Assembly: GCA_905160935.1 (NCBI GenBank)
Contig: CAJHZI010000440.1
Coordinates: 134,001-198,000, forward strand
Source: Enchytraeus crypticus
Taxonomy: Eukaryota > Annelida > Clitellata > Enchytraeida > Enchytraeidae
DNA: 64,000 nucleotides
Reading direction: 5' to 3'
Shown in pieces: positions 1 through 64,000 of this stretch (position 1 is its first letter; each line of letters starts with the position of its first letter). Both the position numbers and the translations under genes were made by a program. The notes below the pieces were generated by a model. That model saw only the letters and a program-made list of their open reading frames with translations. It was not told the origin of the DNA and searched no databases.

Positions 1-193
1 CTAGGTTCCACTCTACGCCGTGCTGGTTAGAGACTAAAAACTTGGACCAGCATATGGCCATAGACTTATAATTTATTATAGGTATAGGCTTGTTGTATAT
101 AACACAAGTCTGTTTCATATGCTTATTAAATTGCGCACTAAATACTAAGACATAATATTCACAAGCGTAAGTTATAAATTTTAGCAAAAATCT

Positions 194-454
194 CTAATTA
201 GTTAAAGCATAGATAGGCCTATAAAAAATTGCAGAACTATTAACAACCTGTACATTGAACTGTTGGTCTACAGTCAAAATACGCCTGTCACGTGTGATGC
301 AAAATGTAGATAGCCAGTGAACACTCTTGACAATCATACGGCCCTCAGAATTGGCTGCATCAATGCACCAGATGCAAGCAGAAACTATATCTCCAACATA
401 CAACCGTTTCATGATAGGACAGGCCACAACGTCTCTAGCATAGCGGGCAGGAGT
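194..454 (-). CDS. Possible exon of unknown gene
   Basis: On the minus strand a reading frame runs from just after an acceptor-like TTTCAG (exon start about 454) through to about 194. The encoded stretch contains Cys, Trp and hydrophobic residues in an ordered-looking pattern (for example KRLYVGDIVSACIWCIDAA). I do not recognise a family. It could be a host exon or a decayed transposon piece. No downstream donor could be fixed, so the 3' limit is only the end of the open frame. Confidence 0.22.
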   Translation of the reverse strand, partial: TPARYARDVVACPIMKRLYVGDIVSACIWCIDAANSEGRMIVKSVHWLSTFCITRDRRILTVDQQFNVQVVNSSAIFYRPIYALTN

Positions 455-1849
455 CTGAAATGTAAATTAACAAATAAATCAGTTAAGATCTATAAAAAAA
501 TTTAAATAAAATTGTACGTAGTCAAAATGGAAAAGAAATAGCCTATTGTCACCGTGGATTTATTAGAATCAAATTAATATTAGATTTTCTAGAGGTTTAG
601 TATCCGAAGGATTGGATTAAGAAAATTGTGTGACGATTTGCATTTAGATTTTGCTAAGGCTTTTGCCAAAAGACAGAAAAGGAATAACATAACTGTCGAG
701 GTAGGAGTAGAGATAATACTAATTATTACAATATACTCCACAATGACCTTTGTACTTTACTAGCACAGGGCAAGTTTCTTACCCTGTAGGCCTATTGTTC
801 CGTGCCTGGGTCTGTGGCTGGAGTGAACACGAGTGTTGGGACTTGGAGAGTGTCCGCAAGCGAGGAGCTTTGATTTGATTTGTTGATAAACTTTAGTTTA
901 AGACTTCAGATAAATCTTATTAGACTTTATATTTTTCGCTAGTGACTATTTGGTTACAGTGTACATTTGTTTTGACTAGGTATCGATCCACATGAGATAG
1001 TAAGGTTATATCTGATTGTATGGATTAAAGTTTCACATGTTGTATGTTAAGAAAGGCCTAGGAAGTGTTAGAATCATTTAGAGGGGAAAGTCCTATGAAT
1101 AGGTAACCCCTGAGTTGGGTTTATTGTGGTTTATTAGAAACTGCCAGTGAAGATAACAGGACGTTAAACGGCCATAGGGAGCTGAGGGTTCTAGGGTCGT
1201 GCATTGCTGATAGTTACTTCGAGAAGGCCCGAAGTTGAGTTGGGGATTTTGAACTCAAGGAAGTTGTGATAGACTTGTGTCATTTCATTAAGATAGGATC
1301 CTATGGTTAGATGCTGTAGTCATTAGGTATATTCTTATGGAAGAGGTGAGGACGTTGAATAGGAACTAGTTTGCCTTTATGTTCTTGTGAGATAGGATTT
1401 GGTGACGAGTGTTGCGATTTCTCCATAACGAAGTACTCCTCAACCTTTTTGTAATCTGGTATTTAATTAGTAGTATTCTCGGTTCTTTCATTTTAGTTTG
1501 TATATTATTAAGTTATTTTCAACTCTATTATATTATTTGATCATTAGATTTAATTCCGTTATTTGTCATATAAGGACAATTTTCAGTTTCTTGTAATATA
1601 TTATTTCCTTGTATTGTGTTTGAATAAAATAAAATATAATTGAAGTGAACTAAATACACTTCATTTATAATACATTACCTATGTGTCTGTTATAATTTAA
1701 CTGTAATTAGAAGTTACAAATGGAAAGTAGTTATCTACTATTATAGATCATTAACTTTAAGTTCAGAGTTATGGAATTTATGAACCTGGTCCAGGCTAGG
1801 GTTCACCCTTAGAACCCTTCCCTGACAATAACATAACAGCACACTGGGT
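455..1849. other. Stretch without recognisable genes
   Basis: AT-rich sequence with no convincing long frame, splice-bounded exon or known repeat. It lies outside the recognised part of the inverted duplication. Confidence 0.5.
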
Positions 1850-2001
1850 CAGGAAGCACTGATGCTGGTTTAAGGATAATTTCCTCCTTTCTCTCATTGG
1901 TTATTAGTAATCGTTGTCTTTTGATGGCAGCACATCAATTGCAGCACACGCTGATTTAAGAATAACCTTCCATCACCCAGGGATTTTTCCTTCCTAAGCT
2001 G

Positions 2002-2367
2002 CCCCGTGTTGTGCTCGGGTGTGGTTGGACCACTGCAGAATTGGGCAACCGCAAACAATCTGCCGCGTATACGTAAGAGGCGACTAAAGGCAGGAGCTGA
2101 GGATGGCAAGAAGGGACCCACCTCACCATGAAATATTTTCCCCCAGGATTAAATGGTAATTAATCCACCAAACTGAGGAAGGCAACGGGAAACCACCTCA
2201 GAAGCCATATTTTTCCCAAGCTATAGGTTACATAAGGTATGGATAAGGCATAGACTTTATGAAGGGATTAACTTGTTGATCTAAGGAGTGCTCCTATGGA
2301 GCGAGAAAGCAGACTTTGAGTATGAATGTGTACCTTGAACCTGCCGCTTGGCAGTTCACTGAAGAAG
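2002..2367 (+). mobile_element. SINE family A copy, full-length-like, private to left arm
   Basis: The element starts near CCCCGTGTTGTGCTCGGG and ends near CAGTTCACTGAAGAAG. It is flanked by AAGCTG at 1,996-2,001 and 2,368-2,373, taken as a short target duplication. The other arm has the uninterrupted site (CAGCTT once at 63,861-63,866), so the insertion is younger than the duplication. Related copies lie at 19,842, 26,158, 27,536, 37,431, 39,312 (minus) and 62,530 (minus). Confidence 0.75.
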
Positions 2368-2373
2368 AAGCTG

Positions 2374-2699
2374 TCAACACTCGGTCTTCCACTGTGGTCA
2401 CCCACAAAGTTCTAACATAGGTCGATATAGCTTAACGTCGATAATATAATTGACGTGCAATCTGAACCAAGTGCACTAAATCCCAGAACATTAAATAGAA
2501 CATTAAGCAGGGTGTTATGAATTCTTTAGTATCTTTTTTTATAATTCCTGACTGACGTTAAAGCATCGCTAGCTATAAATTTACGGGGTTATAGAAATGG
2601 AAGTTTAAACAAGCTCAAATCTTCAGTTAAATAAAAGTTTTGTACTTTGCATTCCTTTAATTAAAGGTTATGCCTTACGGCGATCCAAAAATGCTAATT
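2374..2699. other. Unique arm sequence left of Polinton 1
   Basis: This region has no gene. It matches the reverse complement of about 63,556-63,860 in the other arm and so serves as the left flank for defining the Polinton 1 empty site. Confidence 0.6.
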
Positions 2700-2705
2700 A
2701 TTAGT
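2700..2705 (+). repeat. Target site duplication of Polinton 1, left copy
   Basis: ATTAGT here is repeated at 19,317-19,322. The other arm carries the site once (ACTAAT on the plus strand, 63,546-63,551). Six-base duplications are the known hallmark of Maverick/Polinton integration. Confidence 0.9.
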
Positions 2706-2888
2706 AGTAGTATACAATGCGGGATTACGCTACCGTTTTGCATTTCTAGAACGACCTCTTTTTTATGGCAATTTATTTACTATTTTTGTCTCGCTCTCCC
2801 CGTTCGCTCACCAAAATACTAAATAAACTACTATAAAAATCGTTCTAGAAATGCAAAATAGTAGCGCAATCCCGCATTGTATACTACT
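2706..2888. repeat. Left terminus of Polinton 1, palindromic terminal repeat
   Basis: This 183-bp terminal repeat is itself a long imperfect palindrome. It begins AGTAGTATACAATGCGGGAT and ends with the reverse complement of that sequence. The arms match over roughly 80 bp around a central loop rich in CTCGCTCTCCCC. The opposite terminus (19,131-19,316) has the same organisation. Confidence 0.9.
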
Positions 2889-2904
2889 TCTATCTGATAA
2901 AAAG

Positions 2905-2908
<4 letters not shown>

Positions 2909-2963
<55 letters not shown>
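2909..2963. repeat. (AT)n microsatellite inside Polinton 1
   Basis: An uninterrupted run of alternating AT separates the palindromic terminus from an inverted polymerase fragment. Confidence 0.95.
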
Positions 2964-2970
<7 letters not shown>

Positions 2971-3005
2971 TCTCTATTCATACAAGCTAAACCGATCAAA
3001 AGTCT

Positions 3006-3215
3006 CTAGAATACAATCGGTCTAATATGAATACCATCATCCATCACAACACCCTTTGTATATAACGGAGATAACCCTACTTTATTCTGTTCGTATGTTT
3101 TCATCTCTTTCTGATCAAACCGAAAACCCTTATTAATACCATTAATAACCTCACCTTTAAACAGATATTGTATATATTCAATCTTCCGGTTTGCTAGCCT
3201 TGTAACATTAGCCAA
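3006..3215 (-). pseudogene. Inverted fragment of Polinton 1 PolB C-terminus
   Basis: The minus-strand frame encodes a polymerase tail that closely matches the end of the plus-strand PolB at about 18,905-19,083 (shared stretches include FKGEVING and VMDDGIHIRPIV). The terminal inverted repeat of this element therefore extends inward through the last ~60 codons of PolB, and this end carries a truncated mirror copy. It has no upstream catalytic motifs and is not a separate gene. Confidence 0.8.
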
Positions 3216-3850
3216 GGGTTATTGGCTTGGCGCCGTTTAATGCATCTTTTATTTATTATCGTGCTCAGATATTTAAGTTTTACGCTTTATATACAGTATT
3301 TAATCTTGTGTAATGTTATATAATATCTCATCGTGAAAGTTTTAGTGAAACTTTCAGTGAAACTTTCTGTGAAATATTCTGCATAGTTGCACGTACCATT
3401 GAGATGAGTCATTTACTCGATAACAACACCAGACAGTAGGTGTTAGAATTATTACGTTGTCATACTGTCTCAATATCGCTAACGCGCCGTTCATAGTGAT
3501 TGCACATATCGCGCTTTTAACAAGCAGCTAACAAGGAGGCATGATGGCCGAGTTGTTAAGGCGTCAGATTGTGGATCTAGTGGGCTATGCCCGTCGTGAT
3601 TTCAATTCCCACTCATGCCAGGCCCTAATCCTAAACCTCCAAAATTGTGCTGTCTCAAAAAAAGTTATTAAGCATTTAGTACTTGATGTATAGTTAAACG
3701 TTGCTAACAAAAAACTTGAATTTTACATTTTGCATTTTACCTCTTCAACAATTTACGGCAAGTATCCCTTCCATTTTACGCAGCAACCTTTCTATATACA
3801 TTAGGCCTATATAAATCTTGAACCGTGATTAGATTAATCGGGTCTCTTTT
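3216..3850. other. Non-coding left flank of Polinton 1 gene block
   Basis: There is no protein frame. The region holds short GTGAAACTTTC-type repeats at about 3,331-3,376, a tRNA-like segment (listed separately), and a small tandem duplication of an AGGCCTATATAA-containing segment at about 3,790-3,890. Confidence 0.5.
3538..3620 (+). tRNA. tRNA-like sequence (Leu/Ser type), probably a pseudogene
   Basis: A perfect 7-bp acceptor stem (GGCATGA with TCATGCC) is followed by an A-box-like TGGCCGAG...AAGGC. There is a long variable arm (GGGCTATGCCC) and a T-arm-like TTCAATTCCCAC. The anticodon stem contains mismatches and the T stem is poor. The loop would present GTG, which does not fit a long-variable-arm tRNA. 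It is best read as a decayed type II tRNA or a tRNA-derived SINE head carried inside Polinton 1. Confidence 0.4.
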
Positions 3851-4815
3851 CTATGTATTAGGCCTATATAAGTTTTGAACGGATATCCATTCATTAAACT
3901 TATTACTATAGCCCATCCACTTAACTAAAGCTTGTTCAACACCATTAATTTTCTTCTTCCTTATTACTTTCTCTATTCTATATATTTCTTGTTTAGTCTT
4001 TCGTAATTCTTCTTCATAAAAACTACCCTCTAAGACTTCATCCCTTGTATCTTTTAAAATGTAAGTTCTAGTTTCTAGGACTTGTCCGTTTTACTTCAAG
4101 TATAACATAAACAGCTTCAGATCAATTTGGTAGATATCCTTTCTCGAAGACACCCTTTATTCGGCTAATTCTTACTTTATCTCCAACTTTAAACTTTGGT
4201 TTTACTAAACCCTTTTCAGTAAATGGTTTCGTTTCAAAACTAGTTAACTTACTACACTTAACAGGAGTCATACCAATACTACTATGAACCGTATTATTAT
4301 ACTCAGTAATCAATCTATCTAGCTGATCAACCCAGTTTCTAGTATTTTCAGCTGTAAATCTTTTCCACATCTTTTCTTTTAACGTCCTATTCACCCTTTC
4401 AACTACAAGATTTATGCTCTCCATAAGTTGAATATCTATTTATATTATTTTCCTGTAGCCACTGATCCATAATTTTATTATAAAATTCTTTACCTTGATC
4501 CACCCATATACGTCTAGGTCTCCTACCCGAATCCTTTACTATATGTTTAAACGCTTCAGTCACAGTTTCACCCTTTTTATCTTTCAAAGGTACACTCCAT
4601 ACATATTTTGAATATACGTCAATAACATTTAACATGTATTTATAACCTTTATTTACCTTACTCCATTCTTGCATATCCACTAGATCAGCACCCCAAATAT
4701 CATCCACAGCATAAACTTCTACTTTTCTCCTTTCAAACTTCCTTCTAACAGGTTTATGTAATTCTTCAGCCATTTGTTCAAAGGGGCCAGTTAAGACCCC
4801 TTCTTCCAGTTTTTT
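3851..4815 (-). pseudogene. Polinton 1 retroviral-type integrase, frameshifted
   Basis: The protein is a DDE integrase with a C-terminal chromodomain-like tail, expected to insert the element into host DNA. The first catalytic region (DIWGADLVD) and the second (WVDQGKEFYN) lie in the frame ending near 4,399. The region with the catalytic Glu (VERVNRTLKEKMWKRF) is in another frame from 4,424. The chromodomain-like end (KFNEWI) continues in a third frame to 3,851. At least two frameshifts (near 4,410 and 4,120) therefore break it. The frame opens upstream of the first ATG (4,773), immediately after an A AAA AAC heptamer in the PLA2 gene, which suggests translation by -1 frameshifting in the ancestor. 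Confidence 0.88.
4781..4815 (-). promoter_or_regulatory. Candidate -1 frameshift signal, PLA2 to integrase (Polinton 1)
   Basis: On the minus strand the heptamer AAAAAAC (4,809-4,815) is in the X XXY YYZ phase of the PLA2 frame. A 6-nt spacer follows, then AAGGGG, a 10-nt loop and CCCCTT, a perfect 6-bp stem at 4,781-4,802. The -1 frame after the heptamer is the integrase frame. A TGA closes that frame just upstream. The same arrangement occurs in Polinton 2 with a different stem sequence. Confidence 0.75.
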
Positions 4816-5348
4816 TCATTTATACCAAGCCCAAATCTTGCTTTATTCTTCATAATATGATATACTAATCTTGCCATGTTTCTTTGAGTACTGTCAAATT
4901 TAGGATCATTAGAAATTTCATAGGTCCTATGAGCTAAAGCTTCATCGCTTATGTTTCTACTAGCCGTATCCGTATTGTCTGTATAAAACTGATCATGTAA
5001 CTTGCACATTTTATCCAACTCATTAACTCCCTTGTATCCTTCTCTATTCCTCTGTTCATACTTTGTACCAGGGCCGCAATAAGAATACTTATTTTGATTA
5101 TTAAAGGACCCATTATTTACATATTCTCCTTGACTTGTCGGTAAATGTAGTTCATCAACAGTATTTCCGATTTTTGATAGAACGTCATTAAATACACCTT
5201 GGCCGCTTTTGGCTGCGATGAATTTACATTTTTGCTTACCACATAGTATACATACAGCAATTAACATTATTCTGTTATTTTTAGAAACTCTTTCTTGTAT
5301 ATTTGTTGAATCAGTTACTGTTCTACATTTTAAACAGTACATCTCCAA
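4791..5348 (-). CDS. Zinc-ribbon / phospholipase A2-like virion protein (Polinton 1)
   Basis: This 185-residue protein has an N-terminal CxxC...CxxC zinc-ribbon-like segment (MYCLKC, then CILCGKQKC). A PLA2-like region follows with the glycine-rich calcium-loop motif YCGPGTKY and the catalytic-type HDQFY. That motif pair resembles PLA2 of parvovirus capsid proteins, where the enzyme helps virions leave endosomes; that role here is inference. The frame is intact although neighbours are broken. The homologous start in Polinton 2 is the third codon (Met at 5,342). The 3' end carries the candidate frameshift signal into integrase. Confidence 0.8.
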   Translation of the reverse strand: MEMYCLKCRTVTDSTNIQERVSKNNRIMLIAVCILCGKQKCKFIAAKSGQGVFNDVLSKIGNTVDELHLPTSQGEYVNNGSFNNQNKYSYCGPGTKYEQRNREGYKGVNELDKMCKLHDQFYTDNTDTASRNISDEALAHRTYEISNDPKFDSTQRNMARLVYHIMKNKARFGLGINEKNWKKGS

Positions 5349-5437
5349 CTTTGTTGTCGCAGAACTTTGTTCTGATTTACCGGTTTTAAAACCGGGAAAG
5401 ATCTGACAGACTGTCAGTATTTACTGACTCCAAAGCC

Positions 5438-6801
5438 TTAATAACTTTCCATCCTTGGTGTTTGTCCATCAGATGTTAATCTAAATAATCTATCGGATAT
5501 TATTATAGCGTGTAGATGAGTTTCTGCAGGTATAGGCTGTTCAAATTTTAGTTCTAGACTACTGGTCATTACATTAGATCTTACTAATTCACTTTGATGT
5601 CTTACGTCAAATACTATAATAGGATATAACTCCTTGTAACTAAGTAGATTTATTTGATTACCACCTATTAAATTATTTATTCCATAATAATCTTTCTTAA
5701 AATTTTCAGCCATTTCATAAAGTTTCACGTAATCATGCTTTGTGTAATCTATATCTATGTAGTCTGATGGATATCTATCTCCATTTAATTTAACACAGGC
5801 TGAACTTAAATTGACATGATCAAATAGTGCGGGGTTTTGTTCTTGGGTAGGAGTCTTATCAGTTTGAAAGGAAAGTATTATCCATCTAGGTTTTTCTACA
5901 CCAGCTGAACTATTTAGCGTCCAGTTAAAACTACGAACATTTGGATTTACAGTAGTATGCTCATCGCTTCTAGCACAAAAATGTAATGGAATTAGTGCTT
6001 TATTTTTCACTAATTCTAAGAGTTGAGTTCTTTTAACTGGAGATGGTATTACTTGCGGAATAATCCATCTAATATCATTTAATAATATTTTACCTGCAGG
6101 AACCCCATTTGCCCTGTGTATTGGTAAATCATCGCTACCTCTTGTGAATTTCAAAATGTGTTCCATATTATATAAGACCTTGTCATATTCTGAGAATCCA
6201 AAAATGTGAGAAAAAGTTATAATGAATGAGAAGTTTCCTCTAGGATCAGAACTCATAAGAAGTTTCCTACGAACAGAAAAACCCTGATTAAAATTATTAT
6301 TTCTAGTAGGCCTATAACCTGCTGCAGGTGCAGCAGCAGATGCATTAAATTCCTCACTATCGGCATTAGAAGATGTATCTTTGGACCAACATTGTTTAAG
6401 ACCTGTACTACTATTAAAATCATCTGAATAAATTAGATAACCTAACATTGATGTAGTTTGTCCAGGAAAATTCAATGCTTCCATTATTTGCCCACCTAAC
6501 CTGTACTCAAGACTTGAAAACATATACATTACAGCATTGTAATTAAAGCTATTTGTGCATCAGCTGCAAAAGGATTATTATTATCGTTTCTAACTAGCTG
6601 ACCCTTTACCTCAATATAACTTTGAGAAGGAATATAATAAGCATCGCTAGCAGGAGTTCTAATTTCAATTGTATGCCCAAAGTTATTAAAATCAGCTTTA
6701 CTTTGAGGAATGAAAGTTTTATAATCTTTTATTTCAATACTGTTATCAACAAGTATTTCACTTTGTAATATAAGTGCATCATTATCTATTTCAGTCTGCA
6801 T
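5438..6801 (-). pseudogene. Polinton 1 major capsid protein, one frameshift
   Basis: Two abutting frames (6,801-6,529 and 6,529-5,438) together align with the single 459-residue major capsid gene at 52,830-54,209. Shared stretches include FPGQTTSMLGYL, DIRW and FDVRHQSE. A frameshift near 6,530 breaks it. Polinton major capsid proteins are double jelly-roll proteins that form the hexon-like shell. The assignment rests on similarity between the two elements, position in the module and length. Confidence 0.82.
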
Positions 6802-6809
6802 TTACTAGT

Positions 6810-7055
6810 TTAAAATCTTTTAATACCACAACCCAGCGTCAATCTTTCCAATATTTGTTGTGAACTAGGATCTAACTCTTTCTTCTTATCAGTAGAGAGT
6901 TTATTAATTAAAGCTTTACTTCCTTCTGTAACAGCCAAGCCTCCTACTTCTCCTACAGCCTTTAACATTGGTTTAGTAATCAAATTCTTATTTTGAAATA
7001 TATAACGACCAATCCCTTTCAGGATATCCCATACAAAGCCAGAACCGTATACCAT
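6810..7055 (-). CDS. Small virion-like protein (Polinton 1)
   Basis: This 81-residue protein is homologous to the 95-residue product at 54,235-54,522. Both share a GSGFV start region, a QNK-LI-KPML core, a TEG-KALI stretch and a basic aromatic end (IKRF/LKRF). The central part is alternately hydrophobic and small, so it may be amphipathic or membrane-associated. Position between major and minor capsid genes suggests a minor virion component, perhaps like adenovirus pVI or pX; that comparison is inference. Confidence 0.6.
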   Translation of the reverse strand: MVYGSGFVWDILKGIGRYIFQNKNLITKPMLKAVGEVGGLAVTEGSKALINKLSTDKKKELDPSSQQILERLTLGCGIKRF

Positions 7056-7138
7056 TTTTCTTTTGGATGTCTACAGAAGTTTGTTCTGGACCCCCGAAGG
7101 GGTGTACATTTGATTTTTCTTTTTCATAATCATTTATA

Positions 7139-7861
7139 TTACAACTTTTCTCTAATCAGTATATCAATAGTAATTTCTTCTCCCATTAGGTCAATAGGTA
7201 TATTATCTTGATCTGTCAACCAGATCCTAATACTTTGTATATCAGGTCTTCCTACAACTGGAAGAAATATTAATTCAGGACTTGGTCTCTCTATTACTTT
7301 ATATCCTGGACTGACTCTTTGTGTAAAGTTATAAATAACATTTGATCTAGAACCATTAACATAAGTACCAATAATGATATCACAGTGTACCAGTATTGAG
7401 TTTACTTTTTCTATATCTATAACGTTTGGTGATTGATGAGTACCTACACCTAACTTTTCATTTGTGAATCCCAAAATTTTAGCTATTGAATTTTCCACTC
7501 CAAAATCAACCATATAGTTTTCATTAGATATGACAAGTATTGTTTTAAACGTTGGTTTGTAAAAGTCAAGTACAATCTCTGGATCAGAACTTTGTTCTGA
7601 TAGCTGCATTTCTCGATGTATTTTCACATTAATTCCATCCAACGAGTAAGCACCTTTATCAAATGTAATAGTTTTCCAACTAACTCCCTTATCTGTAGAG
7701 TATGTAAACTTATTATTAGTTTCTGTAATATTTGGTATACCGTTATAAGTGTATAGTGATAGAAAGGCTGCTTCATATCTTTTGCTTGTATTAAGATATA
7801 TTGGTGGATTTAGAATTGTGGTAAAATCGGTTGTATGACTGGTCAATGTTAGCTTTGCCAT
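7139..7861 (-). CDS. Minor capsid (penton-like) protein, Polinton 1
   Basis: This intact 240-residue frame is homologous to 54,544-55,275 of Polinton 2 along its whole length (MAKLTL start, IPNIT, VDFG, ERPSPELIFLP, WLTDQDN, DLMGE). The size and position next to the major capsid gene fit the single jelly-roll penton protein of Polintons and adintoviruses. It lacks an enzymatic motif and is predominantly beta-rich by composition. Confidence 0.78.
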   Translation of the reverse strand: MAKLTLTSHTTDFTTILNPPIYLNTSKRYEAAFLSLYTYNGIPNITETNNKFTYSTDKGVSWKTITFDKGAYSLDGINVKIHREMQLSEQSSDPEIVLDFYKPTFKTILVISNENYMVDFGVENSIAKILGFTNEKLGVGTHQSPNVIDIEKVNSILVHCDIIIGTYVNGSRSNVIYNFTQRVSPGYKVIERPSPELIFLPVVGRPDIQSIRIWLTDQDNIPIDLMGEEITIDILIREKL

Positions 7862-7944
7862 TTGTATTTATATATCTTTATTTAAAAAGATATAAAAGAC
7901 GTTACATGTAATGTAACTGTACTTTAGGACGTGACCAAAGGTCA

Positions 7945-8766
7945 CTAAAGCTTATTACTCTTTAAGATTTGATCGTGGGTATCCTTAGAGATAGTTTTAT
8001 TGTTCAATAATTCATCTAAAATAGTAATAATTGTATTATAAACTCCATTATTACCTGCATGATACGATGCAATATATTCTTCTAATTTTTGAAGTAAATC
8101 CTTTGCATCATTATATACTAGTGCGTAGTTTGTTTTAGGTCTCCCTCTTCCACATTTCTTCTTAACAAGTTTCTTTTTCTTTTTACCCTCACCAACTACT
8201 TGTTTACTTTCCTGAATATACTTTAACCTAGTTTTATATTTATCTAAAGTATTCCTTTGTGATTGATACATCTCTTTCCCTATATCTGACTTCTTAGTTA
8301 ATCGATCTTCTCTAAATTCTTGTGCTAAACTTTTTATTTTGGTTGTAACTTCCTTTAGAATTCCAGGTATTTCATCAATGTTAGAAAACGCCTCATGTGG
8401 GAGTGGTAAGCTTAAGTCTTGTAAATTTTCCAAGTCCGATTGATCAAACCCTCTGTTTAAGTCAACTCTTGGAGCTTTAGGAGTAGATTCCTTTGGTTCT
8501 GTAAATACGTCTGTAAGACCTGACATGTCTTGTATTGCTTGCCTTAAAGCAAGTCTTTGGTCATTATCTCGAAGTGCTAAAATATTATTTAAGCTTTGTT
8601 TCTCATCAGAAATTGTCTGCATAGCTTCTTTAGTGTTATTTATAATTGGTAGGAATAATTCTGACTGACTCTCATATGTTTGTTGTTTCCCTACTTTTTC
8701 ATCTCGGAACATTTCCTTAACCTCATTCTTAATCTTACTGTACGTAGCAGGATCAAATTTAACCAT
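7945..8766 (-). CDS. Coiled-coil, Lys-rich virion-module protein (Polinton 1)
   Basis: This intact 273-residue protein has a charged helical N-terminus (NEVKEMFRDEKVGKQQ), a middle region of heptad-like charge, a strongly basic segment (GEGKKKKKLVKKKCGRGRPK) that looks like an AT-hook or nuclear signal, and a conserved end with GNNGVYNTIITILDELL. The homologue in Polinton 2 is at 55,313-56,173. Function is unknown. DNA binding in the virion core or scaffolding is possible. Confidence 0.65.
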   Translation of the reverse strand: MVKFDPATYSKIKNEVKEMFRDEKVGKQQTYESQSELFLPIINNTKEAMQTISDEKQSLNNILALRDNDQRLALRQAIQDMSGLTDVFTEPKESTPKAPRVDLNRGFDQSDLENLQDLSLPLPHEAFSNIDEIPGILKEVTTKIKSLAQEFREDRLTKKSDIGKEMYQSQRNTLDKYKTRLKYIQESKQVVGEGKKKKKLVKKKCGRGRPKTNYALVYNDAKDLLQKLEEYIASYHAGNNGVYNTIITILDELLNNKTISKDTHDQILKSNKL

Positions 8767-8811
8767 AATATTTACTGATTTAAAATTAGTCTTAAGTCAT
8801 TATATCTATTT

Positions 8812-9549
8812 CTATGTACTTCTATGTATTTTATGTAATTCTTTGTATTTATTAGGAACATATAATGTATCATAATTTGAGAGATATCGCCCACATTCAG
8901 GAGGTTCCCAAAGATTGATAACAATGTAACCGTGTTTTTTAGACCATGCATTATCACAAAGTTTTTCAAACTCCTCTAACCCCATATCACCCGATATATG
9001 TGTATCATAGAAATATTTTACTGTCTTTTTATCTTGATGAAATAAAATAAATATATTAGCATTTTGACGTATTCCATGCTTCTTTAAATGATGCAAACTT
9101 TGACATAAATAAAATGCATTTACATCGTTGTGTCTACCTCTACAAAAGTAATCTGTCATAACTTTTTGATCCTCACTCATAACAGCATCGAAAACTACAA
9201 TATGGATTTTATCTTTATCAAGTTCTTCAGGACCTAAAATACTCGACTCATTAGGATTGCACAAAGTAATAATGTCATTTGTTACACTGTTACGTTGTTT
9301 AAATTCCTCGTTACTGTCCTGTAAATATCTGTAAGCATCTTGAAAAGGGGTTGTAGTGTATATCATCACGTCATTGTATTTTAGAACTTCATTTAGTAAG
9401 AAATTAAGCATCAGGTTAGTTTTTCCACATCCCGTACTACCAGCTATTATCATAAATATATTTTTAGGAAAAATATCAGCATGCTTACTGTGTTTTTTAT
9501 TATCATATATTTTATTAAGTATTTGTGAAAAGTCTGTGTTTAGAGCCAC
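8812..9549 (-). CDS. FtsK/HerA-type (A32-like) genome packaging ATPase, Polinton 1
   Basis: The frame is intact at 245 residues. Walker A is AGSTGCGKTN near residue 38. Walker B is HIVVFDAVM, in which the expected second acidic residue is Ala instead of the Asp seen in Polinton 2 (HIVIFDDV). The family translocates DNA into capsids in Polintons, adintoviruses and nucleocytoplasmic large DNA viruses. Loss of that residue may mark inactivation of this copy. Confidence 0.88.
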   Translation of the reverse strand: MALNTDFSQILNKIYDNKKHSKHADIFPKNIFMIIAGSTGCGKTNLMLNFLLNEVLKYNDVMIYTTTPFQDAYRYLQDSNEEFKQRNSVTNDIITLCNPNESSILGPEELDKDKIHIVVFDAVMSEDQKVMTDYFCRGRHNDVNAFYLCQSLHHLKKHGIRQNANIFILFHQDKKTVKYFYDTHISGDMGLEEFEKLCDNAWSKKHGYIVINLWEPPECGRYLSNYDTLYVPNKYKELHKIHRST

Positions 9550-9556
9550 TAGTTCT

Positions 9557-10035
9557 TTAACTTTGTTGACGCAGAACTTTGTTCTGATTTATATGGAACA
9601 ATTCGCTTAATATATCATGAAAACTTTGCCCGTTGTTAAGTTCATTAATAACATAAATAGAGTAATGACCACATATGATTTCATCTCTAGTTTGTATTTT
9701 ATATGTACTGAAATATCTATTTTTTCCTGAGCAATAATTCTTAACTTCTAATGGAGGTTCAAAACCAAAACTATCAAAGTAATAGCAATTCTTACCCTTA
9801 ACATAAAGGCTAACCCAGTGTGTTCCTTGCCCATTACTATCATCCATATTTAATATAAGGCTTTCGCTAGTGCTGGCCTTACCCTTCAGTTCATCTCTCA
9901 TAAAAACTCCTTTAAATTTTTTACCTTACGTGATTTACATTTTTCTATAATATCAAAATTACTTAAAGGTTTTAGTGGTAAAGGAAATTTACTTAGAAAT
10001 TTAGGAAAAGTTAACAGTTGCACATCTTTTTTTCC
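9557..10035 (-). pseudogene. Adenovirus-type maturation protease, Polinton 1, damaged leader
   Basis: The catalytic part from Met 9,901 is open: GTHWVSLY with the His, YFDSFGF with the Asp, and ICGHY with the Cys, matching adenain-type cysteine proteases that cleave virion precursors. The region upstream to about 10,035 still encodes the N-terminal portion of the fold (motif SNFDII) but needs frame changes, one just before 9,901 and another near 10,010. As in Polinton 2, that upstream part follows a TTTTTTA heptamer at 10,036-10,042. Confidence 0.78.
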
Positions 10036-10721
10036 TAAAAAAGAACCTGATCCTTCTCTTTCTAATTATAAACCTTTACCCCACACAGCACCTCTAAGTC
10101 CTTTTGGATTACCTCTTAAACCGATCTTCTTTAAGAGATCAGATAAGATCTTTCCAACCAATGGTATTGGCTTCACAGCATCACTAATTATGCCTGATCC
10201 TTCTCTTTCTAAGTATAAACCATTACCCCACTTTGCACCTCTAAGTCCTTCTGTATTACCTTCTAAACCATATGACTTTAATGTATTTGATAAGGGTATT
10301 CCATAAATGATATTGGATTAGAATTTAATAAAGAAAGCTCTGATTGTCCCCATAATGTTCCTCCTTTTTTAGGTAATCTTTTCCCAGCCACCTGTTTGTT
10401 CGAAATACCCATACCACTTGTTCCACCCGCTAATCCTCCTAAAACATCCAAAACATACGGAATTGCTTTGAAGAGGTATTGTAGGAATCCTCCAGTTTTT
10501 TCCATATGCTTAAGTTGAGTTTTACTAAGGGTTAGTTCCACACCAGCCTTAGCTTTCTCAATTTTATTTAACTGAGTCTTTGTTAAAGGAAGATTGATAT
10601 CTCCTGTTAAATTCTTTTTAGATAGTCTTATTACAATTTCAGTACCTTTATCACACGCATGTTTGATTTTAGTTGCCTGTCCTGATGTAAGTGTAACTCC
10701 ATGATTGATGTATTGCATCAT
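10036..10721 (-). pseudogene. Core-like protein with internal duplication, Polinton 1
   Basis: The open part (10,278-10,721) encodes a basic N-terminal region with repeated LTKTQLNK/LSKTQLKHMEK-type segments and a Gly-rich hydrophobic stretch, homologous to the product at 57,470-58,042. The tail down to 10,036 is in another frame. It contains two copies of a unit with WGNGLYLERE or its decayed equivalent, separated by a PIP-VGK-L segment, and an in-frame TAA in the second copy. The similarity is with adenovirus-like core or pX-type proteins only in general character; function is unproven. Confidence 0.6.
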
Positions 10722-10773
10722 TATTATTTATAGTTACTAAAGTAACAAGTCACTACGTTCCTTCATAAGTAAA

Positions 10774-10850
10774 TGAGTAATATCTCTATTTTAAAATCTG
10801 GTTCTATAGATAAACCAAAGGTTAATGATTCTAGTTTTAAAAGTAATTTC
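10774..10850 (+). pseudogene. 5' fragment of Polinton 1 fiber-like gene
   Basis: A frame opens with an ATG behind TAA (MSNISILKSG) at the position where Polinton 2 has the start of its fiber-like gene (MSTISKTGG). It is cut off by the LINE at about 10,854. The rest resumes at about 12,932. Confidence 0.65.
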
Positions 10851-10853
10851 TAG

Positions 10854-12931
10854 TTCTTGCTAAACGATTATCTCTGTTCAGTATTCACTAAAGATGATGG
10901 CAGTCTTCCAAACTTTTCTGTGTCAAAAGTGTTGGAAAGTAACCTTTCCAAAAATAGTGTCTATTTTTCTGATTTCTCGATGGAACATAAAATTAATAAA
11001 TTAAAAAATAAATGCTCCCCGGGTTTCGATGGTTTAACTGCATCTCCTCTAAAAAAGATCAGTCAAGTAATTGCTAAACCACTTTCAATGCTATTTAACA
11101 TTTCAATGAAAGCTGGTGAATTACCTGAAATGTGGAAACGTTCTATTGTTGTCCCTATTTTTAAAAAAAGTGACAAAAGCAACAAAAAAAACTATCGTCC
11201 TATTTCCCTCACCTCCATTAATATGCAAACTAATGGAAAGCATTATTAAGGACGATCTATTACAGTACTTAAAGAAAAATGACCTCATATATTCTAGACA
11301 ATACGGGTTCATGCCTAAGAGGTCAACCAATACACAACTTCTCCGTTATTTTAATAGCATATCTGTTAATTTAATTAGCAGTAGTCAAATTGACGCCGTC
11401 TATCTTGACTTCTCCAAGGCATTTGATTCCATAAGCCATAATAAGTTGATCCATAAACTGCTAGCCTATGGTGTGACCGGAAATTTAATGAAATGGCTTT
11501 TGTCCTTTTTAACTGGCAGACTCCAGACAGTTCGAATAGGAAGATGCTATTCGGACTGGTCTACCATTGAGAGTGGAGTTCCCCAAGGCAGTGTTCTGGG
11601 GCCAATCCCATTCCTTATTTATATTAATGATATAAGCTCCTGCTGTCCTGAACTGAACTCCCTTTTCTTATTTGCTGATGATGCAAAGTGCTTCGCCTCA
11701 ATAAATTCTCTTTCCGATTGTGAAAACTTTCAAAAGTCTCTTGATTCTCTCTGTAGTTGGTCTAACCGTTGGCTGCTTAGCCTTGCAGTAGAAAAGTGCC
11801 AGGTGATCTCCTACTCTTTCCAAAAAACTATAATATATAATTTTAATTACAATCTAAATTCTGCAGCCTTATCTAAATCAAAAGATGTGACAGACCTGGG
11901 AGTGAGGTTTACAAGCGATTTATCGTTTTCTTCACATGTAAAAGATATTTGCAATAAAGCCAGAAAAAAGACTTCAAAAATTTTGCATTGCTTTAAGTCC
12001 AGAAATAATTTGTTATTATAGCGTTCACAGTTTTTGTACGCCCGATTCTCGAGTATTGTTCTAATCTATGGTCTCCATACAGAAAATGTGATATTGTTCT
12101 GATAGAATCAATTCAGAAAAGATTCACTAAACGGCTAAGTGGTATGATAGGATTGCAATATTCGGAGAGATTAAAAGTTTTGGCTTCCGAATCTTTAGAG
12201 CAACGAAGGTTTAACTCTGACCTGTGTTTATACTATAAAATTGTCACTGGATTGGTCGATCTACCTATAGAGGAGTTTTTTGCTTTCAAGAATGGGGTAA
12301 CAAGAAATAATGATTCAAGTTTGTACATGAATAAATTTTATTTTAATGCTGAAAGATATCATTTCAAAAACCGATGCATTTCTTGTTGGAATTCTCTACC
12401 CTCTAATGTTGTAAATGCGCCTTCCCTAAACTCTTTTAAAAGATGTCTGGAGGGTATTAATGTAAGCAAATACCTAAAGAGTTAAAGTGATTGCTTTACA
12501 TCATTCTTTTATCTTCTGTTTCTTCTTTTTCTATAAAAGAATCTAACTTTTAACTGTCGTAAGTATTCTAGTGCATTTGCCGTTTTTAATATTGAATTTT
12601 TATGAGTAGATCAGGGGCAGGACCTAAATTAGTAAGCTTTCATTGTCATTGTGTGCAGATATTTGTGCGTGTATATTGTTGATTTCCTTAACAATGTCAT
12701 TACTTGTTCCGCTAAATTTATCTTGGTACATAATTATGGCCCATACTAAGGATTTTATTGAACATTATTAATTAATAGTTAATGCAAATGTTTGTATTTT
12801 TATTTTAAAATTCGGAATATGTAAGTGCCACTTGTGGGCCTTTATTTCCGTTCATGCGCTCTAACTGTCTATTGTGTCTGCAGATTGTGATATCATGTAC
12901 GTATGATAAATAAATAATAAATAAAAAAACA
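10854..12931 (+). mobile_element. 5'-truncated non-LTR retrotransposon (CR1/Jockey-like LINE)
   Basis: Reverse transcriptase motifs appear in order: NYRPISLTS, VYLDFSKAFDSI, GVPQGSVLGP and LFADDAKCF (the catalytic FADD). A typical C-terminal domain follows (12,144-12,485). The coding region is broken by frameshifts near 11,215 and 12,020. The 3' end has an ATAAATAAATAATAAATAAA-type tail at about 12,905-12,928. The endonuclease region is absent, so the copy is 5'-truncated. It splits the fiber-like gene of Polinton 1. No clear target duplication was found. Confidence 0.88.
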
Positions 12932-13795
12932 TTGTCCAGAATTGTTGATACAAAACTTGATAGAAATATTACTGATGATATCAGTTTAAATGATAATAGA
13001 ATAACAAATGTAAAATTACCAATTAATAATAATGATGTAGCTACAAAGGGGTATTGTGATGATATTAAAAAAGAAACTACTCTAGCTGCAGTGCAACTAG
13101 CCGATCTACATATAGAAGAAACTGTGCAACCTGTTTTAAATTCAAAACTAAGTAAAAATGGAGATTCAATGACTGATAGTTTAGACATGAATAATAATCG
13201 TATAACTAATGTTGGAAATCCTGTAGATGCTCATGATTGTATAACAAAAGAATATTTTGAAACAAGGAATCAAGAACTGAATATGAATTCTAATAAATTA
13301 TACGTACTCGTTAATGGTACGATAGATGATACGCTTGCTGAGAAACTTTGTAAAATTGGAGAAGTTATTTCTTTATTGTTAATGAAAAATGATTTACTAG
13401 ATCAATACAATTCAAAGCAATTCACTAATTCCTTGACTTATGCTATATCTATGTATAACATTTACAAAAATATCTTTGCAGGAAATATGGAAGATATTGA
13501 AGAGAGTTCTGTATTCGTGGATTTAAAAGTTAATATGATAAAGTTGATAAAACTTTTATCTCAAGATATATTTCAAGAGTTAAAGGCAGCTCTACTTAAA
13601 GAACAACTCTTTTTAGCTCCTGAAAAAGGTACAAGGAAAAGATACAGAAGATTTTTAAATAAAACTGTAAAAGAATTTGATCCTGATAACGCTAATGAAG
13701 AACTGCAACTTTTACTTTATAAAAACTTACTCATACTTGATTTGGGTTTTGTTTATTTAAATGATTCCTTGCTATACATGCTACTAAAACAATGA
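12932..13795 (+). pseudogene. 3' part of Polinton 1 fiber-like gene
   Basis: The frame continues the fiber-like gene after the LINE. It carries two tail-fiber-type repeats (NDNRITNVKLP...VATKGYCD and SMTDSLDMNNNRITNVGNP...ITKEYF), then a helical domain homologous to residues 160-321 of the Polinton 2 protein at 58,096. The C-terminus (DLGFVYLNDSLL) is conserved. The repeats resemble trimeric phage or adenovirus fiber shaft repeats. It is disrupted only by the LINE. Confidence 0.72.
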
Positions 13796-13953
13796 TAATG
13801 GTGATGGAGGTGTAAAAATAAAACCTTTGTCTATTCTGAATTTTGTTCAGCTCAACTAGAAGTTGAGTATTTTGACCTATTAAAGACTTAACATTTATCT
13901 CAAGTTTTTGTTTGAATAACTTGAAAATACTGTATTACTTATTTACCTATTAA

Positions 13954-14192
13954 ATGGAAGTAGGACAGCAAAATATACTAGTTCAAGATTTAGCGGTGGA
14001 TCAGGATTTACTCCTAATAAATTCACAAAACCTCCAGTTGTTATTTGTCAGTTAGTGAGATCAGCTCGATATGGTCAGGATTGGGCTCTGCACATTAACC
14101 CGTGTAATACTACAAAGGATGGTTTTCAATATTTTGTAGAAGGTCACTATAAACCTGGAGATCAATGTCACTGGGTAGCTATTGGTGATTAA
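13954..14192 (+). pseudogene. Small broken ORF in Polinton 1
   Basis: An ATG at 13,954 opens a short frame. A second, longer frame just beside it runs to TAA at 14,190-14,192 and encodes an ordered-looking 65-residue stretch with a CHWVAIGD end. A single-base indel near the start would explain the split. No family is recognised, and no counterpart was seen in Polinton 2. Confidence 0.35.
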
Positions 14193-14280
14193 TAAGTCTT
14201 TAAAGTCATAACCTGTTGTAACTTAGATCTTCCCCTCTTTTCTAGAGGTAGATAAGATTTAATTGTAACATTAGATGTAG

Positions 14281-14526
14281 TCATTTATTAGCGATGGAAT
14301 TTTGTAAATGTTTATTGGACTCAATATGTCTAGAGTAATTATGCAGTGTCATGGTTTTATCACAAATTTCACAGTAATATTTTTTAGTTGCATATTTCTT
14401 TACAGCCCTTATTTTAGATTGTTGCCTCTCTTCCTCTCTATCATACTTTTTAACTCTTCGGCTTAAATCTCCAACTAAAATAGTCGCAATATCTGCAACC
14501 TGAACTTTGTTCAGAGAAGCTCCCAT
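14281..14526 (-). CDS. Small C2H2 zinc-finger protein (Polinton 1)
   Basis: This 81-residue basic protein starts MGASLNKVQVADIA and has one zinc finger near the C-terminus (YYCEICDKTMTLHNYSRHIESNKH, a Cys-x2-Cys...His-x5-His pattern, U1/matrin-like spacing). It lies between the fiber-like gene and PolB and has no counterpart in Polinton 2. It could be a DNA- or RNA-binding regulator. The frame is intact. Confidence 0.55.
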   Translation of the reverse strand: MGASLNKVQVADIATILVGDLSRRVKKYDREEERQQSKIRAVKKYATKKYYCEICDKTMTLHNYSRHIESNKHLQNSIANK

Positions 14527-14585
14527 TTATTTAGCAATTTATTTAATGAAAGAAAAATTCTTTTATATAATCTTTTACCTAATAA

Positions 14586-17500
14586 ATGGTGTTGACAAAA
14601 GAAGAGTTAGAAAACCTGAAGAAATTTAGTAATTTAACTATGAACAAGGTTGAAGGTGTATTAGGACGTATAAAATAACAAATGACGAATTTACAAATAT
14701 TGAAAGTATGATAAATGATGCTTCGACATTTTCAAATGTCACGAAAAAAAGTCATGCAGGTACTAGCACTAAAGTTCGTGTGAAAAGACCAGATAATAAC
14801 AGAAAGATTAACGTAGGCGGTCGTGCATTTAAAAAGTTCCTTAAACTGGGGAAATATACTTACAATGAAGAGACCAATAGTTTTATAAATATAAGTAATA
14901 ATAATCCTGTTGCGAAAGAAGAAGATAAAGTTAAAGTTTTTGTGAAAAGTCCAGAAACTAATAGAAAGATTTTAGTAGGGCATCCTGCATTTAAAAAACT
15001 ACTCAAGGAATATAGTTATGATGAAAAAACCGAGAAGTTTACTCCTCTTGATGGTAATAAAGAACAAAAACCTAAAACTGTTTTTAGTCCAGTAAGTAGA
15101 AAACAGATTAAAATAGGTGGTCGTGCATTTAAAATGCTACTTAAGATACATGAGCATGATAAAGAAAAAAATATTATGATTAGTCGTGATGGAGAAGAAA
15201 TCTCTATATTAAATGGATCATATTGGTCATTTAATGAATCAGATTCAGATGAAATGGTGAGAGAGAGATGGTAGCTAAAGAAAGAAATATCTATGGTGAA
15301 GAGAATGAAAGTAAATATTTTAAACTATATTGTTTCAATTACATAGATTCTTTGAATAAGATTTATGAAAGCTTTGATAAAATATATCATAAAGAAAATA
15401 ATGCAATAAAACTAAATATTAGCTTTGGTTATGTAACTATTAAGAATGGGGAAATAAGTCTTTTCAAACCTGGTACTAATAGTTATTTTTTTGATGAGCT
15501 TTTTGTAATGAAGGATTTAAATATCTTAAACAACTGAAACATAGAGTAACACAAGAAAAAATAAAAAACCGTTTGACAGAAACTCTTAAAGATTCTGATA
15601 TAATACTTCTTGGTATATACACTTATGGCTGTAGAAATCACTAGATTGGATTTCCTAATAGGAGCTAATATTGAGTTGCCAAAATATATTAATGTAGAAC
15701 TCTTATAGGTTTAGAAAAGGTAGAGAATAATATGCTTTTGGGCATGTTTGGCAATAGCTGAAGGGTATAGACCAGATCGGGGGTATACAGTGATGAGAGA
15801 GTTATTTACTAACTTCTATAATGGTAGAAAAGCAATTAATGGTTATGTGGGGTTTGATTACATTAATAAATTAGATTGTTATGAAGAATTTAATAAGCGC
15901 TATGCTATACTTATAGTTAGTTATTATGAAGACGGATCTGTTTCATTCGTTCGTAAATCACCATTCAATGCAGCTCGATGCCCCATTTATTTAAATCTTT
16001 ATCTTAATCATTTCTCATATATTACTGATTTCATAAAGTTCGGTAACAAGAAATATTTATGTACAAGATGTGATATGAGGTTTAAAGATAATTGGGATTT
16101 ACAAAGACATACTTGTACTTTAGAGCAAATAGATATATTTAATAAGTATCCAAAGTTATGGGAAAAGAAAAGAAATAAAATTGTAGAGTTGTCTGATTAT
16201 TATGGTGTAGATGTAGACTATAAATATCCTTATATGATGACGTTTGATTTGGAATTGCTTCTTCAGAAAATGAGACAACTAGTAGAGAGAGTAATAGTGA
16301 GAGATCCAGAAACTTAGAAAATGATTGAAATAGACAGCACTAGATTTAAAAGACTGGTTAAACAATATGCTTATGATGACCAAAACAAGGTATCTATTCC
16401 ACTTGCAAAAGAAAAAGAAAGTAAATTAAAGTACGTTACTAGACATATACCAGTTTCAGTATCAATAGCAACTAATGTACCAGGGTTTAATATGGAAGAA
16501 GAAGAATTTATATTATCTCAAAGCCCAAGAGATTTAACTAAACTTATGTTTGAATATTTTGATAGAGTTGCAGCAAAGGCTAAAGAACTAATGTTTATTC
16601 AAATGAAACCATTATTAGATTGTATAGAAGATGAAAAAGATAAATCTGAAGTTGAATCTTACTGTTCTATTATACCGATTGTGGGGTTTAATAGTGGATT
16701 TTATGATATTAACTTACTAACTAATGAAGGATTCATAAATGAAATATTAGCTAGAGATAAAACACCTTTTGTTATTAAAGAAGGGAACAGATATAAAGGG
16801 ATAAAGACAATTAGCTTTTTATTTCTGGATCAAATGAATTACTGTGCACCGGGATCAAGTTTAAGTAAGTTTATTAAGTCCTATGATATTGATGAACAAA
16901 AGGGTTAGTTTCCTTATGAATGGCTTGACAGTTATGATAAACTTGAATACCTAGTTAAGAATTTAAAAATAGAGGATTTCTATTCATCGTTAAAAGACGA
17001 AAAGATGAAAGAAAAAGATTTTAGTAAACTTATGAAATTATGTAAGGAAAAGAAAATAGTATTTGTTAAAGATTTATTGAGATGGTATAATAATTTAGAT
17101 GTTAGACCAATGTTAAAAGCATGTTTAAAACAAAAGGAAATATATTATACATTTAAACTAGATATGTATAAAGATGCATTTTCACTTCCTGGTTTAGCTG
17201 AAAACATTCTGTATCAGTGGCAAATATTGGGGTTTGAAAAATATCTAGTAGATACTAAAAAAACTAATTATTACTGTCTCTTTATTGATGTCGAGCATGA
17301 AGAATTAGAGAAAAGAATAAGTAATTATAGAAGACAAGATGAAGATAAGAAAAGAGATCCAAGTCAAAATGTGACAGTTGAAGATGTTAGAAATGTATTC
17401 AGTAGAGATAATTATCGTTGTCATTATTGTTGGAGTTTTCTATGTAGAGATACTTGGTCATTAGATAGGATAAATTGTAAAAAACCTCACGTTAAAGATA

Positions 17501-19083
17501 ACTGTGTTTTATCTTGTCAGAAATGTAATAAAGCTAGATCAGATAAACTATATAAAAAGTTCTATAGACATAAAGCACTATTGAGATGGGAAAAGTATAA
17601 TCCTATGATATGGTTATTTAGTGAAGAAAATAAGGATGCTTTTTATAAATTAAAACAAAATATAACTGGTGGTGCATCAAATGTATTTCATAGGTATCAT
17701 GAAAAAGATAAAACGAAGATTAGTAGAGTAAATTACAATATGGCTAAACAAGAATGGGGTTACAACAAAGAAGCAAGGAAAACTGTTAAGAAAATAGTTG
17801 GTTATGATGCAAATGCTCTATATCTATATTGTATAGGTGAAGAAATGCCTTGTGATAAATTATATTGGCAAGAAACTAGTGATTGGGTAAAGTATGAAAA
17901 AGAACTTATGCAGGATGTAAATCCTGGATCCCGCAAGGGTATGACTGGGGAGTTCTTTGGATTTATGGAAGTTGATATTGAAGTACCTGAAGATAAATGG
18001 AATTATTTTAGTGAGATGTGTCCAATATTTTAAAATAGGGAGTATGATGAAAGTGTATGTGGAGAATATACACAAGCTTTACTTGAGAAGTTGGATAGAA
18101 AACCTACGAAAAGTAAAAAACTTATGGCTACATTAAAAGCAGAAAAGATATTAATTAAATCTACAAGACTAAAATGGTTAATAGAACATGGATGTGTTGT
18201 TAGTAAATTACATGGAGTTATTGAAGCTAAGAGGGGAAGAGTACTGAAGGGTTTTATGGAATGGGTATCAGATGAAAGAGGAAAAGGAGATAGAGATACA
18301 AAGTATGCAATAATTGCTGAAGGGTGTAAACTTATTGGTAATGCAGCTTTTGGAAGAACGGGTTTGAATAAGAATAAATTCAAAAAGGTTAAATATTGCA
18401 CTGAAGTACAGTTCAATAGAGCTAAAAACGATCACTTTTCTTATGGTGCAAAAGAATACAACGGGGTGTACGAAGTAACTAAAAGAGCTAGAAAGGTTTA
18501 CCAAGATATGCCTATACAAATTGCTTGTAGTATATATGATGACTCAAAGTTAAGGATGTTACAGTTTTATTATGATTGTATAGATAAATATATTGATAGA
18601 TCAGATTTCCAGTATATAGAGATGGATACAGATTCGGCTTATATGGCTATGAGTGATGATTTTGAGAAATTAATTAAACCAGATTTAAAGGATGAGTTTG
18701 AAAAGGAAAAACATAAATGGTTTTCAACAGATGAATATAGTAAAAGAACTCCAGAATTGTTTAAAATAGAATATGAAGGGGAAGGTATGGTGGCTTTATG
18801 TAGTAAAACATATTATGTATGGGGAAATGTTAAAGATAAGGCTTCATCAAAAGGTTTACGAAGCATAATAGTAAAATAGCATAATAGCATAATAATTATA
18901 AATAAAGAAAAATATATACAATGCTTGTTTAAAGGTGAGGTTATTAATGGACTTAATAAAGGGTTTCGGTTTGATCAGAACGAGATGAAAACATATGAAC
19001 AGAATAAAGTAGGGTTATCTCCTTTATATACAAAAGGTGTTGTGATGGATGATGGTATTCATATTAGACCGATTGTATCCTAG
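14586..19083 (+). pseudogene. Polinton 1 protein-primed family B DNA polymerase, multiply broken
   Basis: Pieces in order: an N-terminal start at 14,586; three repeats of the type NRKI-VGGRAFKK-LK (14,760-15,170), with a fourth near 16,320; frameshifts near 14,670 and 15,520-15,750; then one frame from 15,748 to 19,083 interrupted by TAG (16,315), TAG (16,906), TAA (18,031) and TAG (18,877). Motifs include a C2H2 finger (YLCTRCDMRF), ExoI-like FDLE, ExoII-like GFNSGFYDINL, an HNH-like insertion (YRCHYC...CQKCNKAR), motif A VGYDANALYLY, motif B NAAFG and motif C DTDSAY. The architecture differs strongly from Polinton 2 PolB. Confidence 0.88.
17395..17560 (+). other. HNH-like zinc module within Polinton 1 PolB
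   Basis: Inside the polymerase, between the exonuclease part and motif A, lies CxxC (YRCHYC), then SLDRI, a His (KKPHV), an Asn (DNC) and CxxCN (CQKCNKAR). This order matches the zinc-coordinating HNH nuclease fold. Whether it cuts DNA or is structural cannot be told. Confidence 0.6.
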
Positions 19084-19130
19084 GCGTCGCTACAATAATA
19101 TTTTATATATTTTATACTCTTTATCAGTTT

Positions 19131-19316
19131 AGTAGTATACAATGCGGTATTACGCTACTACTAAGGTGTTCTGGAACGATTTTTATAGTAGTTTATTTAG
19201 TATTTTTGGTGAGCAAATGGGGAGAGAGTGAGACAAAAATAGTAAATAAATTGCTATAAAAAAGAGGTCATTCCAGAACGACTTGGTGGTAGCGTAATCC
19301 CGCATTGTATACTACT
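19131..19316. repeat. Right terminus of Polinton 1, palindromic terminal repeat
   Basis: This 186-bp inverted counterpart of 2,706-2,888 begins and ends with AGTAGTATACAATGCGG and its complement. It is itself palindromic. Together with the PolB tail it pairs with 2,706-3,195. Confidence 0.9.
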
Positions 19317-19322
19317 ATTAGT
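19317..19322 (+). repeat. Target site duplication of Polinton 1, right copy
   Basis: ATTAGT immediately follows the element end and matches 2,700-2,705. Confidence 0.9.
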
Positions 19323-19363
19323 TCTTTAAAAAAATAATAAAACAGATTAAATGAAGAATTGAC

Positions 19364-19521
19364 CTCAATTTTCTCTGTAGGAAAATATGGCGGCTCAGCT
19401 TCGAATTTGTGCAAGATGTTTGCTTGGAGGATGTAATAGAAACCATCCAAGTAGGTCAAGCCTTCGATCCTATCGAGCCCACGTGGTGAAAGACATAAAG
19501 TATCTGTTTTCATCACCACAT
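19364..19521 (-). CDS. Exon of 'DGFYY' family gene, left-arm copy
   Basis: A 158-bp frame-open segment is bounded by TTTTCAG at its 5' side and GAG|GTCAAT at its 3' side. It encodes a conserved core (GLTYLDGFYYIL, LHKFEAEPPY). An exon of identical length lies at 63,239-63,396, and a related 191-bp exon lies at 36,753-36,943. The pattern of short hydrophobic strands could be a beta-propeller blade, but I do not recognise the gene. Polinton 1 inserted 41 bp beyond its donor. Confidence 0.55.
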
Positions 19522-19841
19522 CTGAAAAGTATAATTATAAAACAAATACTTTTCCAGCGTCATATTCTCTTTACAACACATCGATAAAAATTATATGTTA
19601 AGACATTAAAAATAACTTGTTTAATACGTAGTTTCACATACGATGCATAATATCCCATACGAAATATGAGTTCCCAAAGCAAATAAATCCCACTTGAATT
19701 ATTTCTTGTTCTTTCAAATGTTTTCAGTAAGGAACTACTTTCCAAAGAACTCTGATTACATCCCAGAATGCAATTTTGCGCTCTTCAATCTATGGTAAGG
19801 TATTTACGTACGACTCGATTGACAATTTCAATTGCGTACTT

Positions 19842-20236
19842 TTAGTGTTGTGCTCGGGTGTATCTCCTCGGGTGCTCCCGTGTTGTGCTCGGCTGAGGTT
19901 GGACCACTGCTGAATAGGGCAACCTCAAACAATCTGCTGCGTGTACATAAAAGGCGACTAAGGCAGGAGCTGAGGATGGCAAGAAAGGACCAGCTCAGCA
20001 TGAAATATTTTCCCCCATGATTAAATGGTAATTAATTCATCTGAGGAAGGCAACGGGAAACCACATCAGAAGCCATACGTTTCCCAAGCTATAGGCTACA
20101 TAACGCATGGATAAGGATAAGTTTACGAAGGGATTAACCTGTTGATCTAAAGAGTGCTCTTATGGAGCGAGAAAGCAGACTTTGAGTATGAATATGTACC
20201 TTAAACCTGCCACTTGGCAGTGCACTGAAGAAGAAC
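19842..20236 (+). mobile_element. SINE family A copy shared by both arms
   Basis: It contains the family hallmarks AGGAAGGCAACGGGAAACCAC and CTTGGCAGTGCACTGAAGAAG, and a duplicated head with TGTTGTGCTCGG. The matching copy in the right arm is 62,530-62,925 on the opposite strand, so it predates the duplication. Confidence 0.8.
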
Positions 20237-20239
20237 AGA

Positions 20240-21360
20240 GTGCTAAAAATTGATTTTCTTTAACCAAGTTGCCTCTTTGATAATAGTGAAAAAGCATATT
20301 ACAATATGAGAATTAAAAACCTCTATTTTCTGCAATAAACTCTTTTGAAACATCTTTGTTACCACTCTTTGATAGCCTCTGTTTGGAAGCAGAACCAGGA
20401 AGTTCCTATAAATGAACCAGATGATTAAAAGAACCTCAGAGTAAATCAGCAGTTGTGATCTTATAGGCCTATATGTATATCAGACTAGCACTATGAAGAG
20501 CACTCATTATATAGTATTTAGATTATTTAGTAACACGAATTTGCAATTTATATCTTTACTGATACGCGGACATGACCAGAATAATTGTTAACAGAGAGTT
20601 GCAAAAGTCTTTAATTAACCGTATATGTTGAAACTCGATAAGTGCATTAAAACATTGAATGAATAATTTAAATTAAACAGAAAACTTCCCAGAAACTATT
20701 GAGACGGCGTATAAGCTTATTACTTATTTTTGTAAAGTAGATATCTTAAATATCTCGTATATATTATAGTTATCTTAATAATTTACTTCCTAGATATTAG
20801 CATCATATATTCATTATCTCGGTAGTACTGAAACCATAGTCTAATTGAAATGTTTATATAAAGAAAACAATCATTAATAGTATTGCTTTTGCTAAAAGAA
20901 ACATATACTAGTAAATTCGGCTAATTAATAAAATATAAATTATACATCCCTTGTCTTGGTATTCCTCTAACTCTTTTCTCCTTACAGTCTTACTTCAATT
21001 ACATCCTTCATCAAATCCTCCTCGTTGTAATATATGTCCTATACATCTTTTTTATTATTTTCTTTATCCATCAAAAACACACAGGATCAAGATGCATCAC
21101 ATGTAAATACATACACACACATACACATAAGATCATAAAACAATCACAATGAATTAAAATAAACTTAAATAGAGTACCTACTAATTCCAGCACTAGCATT
21201 AAACGATTCGTAAATTAAATACCCGCTTCTACCATAAGACACTCTATTGTCCAGAATCATCATTTTTTTATGGAAAAATAACTGAACTAAAACAAATCAC
21301 AAGGCCAGCTTGTTCACCTGATTCAAACTATACACTAAAAGAGAAAATACGATTCCAAAC
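20240..21360. other. Intergenic arm sequence with deletion junction
   Basis: There are no genes. Sequence up to about 20,935 pairs with 61,830-62,530, and sequence from about 20,945 pairs with 44,715 and inward. The join marks a ~17-kb difference between the arms. The junction is AT-rich (ATAAAATATAAATTATAC). Confidence 0.7.
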
Positions 21361-21419
21361 CATCAAGTAAAACAATGAATTGTGCATTGTTGCAAACAAT
21401 AGAAGCATTCAGAAAATAC

Positions 21420-24400
21420 CTGGGAAAGACCATGTACGTCATATAAGGTGAGCATTTTGGGTAGGCCCGTGCTATCACGCTTCATTATCCCTTCTTCGCA
21501 GAATACTATCTCAGATCCAAATTCATACAGAAATTTCTCAAAATCAGGGTCATCTAGTGAAGGAAAAACTGGGGAAAGAGGTAAAGAATATTCAGACAAC
21601 ATAAGAGATAGTATTGATGGAGTCACTGAGATATTCACACCAAACGATTCGTCGTAAGTAGAAGAGGACGGTTGATTATTGCTTGCTATCCCACAATCAC
21701 CAGAAATACCCAATAGCGATGAAGAATTCCCACAGAGAGGACCCTCAGTGCTGATCTCCCTCGCTGTAGTACTTGTTTCATCAGTGCCTGGCAGCTCCTG
21801 CACCACACTCCGAGCAAGCTTCTCACACCATCGCTTCATGTCCTCCAAATCAGACTTATATATTTGCACACTGACAACAGTTAAACCTTCATATTCCTTC
21901 GACTCATGAATAGAATCCCTTATTAAGGACGTGATCAGCTCCTGCAGCACTTGAGATTCATAAAGTTGAATTAGATTCCGCATTGAGCTTATATTCTGAC
22001 AATAGAAATTGAAAATAATACTTTGACCATGCTCGATTTCAAGTAATTCAGGACAAAGGCGAGATAGCTTAGAAAGAATAGGATATTTCACTGCGAGTTG
22101 TTCTGTATCTTTTCCACTATTCAGGGCTTCAAAGAACGGCATGCAACGTCTCCTTAAATCCGGAATTAATCCCTTCTCAATTTCATCCAAACTCTTATTC
22201 TCAGTACAAACTGCGCTCTTTGCTTCATTTTCAACGTATGATCTATTAGATTTATTTTCAGTGCCTTGTCGTGCAATAATTTCTACAGAATCGTCATCGC
22301 AATCCGAAGAGCTGCTTCGATGTGTGTTTCTCACAGCACCGAATATGTTGTTAACAAAATTAATATTGGTAGCACCAGTGCATAGAACAGAAGTTCCAGT
22401 GACATTTAGTCTTACTTTTGCTGTGTACTGTACTTGGCAGTTCTCAACACCAGCAGCAGCCATCATGGCCCCTTCTTCGCGCTGATTGTTAGAGAGAGTT
22501 AACAAATTCTTCTGATTTTCGCTGATGAATCCATTGCGTGAATACTTCTCTGGAATAATCTCTTTGTCTTGACTTTCTATGCAGCAGTTGTTATTTTTAT
22601 TAATGGCACATATTTCGTTTGGTGAGTTACCAGTGCAAGTTGAAGGTGAAGGAAGAATTGCAGCAGATTTAGTAATCGTATTACAGGACGCCAAATCAGA
22701 CTTCCTAATGCCATGAGTTTCGAGGGACATATCACAAGCAGCAAAACGATCTTCCGAATCTCCATGGCTTAAGGACTGATTAACAGCAGCAGTAGATCCA
22801 AGAGGAATATTTCCTCTGCCAGAAACCGTCTCTGAAAGTCCACCAGATTCGTCGCCTCGGTCTTGAGAAGGAGGTGGGTGTCTGGAATCTCCTTGACTTT
22901 TGTCATAAGAAGAACTTCCATGATTACCGCTCATATTTGAATCATTGCGAAAAGTCACGTGTACTTGCGCAATGTCTATAAGTATCAAATAAGTTTAGTA
23001 TCGAATCACGTTAAGTTTTATAATTAGAGAACGACTAGATAAAGATACTATTTATCACCTCCTAATATACATAGATAACCTGCAAGTATCGTGATTCACA
23101 AAACGAAGAGTATCCTAAAAGTGCTACAGTATGTCAACAATATTCTCTCCCCTAGATTATGTCTGCCAAGGGCAAGTCTGCGATACAAATTCCTACTCAC
23201 AATCGGCTTTTCTGTATGTTATGTTCTGTAGACAGCACCACTCAGTGGGTACACTGACCAACAAGTAAATTTAATCACAATGGGATATGTCTTGTCCACA
23301 CCCTAGTGTATAGTTTGGAAAAAAATACTGCTTCTGAGTTAGTTTACTTATTCAGTTATTAAGTTTATTCTCAGTAGCTTCTTACGACACACGCAGTTTT
23401 AGGTTGGCATATTCTTCAACAAATGAATAAATTAAATCTTTAGGAATTTGGATGACATCAGTAGAACTGCTACAAAACACTCTCGTGTTTTGTAGCAGTT
23501 CAAACATACAGTGAAGTGGCTTCATAGAGTAACCGAATCAGCATGGATGAATGACAGAAAGCCGATAGATTGGACAAAAGCAGTCATTATTCCAATCCAT
23601 AAGAAATGAGACAGGCAAGAGTGCAATAATTCGACGGGAGTAAGTCTATTAAGCTTATTGGGCCAAGTCATACTAAATAGAATTACAGAATAAGTGGAGG
23701 AAATCATCAAGGTGTTTGAGTTGACTAATTGTTGCCACTCGATGTCGGGAGAGGACCAAGCATCTGATCTACAAAGACATGTAGTCAGTTTGTCCAACAT
23801 CAACAACAGTGATGAGATATTCCTTCTATTGAATCGATAAAAGCCATATCTCATCACCATCAACTATATCAAAACCTCGATAACACAGATTTACTGATAA
23901 AGTCAAAATTGAAACATACTTTAAGTCAGAAGTAAAAGAAAGCAATAAAGCATACGTACATGCGATATTTATGTTTTTTATTTTATCGGCAGCCTCATTC
24001 TGTCCCAACAGATAGAGCACGTCCACCGTTTTACGCAGCGCTTCAACATATCTTCTCTTAAGCAAATCCAGTAGCAAGCGACTTTGGCAAGATTTCAAGC
24101 TCACAACTTTTACTCTTTCTACGTGACTTTTCGTTATGCATCTTTCCTGCACTAACTTAGTAAGGAGGTCTGTTGAGCAGAGTAGACGATCTTCAGCACA
24201 GAGATGAGCTCTCAGTCTGCTGATCTGGGTTATCTGAGAGGAAGAGAGCGGCGAATTGGGACATCCGCTCTGATTCTGCTCTATTTCATCGTCACTAGTA
24301 CCTACATAAAATAAAAAAGTAAAAGCTGATATTAACGTCAGTTTCCTCACTATAAAAAGAGATATCAGTGACGAGTGAGCCCAGGATTTAAACCACGCAT

Positions 24401-25118
24401 AGAGTGATCCGCGGTCGAATAACATCGCTAACATACCAACATCGCCACGGGCTCCAGCCAGAGAGGAGAGGAAAATAGAAGCCAGAGATTACAAATTAGA
24501 TTTCCAGGATAGGGTAGGCGAGAACCCTGTGTCTTCAGAGAGAACCTCTTGATCTTGATGAAGTGTACGTTAGTCAGGTCATTTCAAATTGAAAGGAATA
24601 CTTTGTTAGATACCATTTTCTGTGGGGATTCTGCTTATAACTAGATGGGCCCCTTATGCTTTCCTCAGCTTTGACTAACATTTACTGGGCAGGGGCGTCA
24701 TTTCATGAGAAAACTATCCTGTTTACCCTACTATATAATGCATTAATATGTTATGTTTACATAATATAAATTGGACTATATATTTGTCGTAGAATTATTA
24801 ATATTGTACTTGTATAGGTCTCTGAGATTTAGTACCTTTTTGATCACGTATATACTGCTCCAGATGCTCTTGTCCACTTTTTACAAGAGCTGTCAACATA
24901 TTTTCAACTTCATTTGGAGAGACATATATCATCAGGCGTCGATTAAGCAAATCCAGAAGATGCTCATTCTGCTCGTAATAGTTGTTCTGCAGCTGCTCAA
25001 TTGAATAACATTGACGATCGTTCAGCACTTCTCCTTCCACCAGAAAATCGAGAAATTCGCTTGAGCAGTCCAAACGCTCTGACAAAAACTGAAAATATTT
25101 CTGCAATGGATTCGACAT
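21420..25118 (-). CDS. CARD-CARD-(TRADD-N-like) signalling protein, left copy, 3'-truncated
   Basis: Three exons are visible: 25,118-24,836 (ATG at 25,118), 24,301-23,960 and 22,975-21,420. All have GT-AG borders and lengths matching the other copy. Exon 1 encodes a CARD-like helical bundle (LLDLLNRR, SGQEHLEQYI) and exon 2 a second (RLLLDLLKRR, QNEAADKI). Exon 3 holds a Ser-rich low-complexity region and a segment resembling TRADD-N domains (SIIFNFYCQNISSM, LIQLYESQVLQELI). Exons 4 and 5 present in the right copy are absent here because of the deletion near 20,940. Without splicing, the frame runs to a stop at 21,363. The gene may still be expressed with a different end. CARD proteins act in apoptosis and innate immune signalling. 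Confidence 0.72.
23464..23501. repeat. Perfect 17-bp hairpin in CARD gene intron 2
   Basis: GAACTGCTACAAAACAC, a 4-nt TCTC loop, then the exact reverse complement. The other arm has the same hairpin at 42,229-42,266 with one mismatch. It sits at the edge of a reverse transcriptase fragment. Confidence 0.85.
23521..23840 (+). mobile_element. LINE reverse transcriptase fragment in intron
   Basis: Plus-strand frames contain the decayed RT stretch WTKAVIIPIHKK and further RT-like residues, with stops and shifts. It lies opposite to the host gene in intron 2. The copy in the right arm is 41,890-42,210 on the minus strand. Confidence 0.6.
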
Positions 25119-25124
25119 ATTCAA

Positions 25125-26074
25125 TTAGTTGTATGGTTCACAGTTTAGTCTTCAAGTGGACGTTTATAACCAGTGATTAACCACCAACGTTTCTATACTA
25201 CTCTACACGTACTATAGTCATCCTGTCGATCCGCTATGTTTAGAACAAGTTCTGTGGTGCATGTACAATAAGCCTAATGCAAAGTTCTTCCAGTCAGAAA
25301 TTTAATCTTTCAGGAATTTGGTTTTCTCATAAAGATAATTTACGAAAGCTAGAGCTTCTTATATTCACTAAAATCTCAGAATGTTTAATAAAGTAGAGTT
25401 AAACGTCAGCTTCCTGCTCGCTTGCATACCATAGAGGAGAAGCACTGAATTTGAGCCTTGAACCTACAGATCAACAACTTGCCAACAAGCCACTGGTTCA
25501 GCCCAGTTATAATTAATGGAACGAATTAACTGCCAGTTAAAACTTACTGAACTTTATTTTTTTTATTATCGTTAAAGACAGCATACCCTTCGGTATATCT
25601 ATAATACTGTATTTAGTTGAAAAAAACGTTATTCCCTACTGGCTAAGTTTGAAAGATGCACATCAATACAAAGGAAGAGGTATCAGCATGATTCCAGCAA
25701 TGTTTCCACTAGTTAGGCTATAATATCAGCATTTTTATATTCAATAATGTCACAAAATTCTAAATCCCTGTAAGTAGGCCAACATAATAGTCACATCCAT
25801 TGAAGCTGTTCAACAGTACAGTTCATTGTCAAATCTGAAATTAGAGAATACAAAATATATCCAGATTAATAATGCTATCAGAAAACACATCGATTTTTAA
25901 CTGCTTCTGTGATTTGCAGTTTTCCACAAAGTTAATACATAATTTCAATATTATTTTTAATATTCATTTCTGGAATATTGACAAAACATTTTTGTGTATA
26001 AATATTTTTGCATACCCCATAGATATCATGATTTATATGCACTGAAAGAATTATATATAGGCTTATGCATGTAT
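25125..26074. other. Upstream region of left CARD gene
   Basis: There are no frames of note. It is the reverse complement of about 39,676-40,624 upstream of the right copy, so both paralogues share their 5' flank and presumably their promoter. No TATA motif could be fixed. Confidence 0.5.
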
Positions 26075-26097
26075 ATATATATATACATATATATAAT

Positions 26098-26157
<60 letters not shown>
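26075..26157. repeat. (AT)n microsatellite
   Basis: A run of TA repeats lies directly at the 5' end of a SINE A copy. The equivalent in the other arm is 39,591-39,675. Confidence 0.95.
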
Positions 26158-26159
<2 letters not shown>

Positions 26160-26436
26160 CATGAGCTGAGGATAGTAAGAGGGAACGCACCTTACCATGA
26201 AATATTTTCCACTAGGATAAAATGGTAATTAATCCATCTAACTGAGGAAGGCAATTGGAAACCACCTCAAAAGCCATACTTTTCAAAAGCTATAGGCTAC
26301 ATAAGGTATGGATACGGCATAGACTTTGTGAAGGGATTAACTTGTTGATCGAAGGATTGCTCTTATGAAGCGAGAAGGCAGAATCTGAGTATGAATATGT
26401 ACCTTGAACCTGCCACTTGGCAGTGCACTGAAGAGA
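26158..26436 (+). mobile_element. SINE family A copy, 5'-truncated
   Basis: It starts at GAGCTGAGGATAG and ends at CAGTGCACTGAAGAGAG, followed by (GA)n. It pairs with the minus-strand copy 39,312-39,590. Confidence 0.8.
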
Positions 26437-27249
26437 GAGAGAGAGAGAGAGATCCCAATTTTAGGATTATTAGCCAAAGTGAATTACCTAGCATGTATCT
26501 ATGCAAACTAGATAGACTACATTAAATTATAAACCCCACATTTGTAACCATTTCATTAATAAAAGATTAATAATAATTAGGCTTAAGTCCCTAAACATGC
26601 TAGCCCATCACGAAACAGGCATGGTTGTATTTGTTACATTTTTCCAAGGTGGTGGTTATAGGGTATAAGGTTTGCCAGGGTCATCAGGGATTTGTCCTTG
26701 GAGAGGTTAAGACATTGACGTACATGACATTGCCTTATGGCGAGGTACCGGACTCTAAATTCTTATTGATTGATTGATTGATGGGGTTAAAACTTTAGCA
26801 GGGGGTCGCATATCTTCCATATAGGTCGAACCCCAACTCTGGTAAAAACCTCAACCCAATATAACCCTAGTAACACGAAGCAGGCCTAATTATAGAATTT
26901 TATATCCTGTAGGCTGTTAAGCAACCTTAAATTATAATACAAGCTATCTTAGGCTTAACATAAGATAATATCGACTACAAACATTAAATTTAAATCCGAC
27001 CATCTAAATAAGAGATTTTTTAAAATATTGTATCCGATTGAGAGTTGTTAATCTTAGAAATGTAAATTCACTATAGTTCCCGGTGCAAATTAGTTTTAAA
27101 TTTCTAATATTCTATGCATTAATATTAACTCAAGATATTAAATAGTATCATATAGAATATTTGATAATACTTGCTTAATCCCAATGAAAAGATTTTGCAG
27201 TTTGTCGGTGTTAAGTCAATTTTGTTTGTAATTTCTGGCATAAAATTAT
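26437..27249. other. Inner end of left arm, no gene
   Basis: It begins with a (GA)n run and is otherwise non-coding. It matches the reverse complement of 38,495-39,311. Similarity ends at 27,249. The next ~85 bp instead resemble the reverse complement of about 35,970-36,060. Confidence 0.6.
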
Positions 27250-27409
27250 CGCAGTGGTTTAAGTGTAGCAGCCTTTTAGAACTTGGAATAAGAAAATCCT
27301 CCTTATGCTTACGATCAGCTGACAAATCAGCTGTTAGATCCTTGCGCTATTTATGTACCCTCCGGTGTCACCTTTTTGGATTTTGATAATTTTCGTACGT
27401 ATGAGTAGG

Positions 27410-27411
<2 letters not shown>

Positions 27412-27449
<38 letters not shown>

Positions 27450-27470
27450 TGTATATATATATATATATGC

Positions 27471-27515
<45 letters not shown>

Positions 27516-27535
27516 TGTATATATATATATATATA
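27412..27535. repeat. (AT)n microsatellite with ATGCGTGT interruptions
   Basis: TA repeats are broken three times by GCGTG and abut a SINE A copy. Confidence 0.95.
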
Positions 27536-27868
27536 ACGTGTTGTGTTCGGGTGTGGTTAGAATAGGTATCGCGTGTACATAAGTGGCGACTAAGGCAGGA
27601 GCTGAGGATGGCAAGAGGGGACCCACTTCACCATGAAATATTTTCCCCAAGGATTAAATGATAATTAGTCCATCTAACGGAGGAAGGCAACGGGAAACCA
27701 CCTCAAAAGCCGTACTTTTGCCAAGCTATAGGCTATATAAGGTATGGATAAGGCATAGACTTTGTGAAGGGATTAACTTGTTGATCTAAGGAGTGCTCTT
27801 ATGAAGCGAGAAAGCGGTGAGTTTGAATATGTACCTTTAACTTCCCACTTGTCAGTGCACTGAAGAGA
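27536..27868 (+). mobile_element. SINE family A copy in the spacer
   Basis: It has the family head (GTTGTGTTCGGG), middle (GGAGGAAGGCAACGGGAAAC) and end (CAGTGCACTGAAGAGAG). It starts the first unit of a tandem duplication extending to 29,752. A 3' fragment is repeated at about 28,610-28,663. Confidence 0.75.
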
Positions 27869-28028
27869 GATATATATAACGATAAATAAAAAAATACTAT
27901 GTACGTATATTGCAATTGTAAAAAAATTATTCAGGATTTATTAGTTATACATACAGAGAGTTTAAGTATAACTATTTATTTCGAATTATTTTATTTAATT
28001 ATTTGAATGTCGCAGTAGCCTAATAATA

Positions 28029-28270
28029 GAATGTCTTAATAGCGTAGGGGTAACGTCACTAAGTTTTAAACGACAGATCCTGAGGTTAATTGAACTGTTG
28101 TGGATTCGAATCCCAGCTGCACTGATCTGAGAGTAAAATCTCGGACATTCACTGGTCTGGTTATACGGAAAATGGTCTCAATTGCCTAAAGTTTTAAACA
28201 TGTGGTGTTATTCAAAATGATAGATATCAACATGGTTGATCATTTCACTATAAAGTTTGTTTATTTTAAT
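28029..28270 (+). mobile_element. tRNA-derived SINE family B, copy 1
   Basis: An A-box-like TAGCGTAGGGGTAACG and a B-box GGATTCGAATCCC lie at tRNA-like spacing, followed by a conserved body (CTGATCTGAGAG, CGGACATTCACTGG) and a TTGATCATTTCA end. Other copies are at 28,799 and 45,196. Confidence 0.7.
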
Positions 28271-28370
28271 GCGGCAGTTCATTTAGTTCCTTGTGACTTG
28301 AATTAATGCAGTGTGTGCTGTATCTCTCCAGTACCGCTGCGATGCCTTAATAAGCTATCAATTAATATTC

Positions 28371-29752
28371 ACATTCAGATTGACAAATTTCTCATTAAAT
28401 ATTTTATGTAATGTATTGCAGGTCATGCAGCCACTCCATGAGTTAAAAAAAAGTTAATTGAATTCTAACTCTTCATCCTGGACATATCAAATTTGAGAGT
28501 CTGGCACCTGCTGAGGCGACCATATGCTGAACATACCATCTTTTGCTCTCAAAAGAGAAAGGCTTCCGAAAATGTGGTAAGTGATTTCAAAGTAAATACA
28601 TCTATACTTTGAGTAAGAATATGTACCTTCAACTTGCCACTTGTCAGTGCACTGAAGAGAGATATATATAACGATAAAAAGAAAATACTATGTAGTATAT
28701 TGCAATTGTAAAAAAATTGTTCTGGATTTATTAGTTATATACACAGAGTTTCAATACAATGAATGATTTATTTCTAAATATTTAATTTAATTATTTGTAT
28801 GACGTAATGGCGTAGTGGTTAGTGGTGCAGATAACGTTGTGAAGTTTTAAATGACAGACCCTGAAGTGAATTGAACTCTCGTGTGTTCGAATCCAAGCCG
28901 CGCTGATCTGAGAGGAAAATATTGGACATTCACTGGACTTATTACACGGAAAAGTAAATAAATTGCCTAACGGTTTAAACATGTGGTAGCAATAGTGATT
29001 GATTGTAATGTGGTTGATCATTTCAATATAATGTGTTATTTGTTTATTATTATTATGTATATATATATACTTCTGTAAATATCTGTCACTATCTATCTAT
29101 CTATCGTTATTGTGTGGATAACATTCCCACTGTTAGTATTCGTGTGAAGTGTCACTCTGGACTGCATGTATGGCCTACTGAAGGAGTTGTCACATGATTT
29201 GTGTCTCAGTTGTAAGATAAATTATAATTATATTTGTATATAATTATAATTATCGGAGATGTCAAGCGTTAGACCAGCAAATCTTAAAGTGTTACAGGTC
29301 ATGTGCTTAGTAACTTCTGCACTAAGATCAGGTGGTACAATGATCCGATTCTGATCTTGAAGAGATTTTAACATCGTCTGCTCAGACTTGCAAGGATATA
29401 GTTAAAATATGTTAAAGCAATGCTACACAGTACACATCAGGTGCCCAAGTTCTTCTGATGAGTGCTGCCTCTCACACACGGTCCAGTCAGTCTATGACGA
29501 CATTGAATATCACAGCTCTAGTTACCAGCTTGACAAATTTCTCTTAAATATTTTATGTAATGTATTGCAGGTCATGCAGCCACTCTATGAGATGAAGGAA
29601 ATATGGATTGGATTCTAACTCTTCTTCTTGGGCACATCAAATTGGAGAGTGTGGCACAAGCTGAGGTGACCACAAGCAGAACAAACCGTCTGTGCTCTCA
29701 TAGAGAAAGGCTTCCAAAAATGTGGTAAGTGAATCGATAGTAAATGCATCTA
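28371..29752 (+). repeat. Diverged tandem duplication
   Basis: About 240 bp at 28,371-28,612 (GACAAATTTCTC... to AAAATGTGGTAAGTG) recur at 29,518-29,752. The material before each copy (SINE A end, GAGAGATATATATAACG, SINE B) also recurs, giving two units of roughly 0.8 and 1.1 kb. The second unit has a ~450-bp extra segment. Each ends in AATGTG|GTAAGTG, a donor-like site, so they may be duplicated exons. Confidence 0.65.
28799..29040 (+). mobile_element. tRNA-derived SINE family B, copy 2
   Basis: ATGGCGTAGTGGTTAGTGG (A-box-like) and GTGTTCGAATCC (B-box-like) are followed by the family body and the TTGATCATTTCA end. Confidence 0.65.
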
Positions 29753-30345
29753 AACTGTTTCGTAGAAAATGACACCCCTTGAAATATTTTCAGAAAGTAT
29801 GAATTCTTTCTATTACCTTGCAACACTCCACTAGATAATCCAATTTGACACATCCCTGCCAAATCTAGTCACTATATATTGAAGAATTGTTAAATCTAGG
29901 GTGTTTTCCGTGAGGTAACCCTCGGCGACTTATTAGTTAGCATTGGAAGAGTATGCATAAACGTATAGAAAACGTATCTACACTGCTTAAATGAACTGAT
30001 TTTATTTCATTATTTTTTGACTCTGAAAAGAATAGTTTGATGAACAAGCTTTGTATACACCTTATGACATCACACTGCAGATCTTATAGTTCACAAAATC
30101 TCAGTTTCTGTGTAGTTTGTAGACAGTCCTATACATTTCCAATGTTGTCAACTATGTTTATGAAGAACTTAATTTTAATGCACTTTTTTCATTACTGGTG
30201 AAAGTCTGGATAAGATGATTGCTAGCGTGGCGTAATGCTTCTTAATATCGGAGTTTATAACCAGTTGTCACTATTAGTCCTTTTGTCATGAAGAAACTAA
30301 TTAGTTTAACGCTTATAATTATACACTTTTATTATTATTTGTAGA
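29753..30345. other. Spacer sequence, no gene seen
   Basis: This is AT-rich and without a recognised repeat. It could be intron between the GTAAGTG donor at 29,725 and the exon at 30,346. Confidence 0.4.
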
Positions 30346-30467
30346 CCAGAGCTGCAGACACGAGTGAAGAGGAAATAAGTACAAAACAAGCCTCTCAACA
30401 AGTTGAAGATATCACTGAACCAGTTACAAAAGCTGCTGAAACTGAAACTAGCTCTCTATTAATCTAA
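30346..30467 (+). CDS. Possible terminal coding exon of unknown gene
   Basis: It lies after TTATTATTTGTAG, an acceptor-like site. A frame rich in Glu, Thr and Ala (TSEEEISTKQASQQ) runs to a TAA at about 30,465. A polyadenylation-type AATAAA lies near 30,706. Upstream partner exons may be the duplicated segments ending at 28,612 or 29,725. No family is recognised. Confidence 0.35.
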
Positions 30468-32128
30468 CGTGAAGTGTCAGCCCTAGAAGAAACGGCAGAC
30501 AGATGTTATACTAATGGTTAAATAGGAATGCCACTTGTTTCCTTAACCAAAGGCCATGAACTTTGACATCTCTATATTTGAGAATGACAATGACAGGTGA
30601 GGTCATTCAAAGGAATAACGCCTTGCGCAGGGGTGGAGCAAGGATTTTGTATATATATTGTTGATGCATTGTATGTGGTTTATGCTTTTTGTGTCTTTGC
30701 TGAAAATAAACATATTATCTAATTACACAATAAGTTGTTTTACCAAATTTGTAAGCCTATGTCCGTTGTAAATTTTCGGCGTTCAGTGCAGGGTTGTTGT
30801 GGACGTTGTTCAGTGCAGAACTGTTTTGGAAGACATTAGTCATTAAATTTGCACCTTTAATTTTAACATAAATCAAACAATTTGTTTTCTTCACATAAAC
30901 GTAAATTTAACTGTATATCGAATGTACCATGACCGTTTTGCAACTCGCATAATTGATATTAGGCCACTTATTAGGCTCCTTAATAAAGCATGGTGCTCAT
31001 TCCAAGGCATTGCAGCATTACAGTCACGTTGGAGGCAGTACGACTGTGCTCTCCACTCCACCTCTGATTACTTTTGCAATATTTTACGTCACATTAAATT
31101 TCATATCATCGACTTTCTTGCTGAGTTATAGTACCTTTTAAAAGGAAATATTCAGGATCAAATTAAAGTTTAACCGTTAACATACATATACTAATCATGA
31201 CACGAAATCAGGCAGTCAAGAATTAAATACTAATCAAGGATAACTAATACTGTCACAGAATGAATAAATTGAATAAATGAGAAACTTTCTGAGTTATAGT
31301 ACCTTTTTCAAAAGAAATATTCAGGATCAAATTAAAGTTTAACCGTTAACTTGTTATTATTATGGAGTAGAACAACAAATATAATAAACAGATTATAAAT
31401 ACCAAAATACATCAAACAATGAGGAGAGTGTCTATCAATTCTATTATTTCAGTTTTTCTCATTGATAGTTTGTTTGTCCAGGAATGATAGAATATTTTAA
31501 CAAATCTAAATGCATATAGGCCTAGTCAGGAAAATTGACGGTGCCACTAATGTTCACATTTCCCTCAAGTTGACCAGCTGAAGTAGAGTGCGAGTTGACT
31601 AGCTGAAATAAATGAATTATTTAAACACAATTATATTTTTATATTATAAGTAAAGGACGGCTGCACTTAGTCTGGCCTGTATGACATGTACAAGACATGT
31701 ACAAGACATGTACAACTTTGCAGCATACAGGCCATTAAGCCTCTCCACCACGTCAAGGTGTCAGCCCACGGAGAAGTCTTAACTAGTCTTAACTAGACCT
31801 TAACTATACGTATATCAAGGTGACCACTTTCCAAACCACATCAAATTCCCTGACTTTTCCAGTGCGCCTTGACAATTTTAGTGCCATCATAGAATCGACG
31901 TCTATCTCAGCCGTTAATGTTGATTTTAAAACATTATACACATTGCTATTTAATTTTAACACTTTTGAAGTGCTGACATATTTCTGATTACTTTTTGTTC
32001 AGAACCAAAGTAGCCTGTGTAATTTTTCAACTGGACCGTATGTGTCTTTAATATTTCTTTATTTTTTTACTGAAAAATTTAAGAAGTCCAGGTTTTCCAT
32101 ATGAGTGATCACCCTGATATATAGATAC
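30468..32128. other. Spacer, no gene seen
   Basis: It holds a duplicated ~60-bp segment with GAGTTATAGTACCTTTT (about 31,122 and 31,292) and short ACATGTACAAG tandem repeats at 31,683-31,710. Nothing is protein-like. Confidence 0.5.
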
Positions 32129-32432
32129 TAGGGGTGTACCGGATTTGATCATTTCAAATCCGACGGAATCAGAACCGGATTTTAAAAAAAATCAAAATAA
32201 ACTCTATCAAAGTATCATCATATGACATCAACTAGGTTATTATTGTAAGCAAATAACTATCATTAAGTCTTATGTTCTGCTTCTTTAAGATAAATTTTGC
32301 AACAAGTTTTGAAATATCAATTTATAACTTTTTATATTAAAAATGAGTACCAAATCCCGTGACAAATCCGGTTGGATTTGGCAAAATTTGCCGGAGTCCG
32401 GTCAGACGGAACCGGGATCTGGTACACCCCTG
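32129..32432. mobile_element. hAT-like non-autonomous DNA transposon (MITE)
   Basis: A ~304-bp segment begins TAGGGGTGTACCGGAT and ends with ATCTGGTACACCCCTG, giving inverted ends of about 13 bp. The flanks ATAGATAC and ATACACAC match at six of eight positions, fitting an old 8-bp target duplication. The interior is repetitive (GAATCAGAACCGGATTTT, GGTTGGATTTGG) and lacks a transposase. Confidence 0.55.
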
Positions 32433-33129
32433 ATACACACAATAAGGCACACTAATATATGCGTTCAATGATACACACAAATATATTATGTACATATAAT
32501 CATACACTCCTATGTAGTTATAAAGAACTTGTTTTATGTCATTTTTAAATTTTAAATAAATGCATTTAATTTTCTTTAAAAACTTTGAATAACATCAACA
32601 TAGATACAAGTAACATAAACGATGCAAGTTGTAACTTGCACACCACCTAAAGCCAATAACACACAATATTTTAGACACAATATAAGTTACACTGTAAGTC
32701 TTTAACACTAACAACGTAAAAGCTAAAGTTTAGAACAATTATTTCACTTAGGCCTACTTGCTGATAAATTTTACGTTTAGATATAAGAAAAATTTTAAAA
32801 ACATACTTATTAAAGAGTTAAAATAACAATTGTCACTTACAAACACACCCTAATAAGTACAAACACTCAATCAAACAATCATATCAGAACTCGCTCAGAG
32901 TACTATTTCTAATAAAATTAATATACAACAATTTTAAAGGAAACTGCAAAATCAACAAAAAATAGCATGACGTTGTTAACTACCAAGATAAATTGATTCA
33001 ATTAGCATAGTACAACTTTGGTATACAATTATGGCTTTTTCACATAAATTTATACTTTGAGTAATTGGGTACTTCATCACTTTGAGAGACTTATGCTAAT
33101 ACATTTGTCCTTGACCTTACTGTATGGAT
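32433..33129. other. Spacer, no gene seen
   Basis: AT-rich sequence downstream of the ZSWIM-like pseudogene; no frame or repeat recognised. Confidence 0.45.
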
Positions 33130-34237
33130 TCAGGGTACAGATATCTCCATTTGAACTGAAAATCTACGTAAGTGGACACATCTTATAATCAGTGGATCTA
33201 GTCTAATTTCTGGCACATTCATTCTTCCTTTCAGTAACTGAAATCCAGTGAAATAAAATACCAATGTTAATAAAAACAGCAAGCGCAGTCTGCAAACAAT
33301 AAAATTCAAAATATCAATGAAAACATACTTTCGACAAACAGTTTTAATCTTCTTGTTGATGCACTCCAACCGATTGTTTGTCCTGTTACACAGTGTGCCT
33401 CGTCCAGCCTTCAGTGACTCGACAAACTCTTCCCTTATACAGTGCCAGTTCTTCTCAAAGTACCGTATGACTGTGCTGATGCCTGTCGCAAACAGCTGAG
33501 CAACTTTCTCATCATACTTCTGGGCATTCCTGCTATGTACTATCTCCTGTAACATATCTAAACACAACAATCTCTGCTCGCTACGCAAACCCATCCTCTC
33601 ACAGGTAACCTCAGCCTAAATGTTCGCAGCACATGATACAAACAAATAACCAAAGATGCATCAGGCAATTCCTCCCTCAAAACATTCCGCTCTACCATGT
33701 CTTTATCAGTCATTATACACTTTACTTTTTCATAGTCAGGATTAGTGCTCTTAAATAAACTAATCATACTTCGCAAAGTACACTCTCTCTCATCCGCAGC
33801 TAAAAACGTGCAGGCAATCTGACTTTCACCATTACCATCAACAACTATCATCACAAACAGTGGCATTTTTAAATTGTTTAATTTGTATGTAGCATCTACC
33901 ATCAACAATTAAGGAAAGTCACTAAAGACTTTCTGCATTGCTTCATCTTGGTAGTAGATACCTACAAGTTCATTACTGTCAGGGTGAACAATTAATCTAG
34001 CCGTGCTGCCTGGTTGACATTCCAGAAATCTAACAGCAGCAGTTAACTGATTGCCAACTGGTTCCTTACCATGCCAGCGAATGTTAGACAGATCTCGTAA
34101 AAGTACACGTTTGCCTGTTTTTTGTTAAGATACTCTCTTACGAGTTGCTTGTCGGCCCTAAGTGAAAATAATGCCACAGCCTCTTTCCTAGCACTCTCAT
34201 CCAGCATTCTCTGCCGTGGTAAGTGACTGAAAGCAAC
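33130..34237 (-). pseudogene. ZSWIM1/3-like (MULE-transposase-derived) RNase H-like region, broken
   Basis: An exon begins after TTTTTCAG at 34,237. The encoded segments resemble the RNase H-like region of ZSWIM1/3-type proteins, related to MULE transposases: MVDATYKLNNLKMPLFVM, then VVDGNGESQIACTFLAADE, CIMTDKDMVERNVL and SLVICLYHVLRTF. A frameshift near 34,120, an in-frame TAA near 33,910 and another shift near 33,620 interrupt it. It could be a dead transposon or a dead copy of a domesticated gene. Confidence 0.65.
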
Positions 34238-34968
34238 CTGAAAAACATTAAACCTTTCTCAATGACACTCACTCTCTAAAATCTTTTTTCCCTCCTATCT
34301 AGCTGACTTCCAACCCCTCAAAAAAAATCATTCATATGAATGCCCAATTTTAAATTATTGTACCATTTATAATTTAGAAAAGCATAGTTTCAAATATTAG
34401 CAAACTGCTAACGACTTATCATTTCTCGTAAATTAAATTAATGAATTTGTTAAAACTAAAAATTTTTTACTATTTATTCCGGAATTCCAGTGTACACCCA
34501 AAAACTTTCATAAGAATTTAAATAATTCAAAAATAATTTACGCAGTATTGACTATTAAAAGTAATTAACCTTAGACACTATGTGATTGTGGCGATCCATA
34601 ATCTTCGTCAAAATGAGTGACTGGCCATCCTTAGAGATTATAAATCTGAAATGTACCGGACACCCTTGCCGGAAAGTTCTAAAATGTGCATAACAAGACA
34701 CAGAGATACATACTAACAAAACTAGAAAACATACAAAACGCCTAGGCTCCAGAAATTGCTAAAAAATTTCTCTAAAATGAATGGACGAGATTGCAAGGGA
34801 CTGACAGATGATACAGTATAAGACAGACTGGAGTGGAGAAGATCTATTCATATCCCGACTCTTGTTAAACTGGGATTAAAAGGGAATGACGATGCCGATA
34901 TTCTTACATCACATAAGAATAAACTTCAAAAGTCTTGTCAAAAAATTCTGTGTCAATGTACATACAAC
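34238..34968. other. Intron-like region with a short retroposon 3' end
   Basis: It separates two exons of the ZSWIM-like gene. At 34,830-34,895 a segment (TATCCCGACTCTTGTTAAAC, then GATG-type repeats) matches the short retroposon inserted at 63,447-63,538, so it is another truncated copy. Confidence 0.55.
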
Positions 34969-35754
34969 TTACCTAAGATTTGATCTAGCTCCTGTAGATC
35001 TAGACTTATACTTTCGACCACCGTGAATGCAAGAATAAGTCACACTGCAATACTTCAAGTCAGTGGGCACTAACTTCCTGCTATGACATTTGGAACCTGC
35101 CTTGGATTTGAGAGTACAACATCTAGAAATATGCAGTGTGACCTGATGAAGTGTCTCAGCCTCCTTCATCCTCATCTTTACCTCCTCATATGATGCAAAT
35201 CGCTCACCTACACTCAATTCTTTAATATGTACTTCAGTTACATTCGCTCCACTAGGCACCTCACTTACATTCACATCATCAACAATTTCAGTTACATTAA
35301 CACCATCACTTATTTCAGTTACATTCACATCAGCAACAATTTCAGTTACATTCACATCATCAACAATTGCAGTTACATTCACATCATCAACCATTTCAGT
35401 TACACTGACATCACCAATCACTGCAGTTGTATTCACATTACCTAGAACTGGAACCACATTAACACTATCTCGCACCGGAGCATCACACGTCACATCCTGA
35501 TTTGAATTTACATTCACTCCAGCATTCCCAGTTGCATTCACACAAACATTTGACGTGTGAAAAGCTTCAACATGGCGCTTATAATTATACTTATTAGCAA
35601 ACTGCTTACTGCAAATGCTACACCAATATCTTACGCTATCGCTCTTGCTAGATGGCAAAAGAAGGTGAAAAGCTTTAACATGACAATTATAATTGGACTG
35701 AGAAGCGAAATGCTTACTACCAATATTACACCAATATCGAATGTTATTGCTCAT
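34969..35754 (-). CDS. N-terminal exon of ZSWIM-like gene with C2H2 fingers
   Basis: The ATG is at 35,754. Two finger-like repeats follow: the first is degenerate (YWCNIGSKHF, second Cys lost), the second complete (YWCSICSKQF...RHVEAFH). Then come about nine Asn-Val-Thr-rich repeats of the type DDVNVTEIV and an end typical of the N-terminal domain of ZSWIM1/3-type proteins (FASYEEVKMRM, KYCSVTYSCIHGGRKYKSR). A donor TTAG|GTAAGT at 34,973 ends the exon; the listed 34,969 is the stop of the read-through frame. The downstream exon is broken, so the gene is probably dead or very young in decay. Confidence 0.6.
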   Translation of the reverse strand: MSNNIRYWCNIGSKHFASQSNYNCHVKAFHLLLPSSKSDSVRYWCSICSKQFANKYNYKRHVEAFHTSNVCVNATGNAGVNVNSNQDVTCDAPVRDSVNVVPVLGNVNTTAVIGDVSVTEMVDDVNVTAIVDDVNVTEIVADVNVTEISDGVNVTEIVDDVNVSEVPSGANVTEVHIKELSVGERFASYEEVKMRMKEAETLHQVTLHISRCCTLKSKAGSKCHSRKLVPTDLKYCSVTYSCIHGGRKYKSRSTGARSNLR

Positions 35755-35814
35755 GCTTCAGAACAAATGGAATGCCTAAAATGTCACACTACTCTTGGAT
35801 TTGGTGTTAGATAA

Positions 35815-36569
<755 letters not shown>

Positions 36570-36752
36570 TTAGCTATAGGGTAAAATATAACAAGTATTT
36601 TTAAGAAGCCAAAAAGAAGCTAAAAGCAACTACAATATGTACAACACTATTGTATATAACAATATGTATAACACTATTGTATATAACAATATGTATAACA
36701 CTAACAATATGTACTCCATCTTGTATATAACAATACGGAGTGGAATATTAAC

Positions 36753-36943
36753 CTCAATAGGTTCTCCAGGCAGATATGGAGGTTGCGAGTGGAACCTGAA
36801 GACTCGATCACATTTATCCAGGATGCAGTAATAGAATCCATCCAAACTGGTCACACCCTTCACTCCAGTACCTCTGTGGAATGGAAGCTCTAGAACCGTC
36901 TCCATAGTGGCTTCAATCCTGTCAGCACCAAAGAGCGGATTGG
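36753..36943 (-). CDS. Exon of 'DGFYY' family gene, spacer paralogue
   Basis: A 191-bp exon lies between acceptor CTGTTTCCAG and donor GAG|GTTAAT. It encodes a core (GVTSLDGFYYCI, RFHSQPPYLPGEPIE) clearly related to the arm exons at 19,364 and 63,239, ending at the same point and phase. It is longer at the 5' side. No flanking exons were identified. Function is unknown. Confidence 0.5.
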
Positions 36944-37005
36944 CTGGAAACAGACAAACAAAAAATTAAAGCGATTGCATAGGCCTACATGAAGATGACC
37001 AGTAC

Positions 37006-37133
37006 ACGTGAAGGGGTTCACTAATCACACATGAAGGTTCACCAAGTACATGTGAAGGGTTCACTAAGTACACGTGAAGGTTCACTAAGTACATGTGAAG
37101 GGTTCACTAAGTACACTTGAAGGTTCACTAAGT
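37006..37133 (+). repeat. Tandem repeats, ~21-bp unit
   Basis: Alternating units of GTGAAGGTTCACTAAGTACA and GTGAAGGGTTCACTAAGTAC type, about six copies. Each unit contains a GTGAA/TTCAC inverted pair. Confidence 0.85.
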
Positions 37134-37159
37134 AAACAACGATCACCAACTGCAAATAT

Positions 37160-37266
37160 TGCATGACGTATGCATGACGTATGCACGCCGTATGCACGAC
37201 GTATGAACAACGTATGCATGACGAATGCACGACGTATGCACGACGTAGGAACGACGTATGCACGAC
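37160..37266 (+). repeat. Tandem repeats, ~10-bp unit
   Basis: About ten units close to GTATGCACGAC, with variants GCATGACGTA and GAACGACGTA. Confidence 0.85.
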
Positions 37267-37359
37267 GGGCCTGCGTCGTGCATACCCCCCTCCCTATCCC
37301 TATAACGCCCTTAAAACATATCTACACCTAGAAATTGCATAGAAATAATGAAAATATAG

Positions 37360-37430
37360 TTTTAAAATTTTTCGTCGGGCCTAAGGGGGGGCCCGGACCC
37401 CCTGACCCCCCCTGGATCCGCCACTGTATG
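37360..37430. mobile_element. Possible DNA transposon terminal fragment
   Basis: CTAAGGGGGGGCCCGGACCC and CCTGGATCCGCCACTG resemble the GC-rich ends of interspersed DNA transposons. The partner end was not found. Confidence 0.3.
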
Positions 37431-37664
37431 CTGCTATATAGGAAAGGTAATTAATCCATCTAACTGAAGAAGGCTTCGGCAAACTACCTCAGAAGCTATA
37501 CTTTTCTCATGCTATAGGCTACATAAGGTAGGCCTATGGATAAGGCATAGACTTGGTGAAGGGATTAACTTGTTGAGCTAATGAGTGCTCTTATGGAGCG
37601 AGAAAACAGACTTTGAGTACGAATATGTACCTTGAACCTGTCACTTGGCAGTGCACTGAAGAAG
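37431..37664 (+). mobile_element. SINE family A copy, 5'-truncated
   Basis: It runs from GGTAATTAATCCATCTAACTG to CAGTGCACTGAAGAAG. Confidence 0.75.
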
Positions 37665-38048
37665 ATTTAGGAAAGCAAAGCCTGCCGTACTTAATTCAAA
37701 TTGAACCTTTATGAAGAGTGGATGCAGGATCGAGTACCACAAGTATGCACGAATATTGTGTTAGCATGTAAATGTAACCATTGAATATTTCTCAGCCGTA
37801 TCAATCACCTAATTAAATAAGAAATTAAATTAAATTAAATTAATAATAATAATAATAAAGGTTTAGGCTAACGAACATTTCCTCATCCAGGGATAATGTC
37901 AGGGACGTCATCGCACTAAAATAAGTTAATAAAATTAAAATTAAATAACATAATGAAAGAAAATAATAATTAATATACATTAGAATAGCTTAAATTTCTA
38001 AAATCAAATGACTAAAATAGGTATTGAATGATTAATAATTAAATAAGT

Positions 38049-38090
<42 letters not shown>
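38049..38090. repeat. (CT)n microsatellite
   Basis: About 40 bp of CT repeats followed by a SINE-A-like TTAGTGCATTGCC stub. Confidence 0.95.
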
Positions 38091-38093
<3 letters not shown>

Positions 38094-39311
38094 GTGCATT
38101 GCCTACTGAGAGGTTCAAAGTATTTAACGCCTCCACTCTTCTCTGTCTTCCGCCTTCCTCTTCATGTTTACAAGTGAGTGGGTCATTAAATCGTCTAACA
38201 TATATAATCTCGGCTAAAATATTTTATTATCTATTTTTACTTTTACTTGAACGAATTGGTATTTAAGCGTTTGCTAATGCAGTGCTGCATTTTGTTTCAT
38301 GGTTGTGGTAGGATTACAGTTAGGATTATGGCTAGGAGATGTACAAGTTTTACGAGCATTGTTGTTGGTATTGACAAATGAGGTCGGTATCTAATGACCA
38401 GTTTTTTTCTTTGGGAATTTACACTGGTTTTTACGCTGTTTATTACACTGAAATTTTTGCATGGCCTAATTTTTTTGAATGGCGTGCGATACTTATAATT
38501 TTATGCCAGAAATTACAAACAAAATTGACTTAACACCGACAAACTGCAAAATCTTTTCATTGGGATTAAGCAAGTATTATCAAATATTCTATATGATACT
38601 ATTTAATATCTTGAGTTACTATTAATGCATAGAATATTAGAAATTTAAAACTAATTTGCACCCGGAACTATAGTGAATTTACATTTCTAAGATTAACAAC
38701 TCTCAATCGGATACAATATTTTAAAAAATTTCTTATTTAGATGGTCGGATTTAAATTTAATGTTTGTAGTCGATATTATCTTATGTTAAGCCTAAGATAG
38801 CTTGTATTATAATTTAAGGTATTATATGCTTAACAGCCTACAGGATATAAAATCCTATAATTAGGCCTGCTTCGTGTTACTAGGGTTATATTGGGTTGGG
38901 GTTTTTACCAGAGTTGGGGTTCGACCTATATGGCAGATATGCAACCCCCTGCTAAAGTTTTAACCCCATCAATCAATCAATGAATAAGAATTTAGAGTCC
39001 GGTACCTCGCCATAAGGCAATGTCATGTACGTCAATGTCTTAACCTCTCCAAGGACAAATCCCTGATGACCCTGGCAAACCTTTGACCCTATAACCACCA
39101 CCTTGGAAAAATGTAACAAATACAACCATGCCTGTTTCGTGATGGGCTAGCATGTTTAGGGACTTAAGCCTAATTATTATTAATCTTTTATTAATGAAAT
39201 GGTTACAAATGTGGGGTTTATAATTTAATGTAGTCTATCTAGTTTGCATAGATACATGCTAGGTAATTCACTTTGGCTAATAATCCTAAAATTGGGATCT
39301 CTCTCTGTCTC

Positions 39312-39588
39312 TCTCTTCAGTGCACTGCCAAGTGGCAGGTTCAAGGTACATATTCATACTCAAATTCTGCCTTCTCGCTCCATAAGAGCAATCCTTCGAT
39401 CAACAAGTTAATCCCTTCACAAAGTCTATGCCGTATCCATACCTTATGTAGCCTATAGCTTTTGAAAAGTATGGCTTTTGAGGTGGTTTCCAATTGCCTT
39501 CCTCAGTTAGATGGATTAATTACCATTTTATCCTAGTGGAAAATATTTCATGGTAAGGTGCGTTCCCTCTTACTATCCTCAGCTCATG

Positions 39589-39590
<2 letters not shown>
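39312..39590 (-). mobile_element. SINE family A copy, mirror of 26,158
   Basis: It is the reverse complement of the left-arm copy with matching truncation point and adjoining (AT)n at 39,591-39,675. Confidence 0.8.
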
Positions 39591-39650
<60 letters not shown>

Positions 39651-39675
39651 ATTATATATATGTATATATATATAT
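39591..39675. repeat. (AT)n microsatellite
   Basis: Mirror of 26,075-26,157. Confidence 0.95.
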
Positions 39676-40630
39676 ACATGCATAAGCCTATATATAATTC
39701 TTTCAGTGCATATAAATCATGATATCTATGGGGTATGCAAAAATATTTATACACAAAAATGTTTTGTCAATATTCCAGAAATGAATATTAAAAATAATAT
39801 TGAAATTATGTATTAACTTTGTGGAAAACTGCAAATCACAGAAGCAGTTAAAAATCGATGTGTTTTCTGATAGCATTATTAATCTGGATATATTTTGTAT
39901 TCTCTAATTTCAGATTTGACAATGAACTGTACTGTTGAACAGCTTCAATGGATGTGACTATTATGTTGGCCTACTTACAGGGATTTAGAATTTTGTGACA
40001 TTATTGAATATAAAATGCTGATATTATAGCCTAACTAGTGGAAACATTGCTGGAATCATGCTGATACCTCTTCCGTTGTATTGATGTGCATCTTTCAAAC
40101 TTAAGCCAGTAGGGAATGACATTTTTTTTCAACTAAATACAGTATTATAGATATACTGAAGGGTATGCTGTCTGTAACGATAAAAAAAAAAATAAAGTTC
40201 AGTAAGTTTTAACTGGCAGTTAATTCGTTCCATTAATTATAACTGGGCTGAACCGGTGGCTTGTTGGCAAGTTGTTGATCTGTAGGTTCAAGGCTCAAAA
40301 TCAGTGCTTCTCCTCTATGGTATGCAAGCGAGCAGGAAGCTGAGGTTTAACTCTACTTTATTAAACATTCAGAGTTTCTAGTGAATATCAGAAGCTCTAG
40401 CTTTCGTAAATTATCTTTATGAGAAAACCAAATTCCTGAAAGATTAAATTTCTGACTGGAAGAACTTTGCATTAGGCTTATTGTACATGCACCACGGAAC
40501 CTGTTGTAAACATAGCGGATCGACAGGATGACTATAGTACGTGTAGAGTAGTATAGAAACGTTGGTGGTTAATCACTGGTTATAAACGTCCACTTGAAGA
40601 CTGAACTGTGAACCATACAGCTATTTGAAT

Positions 40631-43600
40631 ATGTCAAATCCATTGCAGAAATATTTTCAGTTCCTGTCAGAGCGTTTGGACTGCTCAAGCGAATTTCTCG
40701 ATTATCTGGTGGAAGGAGAAGTGCTGAGCGATCGTCAATGTTATTCAATTGAGCAGCTGCAGAACAACTATTACGAGCAGAATGAGCATCTTCTGGATTT
40801 GCTTAATCGACGCCTGACGAAATATGTCTCTCCGGATGAAGTTGAAAATATGTTGGCAGCTCTTGTATACAGTGGACAAGAGCATCTGGAACAGTATATA
40901 CGTGATCAAAAAGGTACTAAATCTCAGAGACCTATACAAGTACAATATTAATAATTCTACGACAAATATATAGTCCAATTTATATTATGTAAACATAACA
41001 TATTAATGCATTATATAGTAGGGTAAACAGGATAGTTTCTCATGAAATGACGCCCCTGCCCAGTAAATGTTAGTCAAAGCTGAGGAAAGTATAGGGGGCC
41101 CATCTAGTTATAAGCAGAATCCCCACAGAAAATGGTATCTAACAAAGTAATCCTTTCAATTTGAAATGACCTGACTAACGTACACTTCATCAAGGTCAAG
41201 AGGTTCTCTCTGAAGATACAGGGTTCTCGCCTACCCTATCCTGGAATCTAATTTGTAATCTCTGGCTTCTATTTTCCTCTCCTCTCTGGCTGGAGCCCGT
41301 GGCGATGTTGGTATGTCGCGGATCACTCTATGCGTGGTTTAAATCCTGGGCTCACCCGTCACTGATATCTCTTTTTATAGTGAGGAAACTGACGTTAATA
41401 TCAGCTTTTACTTTTTTATTTTATGTAGGTACTAGTGACGATGAAATAGAACAGAATCAGAGCGGATGTCCCAATTCGCCGCTCTCTTCCTCTCAGATAA
41501 CCCAGATCAGCAGACTGAGAGCTCATCTCTGTGCTGAAGATCGTCTACTCTGCTCAACAGACCTCCTTACTAAGTTAATGCAGGAAAGATGCATAACGAA
41601 AAGTCACGTAGAAAGAGTAAAAGTTGTGAGCTTGAAATCTCGCCAAAGTCGCTTGCTATTGGATTTGCTTAAGAGAAGATATGTTGAAGCGCTGCGTAAA
41701 ACGGTGGACGTGCTCTATCTGTTGGGACAGAATGAGGCTGCTGATAAAATAAAAAACATAAATATTGCATGTACGTATGCTTTATTGCTTTCTTTTACTT
41801 CTGACTTAAAGTATGTTTCAATTTTGACTTTATCAGTAAATCTGTGTTATCGAGGTTTTGATATAGTTGATGGTGATGAGATATGGCTTTTATCGATTCA
41901 ATAGAAGGAATATCTCATCACTGTTGTTGATGTTGGACAAACTGACTACATGTCTCTGTAGATCAGATGCTTGGTCCTCTCCCGACATCGAGTGGCAACA
42001 ATTAGTCAACTCAAACACCTTGATAATATCCTCCACTTATTCTGTAATTCTATTTAGTATGACTTGGCCTGATAAGCTTAATAGACTTACCCCCGTCGAA
42101 TTATTGCACTCTTGCCTGTCTCATTTCTTATGGATTGGAATAATGACTGCTTTTGTCCAATCTATCGGCTTTCCGTCATTCATCCATGCTGATTCAGTTA
42201 CTCTATGAAGCTACTTCACTGTATGTTGGAACTGCTACAAAACACTCCCATGTTTTGTAGCAGTTCTACTGATGTCATCCAAATTCCTAAAGATTTAATT
42301 TTTTCATTTGTTGAAGAATAAACTTAATAACTGAATAAGTACACTAACTCAGAAGCAGTATTTTTTCCAAACTATACGTTAAGGTGTGGACAAGACATAT
42401 CCCATTGTGAATAAATTTACTTGTTGATCAGTGTATCCACTGAGTGGTGCTGTCTGCAGAACATGAAAGCCAATTGTGAGTAGGAATATGTATCGCAGAC
42501 TTGTCCTTGGCAGACATACCCTAGGAAGAGAATATTGTTGACGTATTGTAGCACTTGTAGTATACTCTTCTTTTTTTGAATCCCGATACTTGGAGGTTAT
42601 CTATGTATATTAGGAAGTGATAAATAGTATCTTTATCTAGTCGTTCTCTAATTATAAAACTTAACGTGATTCGATACTAAACTTATTTGATACTTATAGA
42701 CATTGCGCAAGTACACGTGACTTTTCGCAATGATTCAAATACGAGCGGTAGTCATGGAAGTTCTTCTTATGACAAAAGTCAAGGAGATTCCAGACACCCA
42801 CCTCCTTCTCAAGACCGAGGCGACGAATCTGGTGGACTTTCAGAGACGGTTTCTGGCAGAGGAAATATTCCTCTTGGATCTACTGCTGCTGTTAATCAGT
42901 CCTTAAGCCATGGAGATTCGGAAGATCGTTTAGCTGCTTGTGATATGTCCCTCGAAACTCATGGCATTAGGAAGTCTGATTTGGCGTCCTGTAATACGAT
43001 TACTAAATCTGCTGCAATTCTTCCTTCACCTTCAACTTGCACTGGTAACTCACCAAACGAAATCTGTGCCATTAATAAAAATAACAACTGCTGCATAAAA
43101 AGTCAAGACAAAGAGATTATTTCAGAGAAGTATTCACGTAATGGATTCATCAGCGAAAATCAGAAGAATTTGTTAACTCTCTTTAACAATCAGCGCGAAG
43201 AAGGGGCTATGATGGCTGCTGCTGGTGTTGATAACTGCCAAGTACAGTACACAGCAAAATTAAGACTAAATGTCACTGGACCTTCTGTTGTATGCACTGG
43301 TGCTACCAATATTAATTTTGTTAACAACATATTCGATGCTGTAAGAAACACACATCGAAGCAGCTCTTCGGATTGCGATGACGATTCTGTAGAAATTATT
43401 GCACGACAAGGCACTGAAAATAAATCTAATAGATCATACGTTGAAAATGAAGCAAAGAGCGCAGTTTGTACTGAGAATAAGAGTTTGGATGAAATTGAGA
43501 AGGGATTAATTCCGGATTTAAAGAGACGCTGCATGCCGTTCTTTGAAGCCCTGAATAGTGGAAAAGATACAGAACAACTCGCAATGAAATATCCTAATCT

Positions 43601-45913
43601 TTCTAAGCTATCTTGCCTTTATCCCGAATTACTTGAAATCGAGCATGGTCAAAGTATTATTTTCAATTTCTATTGTCAGAATATAAGCTCAATGAGGAAT
43701 CTTATTCAACTTTATGAATCTCAAGTGCTGCAGGAGTTGATCACGTCCTTAATAAGGGATTCTATTCGTGAGTCGAAGGAATATGAAGGTTTAACTGTTG
43801 TCAGTGTGGAAATATACGAGTCTGATTTGGAGGACATGAAGCGATGGTGTGAGAAGCTTGCTCGGAGTGTGGTGCAGGGGCTGCCAGGCATTGATGAAAC
43901 AAGTACTACAGCGAGGGAGATCAGCATTCTTTGTGGGAATTCTTCATCGCTATTGGGTATTTCTGGCGATTGTGGGATAGCAAGCAATAATCAACCGTCC
44001 TCTTCTACTTACGACGAATTGTTTGGTGTGGATATCTCAGTGACTCCATCAATACTACCTGCTATGTTGTCTGAATATTCTTTATCTCCTTCCCCAGTTT
44101 TCTCCACACTAAATGAACCTGATTTTGAGAAATTTACGAATAAATCTGAATCTGACACATTTGAGGACGAAAAAGTGCTAATTAAGTTTGATAGCACGGG
44201 CCTTCCCGAAACGCCCGACCTGTATGACTCATACGACCCTTCCCAGGTATTTTCTTAATGCTTCTATTATTTGCAACAATGCCCAATTCAAAGTGTTACT
44301 TGATGGATTGGAATCGTATTTTCTCTTTTACTGTATAGTTTGAATCAGGTGAACAAGCTGGCCTTGTTCTTTGTTTTCGTTCAGTTATTTTTCCATAAAA
44401 AAATGATGATTCTGGACAATAGAGTGTCTTACGGTAGAAGCAGGTATTTAATTTACGAATCGTTTAATGCTAGTGCTGGAATTAGTAGGAACTCTATTTA
44501 AGTTTATTTTAATTCATTGTGATTGTTCTATGATCTTATGTGTGTATATATTTACATGTGATGCATCTTGATCCTGTCTGTTTTTGATGAATAAAGAAAA
44601 TAATAAAAAAGATGTATAGGACATATATTACGACGAGGAGGATTTGATGAAAGATGTAATAGAAGTAAGAATGTAAGGAGAAAAGAGTTAGAGGAATACC
44701 GAGACAAGGGATGATTTTTATATGACTTAATAATATATTCGTATATAAAAGCTGGTAAAGCTAAGGTTAACGTCAGTTTCCTCACTCGAAAGAAAGAAGA
44801 GAAAGAGATTTAGAGATGAAAAGAAAGGCTGAATGAGCTGCCGGTAGTCAGTGCACTGTAGGAGAGAGATTTTAATATCTTGGTTAAAATGTTATTGTTC
44901 GCTAAGGAAGGAAATTTTATATTAATTTGTTAACTTCACTATCGTTTTATATTTTTTGTTTTACTGTTATTTGTTTTCATATCATTTCGTTTCGTATTTT
45001 TTCGATGTAAGCATATTTGTAATTCTACGTTCATTAAGATATGGGTTTTTGTTGTGTGTTCACTTTTAGGATACGATTGATATTATGCATGAACTGTCGC
45101 TATCGGATAGCCATCAGGAAGGGACTTCGCAGTTGGCAGAGCTTGATAAATCTAGAGGTTTTTTAAATTCAAATTTGATTTCTAGTTTTCAGAATGTCTT
45201 AATAGCGTAGGGGTAACGCCATGAAGTTTTAAACGAGAGATACTGAGGTGAATTGAACTCTCGTGGGTTGGAATCCCAGCCGCGCTGATCTGAGAGTAAA
45301 ATCTCGGACATTCAGTGGACTGGTTACACGTAAAATGGTGTAAATTGCTTAACGGTTTAAAAATGTGGTATTAAAAGTGATAGATATCAACATAGTTGAT
45401 CATTTCACTAAAACGCGTGTTTATTTTAATTTATTTTATGTTGTTTGATATTTAACATGTAGTTAAATATTTGCTTAGGCCTACTGTTTTATTGTTGATT
45501 GATATTTAGTATAGATGAATATTGAATAAATTAGGCACTACAAGAAAATTTGTAATCCTTTTTATGTCTTATGTAGGCTAACTATCAATTCATAATTCTT
45601 AAGCTTAGTAAATTTATCTATCTGTACGACTAAGATGCTCTGGTAGCTGCTGTTTACAACATTTAATTCGTATCTTTAAGGTATTCATGAAGATTCTGTT
45701 ACTGTTGGCACCAAATCAAAGTTTTCTACCTGCGAAGAAAAAGTTGATTATTTTTCACTTCGATCTAAAGTATCTGAAAATAGATCGTCTTCATCCTCAT
45801 CGTCATCTTCGTCGTCATATATTTCCTTGTGGTCAGCAGTGGAAGTAGTAGGATTATTGGGGGGCTGGCACATTATGATTTTTAAGCACAACCTAAGATT
45901 AAAACCTAGCTAA
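40631..45913 (+). CDS. CARD-CARD-(TRADD-N-like) signalling protein, right copy, C-terminus rewritten by Polinton 2
   Basis: Exons: 40,631-40,913, 41,429-41,770, 42,700-44,246, 45,070-45,157 and 45,681 onward, all with GT-AG borders. Exon 1 encodes CARD 1 (residues ~1-94) and exon 2 CARD 2 (~95-208). Exon 3 has a Ser/Asn-rich region and a TRADD-N-like segment (~520-600). Exon 5 has a 12-residue Ser-rich run and a normal end now displaced to 60,678-60,732. Without the insertion the exons sum to 2,478 nt, exactly 826 codons. With Polinton 2 the frame runs into its terminal repeat and stops at 45,911, replacing about 18 residues with about 23 encoded by the repeat. Likely an apoptosis or innate immunity adaptor; domain calls are by pattern only. 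The gene would also lack its own polyadenylation site unless one is supplied by the element. Confidence 0.72.
41890..42210 (-). mobile_element. LINE reverse transcriptase fragment in intron, mirror copy
   Basis: Reverse complement of 23,521-23,840 with the same decayed RT stretch. Confidence 0.6.
42229..42266. repeat. Near-perfect hairpin in intron 2
   Basis: Mirror of 23,464-23,501; one mismatch in the stem. Confidence 0.8.
44259..45069. other. Intron 3 of right CARD gene
   Basis: Between donor CAG|GTATTT and acceptor CTTTTAG. At about 44,846-44,872 there is a short SINE A 3' stub (CAGTGCACTGTAGGAG). Similarity to the left arm ends at about 44,715. Confidence 0.6.
45196..45425 (+). mobile_element. 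tRNA-derived SINE family B, copy 3
   Basis: In intron 4 of the CARD gene. It has the same A-box, B-box (GGGTTGGAATCCC), body and TTGATCATTTCA end as the spacer copies. Confidence 0.7.
45838..45843 (+). repeat. Target site duplication of Polinton 2, left copy
   Basis: AGTGGA, repeated at 60,672-60,677. Removing the element and one copy restores the coding frame of the CARD gene exon. Confidence 0.93.
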
Positions 45914-46322
45914 ATTTCCTTTTTAGCCTTGCCCTGCCTTGATTAAGCATACTGAGATGAACGTTAATCATTTCAAGCATAGAATAGCCTTAAAACATAG
46001 CTAAATTCTATTTTAGCCTTGATGCATAAATGTTCCATGAATATTAAGCACAGACATGCCTTGAGTCTTGCTCATTTCTATTTTCTGCCTTAAAATTTAC
46101 ACCATTACAATTGAAGCATAGCCTTGCCTATCAATAATCTAACACACAAGCGTAAAATCAAGCACGCCCACAGCTCACGAGGACAAAAACGATTTCAATT
46201 CACATCATTTCATCCACAAGGCAGAGACAAAATGATTTTAACAGGCATCTTTAGCCTTGATACCTAAGCTTATATCTATATTAGCCTTGTCATCAACGTA
46301 TGTACTGAAAGTATGATAACCA
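45844..46322 (+). repeat. Left terminal inverted repeat of Polinton 2
   Basis: 479 bp, pairing with 60,188-60,671 with few differences and small indels. TAGCCTTG or TAGCCTTA occurs six times, a possible binding-site array. The first 70 bp are read as the new C-terminus of the host gene. Confidence 0.93.
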
Positions 46323-46935
46323 CTCTCCTAGCCTAGCTGTAAACGGTCGGGTTAAAATAACGCAGCTGTTCAGCTACCTTAAAGAAACTATACATGTATG
46401 TAAAAGCCTATACCCGAGACAGCAGAGTATACTCTCAGATACTTAGCTTAAAATAACAGCTGGATGTTTATATATACTGAGCGCTGTAAAAAGCTCTAGT
46501 AAGAAGACACAGCTACTCGATGCCGATGCTCAGATGTTGTAACTCTGTGGAAAGCGAAAGTGAAAAGCCTATACGTGTATATTTCTACAGTATACTTTCC
46601 AAAATTCATAAATGTAGTTACTTTATGAATCAATCAATATATTTACTGTTACCCAAATATCAAATTCATAGCCATCTTCGCTGTGTCTTAAGCTAATGTA
46701 CGTGGTACACTGAGTTACACATCAGCAGCTATAATCTTTTTATAAGACAGCAGAGTATACACGAGTATACTCTGCTGCAGCCTACACGTTAAACAGCTGG
46801 AAAGTTGAGCTTCAGTAGTGGAGTGGTACTCATTCCGTGAATAGCAAAAACCTAAATATAGAAAAGAAAATGAAAATATAATAAAATTTAAAAATATATG
46901 AATTTTATTTAAATATTTTTTCTTACATATATAAA
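46323..46935. promoter_or_regulatory. Upstream region of Polinton 2 PolB
   Basis: It carries GACAGCAGAGTATAC twice (about 46,418 and 46,746). The second copy is part of a perfect 13-bp inverted repeat, listed separately. It ends in a ~40-bp A/T-rich leader (46,899-46,935) that is almost identical to the leader of the AT-hook gene at 59,637. Confidence 0.55.
46748..46777. promoter_or_regulatory. Perfect 13-bp palindrome upstream of PolB
   Basis: CAGCAGAGTATAC, 4-nt ACGA, then GTATACTCTGCTG. It lies 160 bp before the PolB start. Candidate operator, enhancer or replication site; function is inferred only from symmetry and position. Confidence 0.6.
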
Positions 46936-49900
46936 ATGGAAACTCAAACGGTGAAACAATTGCGACTTGTCGCGAAGCAACGAGGTATTAAAAGATACTA
47001 TTCTCTTCGCAAGGCAGAGCTTATTGATGCGTTGTCATCGACATCACAAACAATCGGTGGTGTTGTAGATTTGCTCAATTCTCCTGTACCAGATATTCAA
47101 CAACCGATTTTAGTTCCAACTAAATATAAACCATCACCCAAGAGACATTATGGCAATTTGCTCGACACACCGGTGCCTGATATAAAAACTGAGATTCTTG
47201 CACCAATTAAGACTGGAGTAATGGCAACTATCAAATCATATTGGGATTGGCTGGTAAGCGATGTACCAAGCAACAATAAAAGCAAAGTAAGAGAATCGTA
47301 TAAGACACTAAAGTCTAAAGTTGAGAACATATTTAACAAGTCTAAGGCGGATACGTATGAAATCAAAGAAACAAAATCAGCTTTAAAGGGATTCACTAAG
47401 CAATATACCATTGATGGTCGAAATGGAGTGGATGCAGTGTCATTTCTCAATAGCGTTCAGACAAAAGTGTTAAATGTATTAAACAACAACCCTCAGTCAA
47501 AAGTTAATCTAACACTCACATGTACAATGGAAAGGGTGGATTTGAAGACTGAGGAAATTACATCGTCTGACGCCCCTTTTCTTTCAAAAACTGAAATAAT
47601 TTTACCATCCACAGATACCGCAGAGGTGTATGAAAAGACTAAACGTAAAATGCTAGAGTCAATGGCTAATTTTCAGATGCGGGGTAGTAATTGGAGATTT
47701 CGCAGAGTGATGAAATTAGAAATAAATATTGTAGAATACAAGCCACTACGAGGTAGATCCTACATTCCTCTTCCTGAAGAATTAGCTGATAAAAAGGCTA
47801 TTATAAATATGAAAAATGAAGACGATCAGTGTTTCAAATGGTGTATAGCTAGAGCCTTAAATCCTGTTGAAAAAAATCCACAACGCATTGATAAACAATT
47901 AAAGAAGCAAGCTGAAGAATTTAACTGGACTGGTATTGAGTTTCCGGTTAACTTGAAAAATATTGATAAATTTGAAAAGAATAATAATATTTCTATTCAT
48001 GTATTTGGATATGAAAAGCTATGGGCATGGGCTAAAGAAGAAGAAATAATACCATTAAGGATTTCAACATTTACTAGTCAAAACGCAGTAGATTTGTTAC
48101 TAATATCAGAAGGTGAGATTAATCATTACTGTTGGATAAAAAACTTTAAAAAATTGATGGCAATTGATGGAAATCACCATGCAATGCACTACTGTAGGAG
48201 GTGCTTAAACGGTTTCACAAGTGAAAATGCTCTTAATAATCACAACGAATATTGTTCACAACACGACGCTCAAAAAATAGTGTTGCCTAAACCTGGAACC
48301 TTTATGGAATTTAATCACTACAAAAAATCGATGAGAGTACCATTCATAGTTTACGCAGATTTCGAGTCATTTATTAAACCGATTGATACACGTCAGCCGG
48401 ATCCAAGCAGGTCAACCACTATCCGATACCAGAAACATACACCTAGTTCATTCTGTTATTACATCAAGTGTTTTGATGATAGCATATACTCGCAAGCTCC
48501 AGTCACTTTTACTGCAAAGAATGATGATGACGATGTTGCTCAAATATTCTTTGACACTTTAGAGCAAAATATTAAAGAAATATACAATCAGTTCAAGTTT
48601 TCTAAACCAATGATATTCGATGAATCTGCCGCGAAGAAATTCAAGGCCGCAAAATCATGTCATATTTGTGAAAAAGAGTTGGGTAACGATCGTGTCAGAG
48701 ACCACTGTCATCTATCTGGCAAATTCCGAGGAGCAGCACACGATAAATGTAATTTACAATACAAAATTCCAACATTCTTTCCAGTAGTTTTTCACAATTT
48801 ATCAGGATACGACAGTCACTTATTTATAAAGAAGTTGGCAGGTGGACAAATTAATTGTATTCCGTGTAACGAAGAAAAGTACATCAGTTTCTCTAGGGAA
48901 TTGCTGGTTGACAAGTTTATAAATGAAACAGGTAAAGAAGTCCTAGTGAAACGAGAATTACGGTTTATCGATAGCTTTAGATTTATGGCTTCGAGTCTTG
49001 AGAAACTTTCAAAGAATCTAAGTAAAGATCAGTGTAAGAATATTGCAAGTAAGTATTCTGGAAAGCAATTGGATTTGTTGTTGAGAAAAGGAGTTTACCC
49101 GTACGACTATGTTAGTTCGTCAGAAAGACTTGATGAAACTAAACTACCGCCAAAGGATGCTTTCTACTCAAAACTTAACGATACCAATATCAGTGATGAA
49201 GACTATAAACACGCACAGACTGTTTGGAAAGAGTTTGGTTGTAAAACATTTCGAGACTATCACGACTTGTACAATATATCTGATGTGCTTTTACTAGCAG
49301 ATGTTTTTGAAAATTTTAGAGATGTATGTATGACCCACTATAAATTAGATCCTGCGTGGTACTACACATCACCAGGACTAGCTTGGGATGCTGCTTTAAG
49401 ACTAACTAAAGTTGAACTCGAATTGTTAAGTGACTACGACATGCTATTGATGATTAAGCACGGTATTAGAGGGGGTGTGAGCACAATATCAAACAGATAT
49501 GCAAAAGCTAATAATAAATACATGATTGATAAGTTTAACGTTAATGAACCTTCTAAATTTATCAAATACCTTGACAGTAACAATCTTTATGGGTACTCGA
49601 TGAGTAAGCCTCTACCCACACACGGATTCGAATGGATGACAGAAAAAGAACTGGAGAACTGGAAAGAAATGAAGTGTATACTCGAAGTTGACTTGGAATA
49701 TCCAGCCACGCTGCACGATCTTCATAATGACTATCCTTTAGCGCCCGAGATTGTGAAAGTGAATAAAGTGGATAAACTGATACCGAATTTGAATGACAAA
49801 ACAAAGTATATAATACACTACGAGAATTTGAAATTGTACGAAAGTCTGGGAATGAAAATTACTAAAATACACAGAGGTATAAAATTTGAAGAAAGTCCTT

Positions 49901-50760
49901 GGCTTAAGCCTTACATTGATCTAAATACTCAGCTAAGGACCAAGGCTACCAACGATTTTGAAAAAGACTTTTTCAAACTAATGAATAATAGTGTGTTTGG
50001 CAAAACTATGGAGAATATTGAAAATAGGATAGATTTCAAATTGGTAGACGATAGAGAGAAAGCCATTAAATTAGCTGCAAAACCGTATTATGACCGCACA
50101 ACTATATTTGATGAAAATCTTGTCGGCGTCCACATGAGAAAGACTAAATTGCTGTATAATAAGCCTATATACCTGGGCATGGCAATACTAGATTTAAGTA
50201 AAACTTTAATGTACGACTTTCACTACAACTACATAAAGAACAAATATAACGATAAAGCCAAGCTGTTGTTTACAGATACTGATTCTCTGATGTACGACAT
50301 ACAGACGGAAGATTTTTTCGCAGACATTTCTAATGATGTCGAACAAAAATTTGACACCAGCGAATACCCTAAGGATCATCCATCAGGCATTAAGACTGGA
50401 GTTAACAAGAAAGTTATTGGTATGTTCAAGGACGAAGCCTGTGGAAAAGAGATTGCAGAATTTGTTGGATTGAGAGCAAAGTTGTACTCGTACAAATTAG
50501 CTGACGAAGAGCACAAGAAATGTAAAGGTGTTAAAAAGAATGTTGTTGAAAGGACAATAACGCATGACGATTATAGAGATTGTCTGTTTGAGAAAAGAAA
50601 TCACATGAGAAGCATGAATGTCATCAGATCTCACTTGCATGAAGTCTACACTGAACAAGTAAATAAAATTGCTCTCAGCGCAGACGATGATAAGCGAGTA
50701 ATCATGGACGATGGGATACATACATTCGCGTATGGCAATTACAGGATAAAGACAGCATAG
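46936..50760 (+). CDS. polB: Protein-primed family B DNA polymerase (Polinton 2)
   Basis: 1,274 residues, intact. Order of motifs: SAP-like N-terminus (QLRLVAKQRGIKRYYSLRKA, residues ~9-30); a Polinton-typical region with NMKNEDDQCFKW (~288); C2H2-like finger HYCRRCLNGF (~418); ExoI YADFESF (~473); an endonuclease-VII-like Cys/His module CHICEKEL...RDHCH...CNLQYK (~575-606); ExoII HNLSGYDSHLF (~620); motif A YLDSNNLYGYSM (~878); motif B KLMNNSVFGKTMEN (~1,014); motif C FTDTDSLMYD (~1,112). It copies linear genomes from a terminal protein primer. The 5' flank (TATATAAAATG) fixes the start. The C-terminus is complete, ending 122 bp before the convergent OB-like gene. Confidence 0.96.
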   Translation: METQTVKQLRLVAKQRGIKRYYSLRKAELIDALSSTSQTIGGVVDLLNSPVPDIQQPILVPTKYKPSPKRHYGNLLDTPVPDIKTEILAPIKTGVMATIKSYWDWLVSDVPSNNKSKVRESYKTLKSKVENIFNKSKADTYEIKETKSALKGFTKQYTIDGRNGVDAVSFLNSVQTKVLNVLNNNPQSKVNLTLTCTMERVDLKTEEITSSDAPFLSKTEIILPSTDTAEVYEKTKRKMLESMANFQMRGSNWRFRRVMKLEINIVEYKPLRGRSYIPLPEELADKKAIINMKNEDDQCFKWCIARALNPVEKNPQRIDKQLKKQAEEFNWTGIEFPVNLKNIDKFEKNNNISIHVFGYEKLWAWAKEEEIIPLRISTFTSQNAVDLLLISEGEINHYCWIKNFKKLMAIDGNHHAMHYCRRCLNGFTSENALNNHNEYCSQHDAQKIVLPKPGTFMEFNHYKKSMRVPFIVYADFESFIKPIDTRQPDPSRSTTIRYQKHTPSSFCYYIKCFDDSIYSQAPVTFTAKNDDDDVAQIFFDTLEQNIKEIYNQFKFSKPMIFDESAAKKFKAAKSCHICEKELGNDRVRDHCHLSGKFRGAAHDKCNLQYKIPTFFPVVFHNLSGYDSHLFIKKLAGGQINCIPCNEEKYISFSRELLVDKFINETGKEVLVKRELRFIDSFRFMASSLEKLSKNLSKDQCKNIASKYSGKQLDLLLRKGVYPYDYVSSSERLDETKLPPKDAFYSKLNDTNISDEDYKHAQTVWKEFGCKTFRDYHDLYNISDVLLLADVFENFRDVCMTHYKLDPAWYYTSPGLAWDAALRLTKVELELLSDYDMLLMIKHGIRGGVSTISNRYAKANNKYMIDKFNVNEPSKFIKYLDSNNLYGYSMSKPLPTHGFEWMTEKELENWKEMKCILEVDLEYPATLHDLHNDYPLAPEIVKVNKVDKLIPNLNDKTKYIIHYENLKLYESLGMKITKIHRGIKFEESPWLKPYIDLNTQLRTKATNDFEKDFFKLMNNSVFGKTMENIENRIDFKLVDDREKAIKLAAKPYYDRTTIFDENLVGVHMRKTKLLYNKPIYLGMAILDLSKTLMYDFHYNYIKNKYNDKAKLLFTDTDSLMYDIQTEDFFADISNDVEQKFDTSEYPKDHPSGIKTGVNKKVIGMFKDEACGKEIAEFVGLRAKLYSYKLADEEHKKCKGVKKNVVERTITHDDYRDCLFEKRNHMRSMNVIRSHLHEVYTEQVNKIALSADDDKRVIMDDGIHTFAYGNYRIKTA

Positions 50761-50881
50761 GACTGATGTCGTCTCGATACGAGTACGTCGAGATGTCATT
50801 AAGAATCATACGTTTTGTGTTTCTATTTTCATTAATATTTCAAAACCAAATGTAGTTTGGAAATAAACTTTTTATATTTCT

Positions 50882-51229
50882 TTATAACCATACAACCCCA
50901 GCATCATCGTTCGTGCTTTTGTTAAAACCATCAATCTCTGCATACAACTTTCCTTTATATTTTCCGGAATTGATTCGTCTTACAGTAAAATCAAATCTTT
51001 TAGGCTTATTTTCCAATTTTTCCTTTTTAATATATTCATTAATCTTATTTGTAGACCACACTTTTATAGGGTTATCACCCTCATTTTCTACAACATACAA
51101 AATATATGATTTACCAAATCTTCCATCTATTGATTTCATTCCTATTACGGTATAGTCATATCCCTCCTGAAGTTCTTGAAATTTGATAACGTTGGATTGA
51201 GTGTTTTCGTTAGAGTTTGTAGTTGTCAT
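50882..51229 (-). CDS. Small OB-fold-like, possible ssDNA-binding protein (Polinton 2)
   Basis: 115 residues. The alternating beta pattern (YDYTVIGMKSIDGRFGKSYI, then FDFTVRRINSGKYKGKLYAE) and a polar disordered N-terminus resemble small OB-fold ssDNA-binding proteins, but no diagnostic motif allows certainty. It is convergent with PolB and first after integrase. It starts behind GCTATATAAAATG. No counterpart was found in Polinton 1. Confidence 0.5.
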   Translation of the reverse strand: MTTTNSNENTQSNVIKFQELQEGYDYTVIGMKSIDGRFGKSYILYVVENEGDNPIKVWSTNKINEYIKKEKLENKPKRFDFTVRRINSGKYKGKLYAEIDGFNKSTNDDAGVVWL

Positions 51230-51268
51230 TTTATATAGCTAAGATAATTATTTAAAAAAAAAAAATCT

Positions 51269-52251
51269 TTAAACTAAATTTTGTAAATTTGCAACAGGAA
51301 TCCATTCATTGTACTTTTTACTGTAACCCACCCATTTGACCAAAGCATGTTCAACACCTTTAATCTTTTTCCGTTGCAGTACCTTTTCAATTCTATATAT
51401 TTCTTGATTAGTTTTCTGCAATTCTTCGGCATAGAAACCTCCTTCTAATACCTCACTTGATTGATCCTTCAGTATATATGTAACTGGTGAAGTATACTTT
51501 ACTTTAACTACTTGGAAAACCTCTTCAGACCAATTGGGTAGGTATCCCTTTTCAAAAACACCCTTAATCCGACTAATTCTAACTCTATCACCAACCTCAA
51601 ATTTTCGATTCGTTTCCAAATTTCTATACTTCCTACTGTTAATTATAAATGCTTCGTTTTCCTTTCTACTAGCCTCTGCTGGAGTCATTTTTACGGTTGA
51701 ATGCTTTGTGTTGTTATACATGACAATTAATTCGTTTATCATATCAATCCAATTTCTCGTATTTTCAGCCGTAAACCTCTTCCACATTTTCTCCTTGATG
51801 CTTCTATTGAAACGCTCAACAACTGCCGATTTATGTTCTCCAAATGTAGAGTATTTTTTAATACTATTTTTCTTTAACCAATCATCCATATTCTTGTTGT
51901 AAAATTCCTTACCCTGATCCACCCACAAGAACTTTGGCAACCTGTCTGAACTTTTTACAATAAATTTGAAGGCTTCGGCTACAGTTTCGCCTCTCTTGTC
52001 TTTCAACGGAATGCTCCACGCATACTTGGAAAACACATCGATGACGTTAAGCATGTATCTGTGGCCCTTATTAGCTCTACTCCATTCCTGCATTTCGATT
52101 AAATCTGCTCCCCATATCTCATCAACTTCAAACACGTGAACTTGACGTCTTGTAAATTTTCTACGAATCGGTTTGTGTAATTCTCTAGCCAATTCTTCAA
52201 AGGGTCCAACGTTTCGCTTCAAACCTTTTTCTTCGCTGGACCCTACTTGAA
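51269..52251 (-). CDS. Retroviral-type integrase with chromodomain, no usable ATG (Polinton 2)
   Basis: Catalytic residues counted from the Leu codon at 52,222: Asp in IWGADL (~40), Asp in WVDQGKEFYN (~102), Glu in VVERFNR (~136). Then a basic linker and a chromodomain-like end (HALVKWVGYSKKYNEWIP). The frame is closed by TGA just upstream of an A AAA AAC heptamer in the PLA2 gene and has no ATG before one that lies after the first catalytic Asp. Translation is therefore expected from a -1 frameshift, giving a PLA2-integrase fusion. It inserts element DNA with 6-bp duplications. A TTG start at 52,222 is the alternative. The frame is otherwise intact. Confidence 0.88.
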
Positions 52252-52258
52252 GTTTTTT
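52201..52258 (-). promoter_or_regulatory. Candidate -1 ribosomal frameshift signal, PLA2 to integrase (Polinton 2)
   Basis: AAAAAAC at 52,252-52,258 is in exact X XXY YYZ phase of the PLA2 frame. A 7-nt spacer is followed by AGGGTCCA (52,237-52,244), which pairs perfectly with TGGACCCT (52,201-52,208). A second helix, TTCAA with TTGAA, can extend it. The -1 frame is the integrase frame. Polinton 1 has the same heptamer, phase and spacing with a different stem. Confidence 0.82.
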
Positions 52259-52776
52259 GACTCAACACCAAGACCAAACTTTGCCTTATTTTTCATGATG
52301 TGGTATACAAATCGAGCCATATTTCTTTGTGCACTATCAAATCTTGAATCATTAGCAATTTCGTATGCTCGATGAGCCAAAGCTTCGTCGCTTATATTTC
52401 TGCTCGCTGTATCGGTATTTGCAGTATAAAACTGGTCGTGCAATTTACACATTCCATCCAACTCATTTATACCCTGATAACCTTCGCGATTTCTCAGTTC
52501 GTACTTTGTGCCTGGACCGCAGTACGAATACTTGTTGAGATTATTAAATGAACCGTTAGGTACGTACTCTCCACGTCTGGCAGGTAAATGTAGTTCTCCA
52601 ACTGTATTTCCAACTGCCGATAACACATTATTAAACACACCCTGACCCGAGACAAATTTTGACTTTTTACTTCCACACACTCCACAAATGGCAAATTGCT
52701 GTTTTCTATTATTAGCAGTTAACCTTTCCTGCGTCTGTGTAGAATCAGTTTTCCTTTTACATTTCAAGCAGTACAT
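52243..52776 (-). CDS. Zinc-ribbon / phospholipase A2-like virion protein (Polinton 2)
   Basis: 177 residues. CxxC pairs at 3-6 and 31-34 form a zinc-ribbon-like head. Residues 85-92 (YCGPGTKY) match a PLA2 calcium loop and 113-117 (HDQFY) the catalytic His-Asp. By analogy with parvovirus VP1 it may be a minor virion component that breaches membranes during entry; that is inference. It stops with TAG two codons after a slippery heptamer, and the -1 frame continues as integrase. Starts behind TAATTTAAAAATG. Confidence 0.82.
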   Translation of the reverse strand: MYCLKCKRKTDSTQTQERLTANNRKQQFAICGVCGSKKSKFVSGQGVFNNVLSAVGNTVGELHLPARRGEYVPNGSFNNLNKYSYCGPGTKYELRNREGYQGINELDGMCKLHDQFYTANTDTASRNISDEALAHRAYEIANDSRFDSAQRNMARFVYHIMKNKAKFGLGVESKNFK

Positions 52777-52829
52777 TTTTAAATTACATTATAAAATTTT
52801 ATAACATAATTTTCATATTAGAAAACTTA

Positions 52830-54209
52830 TTAATCTATAATAATCGGAGTCTGACCATCGGATGTTAGGTACATCACTCTATCGGAAAGTATCGTAACAT
52901 ACATATGAGTATGTTCTGGAACATTTTGACTAAATTTAAAATTAAGTTTCATATTCATAACATCAGTTTTGATTCTTTCACTCTGATGTCTTACATCAAA
53001 GACTACAAGTGGAAATAGCTTTTTGTAATTCATCATATCGATCTGTGTACCTCCAATTAAATGATTAAAACCAAAGTGTTCCTTCTTAAATTCATCCGCC
53101 ATAGCGCAGAAATCTACATAGTCATTTGTAGCAAAGTTTATTCTCGGCTCATCTGCAGGATATCTCTGATCATTCAATTCAACAAAAGCACTAGTCAAGT
53201 TAAGGTGATCAAACACAGCTGGATTTTGTTCCTGTGTTCTTGATTTGTCAGTTTGAAATCCAACAATTATCCATCTAGGCTTTTTACTTCCAGCGTCTCT
53301 ATTGATCATCCATTCAAATTCCTGCACGTTGTGCGTAACTGTAGTATGTTGGTCAGTTCTTCTGCTAAAACTTACTGGAATTTTCCTTTTACTTACAACA
53401 GACTCTCGCAGTGAAGTTATCATTTCAACTGACGGTTTTATTCTTGGTACCATCCACCTAATATCCGTTAGTGAAACTTTACCTTCAAAAACGTTATTCG
53501 CTTTATGAATTGCTGATGTGTCTGACGTTCTAGTGAACCTCAACGTATGCCGCAAATTGTAAAGTACTTTGTTATAATCGGAAATTCCAAATAGATGTGA
53601 AAATGGAATGTTGAATGAAAATTGACCTGGCGCATCGTTGTTCATTAGAAGTTGTCGGCGAATCGCAAATCCTTCATTGTAATCTGGATTTTCTTGCGGT
53701 GTAAAATGATTGGCAACAATGGCTGCGCCTCCTGCAACTGCTGGAGATTGTCTATATTTAGAGGACACTGCACCGACGTTTGTGTCCTTTCTCCAACATT
53801 GATTCAATCCCGCGCTGCTATTGAAATCGTCAGGATAAGACAAATAACCCAACATTGACGTAGTCTGTCCTGGAAAACGTAATATTTCAATTGATTTACC
53901 TCCTAGAATATATTCAATATTTTCAAAGAAGTAAGGAATAGCATTATTTATCAAAGCTATTTGAGCTGTTCTATCAAAAGCATCGCCATTGTCATTTCGA
54001 ACTAATCTTCCCTTTATTTTAAGGAAGCTTTTAGCTGGGTTGTAGTACGAATCACTTGCAGGAATATCAATTTCAATAACATGACCATTAGCATCAAAGT
54101 CGGCTTTAGTCTGTGGAATAAAAGACGAGTATTGACAACTTTCTACACTATTGTCTACAATTATTGACGTTGGTTGAGAGAATATTTCGTTTGGCAATTC
54201 AGTTTCCAT
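52830..54209 (-). CDS. Major capsid protein (hexon-like, double jelly-roll type), Polinton 2
   Basis: 459 residues, intact. It is homologous to the frameshifted gene at 5,438-6,801 over its whole length (FPGQTTSMLGYL, FTRTSD, LTDIRW, VFDVRHQSE). Length, beta-rich composition and place beside the penton, ATPase and protease genes match Polinton and adintovirus major capsid proteins. Start fixed by TATATATATAAAATG. Confidence 0.86.
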   Translation of the reverse strand: METELPNEIFSQPTSIIVDNSVESCQYSSFIPQTKADFDANGHVIEIDIPASDSYYNPAKSFLKIKGRLVRNDNGDAFDRTAQIALINNAIPYFFENIEYILGGKSIEILRFPGQTTSMLGYLSYPDDFNSSAGLNQCWRKDTNVGAVSSKYRQSPAVAGGAAIVANHFTPQENPDYNEGFAIRRQLLMNNDAPGQFSFNIPFSHLFGISDYNKVLYNLRHTLRFTRTSDTSAIHKANNVFEGKVSLTDIRWMVPRIKPSVEMITSLRESVVSKRKIPVSFSRRTDQHTTVTHNVQEFEWMINRDAGSKKPRWIIVGFQTDKSRTQEQNPAVFDHLNLTSAFVELNDQRYPADEPRINFATNDYVDFCAMADEFKKEHFGFNHLIGGTQIDMMNYKKLFPLVVFDVRHQSERIKTDVMNMKLNFKFSQNVPEHTHMYVTILSDRVMYLTSDGQTPIIID

Positions 54210-54234
54210 TTTATATATATAATAATTTTTTAAA

Positions 54235-54522
54235 CTAAAATCGTTTTAATCCACTGCCCGATTTTTGTAGTTGTTCTAGTATCTGTTCCGATTCTGGAGT
54301 TAGACGACTATTTTTGCTTGCTATCTTTCTAATTAATGCTTTGCCGCCCTCTGTCAAACCGAATGCAGCAATATCACCTACTGCTCCTAACATTGGCTTT
54401 GCAATTAAATCTTTATTCTGATAGACGTACGAACCCATATCTTTCAGTGTATCGACAAATCCCCGTCCATGTACCAGAGTTTGTTTTGAACTGTATGCTT
54501 TGCATTTCTCTTTGACAATCAT
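54235..54522 (-). CDS. Small virion-like protein (Polinton 2)
   Basis: 95 residues, homologous to 6,810-7,055. A basic N-terminus (KEKCKAYSSKQ) is followed by a GRGFVDTLKDMG segment, a central small-residue stretch (AFGLTEGGKALIRKIA) and SGSGLKRF at the end. Possibly amphipathic and membrane-interacting, like adenovirus pVI; unproven. Confidence 0.58.
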   Translation of the reverse strand: MIVKEKCKAYSSKQTLVHGRGFVDTLKDMGSYVYQNKDLIAKPMLGAVGDIAAFGLTEGGKALIRKIASKNSRLTPESEQILEQLQKSGSGLKRF

Positions 54523-54543
54523 TTTACTAAATACAATATATTT

Positions 54544-55275
54544 TTAATTAGATTTTTCTCTAATTAGTAATACAATAGTAAGTCTTTCACCCATCAGATC
54601 GATAAGTTTGTTGTCTTGATCGGTCAGCCACAGTTTTATACTATCAATTTCATGCCTATTAACTGTTGGTAAAAATATCAATTCAGGAGTAGGATTCTCT
54701 ATTATCTTATAGCCTGGATTTACTCTTTGGGTGAATGTATGAATAACATTAGATCTTTTACCATTAAGATAGTTACCAATAGCAATATCGCAATGGACTT
54801 GTATCGAATTGACTTTTTCTATATCAATTATGTTGGGAGACAGATGAGTTCCATTTGACAGTTTTTCATCGGTGAATCCTAGAGTAGACCCTAATGAATT
54901 GTCAATTCCAAAGTCAACCATGTACTTTTCGTGTGATATAGTCAAAATTGTTTTGAAAATTAAATGACTTATATTTATGTAATATTTTTCATTAATTGCA
55001 TCGTAGTCACCGTTTTCTCGCATTTCCCTTTGAATCGTAGCGTTAATATCTTTTAATTCGTAAGCACCTTTTGAAAGCGTGATTATTTTCCAAGTACTTC
55101 CGCCGTCGGTGGAATATTTAAATTTATTGATGACTTCCGTGATGTTAGGAATTGAATTGTACGTCATCAGAGATATAAATGCTACTTCGTACTTTTTCTT
55201 AGGATCCAAACTTATTGGAGGGTGCAGATATGTAGTAAAATCTGTTGACGTGCTCGACAGAGTTAATTTCGCCAT
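54544..55275 (-). CDS. Minor capsid (penton-like) protein, Polinton 2
   Basis: 243 residues, intact. Clear homologue of 7,139-7,861. The beta-rich sequence, length and position support a single jelly-roll penton protein at capsid vertices. Conserved segments include PNIIDIEKVNSI, ENPTPELIFLP and WLTDQDN. Confidence 0.8.
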   Translation of the reverse strand: MAKLTLSSTSTDFTTYLHPPISLDPKKKYEVAFISLMTYNSIPNITEVINKFKYSTDGGSTWKIITLSKGAYELKDINATIQREMRENGDYDAINEKYYINISHLIFKTILTISHEKYMVDFGIDNSLGSTLGFTDEKLSNGTHLSPNIIDIEKVNSIQVHCDIAIGNYLNGKRSNVIHTFTQRVNPGYKIIENPTPELIFLPTVNRHEIDSIKLWLTDQDNKLIDLMGERLTIVLLIREKSN

Positions 55276-55312
55276 TTTTTTATAGCAGGATTAAATTTTT
55301 AAATTGGATATT

Positions 55313-56173
55313 TTAGAGAACTTCGAAATGGTTTTTATATATATCATCATATTTCCCCTTGGTGATTGCACCAATTCTTAGCAGTTCATCCAATATACCA
55401 ACTGCGGTATTGTATGCTCCATTGTTTCCAGCTTCTAGAGCTGCAAGATTTTCCACCAGCAGATGGACCAATTGATCTGGATTTTCATAGTGTACAACTT
55501 GATCTCCTTTTGGTCTACCTCGTCCACGTTTTTGTTTACCTGCAGGCATTACAAGTTTTCTCTTCTTCTTCTTAAGTCCTTCTCCGACGAGTTCACTCCC
55601 TGCTTTTACCTTAGTCAATATGCTCTTGTATTTTTCCAGTGTTTTCTGTTGAGACTCGCATATCGTTTTCTCAGCTGGAGTCTTTTTACTGTTGTTTCCT
55701 AAAAACTGCCCTATTCGTCTATTATGCGTTTGAATCTCCTTTAATGTTGCTTCAATTTCATTATTTTCATAGACTTCACTTGGAAGTTTCAGGTCGAGCA
55801 GATCTAGATTCTCTCGATCACTTTCATTGAGATTCCTGTCTAAATTAATAATTAAAGGATCCCTCCTTGGTGTGGATTCACGTTCAGGAATAGGTGAATC
55901 ATAAAATGGCATTGCCTGTATAGCCTCTCTCTGATCATTTGAACGCATCAATTGATTAGTAAAGGGAACTAAAAGATTACTCAAGTTTTGATTGTTGTCG
56001 ACAAACTTTTGTTCAAGAGTTTTAGCCGTTTCCTTCGTAGTGTCGATTAACGGTTTGAATAACTTTGCTTGACTCTCATATGACTGTTGATTGCCTAGTT
56101 TCTCATTCAGAAACATTTGTTTGACTTCGTTCTTGGCCTTGTTATACCGGTTAATATCAAACTCCACCATCAT
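55313..56173 (-). CDS. Coiled-coil, AT-hook-like virion-module protein (Polinton 2)
   Basis: 286 residues. Charged helical regions (NEVKQMFLNEKLGNQQ), a basic nuclear-signal-like stretch, and KQKRGRGRPKGD, a good AT-hook. The C-terminal GNNGAYNTAVGILDELLR motif is conserved with Polinton 1. Function is unknown; DNA condensation in the capsid is one option. Confidence 0.68.
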   Translation of the reverse strand: MMVEFDINRYNKAKNEVKQMFLNEKLGNQQSYESQAKLFKPLIDTTKETAKTLEQKFVDNNQNLSNLLVPFTNQLMRSNDQREAIQAMPFYDSPIPERESTPRRDPLIINLDRNLNESDRENLDLLDLKLPSEVYENNEIEATLKEIQTHNRRIGQFLGNNSKKTPAEKTICESQQKTLEKYKSILTKVKAGSELVGEGLKKKKRKLVMPAGKQKRGRGRPKGDQVVHYENPDQLVHLLVENLAALEAGNNGAYNTAVGILDELLRIGAITKGKYDDIYKNHFEVL

Positions 56174-56198
56174 TTTATTACATACATATATTTATTTA

Positions 56199-56316
56199 TT
56201 AGGTATTTTTAGGTATTATTAGGTATTATTAGGTATTTTTATGTATTATTAGGTATTTTTATGTATTATTAGGTATTTTTATATATTATATAGGGTATTA
56301 TTAGGTATTATTAGAT
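56199..56316. repeat. TTAGGTATT(A/T) short tandem repeats
   Basis: About ten units of ATTAGGTATT/ATTTTTATGTATT overlapping the 3' end of the ATPase gene and the gap before the next gene. Units recall TTAGG insect telomere repeats but have extra bases. Part encodes the variable tail of the ATPase. Confidence 0.8.
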
Positions 56317-57019
56317 ATTTTTCAGGTATGTACATTGCATTGTAATTTAACAAATATCTACCACATTCAGGTTCCTCCCACAGATTTACAACAACGTAAC
56401 CGTGCTTATTCATCCAAGCTTCATTACATATTTTTTCAAACTCTTCAAATGACATATCACCACTTACGTGAGTGTCATAGAAATATTTAAGCGATTTTTT
56501 ATCATGTCGAAATAGAATAAAAATATTAGCATTTTGTCGAATTCCATGTTTTTTCAGCTTATGAATGCTCTGACATAAATAGAATACATTCGCATTATTA
56601 TGTCGACCTTGACAGAAGTAATCTGTCATATCTTTCTGATTTTCATTCATGACGTCATCAAATATTACAATATGTGTTTTATTTCTATCGAGTTCAGAAG
56701 GGTGAACTATTCCATCATCTGGGTTGTGAAAAGTAACAATATCTTGACTTGTTTTAGACTTCTTCCTTGATTCATCATTACAATCCCGAAGGAATTTATA
56801 CGCGTCTTGTTCGGGTGTCATTGTGTACACCATCATATCATCATAGTACACTAATTTTTTCATAATGAAGTTCATCATTAGATTTGTCTTGCCACAACCG
56901 GTGCTGCCAGCTAGTATCATAAATATATTTTTAGGAAATATATCGTGATGCTTGCTCTCATAGTTGCTACCGTAAATTTTTTGATAAATTTTCGAATAGT
57001 TAGTATTCAAGTCTACCAT
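56279..57019 (-). CDS. FtsK/HerA-type (A32-like) genome packaging ATPase, Polinton 2
   Basis: 246 residues. Walker A GSTGCGKT at 38-45. Walker B HIVIFDDV at 116-123. Conserved QGRHNNANVFYLCQS follows, with an Arg and a Gln in positions expected for the arginine-finger and sensor region. The enzyme pumps DNA into preformed capsids. The start follows CTACATAAAAATG, 17 bp after the protease stop. Confidence 0.92.
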   Translation of the reverse strand: MVDLNTNYSKIYQKIYGSNYESKHHDIFPKNIFMILAGSTGCGKTNLMMNFIMKKLVYYDDMMVYTMTPEQDAYKFLRDCNDESRKKSKTSQDIVTFHNPDDGIVHPSELDRNKTHIVIFDDVMNENQKDMTDYFCQGRHNNANVFYLCQSIHKLKKHGIRQNANIFILFRHDKKSLKYFYDTHVSGDMSFEEFEKICNEAWMNKHGYVVVNLWEEPECGRYLLNYNAMYIPEKYLIIPNNTLYNI

Positions 57020-57035
57020 TTTTATGTAGTAGTTA

Positions 57036-57490
57036 TTATTTTAAATTGTTTCTTTCGTATAATTCATCTAATACATCCTTGAATAGACTCCCATTGTTCA
57101 GTTTATATAGCACGTAAATACAGTAATGACCGCAGATGACTTCGTTTGGTGCTTGAATTTTAAAAGTGTTAAAATAATTTTCCTTTCCTTTACAATAATG
57201 TTGAACTTCTGATGGAGGTATGAAGCCGTAACTATCAAAATATAGACATTTGCCATTCTTACTATAAAGAAATACCCAATGGGTCCCGTTCCCTTCGCTG
57301 TCATCAATATTAAGAATTAAACTTTCGTTATTACTAACTGATCCCTTTAGCTCATCTCGCATGAATACACCTTTGAAATTTTTTACATTTAGCTCTTTAC
57401 ATTTTTTTATTATATCAAAGTTGCTTAGCGGTTTAAGAGATTTGAATGAGTTTAAAAATTGGGGGAAGTTTATGCCTCCCCCTGTCTTTC
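57036..57490 (-). CDS. Adenovirus-type maturation protease, entered by frameshift (Polinton 2)
   Basis: From Met 57,362: His 28 (GTHWVFLY), Asp 43 (YFDSYGF) and Cys 77 (ICGHY) form the adenain-type triad. About 43 codons upstream in the same frame encode what looks like the N-terminal helix of the fold (SNFDIIKKC, FKGVF), with no ATG between an upstream TAA (57,531-57,533) and Met 57,362. That part is reachable by a -1 shift from the core-like gene at TTTTTTA. Cleaves virion precursors during maturation. The alternative is a shortened protein starting at Met 57,362. Confidence 0.85.
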
Positions 57491-57497
57491 TAAAAAA
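57461..57497 (-). promoter_or_regulatory. Candidate -1 ribosomal frameshift signal, core-like protein to protease
   Basis: TTTTTTA (57,491-57,497) is in exact slip phase of the core-like frame. After an 8-nt spacer, GGGGGAGG (57,475-57,482) pairs with CTTCCCCC (57,461-57,468) around a 6-nt loop, with one G-U pair. The zero-frame stop lies in the loop. The -1 frame is the protease frame. Polinton 1 keeps the heptamer at 10,036-10,042. Confidence 0.8.
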
Positions 57498-58042
57498 ACT
57501 CCTGATCCACCTCTTTCCAAATACAATCCATTACCCCACTGAGCTCCTTTCAAATTCTTGACGCATCCACCGAGTCCAAATTTCTTCAACGCATTTGATA
57601 GCGTTTTACCTATAACGGGGATTGGAGCTATTGCGTCGCTGATTAAGCCTGCGCCGAGTTGTTGCTTGGTTATGTTTTCCAATTCTTGATTATGTCTCTT
57701 CAATTCATTTGTCTGTCTAGTCGAATTCACTGCCGAGCTAATTCCACCTGCCAATCCACCTATAGCTCCCACGATGGCGGGAATGGCTGCTGCCAACAAC
57801 GGCAGAAATCCTCCATTCTTTTCCATGTACTTTAATTGTGCTCTACTCAGACACAATTCTATTCCAGATGTAGCCTTTTTAATTTTATTAATTTGAGTTT
57901 GGGTGAGAGGAAGATTCGTATTACCCGACAAATTCTTTTTTAATATTCGTATTTTAACCTCTCTATCATGATCGCACGCGCTCTTTAGTTTTTGGACCTG
58001 ACCTTTAGTCAACGTTACACCGTAGTTTGTATACTTTGACAT
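57470..58042 (-). CDS. Core-like protein with hydrophobic Gly/Ala segment (Polinton 2)
   Basis: 190 residues from Met 58,042, preferred over a Met four codons upstream because it lies right behind TATATAAAATG. N-terminal part has two similar basic segments (LTKGQVQKLKSACD and LSRAQLKYMEK). The middle is a hydrophobic stretch with AAAIPAIVGAIGGLAGG, a probable membrane-active helix. A PIPVIGKTLSNALKKFGLGG segment and a WGNGLYLERGGSG end follow. Homologous to 10,036-10,721. Possibly a DNA-binding or membrane-lytic minor virion protein. Confidence 0.62.
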   Translation of the reverse strand: MSKYTNYGVTLTKGQVQKLKSACDHDREVKIRILKKNLSGNTNLPLTQTQINKIKKATSGIELCLSRAQLKYMEKNGGFLPLLAAAIPAIVGAIGGLAGGISSAVNSTRQTNELKRHNQELENITKQQLGAGLISDAIAPIPVIGKTLSNALKKFGLGGCVKNLKGAQWGNGLYLERGGSGVFLERQGEA

Positions 58043-58095
58043 TTTATATAACATTTAAATTTTTATTATAAACTTTTATCTTATGTATTTAAAAT

Positions 58096-59061
58096 ATGAG
58101 TACTATATCGAAAACTGGTGGCAAATCGCATTCAACAACTGGTGATTTGATGGATCATGTAGACTCAGTTTTCAGACCAATTGTCAAGCTTGTTGATAAA
58201 CTCGACAGTACAAAAGTTGACAAAACAGGAGGAGATATCACCGGAGACATTAATATGAGCAACAATAGAATTTTAAACGTTAAACACCCGCCAGAAAGCG
58301 ATGTGGACGTCATCACAAAGGGGTACTGCGATCGTTATGTTAGCGAATTTGGTGAAAATTTGAGAGTAGGTATCCTAAAAGAAGTAGAACAAAACGTAGT
58401 TGCTAATGACATTGCTCTACAAAAAAATATTGATACGAAACTCAGTGTGAATGGTGGTTCAATGAATGGAGATGTTGATATGAAGCATAATTTAATTTTT
58501 AATGTTGGTTTCCCCAGTCAAACATTTAATGTGGTAAACAAAAAGTATCTACAGATTGCTCGCATGAAAGATAATGTTGATTTGAAGAAATTAATGGCTA
58601 TTTGTTCTCATATATTGACCATTATATCAAAATATTACAGAGAACAAGACCTACGAATTAATTACAGCGTAATATTTCTTGTGAAATATAATCATTTGCA
58701 AAATATTACCTTAGAATATAATAAATTATTTAATGGTGAAGAAATTAATTCTGACGTTGAAGGAATTCTTTCAGTTTTAACAACTGATTTGAAATGTTTA
58801 CTTTTAACAATAATTGAAGAACTACCGAGAAATATGTTTAGTGAGTTGGAAATAACTCTAGTTCGCGCTAATTTAATAGCAACACCTCAAGAGGGTACAC
58901 CTTTATTGAAAATTAGACAATTTATTTCAAAACTTGTAAGAGATCTTGACCCAGATCGAAAGAATTCAGACTTGAAATTAATATTACGAAAAAATTTAAC
59001 GTTTGTTGATTTAGGATTTCATTACGTTTCAGATTCACTGCTGGTGAAGTTTGATATGTAA
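58096..59061 (+). CDS. Fiber-like protein with tail-fiber repeats (Polinton 2)
   Basis: 321 residues, intact. Two shaft-type repeats (GGDITGDINMSNNRILNVKHP, shown in part, near residues 68-88, and GGSMNGDVDMKHNLIFNVGF near 128-148) each lead to a KGYC/KKYL segment, as in trimeric phage and adenovirus fiber shafts. A helical C-terminal half follows. Homologous to the LINE-split gene of Polinton 1. Probably host attachment; the receptor is unknown. Divergent from the core-like gene, with a 53-bp shared intergenic region. Confidence 0.65.
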   Translation: MSTISKTGGKSHSTTGDLMDHVDSVFRPIVKLVDKLDSTKVDKTGGDITGDINMSNNRILNVKHPPESDVDVITKGYCDRYVSEFGENLRVGILKEVEQNVVANDIALQKNIDTKLSVNGGSMNGDVDMKHNLIFNVGFPSQTFNVVNKKYLQIARMKDNVDLKKLMAICSHILTIISKYYREQDLRINYSVIFLVKYNHLQNITLEYNKLFNGEEINSDVEGILSVLTTDLKCLLLTIIEELPRNMFSELEITLVRANLIATPQEGTPLLKIRQFISKLVRDLDPDRKNSDLKLILRKNLTFVDLGFHYVSDSLLVKFDM

Positions 59062-59115
59062 ACGTCGTCGTAAATTGCGATATTTAAATTCGTTAATAAA
59101 TGTATTAACAAATTT

Positions 59116-59520
59116 TTATGTAAATTCAGAAATAATCTGATTATAGGCTGCCTCAGCAAGATTTCCGTTACAGGAGACAACAAAGTCAAATCTTTCATTA
59201 AGTTTATTTAGTTTTTCAATTTCTGTATTTAGTTTATTACTTTTAGCTTGAAAATTAAATTTATTGGCGAAGGCTGTCAATATACCGCTTGAAGTGGATA
59301 ACACTATTATAGCAACGGGTGGAATTACAACAGCTGTAGCAGTTGCAGCTAGCACTGCGGAAATTACGATCGAAGCCACCGCGGTAGTGTAGGAAAGTGT
59401 TTTTATAATCTTTCGCTTTTTCTTTAGTTTTTTAACAACTGTTTGCCTTTCTTCAAGCTTTCTAATTAAAAATGCTTTCAGTTTACTCGAAAGCGAAGTG
59501 CCATCTACTGTGTCTGTCAT
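59116..59520 (-). CDS. Two-helix membrane protein with coiled coil (Polinton 2)
   Basis: 134 residues from Met 59,520, chosen because it follows ATAATAAAAAAATG; a Met 13 codons upstream is possible. A basic N-terminal half (ERQTVVKKLKKKRKII) precedes two hydrophobic segments (TAVASIVISAVLAATATAVV, then PPVAIIVLSTSSGIL) forming a likely membrane hairpin, then a coiled coil (KSNKLNTEIEKLNKLNERF). No homologue in Polinton 1. Perhaps a holin-like or envelope protein; unproven. Confidence 0.55.
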   Translation of the reverse strand: MTDTVDGTSLSSKLKAFLIRKLEERQTVVKKLKKKRKIIKTLSYTTAVASIVISAVLAATATAVVIPPVAIIVLSTSSGILTAFANKFNFQAKSNKLNTEIEKLNKLNERFDFVVSCNGNLAEAAYNQIISEFT

Positions 59521-59636
59521 TTTTTTATTATTTGCAATTATTATTTTAACATAAAACATTTACAAACGAGAAAATTATTTGTTTATTGTTTGTAAATTTT
59601 GAATTTTATTTAAATATTTTTTCTTACATATATAAA

Positions 59637-60125
59637 ATGAAATACTCGGCCGCCGAATTGAGACAAATGTTGATCGATGCTGGAATCACACCAGCTCTAC
59701 GTGCTGGAAAGACAGAGTTGTTGTTTATGACTTTTGAAAATGGACTTTTGAAGACAGAAGAAGTGTTTCCTCCAAAGGATGAAGATACGACAACAAGAAA
59801 GAGAGGAAGACCTAGAAAATATCCACTAAAAGAGGTTGATCCACAAAATGAAGAAGACAAACCTAGAAGAGCAAGAGGAAGACCAAGAAAATATCCACTA
59901 AAAGAGGTTCAACCAAAAAAGATTATAGACCAGAGGCATGAGTACTTGAGAGGTATAAGAAATAACCCTAAACCTGTCAGATATGAAAATAATGATACCG
60001 GAGAAGTTAAAGAATTTAAGTCTTTATATGAAGCTATTAAAAAAACTAAACACAGTATAACATTCTTTAGAAGAAACGATGGAGAGATTGTTAATGGATG
60101 TCATAAATATACAATCATTAAATGA
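59637..60125 (+). CDS. SAP-like / AT-hook / NUMOD-like DNA-binding protein (Polinton 2)
   Basis: 162 residues from Met 59,637. The N-terminal segment (SAAELRQMLIDAGI) resembles a SAP-type helix pair, as does the N-terminus of PolB. Two AT-hooks (RKRGRPRKYPLKEV and RARGRPRKYPLKEV) follow. The C-terminus (GEVKEFKSLYEAIKKTK) resembles NUMOD-type DNA-binding repeats. The ~40 bp before the ATG are nearly identical to those before PolB, so the two genes are probably co-regulated. Likely a DNA-binding regulator or core protein. Confidence 0.6.
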   Translation: MKYSAAELRQMLIDAGITPALRAGKTELLFMTFENGLLKTEEVFPPKDEDTTTRKRGRPRKYPLKEVDPQNEEDKPRRARGRPRKYPLKEVQPKKIIDQRHEYLRGIRNNPKPVRYENNDTGEVKEFKSLYEAIKKTKHSITFFRRNDGEIVNGCHKYTIIK

Positions 60126-60187
60126 ATGTTTCAATAGTATATTTACTATTAAGACAGGCTGTGACCATAATTGTGCTGATGAAACAA

Positions 60188-60671
60188 TGGTTATCATACT
60201 TTCAGTACATACGTTGATGACAAGGCTAATATAGATATAAGCTTAGGTATCAAGGCTAAAGATGCCTGTTAAAATCATTTTGTCTCTGCCTTGTGGATGA
60301 AATGATGTCAATTGAAATCGTTTTTGTCCTCGTGAGCTGTGGGCGTGCTTGATTTTACGCTTGTGTGTTAGATTATTGATAGGCAAGGCTATGCTTCAAT
60401 TGCAATGGTGTAAATTTTAAGGCAGAAAATAGAAATGAGCAAGACTCAAGGCATGTCTGTGCTTAATATTCATGGAACATTTATGCATCAAGGCTAAAAT
60501 AGAATTTAGCTATGTTTTAAGGCTATTCTATTTTAGCCTTGAAATGATTAACGTTCATCTCAGTATGCTTAATCAAGGCAGGGCAAGGCTAAAAAGGAAA
60601 TTTAGCTAGGTTTTAATCTTAGGTTGTGCTTAAAAATCATAATGTGCCAGCCCCCCAATAATCCTACTACT
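60188..60671 (-). repeat. Right terminal inverted repeat of Polinton 2
   Basis: 484 bp, reverse complement of 45,844-46,322 with few differences. Confidence 0.93.
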
Positions 60672-60677
60672 AGTGGA
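60672..60677 (+). repeat. Target site duplication of Polinton 2, right copy
   Basis: AGTGGA, matching 45,838-45,843. Confidence 0.93.
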
Positions 60678-60732
60678 GTCTGATTATGAGCTTGCAGACT
60701 GTGGTGTTGAGGATACATCTCGGGTTTGCTAA
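60678..60732 (+). pseudogene. Stranded 3' end of the CARD gene's last exon
   Basis: The frame interrupted at 45,843 continues here for 17 codons and a TAA (60,730-60,732). The exon total is divisible by three only when these two parts are put side by side, which supports the gene model. It is cut off from its gene by 14.8 kb of Polinton. Confidence 0.75.
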
Positions 60733-62529
60733 TAGCTTTTAAGCTTATAATTAATTTTAAAAAACTGTTTTCATGTATTCATATCGGTTGGATGGCCGAG
60801 CTCATTTAGCGTTTGCCAAACAAACAGAAATCCATAGGTTCGATTCACATCCCGGGACGCTCTGGCAGCATTCCTCGTGATTCTAAAAAAGGCAACGAAA
60901 TTTTGTACTTTAAGTTCATATGGCGATGTCAAATGCGAATAGTCCCAATAGATAATGTTTAGTTTTAGACCATATAGCTTTTATGGGGTATTTAAAATTG
61001 ATTTTTTTAACCTTGTCATCGAATTTCTTTACTTGTAATCACCAAATGAAGCGTTTAATCTTTCATTTTTAAATGAATGCAAGCTGAAATTTTTACATGA
61101 CTTGTAGCAAAAGTTTTACTATTATTTATTATACCCTAGAAGAGCAAAATGTCTCGGATCTCTTGGGTAAGCCTACTAACTACTCCACATTTAGTTTCGC
61201 TGCCTAATACAAACTTCAGTGCATATGAATTTGTAAGGACTTTTGAATTACAATTTTATCCAATCTAGAACTTGACTACCATTCAACCTTTCGTCGTAAT
61301 GTTTTTATATACGTGAAGCGTCATATGCATGTAAACATCAACTTTGTCAAAAGCTTTCCTATAATTATAAATCTATAACAAATATACATATCTAAAGCAG
61401 AAATTTTCTTCTTAATTCAATTTCACTTATAGTAACAGTATCACGAATACCCAAATAGTCTTGAGAAATTTATTAATTTCACACCGATAATTTTTAGAAC
61501 TTTGAAAGGTCTAAAGAAGTTAATTATTCTACATTGCTATAAACTTTCAAAGAGTCCATTAGCTAGACTAATTATGAGTGAACTTTTGAATCACTTGTAT
61601 ATTATACCGTCATTGGATCAATATTTTATCGTCACCACTCTTCAATAAAGGTTTAACTTGCGCTTTTTGAAAATTTATTTTGAAATAATCCACGTTCTGC
61701 TGAAAAGTTGAATAGGCCTATCTATATAGGTTCCTTTTAGGGAACAAAGCATTCTGTTTAATAAAATCTGCATTTATGATATTGGAGAAATTTTCACGTG
61801 AAGAATTTTTGGTAATATGTTGGCTTGACATATATTTTATAAGCCGAATTTACTAGTAGATGTTTCTTTTAGCAAAAGCAATACTATTAATGATTGTTTT
61901 CTTTGTATAAACATTTCAATTAGACTATGGTTTCAGTACTACCGAGATAATGAATATATGATGCTAATATCTAGGAAGTAAATTATTAAGATAACTATAA
62001 TATATACGAGATATTTAAGATATCTACTTTACAAAAATAAGTAATAAGCTTATACGCCGTCTCTATAGTTTCTGGGAAATTTTCTGTTTAATTTAAATTC
62101 TTCATTCAATGTTTTAATGCACTTATCGAGTTTCAACATATACCGTTAATTAAAGACTTTTGCAACTCTCTGTTCAAAATTGTTCTGTTCAGGTCCGCGT
62201 ATCAGTAAAGCTATAAATTTGCAAATTCGTGTTACTAAATAATCTAAATACTATCTAATGAGTGCACTTTCTAGTTATAGTCTGATATGCATATAGGCCT
62301 ATATGATAACGACTGCTGATTTACTCTGAGGTTCTTTTAATCATCTGGTTCATTTATAGGAGCTTCCTGATTCTGCTTCCAAACAGAGGCTATCAAAGAG
62401 TGGCGACAAAGATGTTTCAAAAGATTTTATTGCAGAAAATAGAGGTTTTTAATTCTCTTATTGTAATATGCTTTTTTAACTATTATCAAAGAGGCAACTT
62501 GGTTAAAGAAAATCAATTTTTAGCACTCT
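60733..62529. other. 3' flank of CARD gene, little content
   Basis: Holds a tRNA-like SINE head near 60,790 and otherwise AT-rich non-coding sequence. From about 61,830 it pairs with the left arm (20,238-20,935). Confidence 0.5.
60790..60872 (+). mobile_element. tRNA-like sequence, probable SINE head
   Basis: TGGATGGCCGAGCTCATTTAGC (A-box-like) and AGGTTCGATTC (B-box) at tRNA-like spacing, without a proper acceptor stem. Confidence 0.4.
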
Positions 62530-62925
62530 GTTCTTCTTCAGTGCACTGCCAAGTGGCAGGTTTAAGGTACATATTCATACTCAAAGTCTGCTTTCTCGCT
62601 CCATAAGAGCACTCCTTAGATCAACAAGTTAATCCCTTCGTAAACTCTGTGCCTTATCCATACCTTATGTAGCCTATAGCTTGGGAAACGTATGGCTTCT
62701 GATGTGGTTTCCCGTTGCCTTCCTCAGATGAATTAGTTACCATTTAATCATGGGGGAAAATATTTCATGCTGAGGTGGGTTCCCTCTTGCCATCCTCAGC
62801 TCCTGCCTTAGTCGCCTCCTACGTTCAAGCAGCAGATTGTCTGCGGTTGCCCTATTCTGCAGTGCTCCAACCACACCCGAGCACTACACGGGAGCACCCG
62901 AGGAGCCACACCCGAGCGCAACACT
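62530..62925 (-). mobile_element. SINE family A copy, mirror of 19,842
   Basis: Reverse complement of the left-arm copy including its duplicated head with CGGGTGTGG-type repeats. Confidence 0.8.
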
Positions 62926-63238
62926 AAAAGTACGCAATTGAAGTTGTCAATCGAGTCATACGTAAATACCTTACCAAAGATTGAAGAGTGCAAAATTGCA
63001 TTCTGGGATGTAAGCAGAGTTCTTTGGAAAGTAGTTCCTTACTGAAAACATTTGAAAGAACGAGAAATCCAAACGAGATTTATTTGCTTTGGGAACTCGT
63101 ATTTCATATGGGACATTATGCGTCGTACGTGAAACTGCGTATTAAAAAATTGTTTTTAATGTCTAATAATTTTTATCGATGTGTTGTAAAGAGAAAATGA
63201 GGCTGGTAAAGTATTTGTTTTATAATTATACTTTTCAG

Positions 63239-63396
63239 ATGTGGTGATGAAAACAGGTACTTTATGTCTTTCAACACGTGGGCTCCATATCGTCGAAGGC
63301 TTGACCTATTTGGATGGTTTCTATTATATCCTCGAAGAAAATTTCTTGCACAAATTCGAAGCTGAGCCGCCATATTGTTTTAGAGAGAAAATTAAG
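63239..63396 (+). CDS. Exon of 'DGFYY' family gene, right-arm copy
   Basis: 158 bp between acceptor CTTTTCAG and donor AAG|GTCAAT, encoding GLTYLDGFYYIL and LHKFEAEPPY. Same phase and length as 19,364-19,521. Other exons are outside the window or not recognisable. Function is unknown. Confidence 0.55.
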
Positions 63397-63430
63397 GTCA
63401 ATTCTTTATTTAGTCTGTTTTATTTTATTT

Positions 63431-63554
63431 ATAAAGAACTAATAATACAAAACTTAAACGGATGGATAAATCGTCTATTCGTATCCCGACCCTGGTTAAA
63501 CTGGGATTTAAGGGAAGATGATGATGATGATGATGATGATAAAGAACTAATAAT
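63431..63554 (+). mobile_element. Short retroposon with 16-bp target duplication, private to right arm
   Basis: ATAAAGAACTAATAAT occurs at 63,431-63,446 and 63,539-63,554. The 92 bp between them contain TATCCCGACCCTGGTTAAAC and end in (GAT)n. This is the signature of a 5'-truncated non-LTR insertion. The left arm lacks it. A relative lies at 34,830-34,895. Confidence 0.8.
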
Positions 63555-64000
63555 TAACATGTTTGGATCTCGATAAGGCATAACCTTTAATTAAAGGGAT
63601 GCAAAGTACAAAACTTCTATTTAAGTGAAGATTTGAGCTAGATTAAGCTTCTATTTCTTTAGCCCCGTAAATTTATGGCTAGCAATGCTTTAATTTCGGT
63701 CAGGAACGTTAAAGAAATTCATAACTCCTTGCTTTAATGTTCTATTTAATGTTCTGGGATTTAGCGCACTTGGTTTAGTTGCGCGTCAATTATCGAAGTT
63801 AAGCTATATCGACGTCGTTTAGTACTTTGTGGGTGACCACCTTGGAAGACCGAGTGTTGACAGCTTAGGAAGGGAAAAATCCCGGCTGATGGAAGGTTAT
63901 TCTTAAATCCGCGCGTGCTGCAATTGATGCGCCATCAAAAGGCAAAGATTACTAATCACCATGGAGAGGAAGGATGAAATTGGCCTTAAACAAGCGTCTG
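63555..64000. other. Right arm end, no gene
   Basis: Matches the reverse complement of about 1,860-2,700 and preserves the empty sites for Polinton 1 (63,546-63,551, within the adjacent retroposon flank) and for the SINE at 2,002 (63,861-63,866). Confidence 0.6.

Follow-up and report, generated by a model that had tools for sequence, protein, structure and literature searches.

Probable Conserved -1 Ribosomal Frameshifting Between a PLA2-Like Gene and the Integrase of a Polinton

Introduction

Retroviruses join an rve-type integrase to an upstream protein of the element by -1 ribosomal frameshifting, and the heptamer A AAA AAC serves as a retroviral shift site, e.g., in gag-pro of MMTV and HTLV. 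In the IS3 family of insertion sequences the upstream partner is generally a DNA-binding protein, and the shift sites and their stimulators vary among members. The -1 frameshift of this family is described as fusing a small upstream protein to the catalytic domain, and A_AAA_AAC is placed among the most shifty heptamers for mammalian ribosomes (both PMC5009743).

The locus studied here lies in a window of 64,000 nt, by which we mean the whole stretch of DNA that was analyzed. It resembles the retroviral gag-pro sites in having the same heptamer, a similar spacer and a downstream structure. Unlike the retroviruses, the element is a capsid-coding Polinton, its upstream partner is a DUF5679-PLA2 protein and the predicted fusion of PLA2 to integrase is direct. 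The IS3 family, unlike the Polinton site, is bacterial.

Adintoviruses, a related virus group, also have a predicted -1 slippery site; a -1 frameshift has been suggested near the 3′ end of some of their Penton genes, but there it would give an alternative Penton tail and not an integrase (PMC11071296). The Sf Mavericks carry both kinds of gene found in our element, a PLA2-containing CAP and a chromodomain integrase, as separate ORFs, and the available text of PMC5803895 does not mention a frameshift between them. Frameshifts are likewise not mentioned in the main text of PMC8547959. Where the word does appear in the available text of the Polinton-integrase literature, it refers to decay, errors, search settings, other viruses or the adintovirus Penton.

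The initial annotation of this DNA knew of no earlier report for Polintons, and our literature search (subscription papers being outside its scope) agrees with it, as the available texts yielded no account of frameshifting in the expression of a Polinton, Maverick or adintovirus integrase. To our knowledge a frameshift-made Polinton integrase is new as far as this search shows, which is not proof of priority. If true, it would within the same scope be the first case in which a eukaryotic DNA transposon uses programmed frameshifting for its integrase, and an instance of convergence with retroviruses and IS3 elements.

Polinton Elements in the Window

Two Polinton-type elements, here called A and B, are present in the window:

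45844-60671, Polinton A, 14.8 kb, with terminal inverted repeats and long open frames
45844..46322, left terminal inverted repeat of Polinton A (inverted repeats I8, 99%, and I22, 98%)
60188..60671, right terminal inverted repeat of Polinton A, partner of the left repeat
About 3.0-19.1 kb, Polinton B, degraded

The terminal inverted repeats of Polinton A are nearly identical (98–99%), and repeats and size together fit a Polinton/Maverick (∼15–20 kb). Pfam models identified an rve integrase (PF00665), an A32-type packaging ATPase (PF04665, E 9.6e-06) and a double jelly-roll capsid protein (PF21738, E 1.3e-41). The candidate for a protein-primed DNA polymerase B is an ORF of 1274 aa that matches Rho_N and Endonuclease_7 and no PolB model at E 0.01; it also contains a DTDS motif. 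Among the ORFs of Polinton A, none stood out as a reverse transcriptase.

Elsewhere in the window, 21112-26923 and 38495-44734 form a large inverted duplication, with arms that are 89–100% complementary and copies of the same ORFs on both sides. By eye, a reverse-transcriptase-like ORF could be seen at 11233-12021 inside the degraded Polinton B, perhaps a piece of a non-LTR retrotransposon.

Both A and B carry a gene encoding DUF5679 and PLA2-like domains and, downstream of it on the same strand, an rve integrase read in the -1 frame:

52243..52776, minus strand, PLA2-like gene of Polinton A (zero frame); PF18930 E 2.2e-09, PF08398 E 5.4e-07
51269..52261, minus strand, integrase frame of Polinton A (-1 to PLA2); PF00665 E 3.2e-10, PF00385 E 2.5e-07
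4791..5342, minus strand, PLA2-like gene of Polinton B; PF18930 E 6e-10, PF08398 E 9.3e-08
4399..4815, minus strand, first part of the Polinton B integrase in the -1 frame; downstream, frame changes and stops disrupt the gene

The PLA2-like protein of Polinton A consists of DUF5679 and Phospholip_A2_4 domains and has the C-terminal end S-K-N-F-K-stop. The integrase frame is open for 330 codons and encodes the rve core and a C-terminal chromodomain.

Predicted Frameshift Site

The junctions of the two gene pairs contain the following features:

52252..52258, minus strand, slippery heptamer A AAA AAC of Polinton A, in PLA2 phase (tcA AAA AAC)
52245..52251, minus strand, 7-nt spacer TTCAAGT of Polinton A, including the PLA2 end
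52234..52244, minus strand, 5′ arm of the Polinton A stem; 11 contiguous pairs, fold z -4.8
52201..52211, minus strand, 3′ arm of the Polinton A stem; codes GPF residues in the integrase frame
4809..4815, minus strand, heptamer A AAA AAC of Polinton B, in phase (gaA AAA AAC); this copy is L038
4795..4803, minus strand, 5′ arm of the predicted Polinton B stem (GAAGGGGTC)
4780..4788, minus strand, 3′ arm of the predicted Polinton B stem (GGCCCCTTT)

All features that the initial annotation had described for Polinton A were found on the minus strand. The PLA2 gene does end in an in-phase A AAA AAC followed by a 7-nt spacer (52258-52245), with its stop codon TAG at 52245-52243. The stem, which had been called perfect and extendable, pairs AGGGTCCA with TGGACCCT and lengthens inward to 11 contiguous pairs (52244-52234 with 52211-52201), with 5 more outer pairs beyond a 2-nt bulge. 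The integrase lies in the -1 frame, which opens at 52261 right after a TGA just upstream (52264-52262), and has no ATG before the first catalytic Asp, its first ATG (52093) being downstream of that residue.

The fold of Polinton A over 57 nt has an energy of -20.8 kcal/mol and a z of -4.8, equaled by 0/200 shuffles; over 92 nt the z is -3.6. The Polinton B stem has 9 pairs including G-U, begins 5 nt past the heptamer and folds at -14.9 kcal/mol (z -3.3), and is weak in a longer stretch (56 nt, z -2.2, 6/200 shuffles as good). The two stems differ in sequence and in loop (22 nt in A vs. 6 nt in B).

The overlap open to a shift before the PLA2 stop is short, 16 nt in A and 22 nt in B. The 23 listed ORFs of the two elements comprise 6430 codon positions, of which 3 carry an in-phase A AAA AAC, two of them at the PLA2 ends. 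At that rate the overlap would hold one by chance with a probability of ∼0.002 in A and ∼0.003 in B; for any in-phase X XXY YYZ heptamer the values are 0.02 and 0.03, respectively. Because A and B are homologous, their sites are not independent draws. The third in-phase A AAA AAC lies within the large polymerase-like ORF of A (46936-50760).

The Site in Copies From the Same Genome

With the -1 frame of Polinton A as query, at least 121 integrase places were found in the element's own genome of 524 Mb (121 of 1003 candidates scored). Most of them have an open frame of ∼330 codons, as in A, where the frame begins at the heptamer. The PLA2 of Polinton B gave 156 matches. We examined 140 junctions (L008-L147, 60 + 80), of which 101 belong to the 121 integrase places and 39 to PLA2 places. 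L123 and L136, in which the PLA2 end was not located, and L098, an odd, rearranged stretch, were left out of the counts, which leaves 137 countable copies; L136, though left out, shows SKN.

A AAA AAC stands in phase ahead of the PLA2 stop in 127 of these 137 copies. Loss of the heptamer from related elements with otherwise conserved junctions had been named at the outset as a finding that would speak against frameshifting, and the site is instead kept. The 10 exceptions comprise four copies with base changes in the heptamer (L011, L072, L103, L097), two with a longer A run that lacks the C (L108, L109), two with a heptamer indel that merges the frames (L128, L135) and two with a stop ahead of the site (L133, L066). 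Since own-genome copies have a common ancestry, the 127 are not 127 independent events; the distinct copies form 17 clusters at 90% PLA2 identity, 14 of which include copies with the site, and 7 clusters at 80%.

In L088, L119, L128, and L135, PLA2 and integrase stand in one frame through small indels in or after the heptamer, as they do in public fusion proteins. Three of these four copies have stops within the integrase match. A search that started from a fused public protein, with 90 of 1369 candidates scored, gave nine single-piece matches spanning both domains, each with at least one stop. Besides these there were a few matches in two pieces within long open frames, and most of the remainder were frames of ∼330 codons.

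Codon-Level Selection on the Heptamer

For the codon test, copies were picked by their residues and not by the heptamer. Lys-Asn is found at the site in 132/137 copies, encoded by AAA AAC in 129, AAG AAC in two and AAA AAT in one, so that the Asn codon is AAC in 131/132. The upstream part of these PLA2 genes uses AAC for Asn in 316/2057 cases (223/1322 over 90 distinct stretches) and AAA for Lys in 1050/1547, and all 51 of its Lys-Asn pairs read AAA AAT (51/51).

Across 102 distinct rows the mean diversity of the heptamer is 0.014, compared with 0.246 in the 12 nt before it, 0.261 in the 7 nt after it, 0.152 in PLA2 overall and 0.269 at nearby third positions. This is the third lowest diversity of 361 7-nt windows, and the two less variable windows sit at the base of the 3′ arm of the stem. 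Both results indicate that the site is under codon-level selection, as judged from the aligned copies. By codon position, diversity is 0.106, 0.072, and 0.268 in PLA2 upstream, and 0.142, 0.073, and 0.252 in the -1 frame downstream of the stem. Each frame therefore appears to be constrained as protein on its own side of the site.

The Downstream Stem in Other Copies

In a survey of 59 distinct 80-nt stretches (60 shuffles each), z was below -2 in 57, with a mean of -4.07. The best stem starts 5 nt past the heptamer in 49/59 stretches and 4 nt past it in three, and all start at 4–9 nt; the loops range from 4 to 39 nt. Pairing was also scored with fixed anchors that are independent of pairing, in 58/59 stretches (L127 has no anchor). 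With these anchors, 500/522 pair cells form (96%) vs. 32–73% when one arm is slid by 1–3 nt.

Pair 7 of the stem is U-A in 45 stretches and G-C in nine, and pair 8 is C-G in 43, U-G in eight and U-A in three. Both pairs are doubly compensated, with both sides changing between subfamilies, and because the copies have a common ancestry this covariation represents few events. Over their full length, the stem arms show no lower diversity than PLA2 (0.124 and 0.165 vs. 0.152). A third type of stem is seen in L143 (G000:C26:24790-25625), where a 37-nt loop contains, by eye, a long A+T-rich inverted repeat. Given this repeat, the L143 hairpin could be about twice as long.

Starts Available to the Integrase Frame

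In all 127 copies with the site, the -1 frame is closed 0–27 nt ahead of the heptamer. An ATG upstream of the heptamer in the integrase frame, which the initial annotation had also listed as telling against frameshifting, is found in none of the 127/127 copies. The first catalytic Asp could be located in 114 of the 127, and between heptamer and Asp 108/114 have no Met codon, 104 of these also being without a stop. The six copies with a Met ahead of the Asp (6/114) are Polinton B and five others. In B the ATG lies at 4773, shortly past the junction, at a position where the other copies of B's type (rows displayed) have CTG. Near-cognate starts are present ahead of the Asp, with GTG in 110/114 copies and CTG in 32/114.

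PLA2-Integrase Fusions and PLA2 Tails in Public Proteins

The nucleotide evidence comes from the own genome, and other species are known here from their proteins. Among 2375 integrase relatives the following figures concern the best 120 listed. PLA2 and integrase are encoded in one frame in 42/120, and not in 78/120 (two rows, P0005 and P0111, were set by eye). As so many listed relatives encode it, the PLA2-integrase fusion is evidently a working product.

The one-frame DUF5679-PLA2-integrase relatives, e.g., P0018, P0014, and P0028 (integrase 64–67% identical), have the same domains in the same order as Polinton A, but give one product where Polinton A would give two. The linker of the one-frame fusions reads WNEEL instead of SKN...GPF and has no Lys-Asn shift site. 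GPF ahead of the integrase is found in 6/16 non-fused entries that are long enough vs. 1/42 fused ones (P0012).

A quick tree (SH-aLRT only, simple model) was made from 119 of the 120 listed homologs, P0002 being left out, together with A and B. It requires seven changes between the fused and non-fused states, and well-supported branches force at least four of these. A and B belong to a single starred group of 23 non-fused rows, with only 35% of the columns available for B. P0061 and P0063 have integrases that are 96% identical, one fused in frame to PLA2 and the other not, which points either to a switch that happened very recently or to an error in the sequence.

Among the entries from the source jgi, 18 of the 20 non-fused integrases begin with Val or Leu. 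These would therefore start at GTG or TTG, while other sources appear to print M. If the integrase is made by frameshifting, gene callers get only part of the protein, as in these 18/20 jgi entries.

From 463 PLA2 relatives the best 120 were listed, 118 of them with a readable end. Lys-Asn is present in the tail of 108/118, after a linker of 1–15 residues and with Ser before it in 96. Shuffled tails gave a mean of 46 and a maximum of 61 for the same 118 tails, whose relatives are not mutually independent. Ten tails lack Lys-Asn: four end immediately and are perhaps truncated, three have SKQ, and the others are those of P0152, P0162, and P0227. SKQ takes the place of SKN in P0149, P0165, and P0193.

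The common PLA2 tail SKNLKKGPM and the sequence KKLEEGSN of integrase P0015 can be two readings of one DNA, although the two are not from one known contig. Only one of 63,564 8-residue stretches (240 homologs) fits the -1 reading of SKNLKKGPM, and it is the junction of P0015.

Alternative Explanations

That a truly one-frame fused gene was broken by a mutation or a sequencing error in the A run might be suspected, since one-frame fusions are common in relatives and homopolymers are error-prone. The own-genome copies rule this out, and we give it practically no weight: the same frame relation and the same site recur in 127/137 copies and in the diverged Polinton B, the site is under codon-level selection and no other break interrupts the integrase frame over 330 codons. 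The frames could also be joined in the RNA, either by splicing, which is conceivable in a eukaryotic host, or by transcriptional slippage on the run of six A (seven in B). Polymerase slippage would favor longer A runs, but the in-phase C after the run is kept in 127/137 copies. A stem at 5–7 nt past the heptamer, as present here, is the architecture of ribosomal frameshifting. A_AAA_AAC being one of the shiftiest heptamers for mammalian ribosomes (PMC5009743) also speaks against joining in the RNA, which we regard as highly improbable.

Translation of the integrase alone, by internal or non-AUG initiation or by reinitiation after the short PLA2 overlap, is the least improbable of these alternatives and still very unlikely. 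It would suit an overlap of a few bases, the ATG at 4773 in B and the near-cognate codons ahead of the Asp (GTG in 110/114 copies, CTG in 32/114). Yet 108/114 copies have no Met ahead of the Asp, and separate initiation leaves unexplained the kept A AAA AAC, the AAC bias, the 5–7 nt spacing and the stem, as well as the fusion in relatives.

Proposed Mechanism and Role

Conserved -1 programmed ribosomal frameshifting very probably makes a PLA2-integrase fusion in this Polinton. The frameshift interpretation of the initial annotation gains support from the 127/137 copies, the codon selection, the covarying stem and the one-frame fusions in relatives, all of these being features of sequence, from which we infer both the slippage itself and its efficiency. 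PLA2 and integrase would be two overlapping frames of one message. Ribosomes translating PLA2 would meet tcA AAA AAC with a stem-loop 5–7 nt ahead, and most would terminate at the stop just beyond, giving free PLA2 protein. In a minority, a slip of one base backward would move the pairing from AAA AAC to AAA AAA, and translation would continue in the integrase frame. The product of the slip would be a DUF5679-PLA2-integrase-chromodomain fusion, made at a fixed minor ratio.

The purpose of such a ratio is probably that integrase is brought into particles or to DNA via the PLA2 part in a limited amount. Parvoviruses have PLA2 domains of this type attached to their capsid proteins (PMC4642659), which makes the idea of integrase packaging attractive, and the entry of integrase into virions through the fusion is at present speculation. 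A fuller reading, which we offer tentatively and hold to be somewhat short of an even chance, is a Gag-Pol-like device. Frameshifting would keep a small constant share of the integrase joined to a PLA2-like virion protein, so that it enters particles and is delivered together with the DNA, and lineages would repeatedly have swapped frameshifting for plain fusion, where another step, e.g., proteolysis, would set the ratio. If the fusion is made by frameshifting, expression and delivery of the Polinton integrase become testable, and it is the protein to seek in particles.

Related Sequences in Public Contigs

Scans of IMG/VR with the integrase of A, a PLA2 alignment and an integrase alignment gave no relative, and a region search with P0012 returned only P0012 itself. 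Two junction DNA patterns had a single match, L007, which by eye is a phage-like contig and was rejected as a chance match. In GTDB contigs, six integrases (L001-L006) were found that are 40–43% identical and are filed as Ignavibacteria, Nomurabacteria, and Poribacteria; these Polinton-like integrases in contigs filed as bacterial are probably contamination. No PLA2-like frame was seen by eye in up to 800 nt upstream of the six, and AAAAAAC strings occur upstream of some of them.
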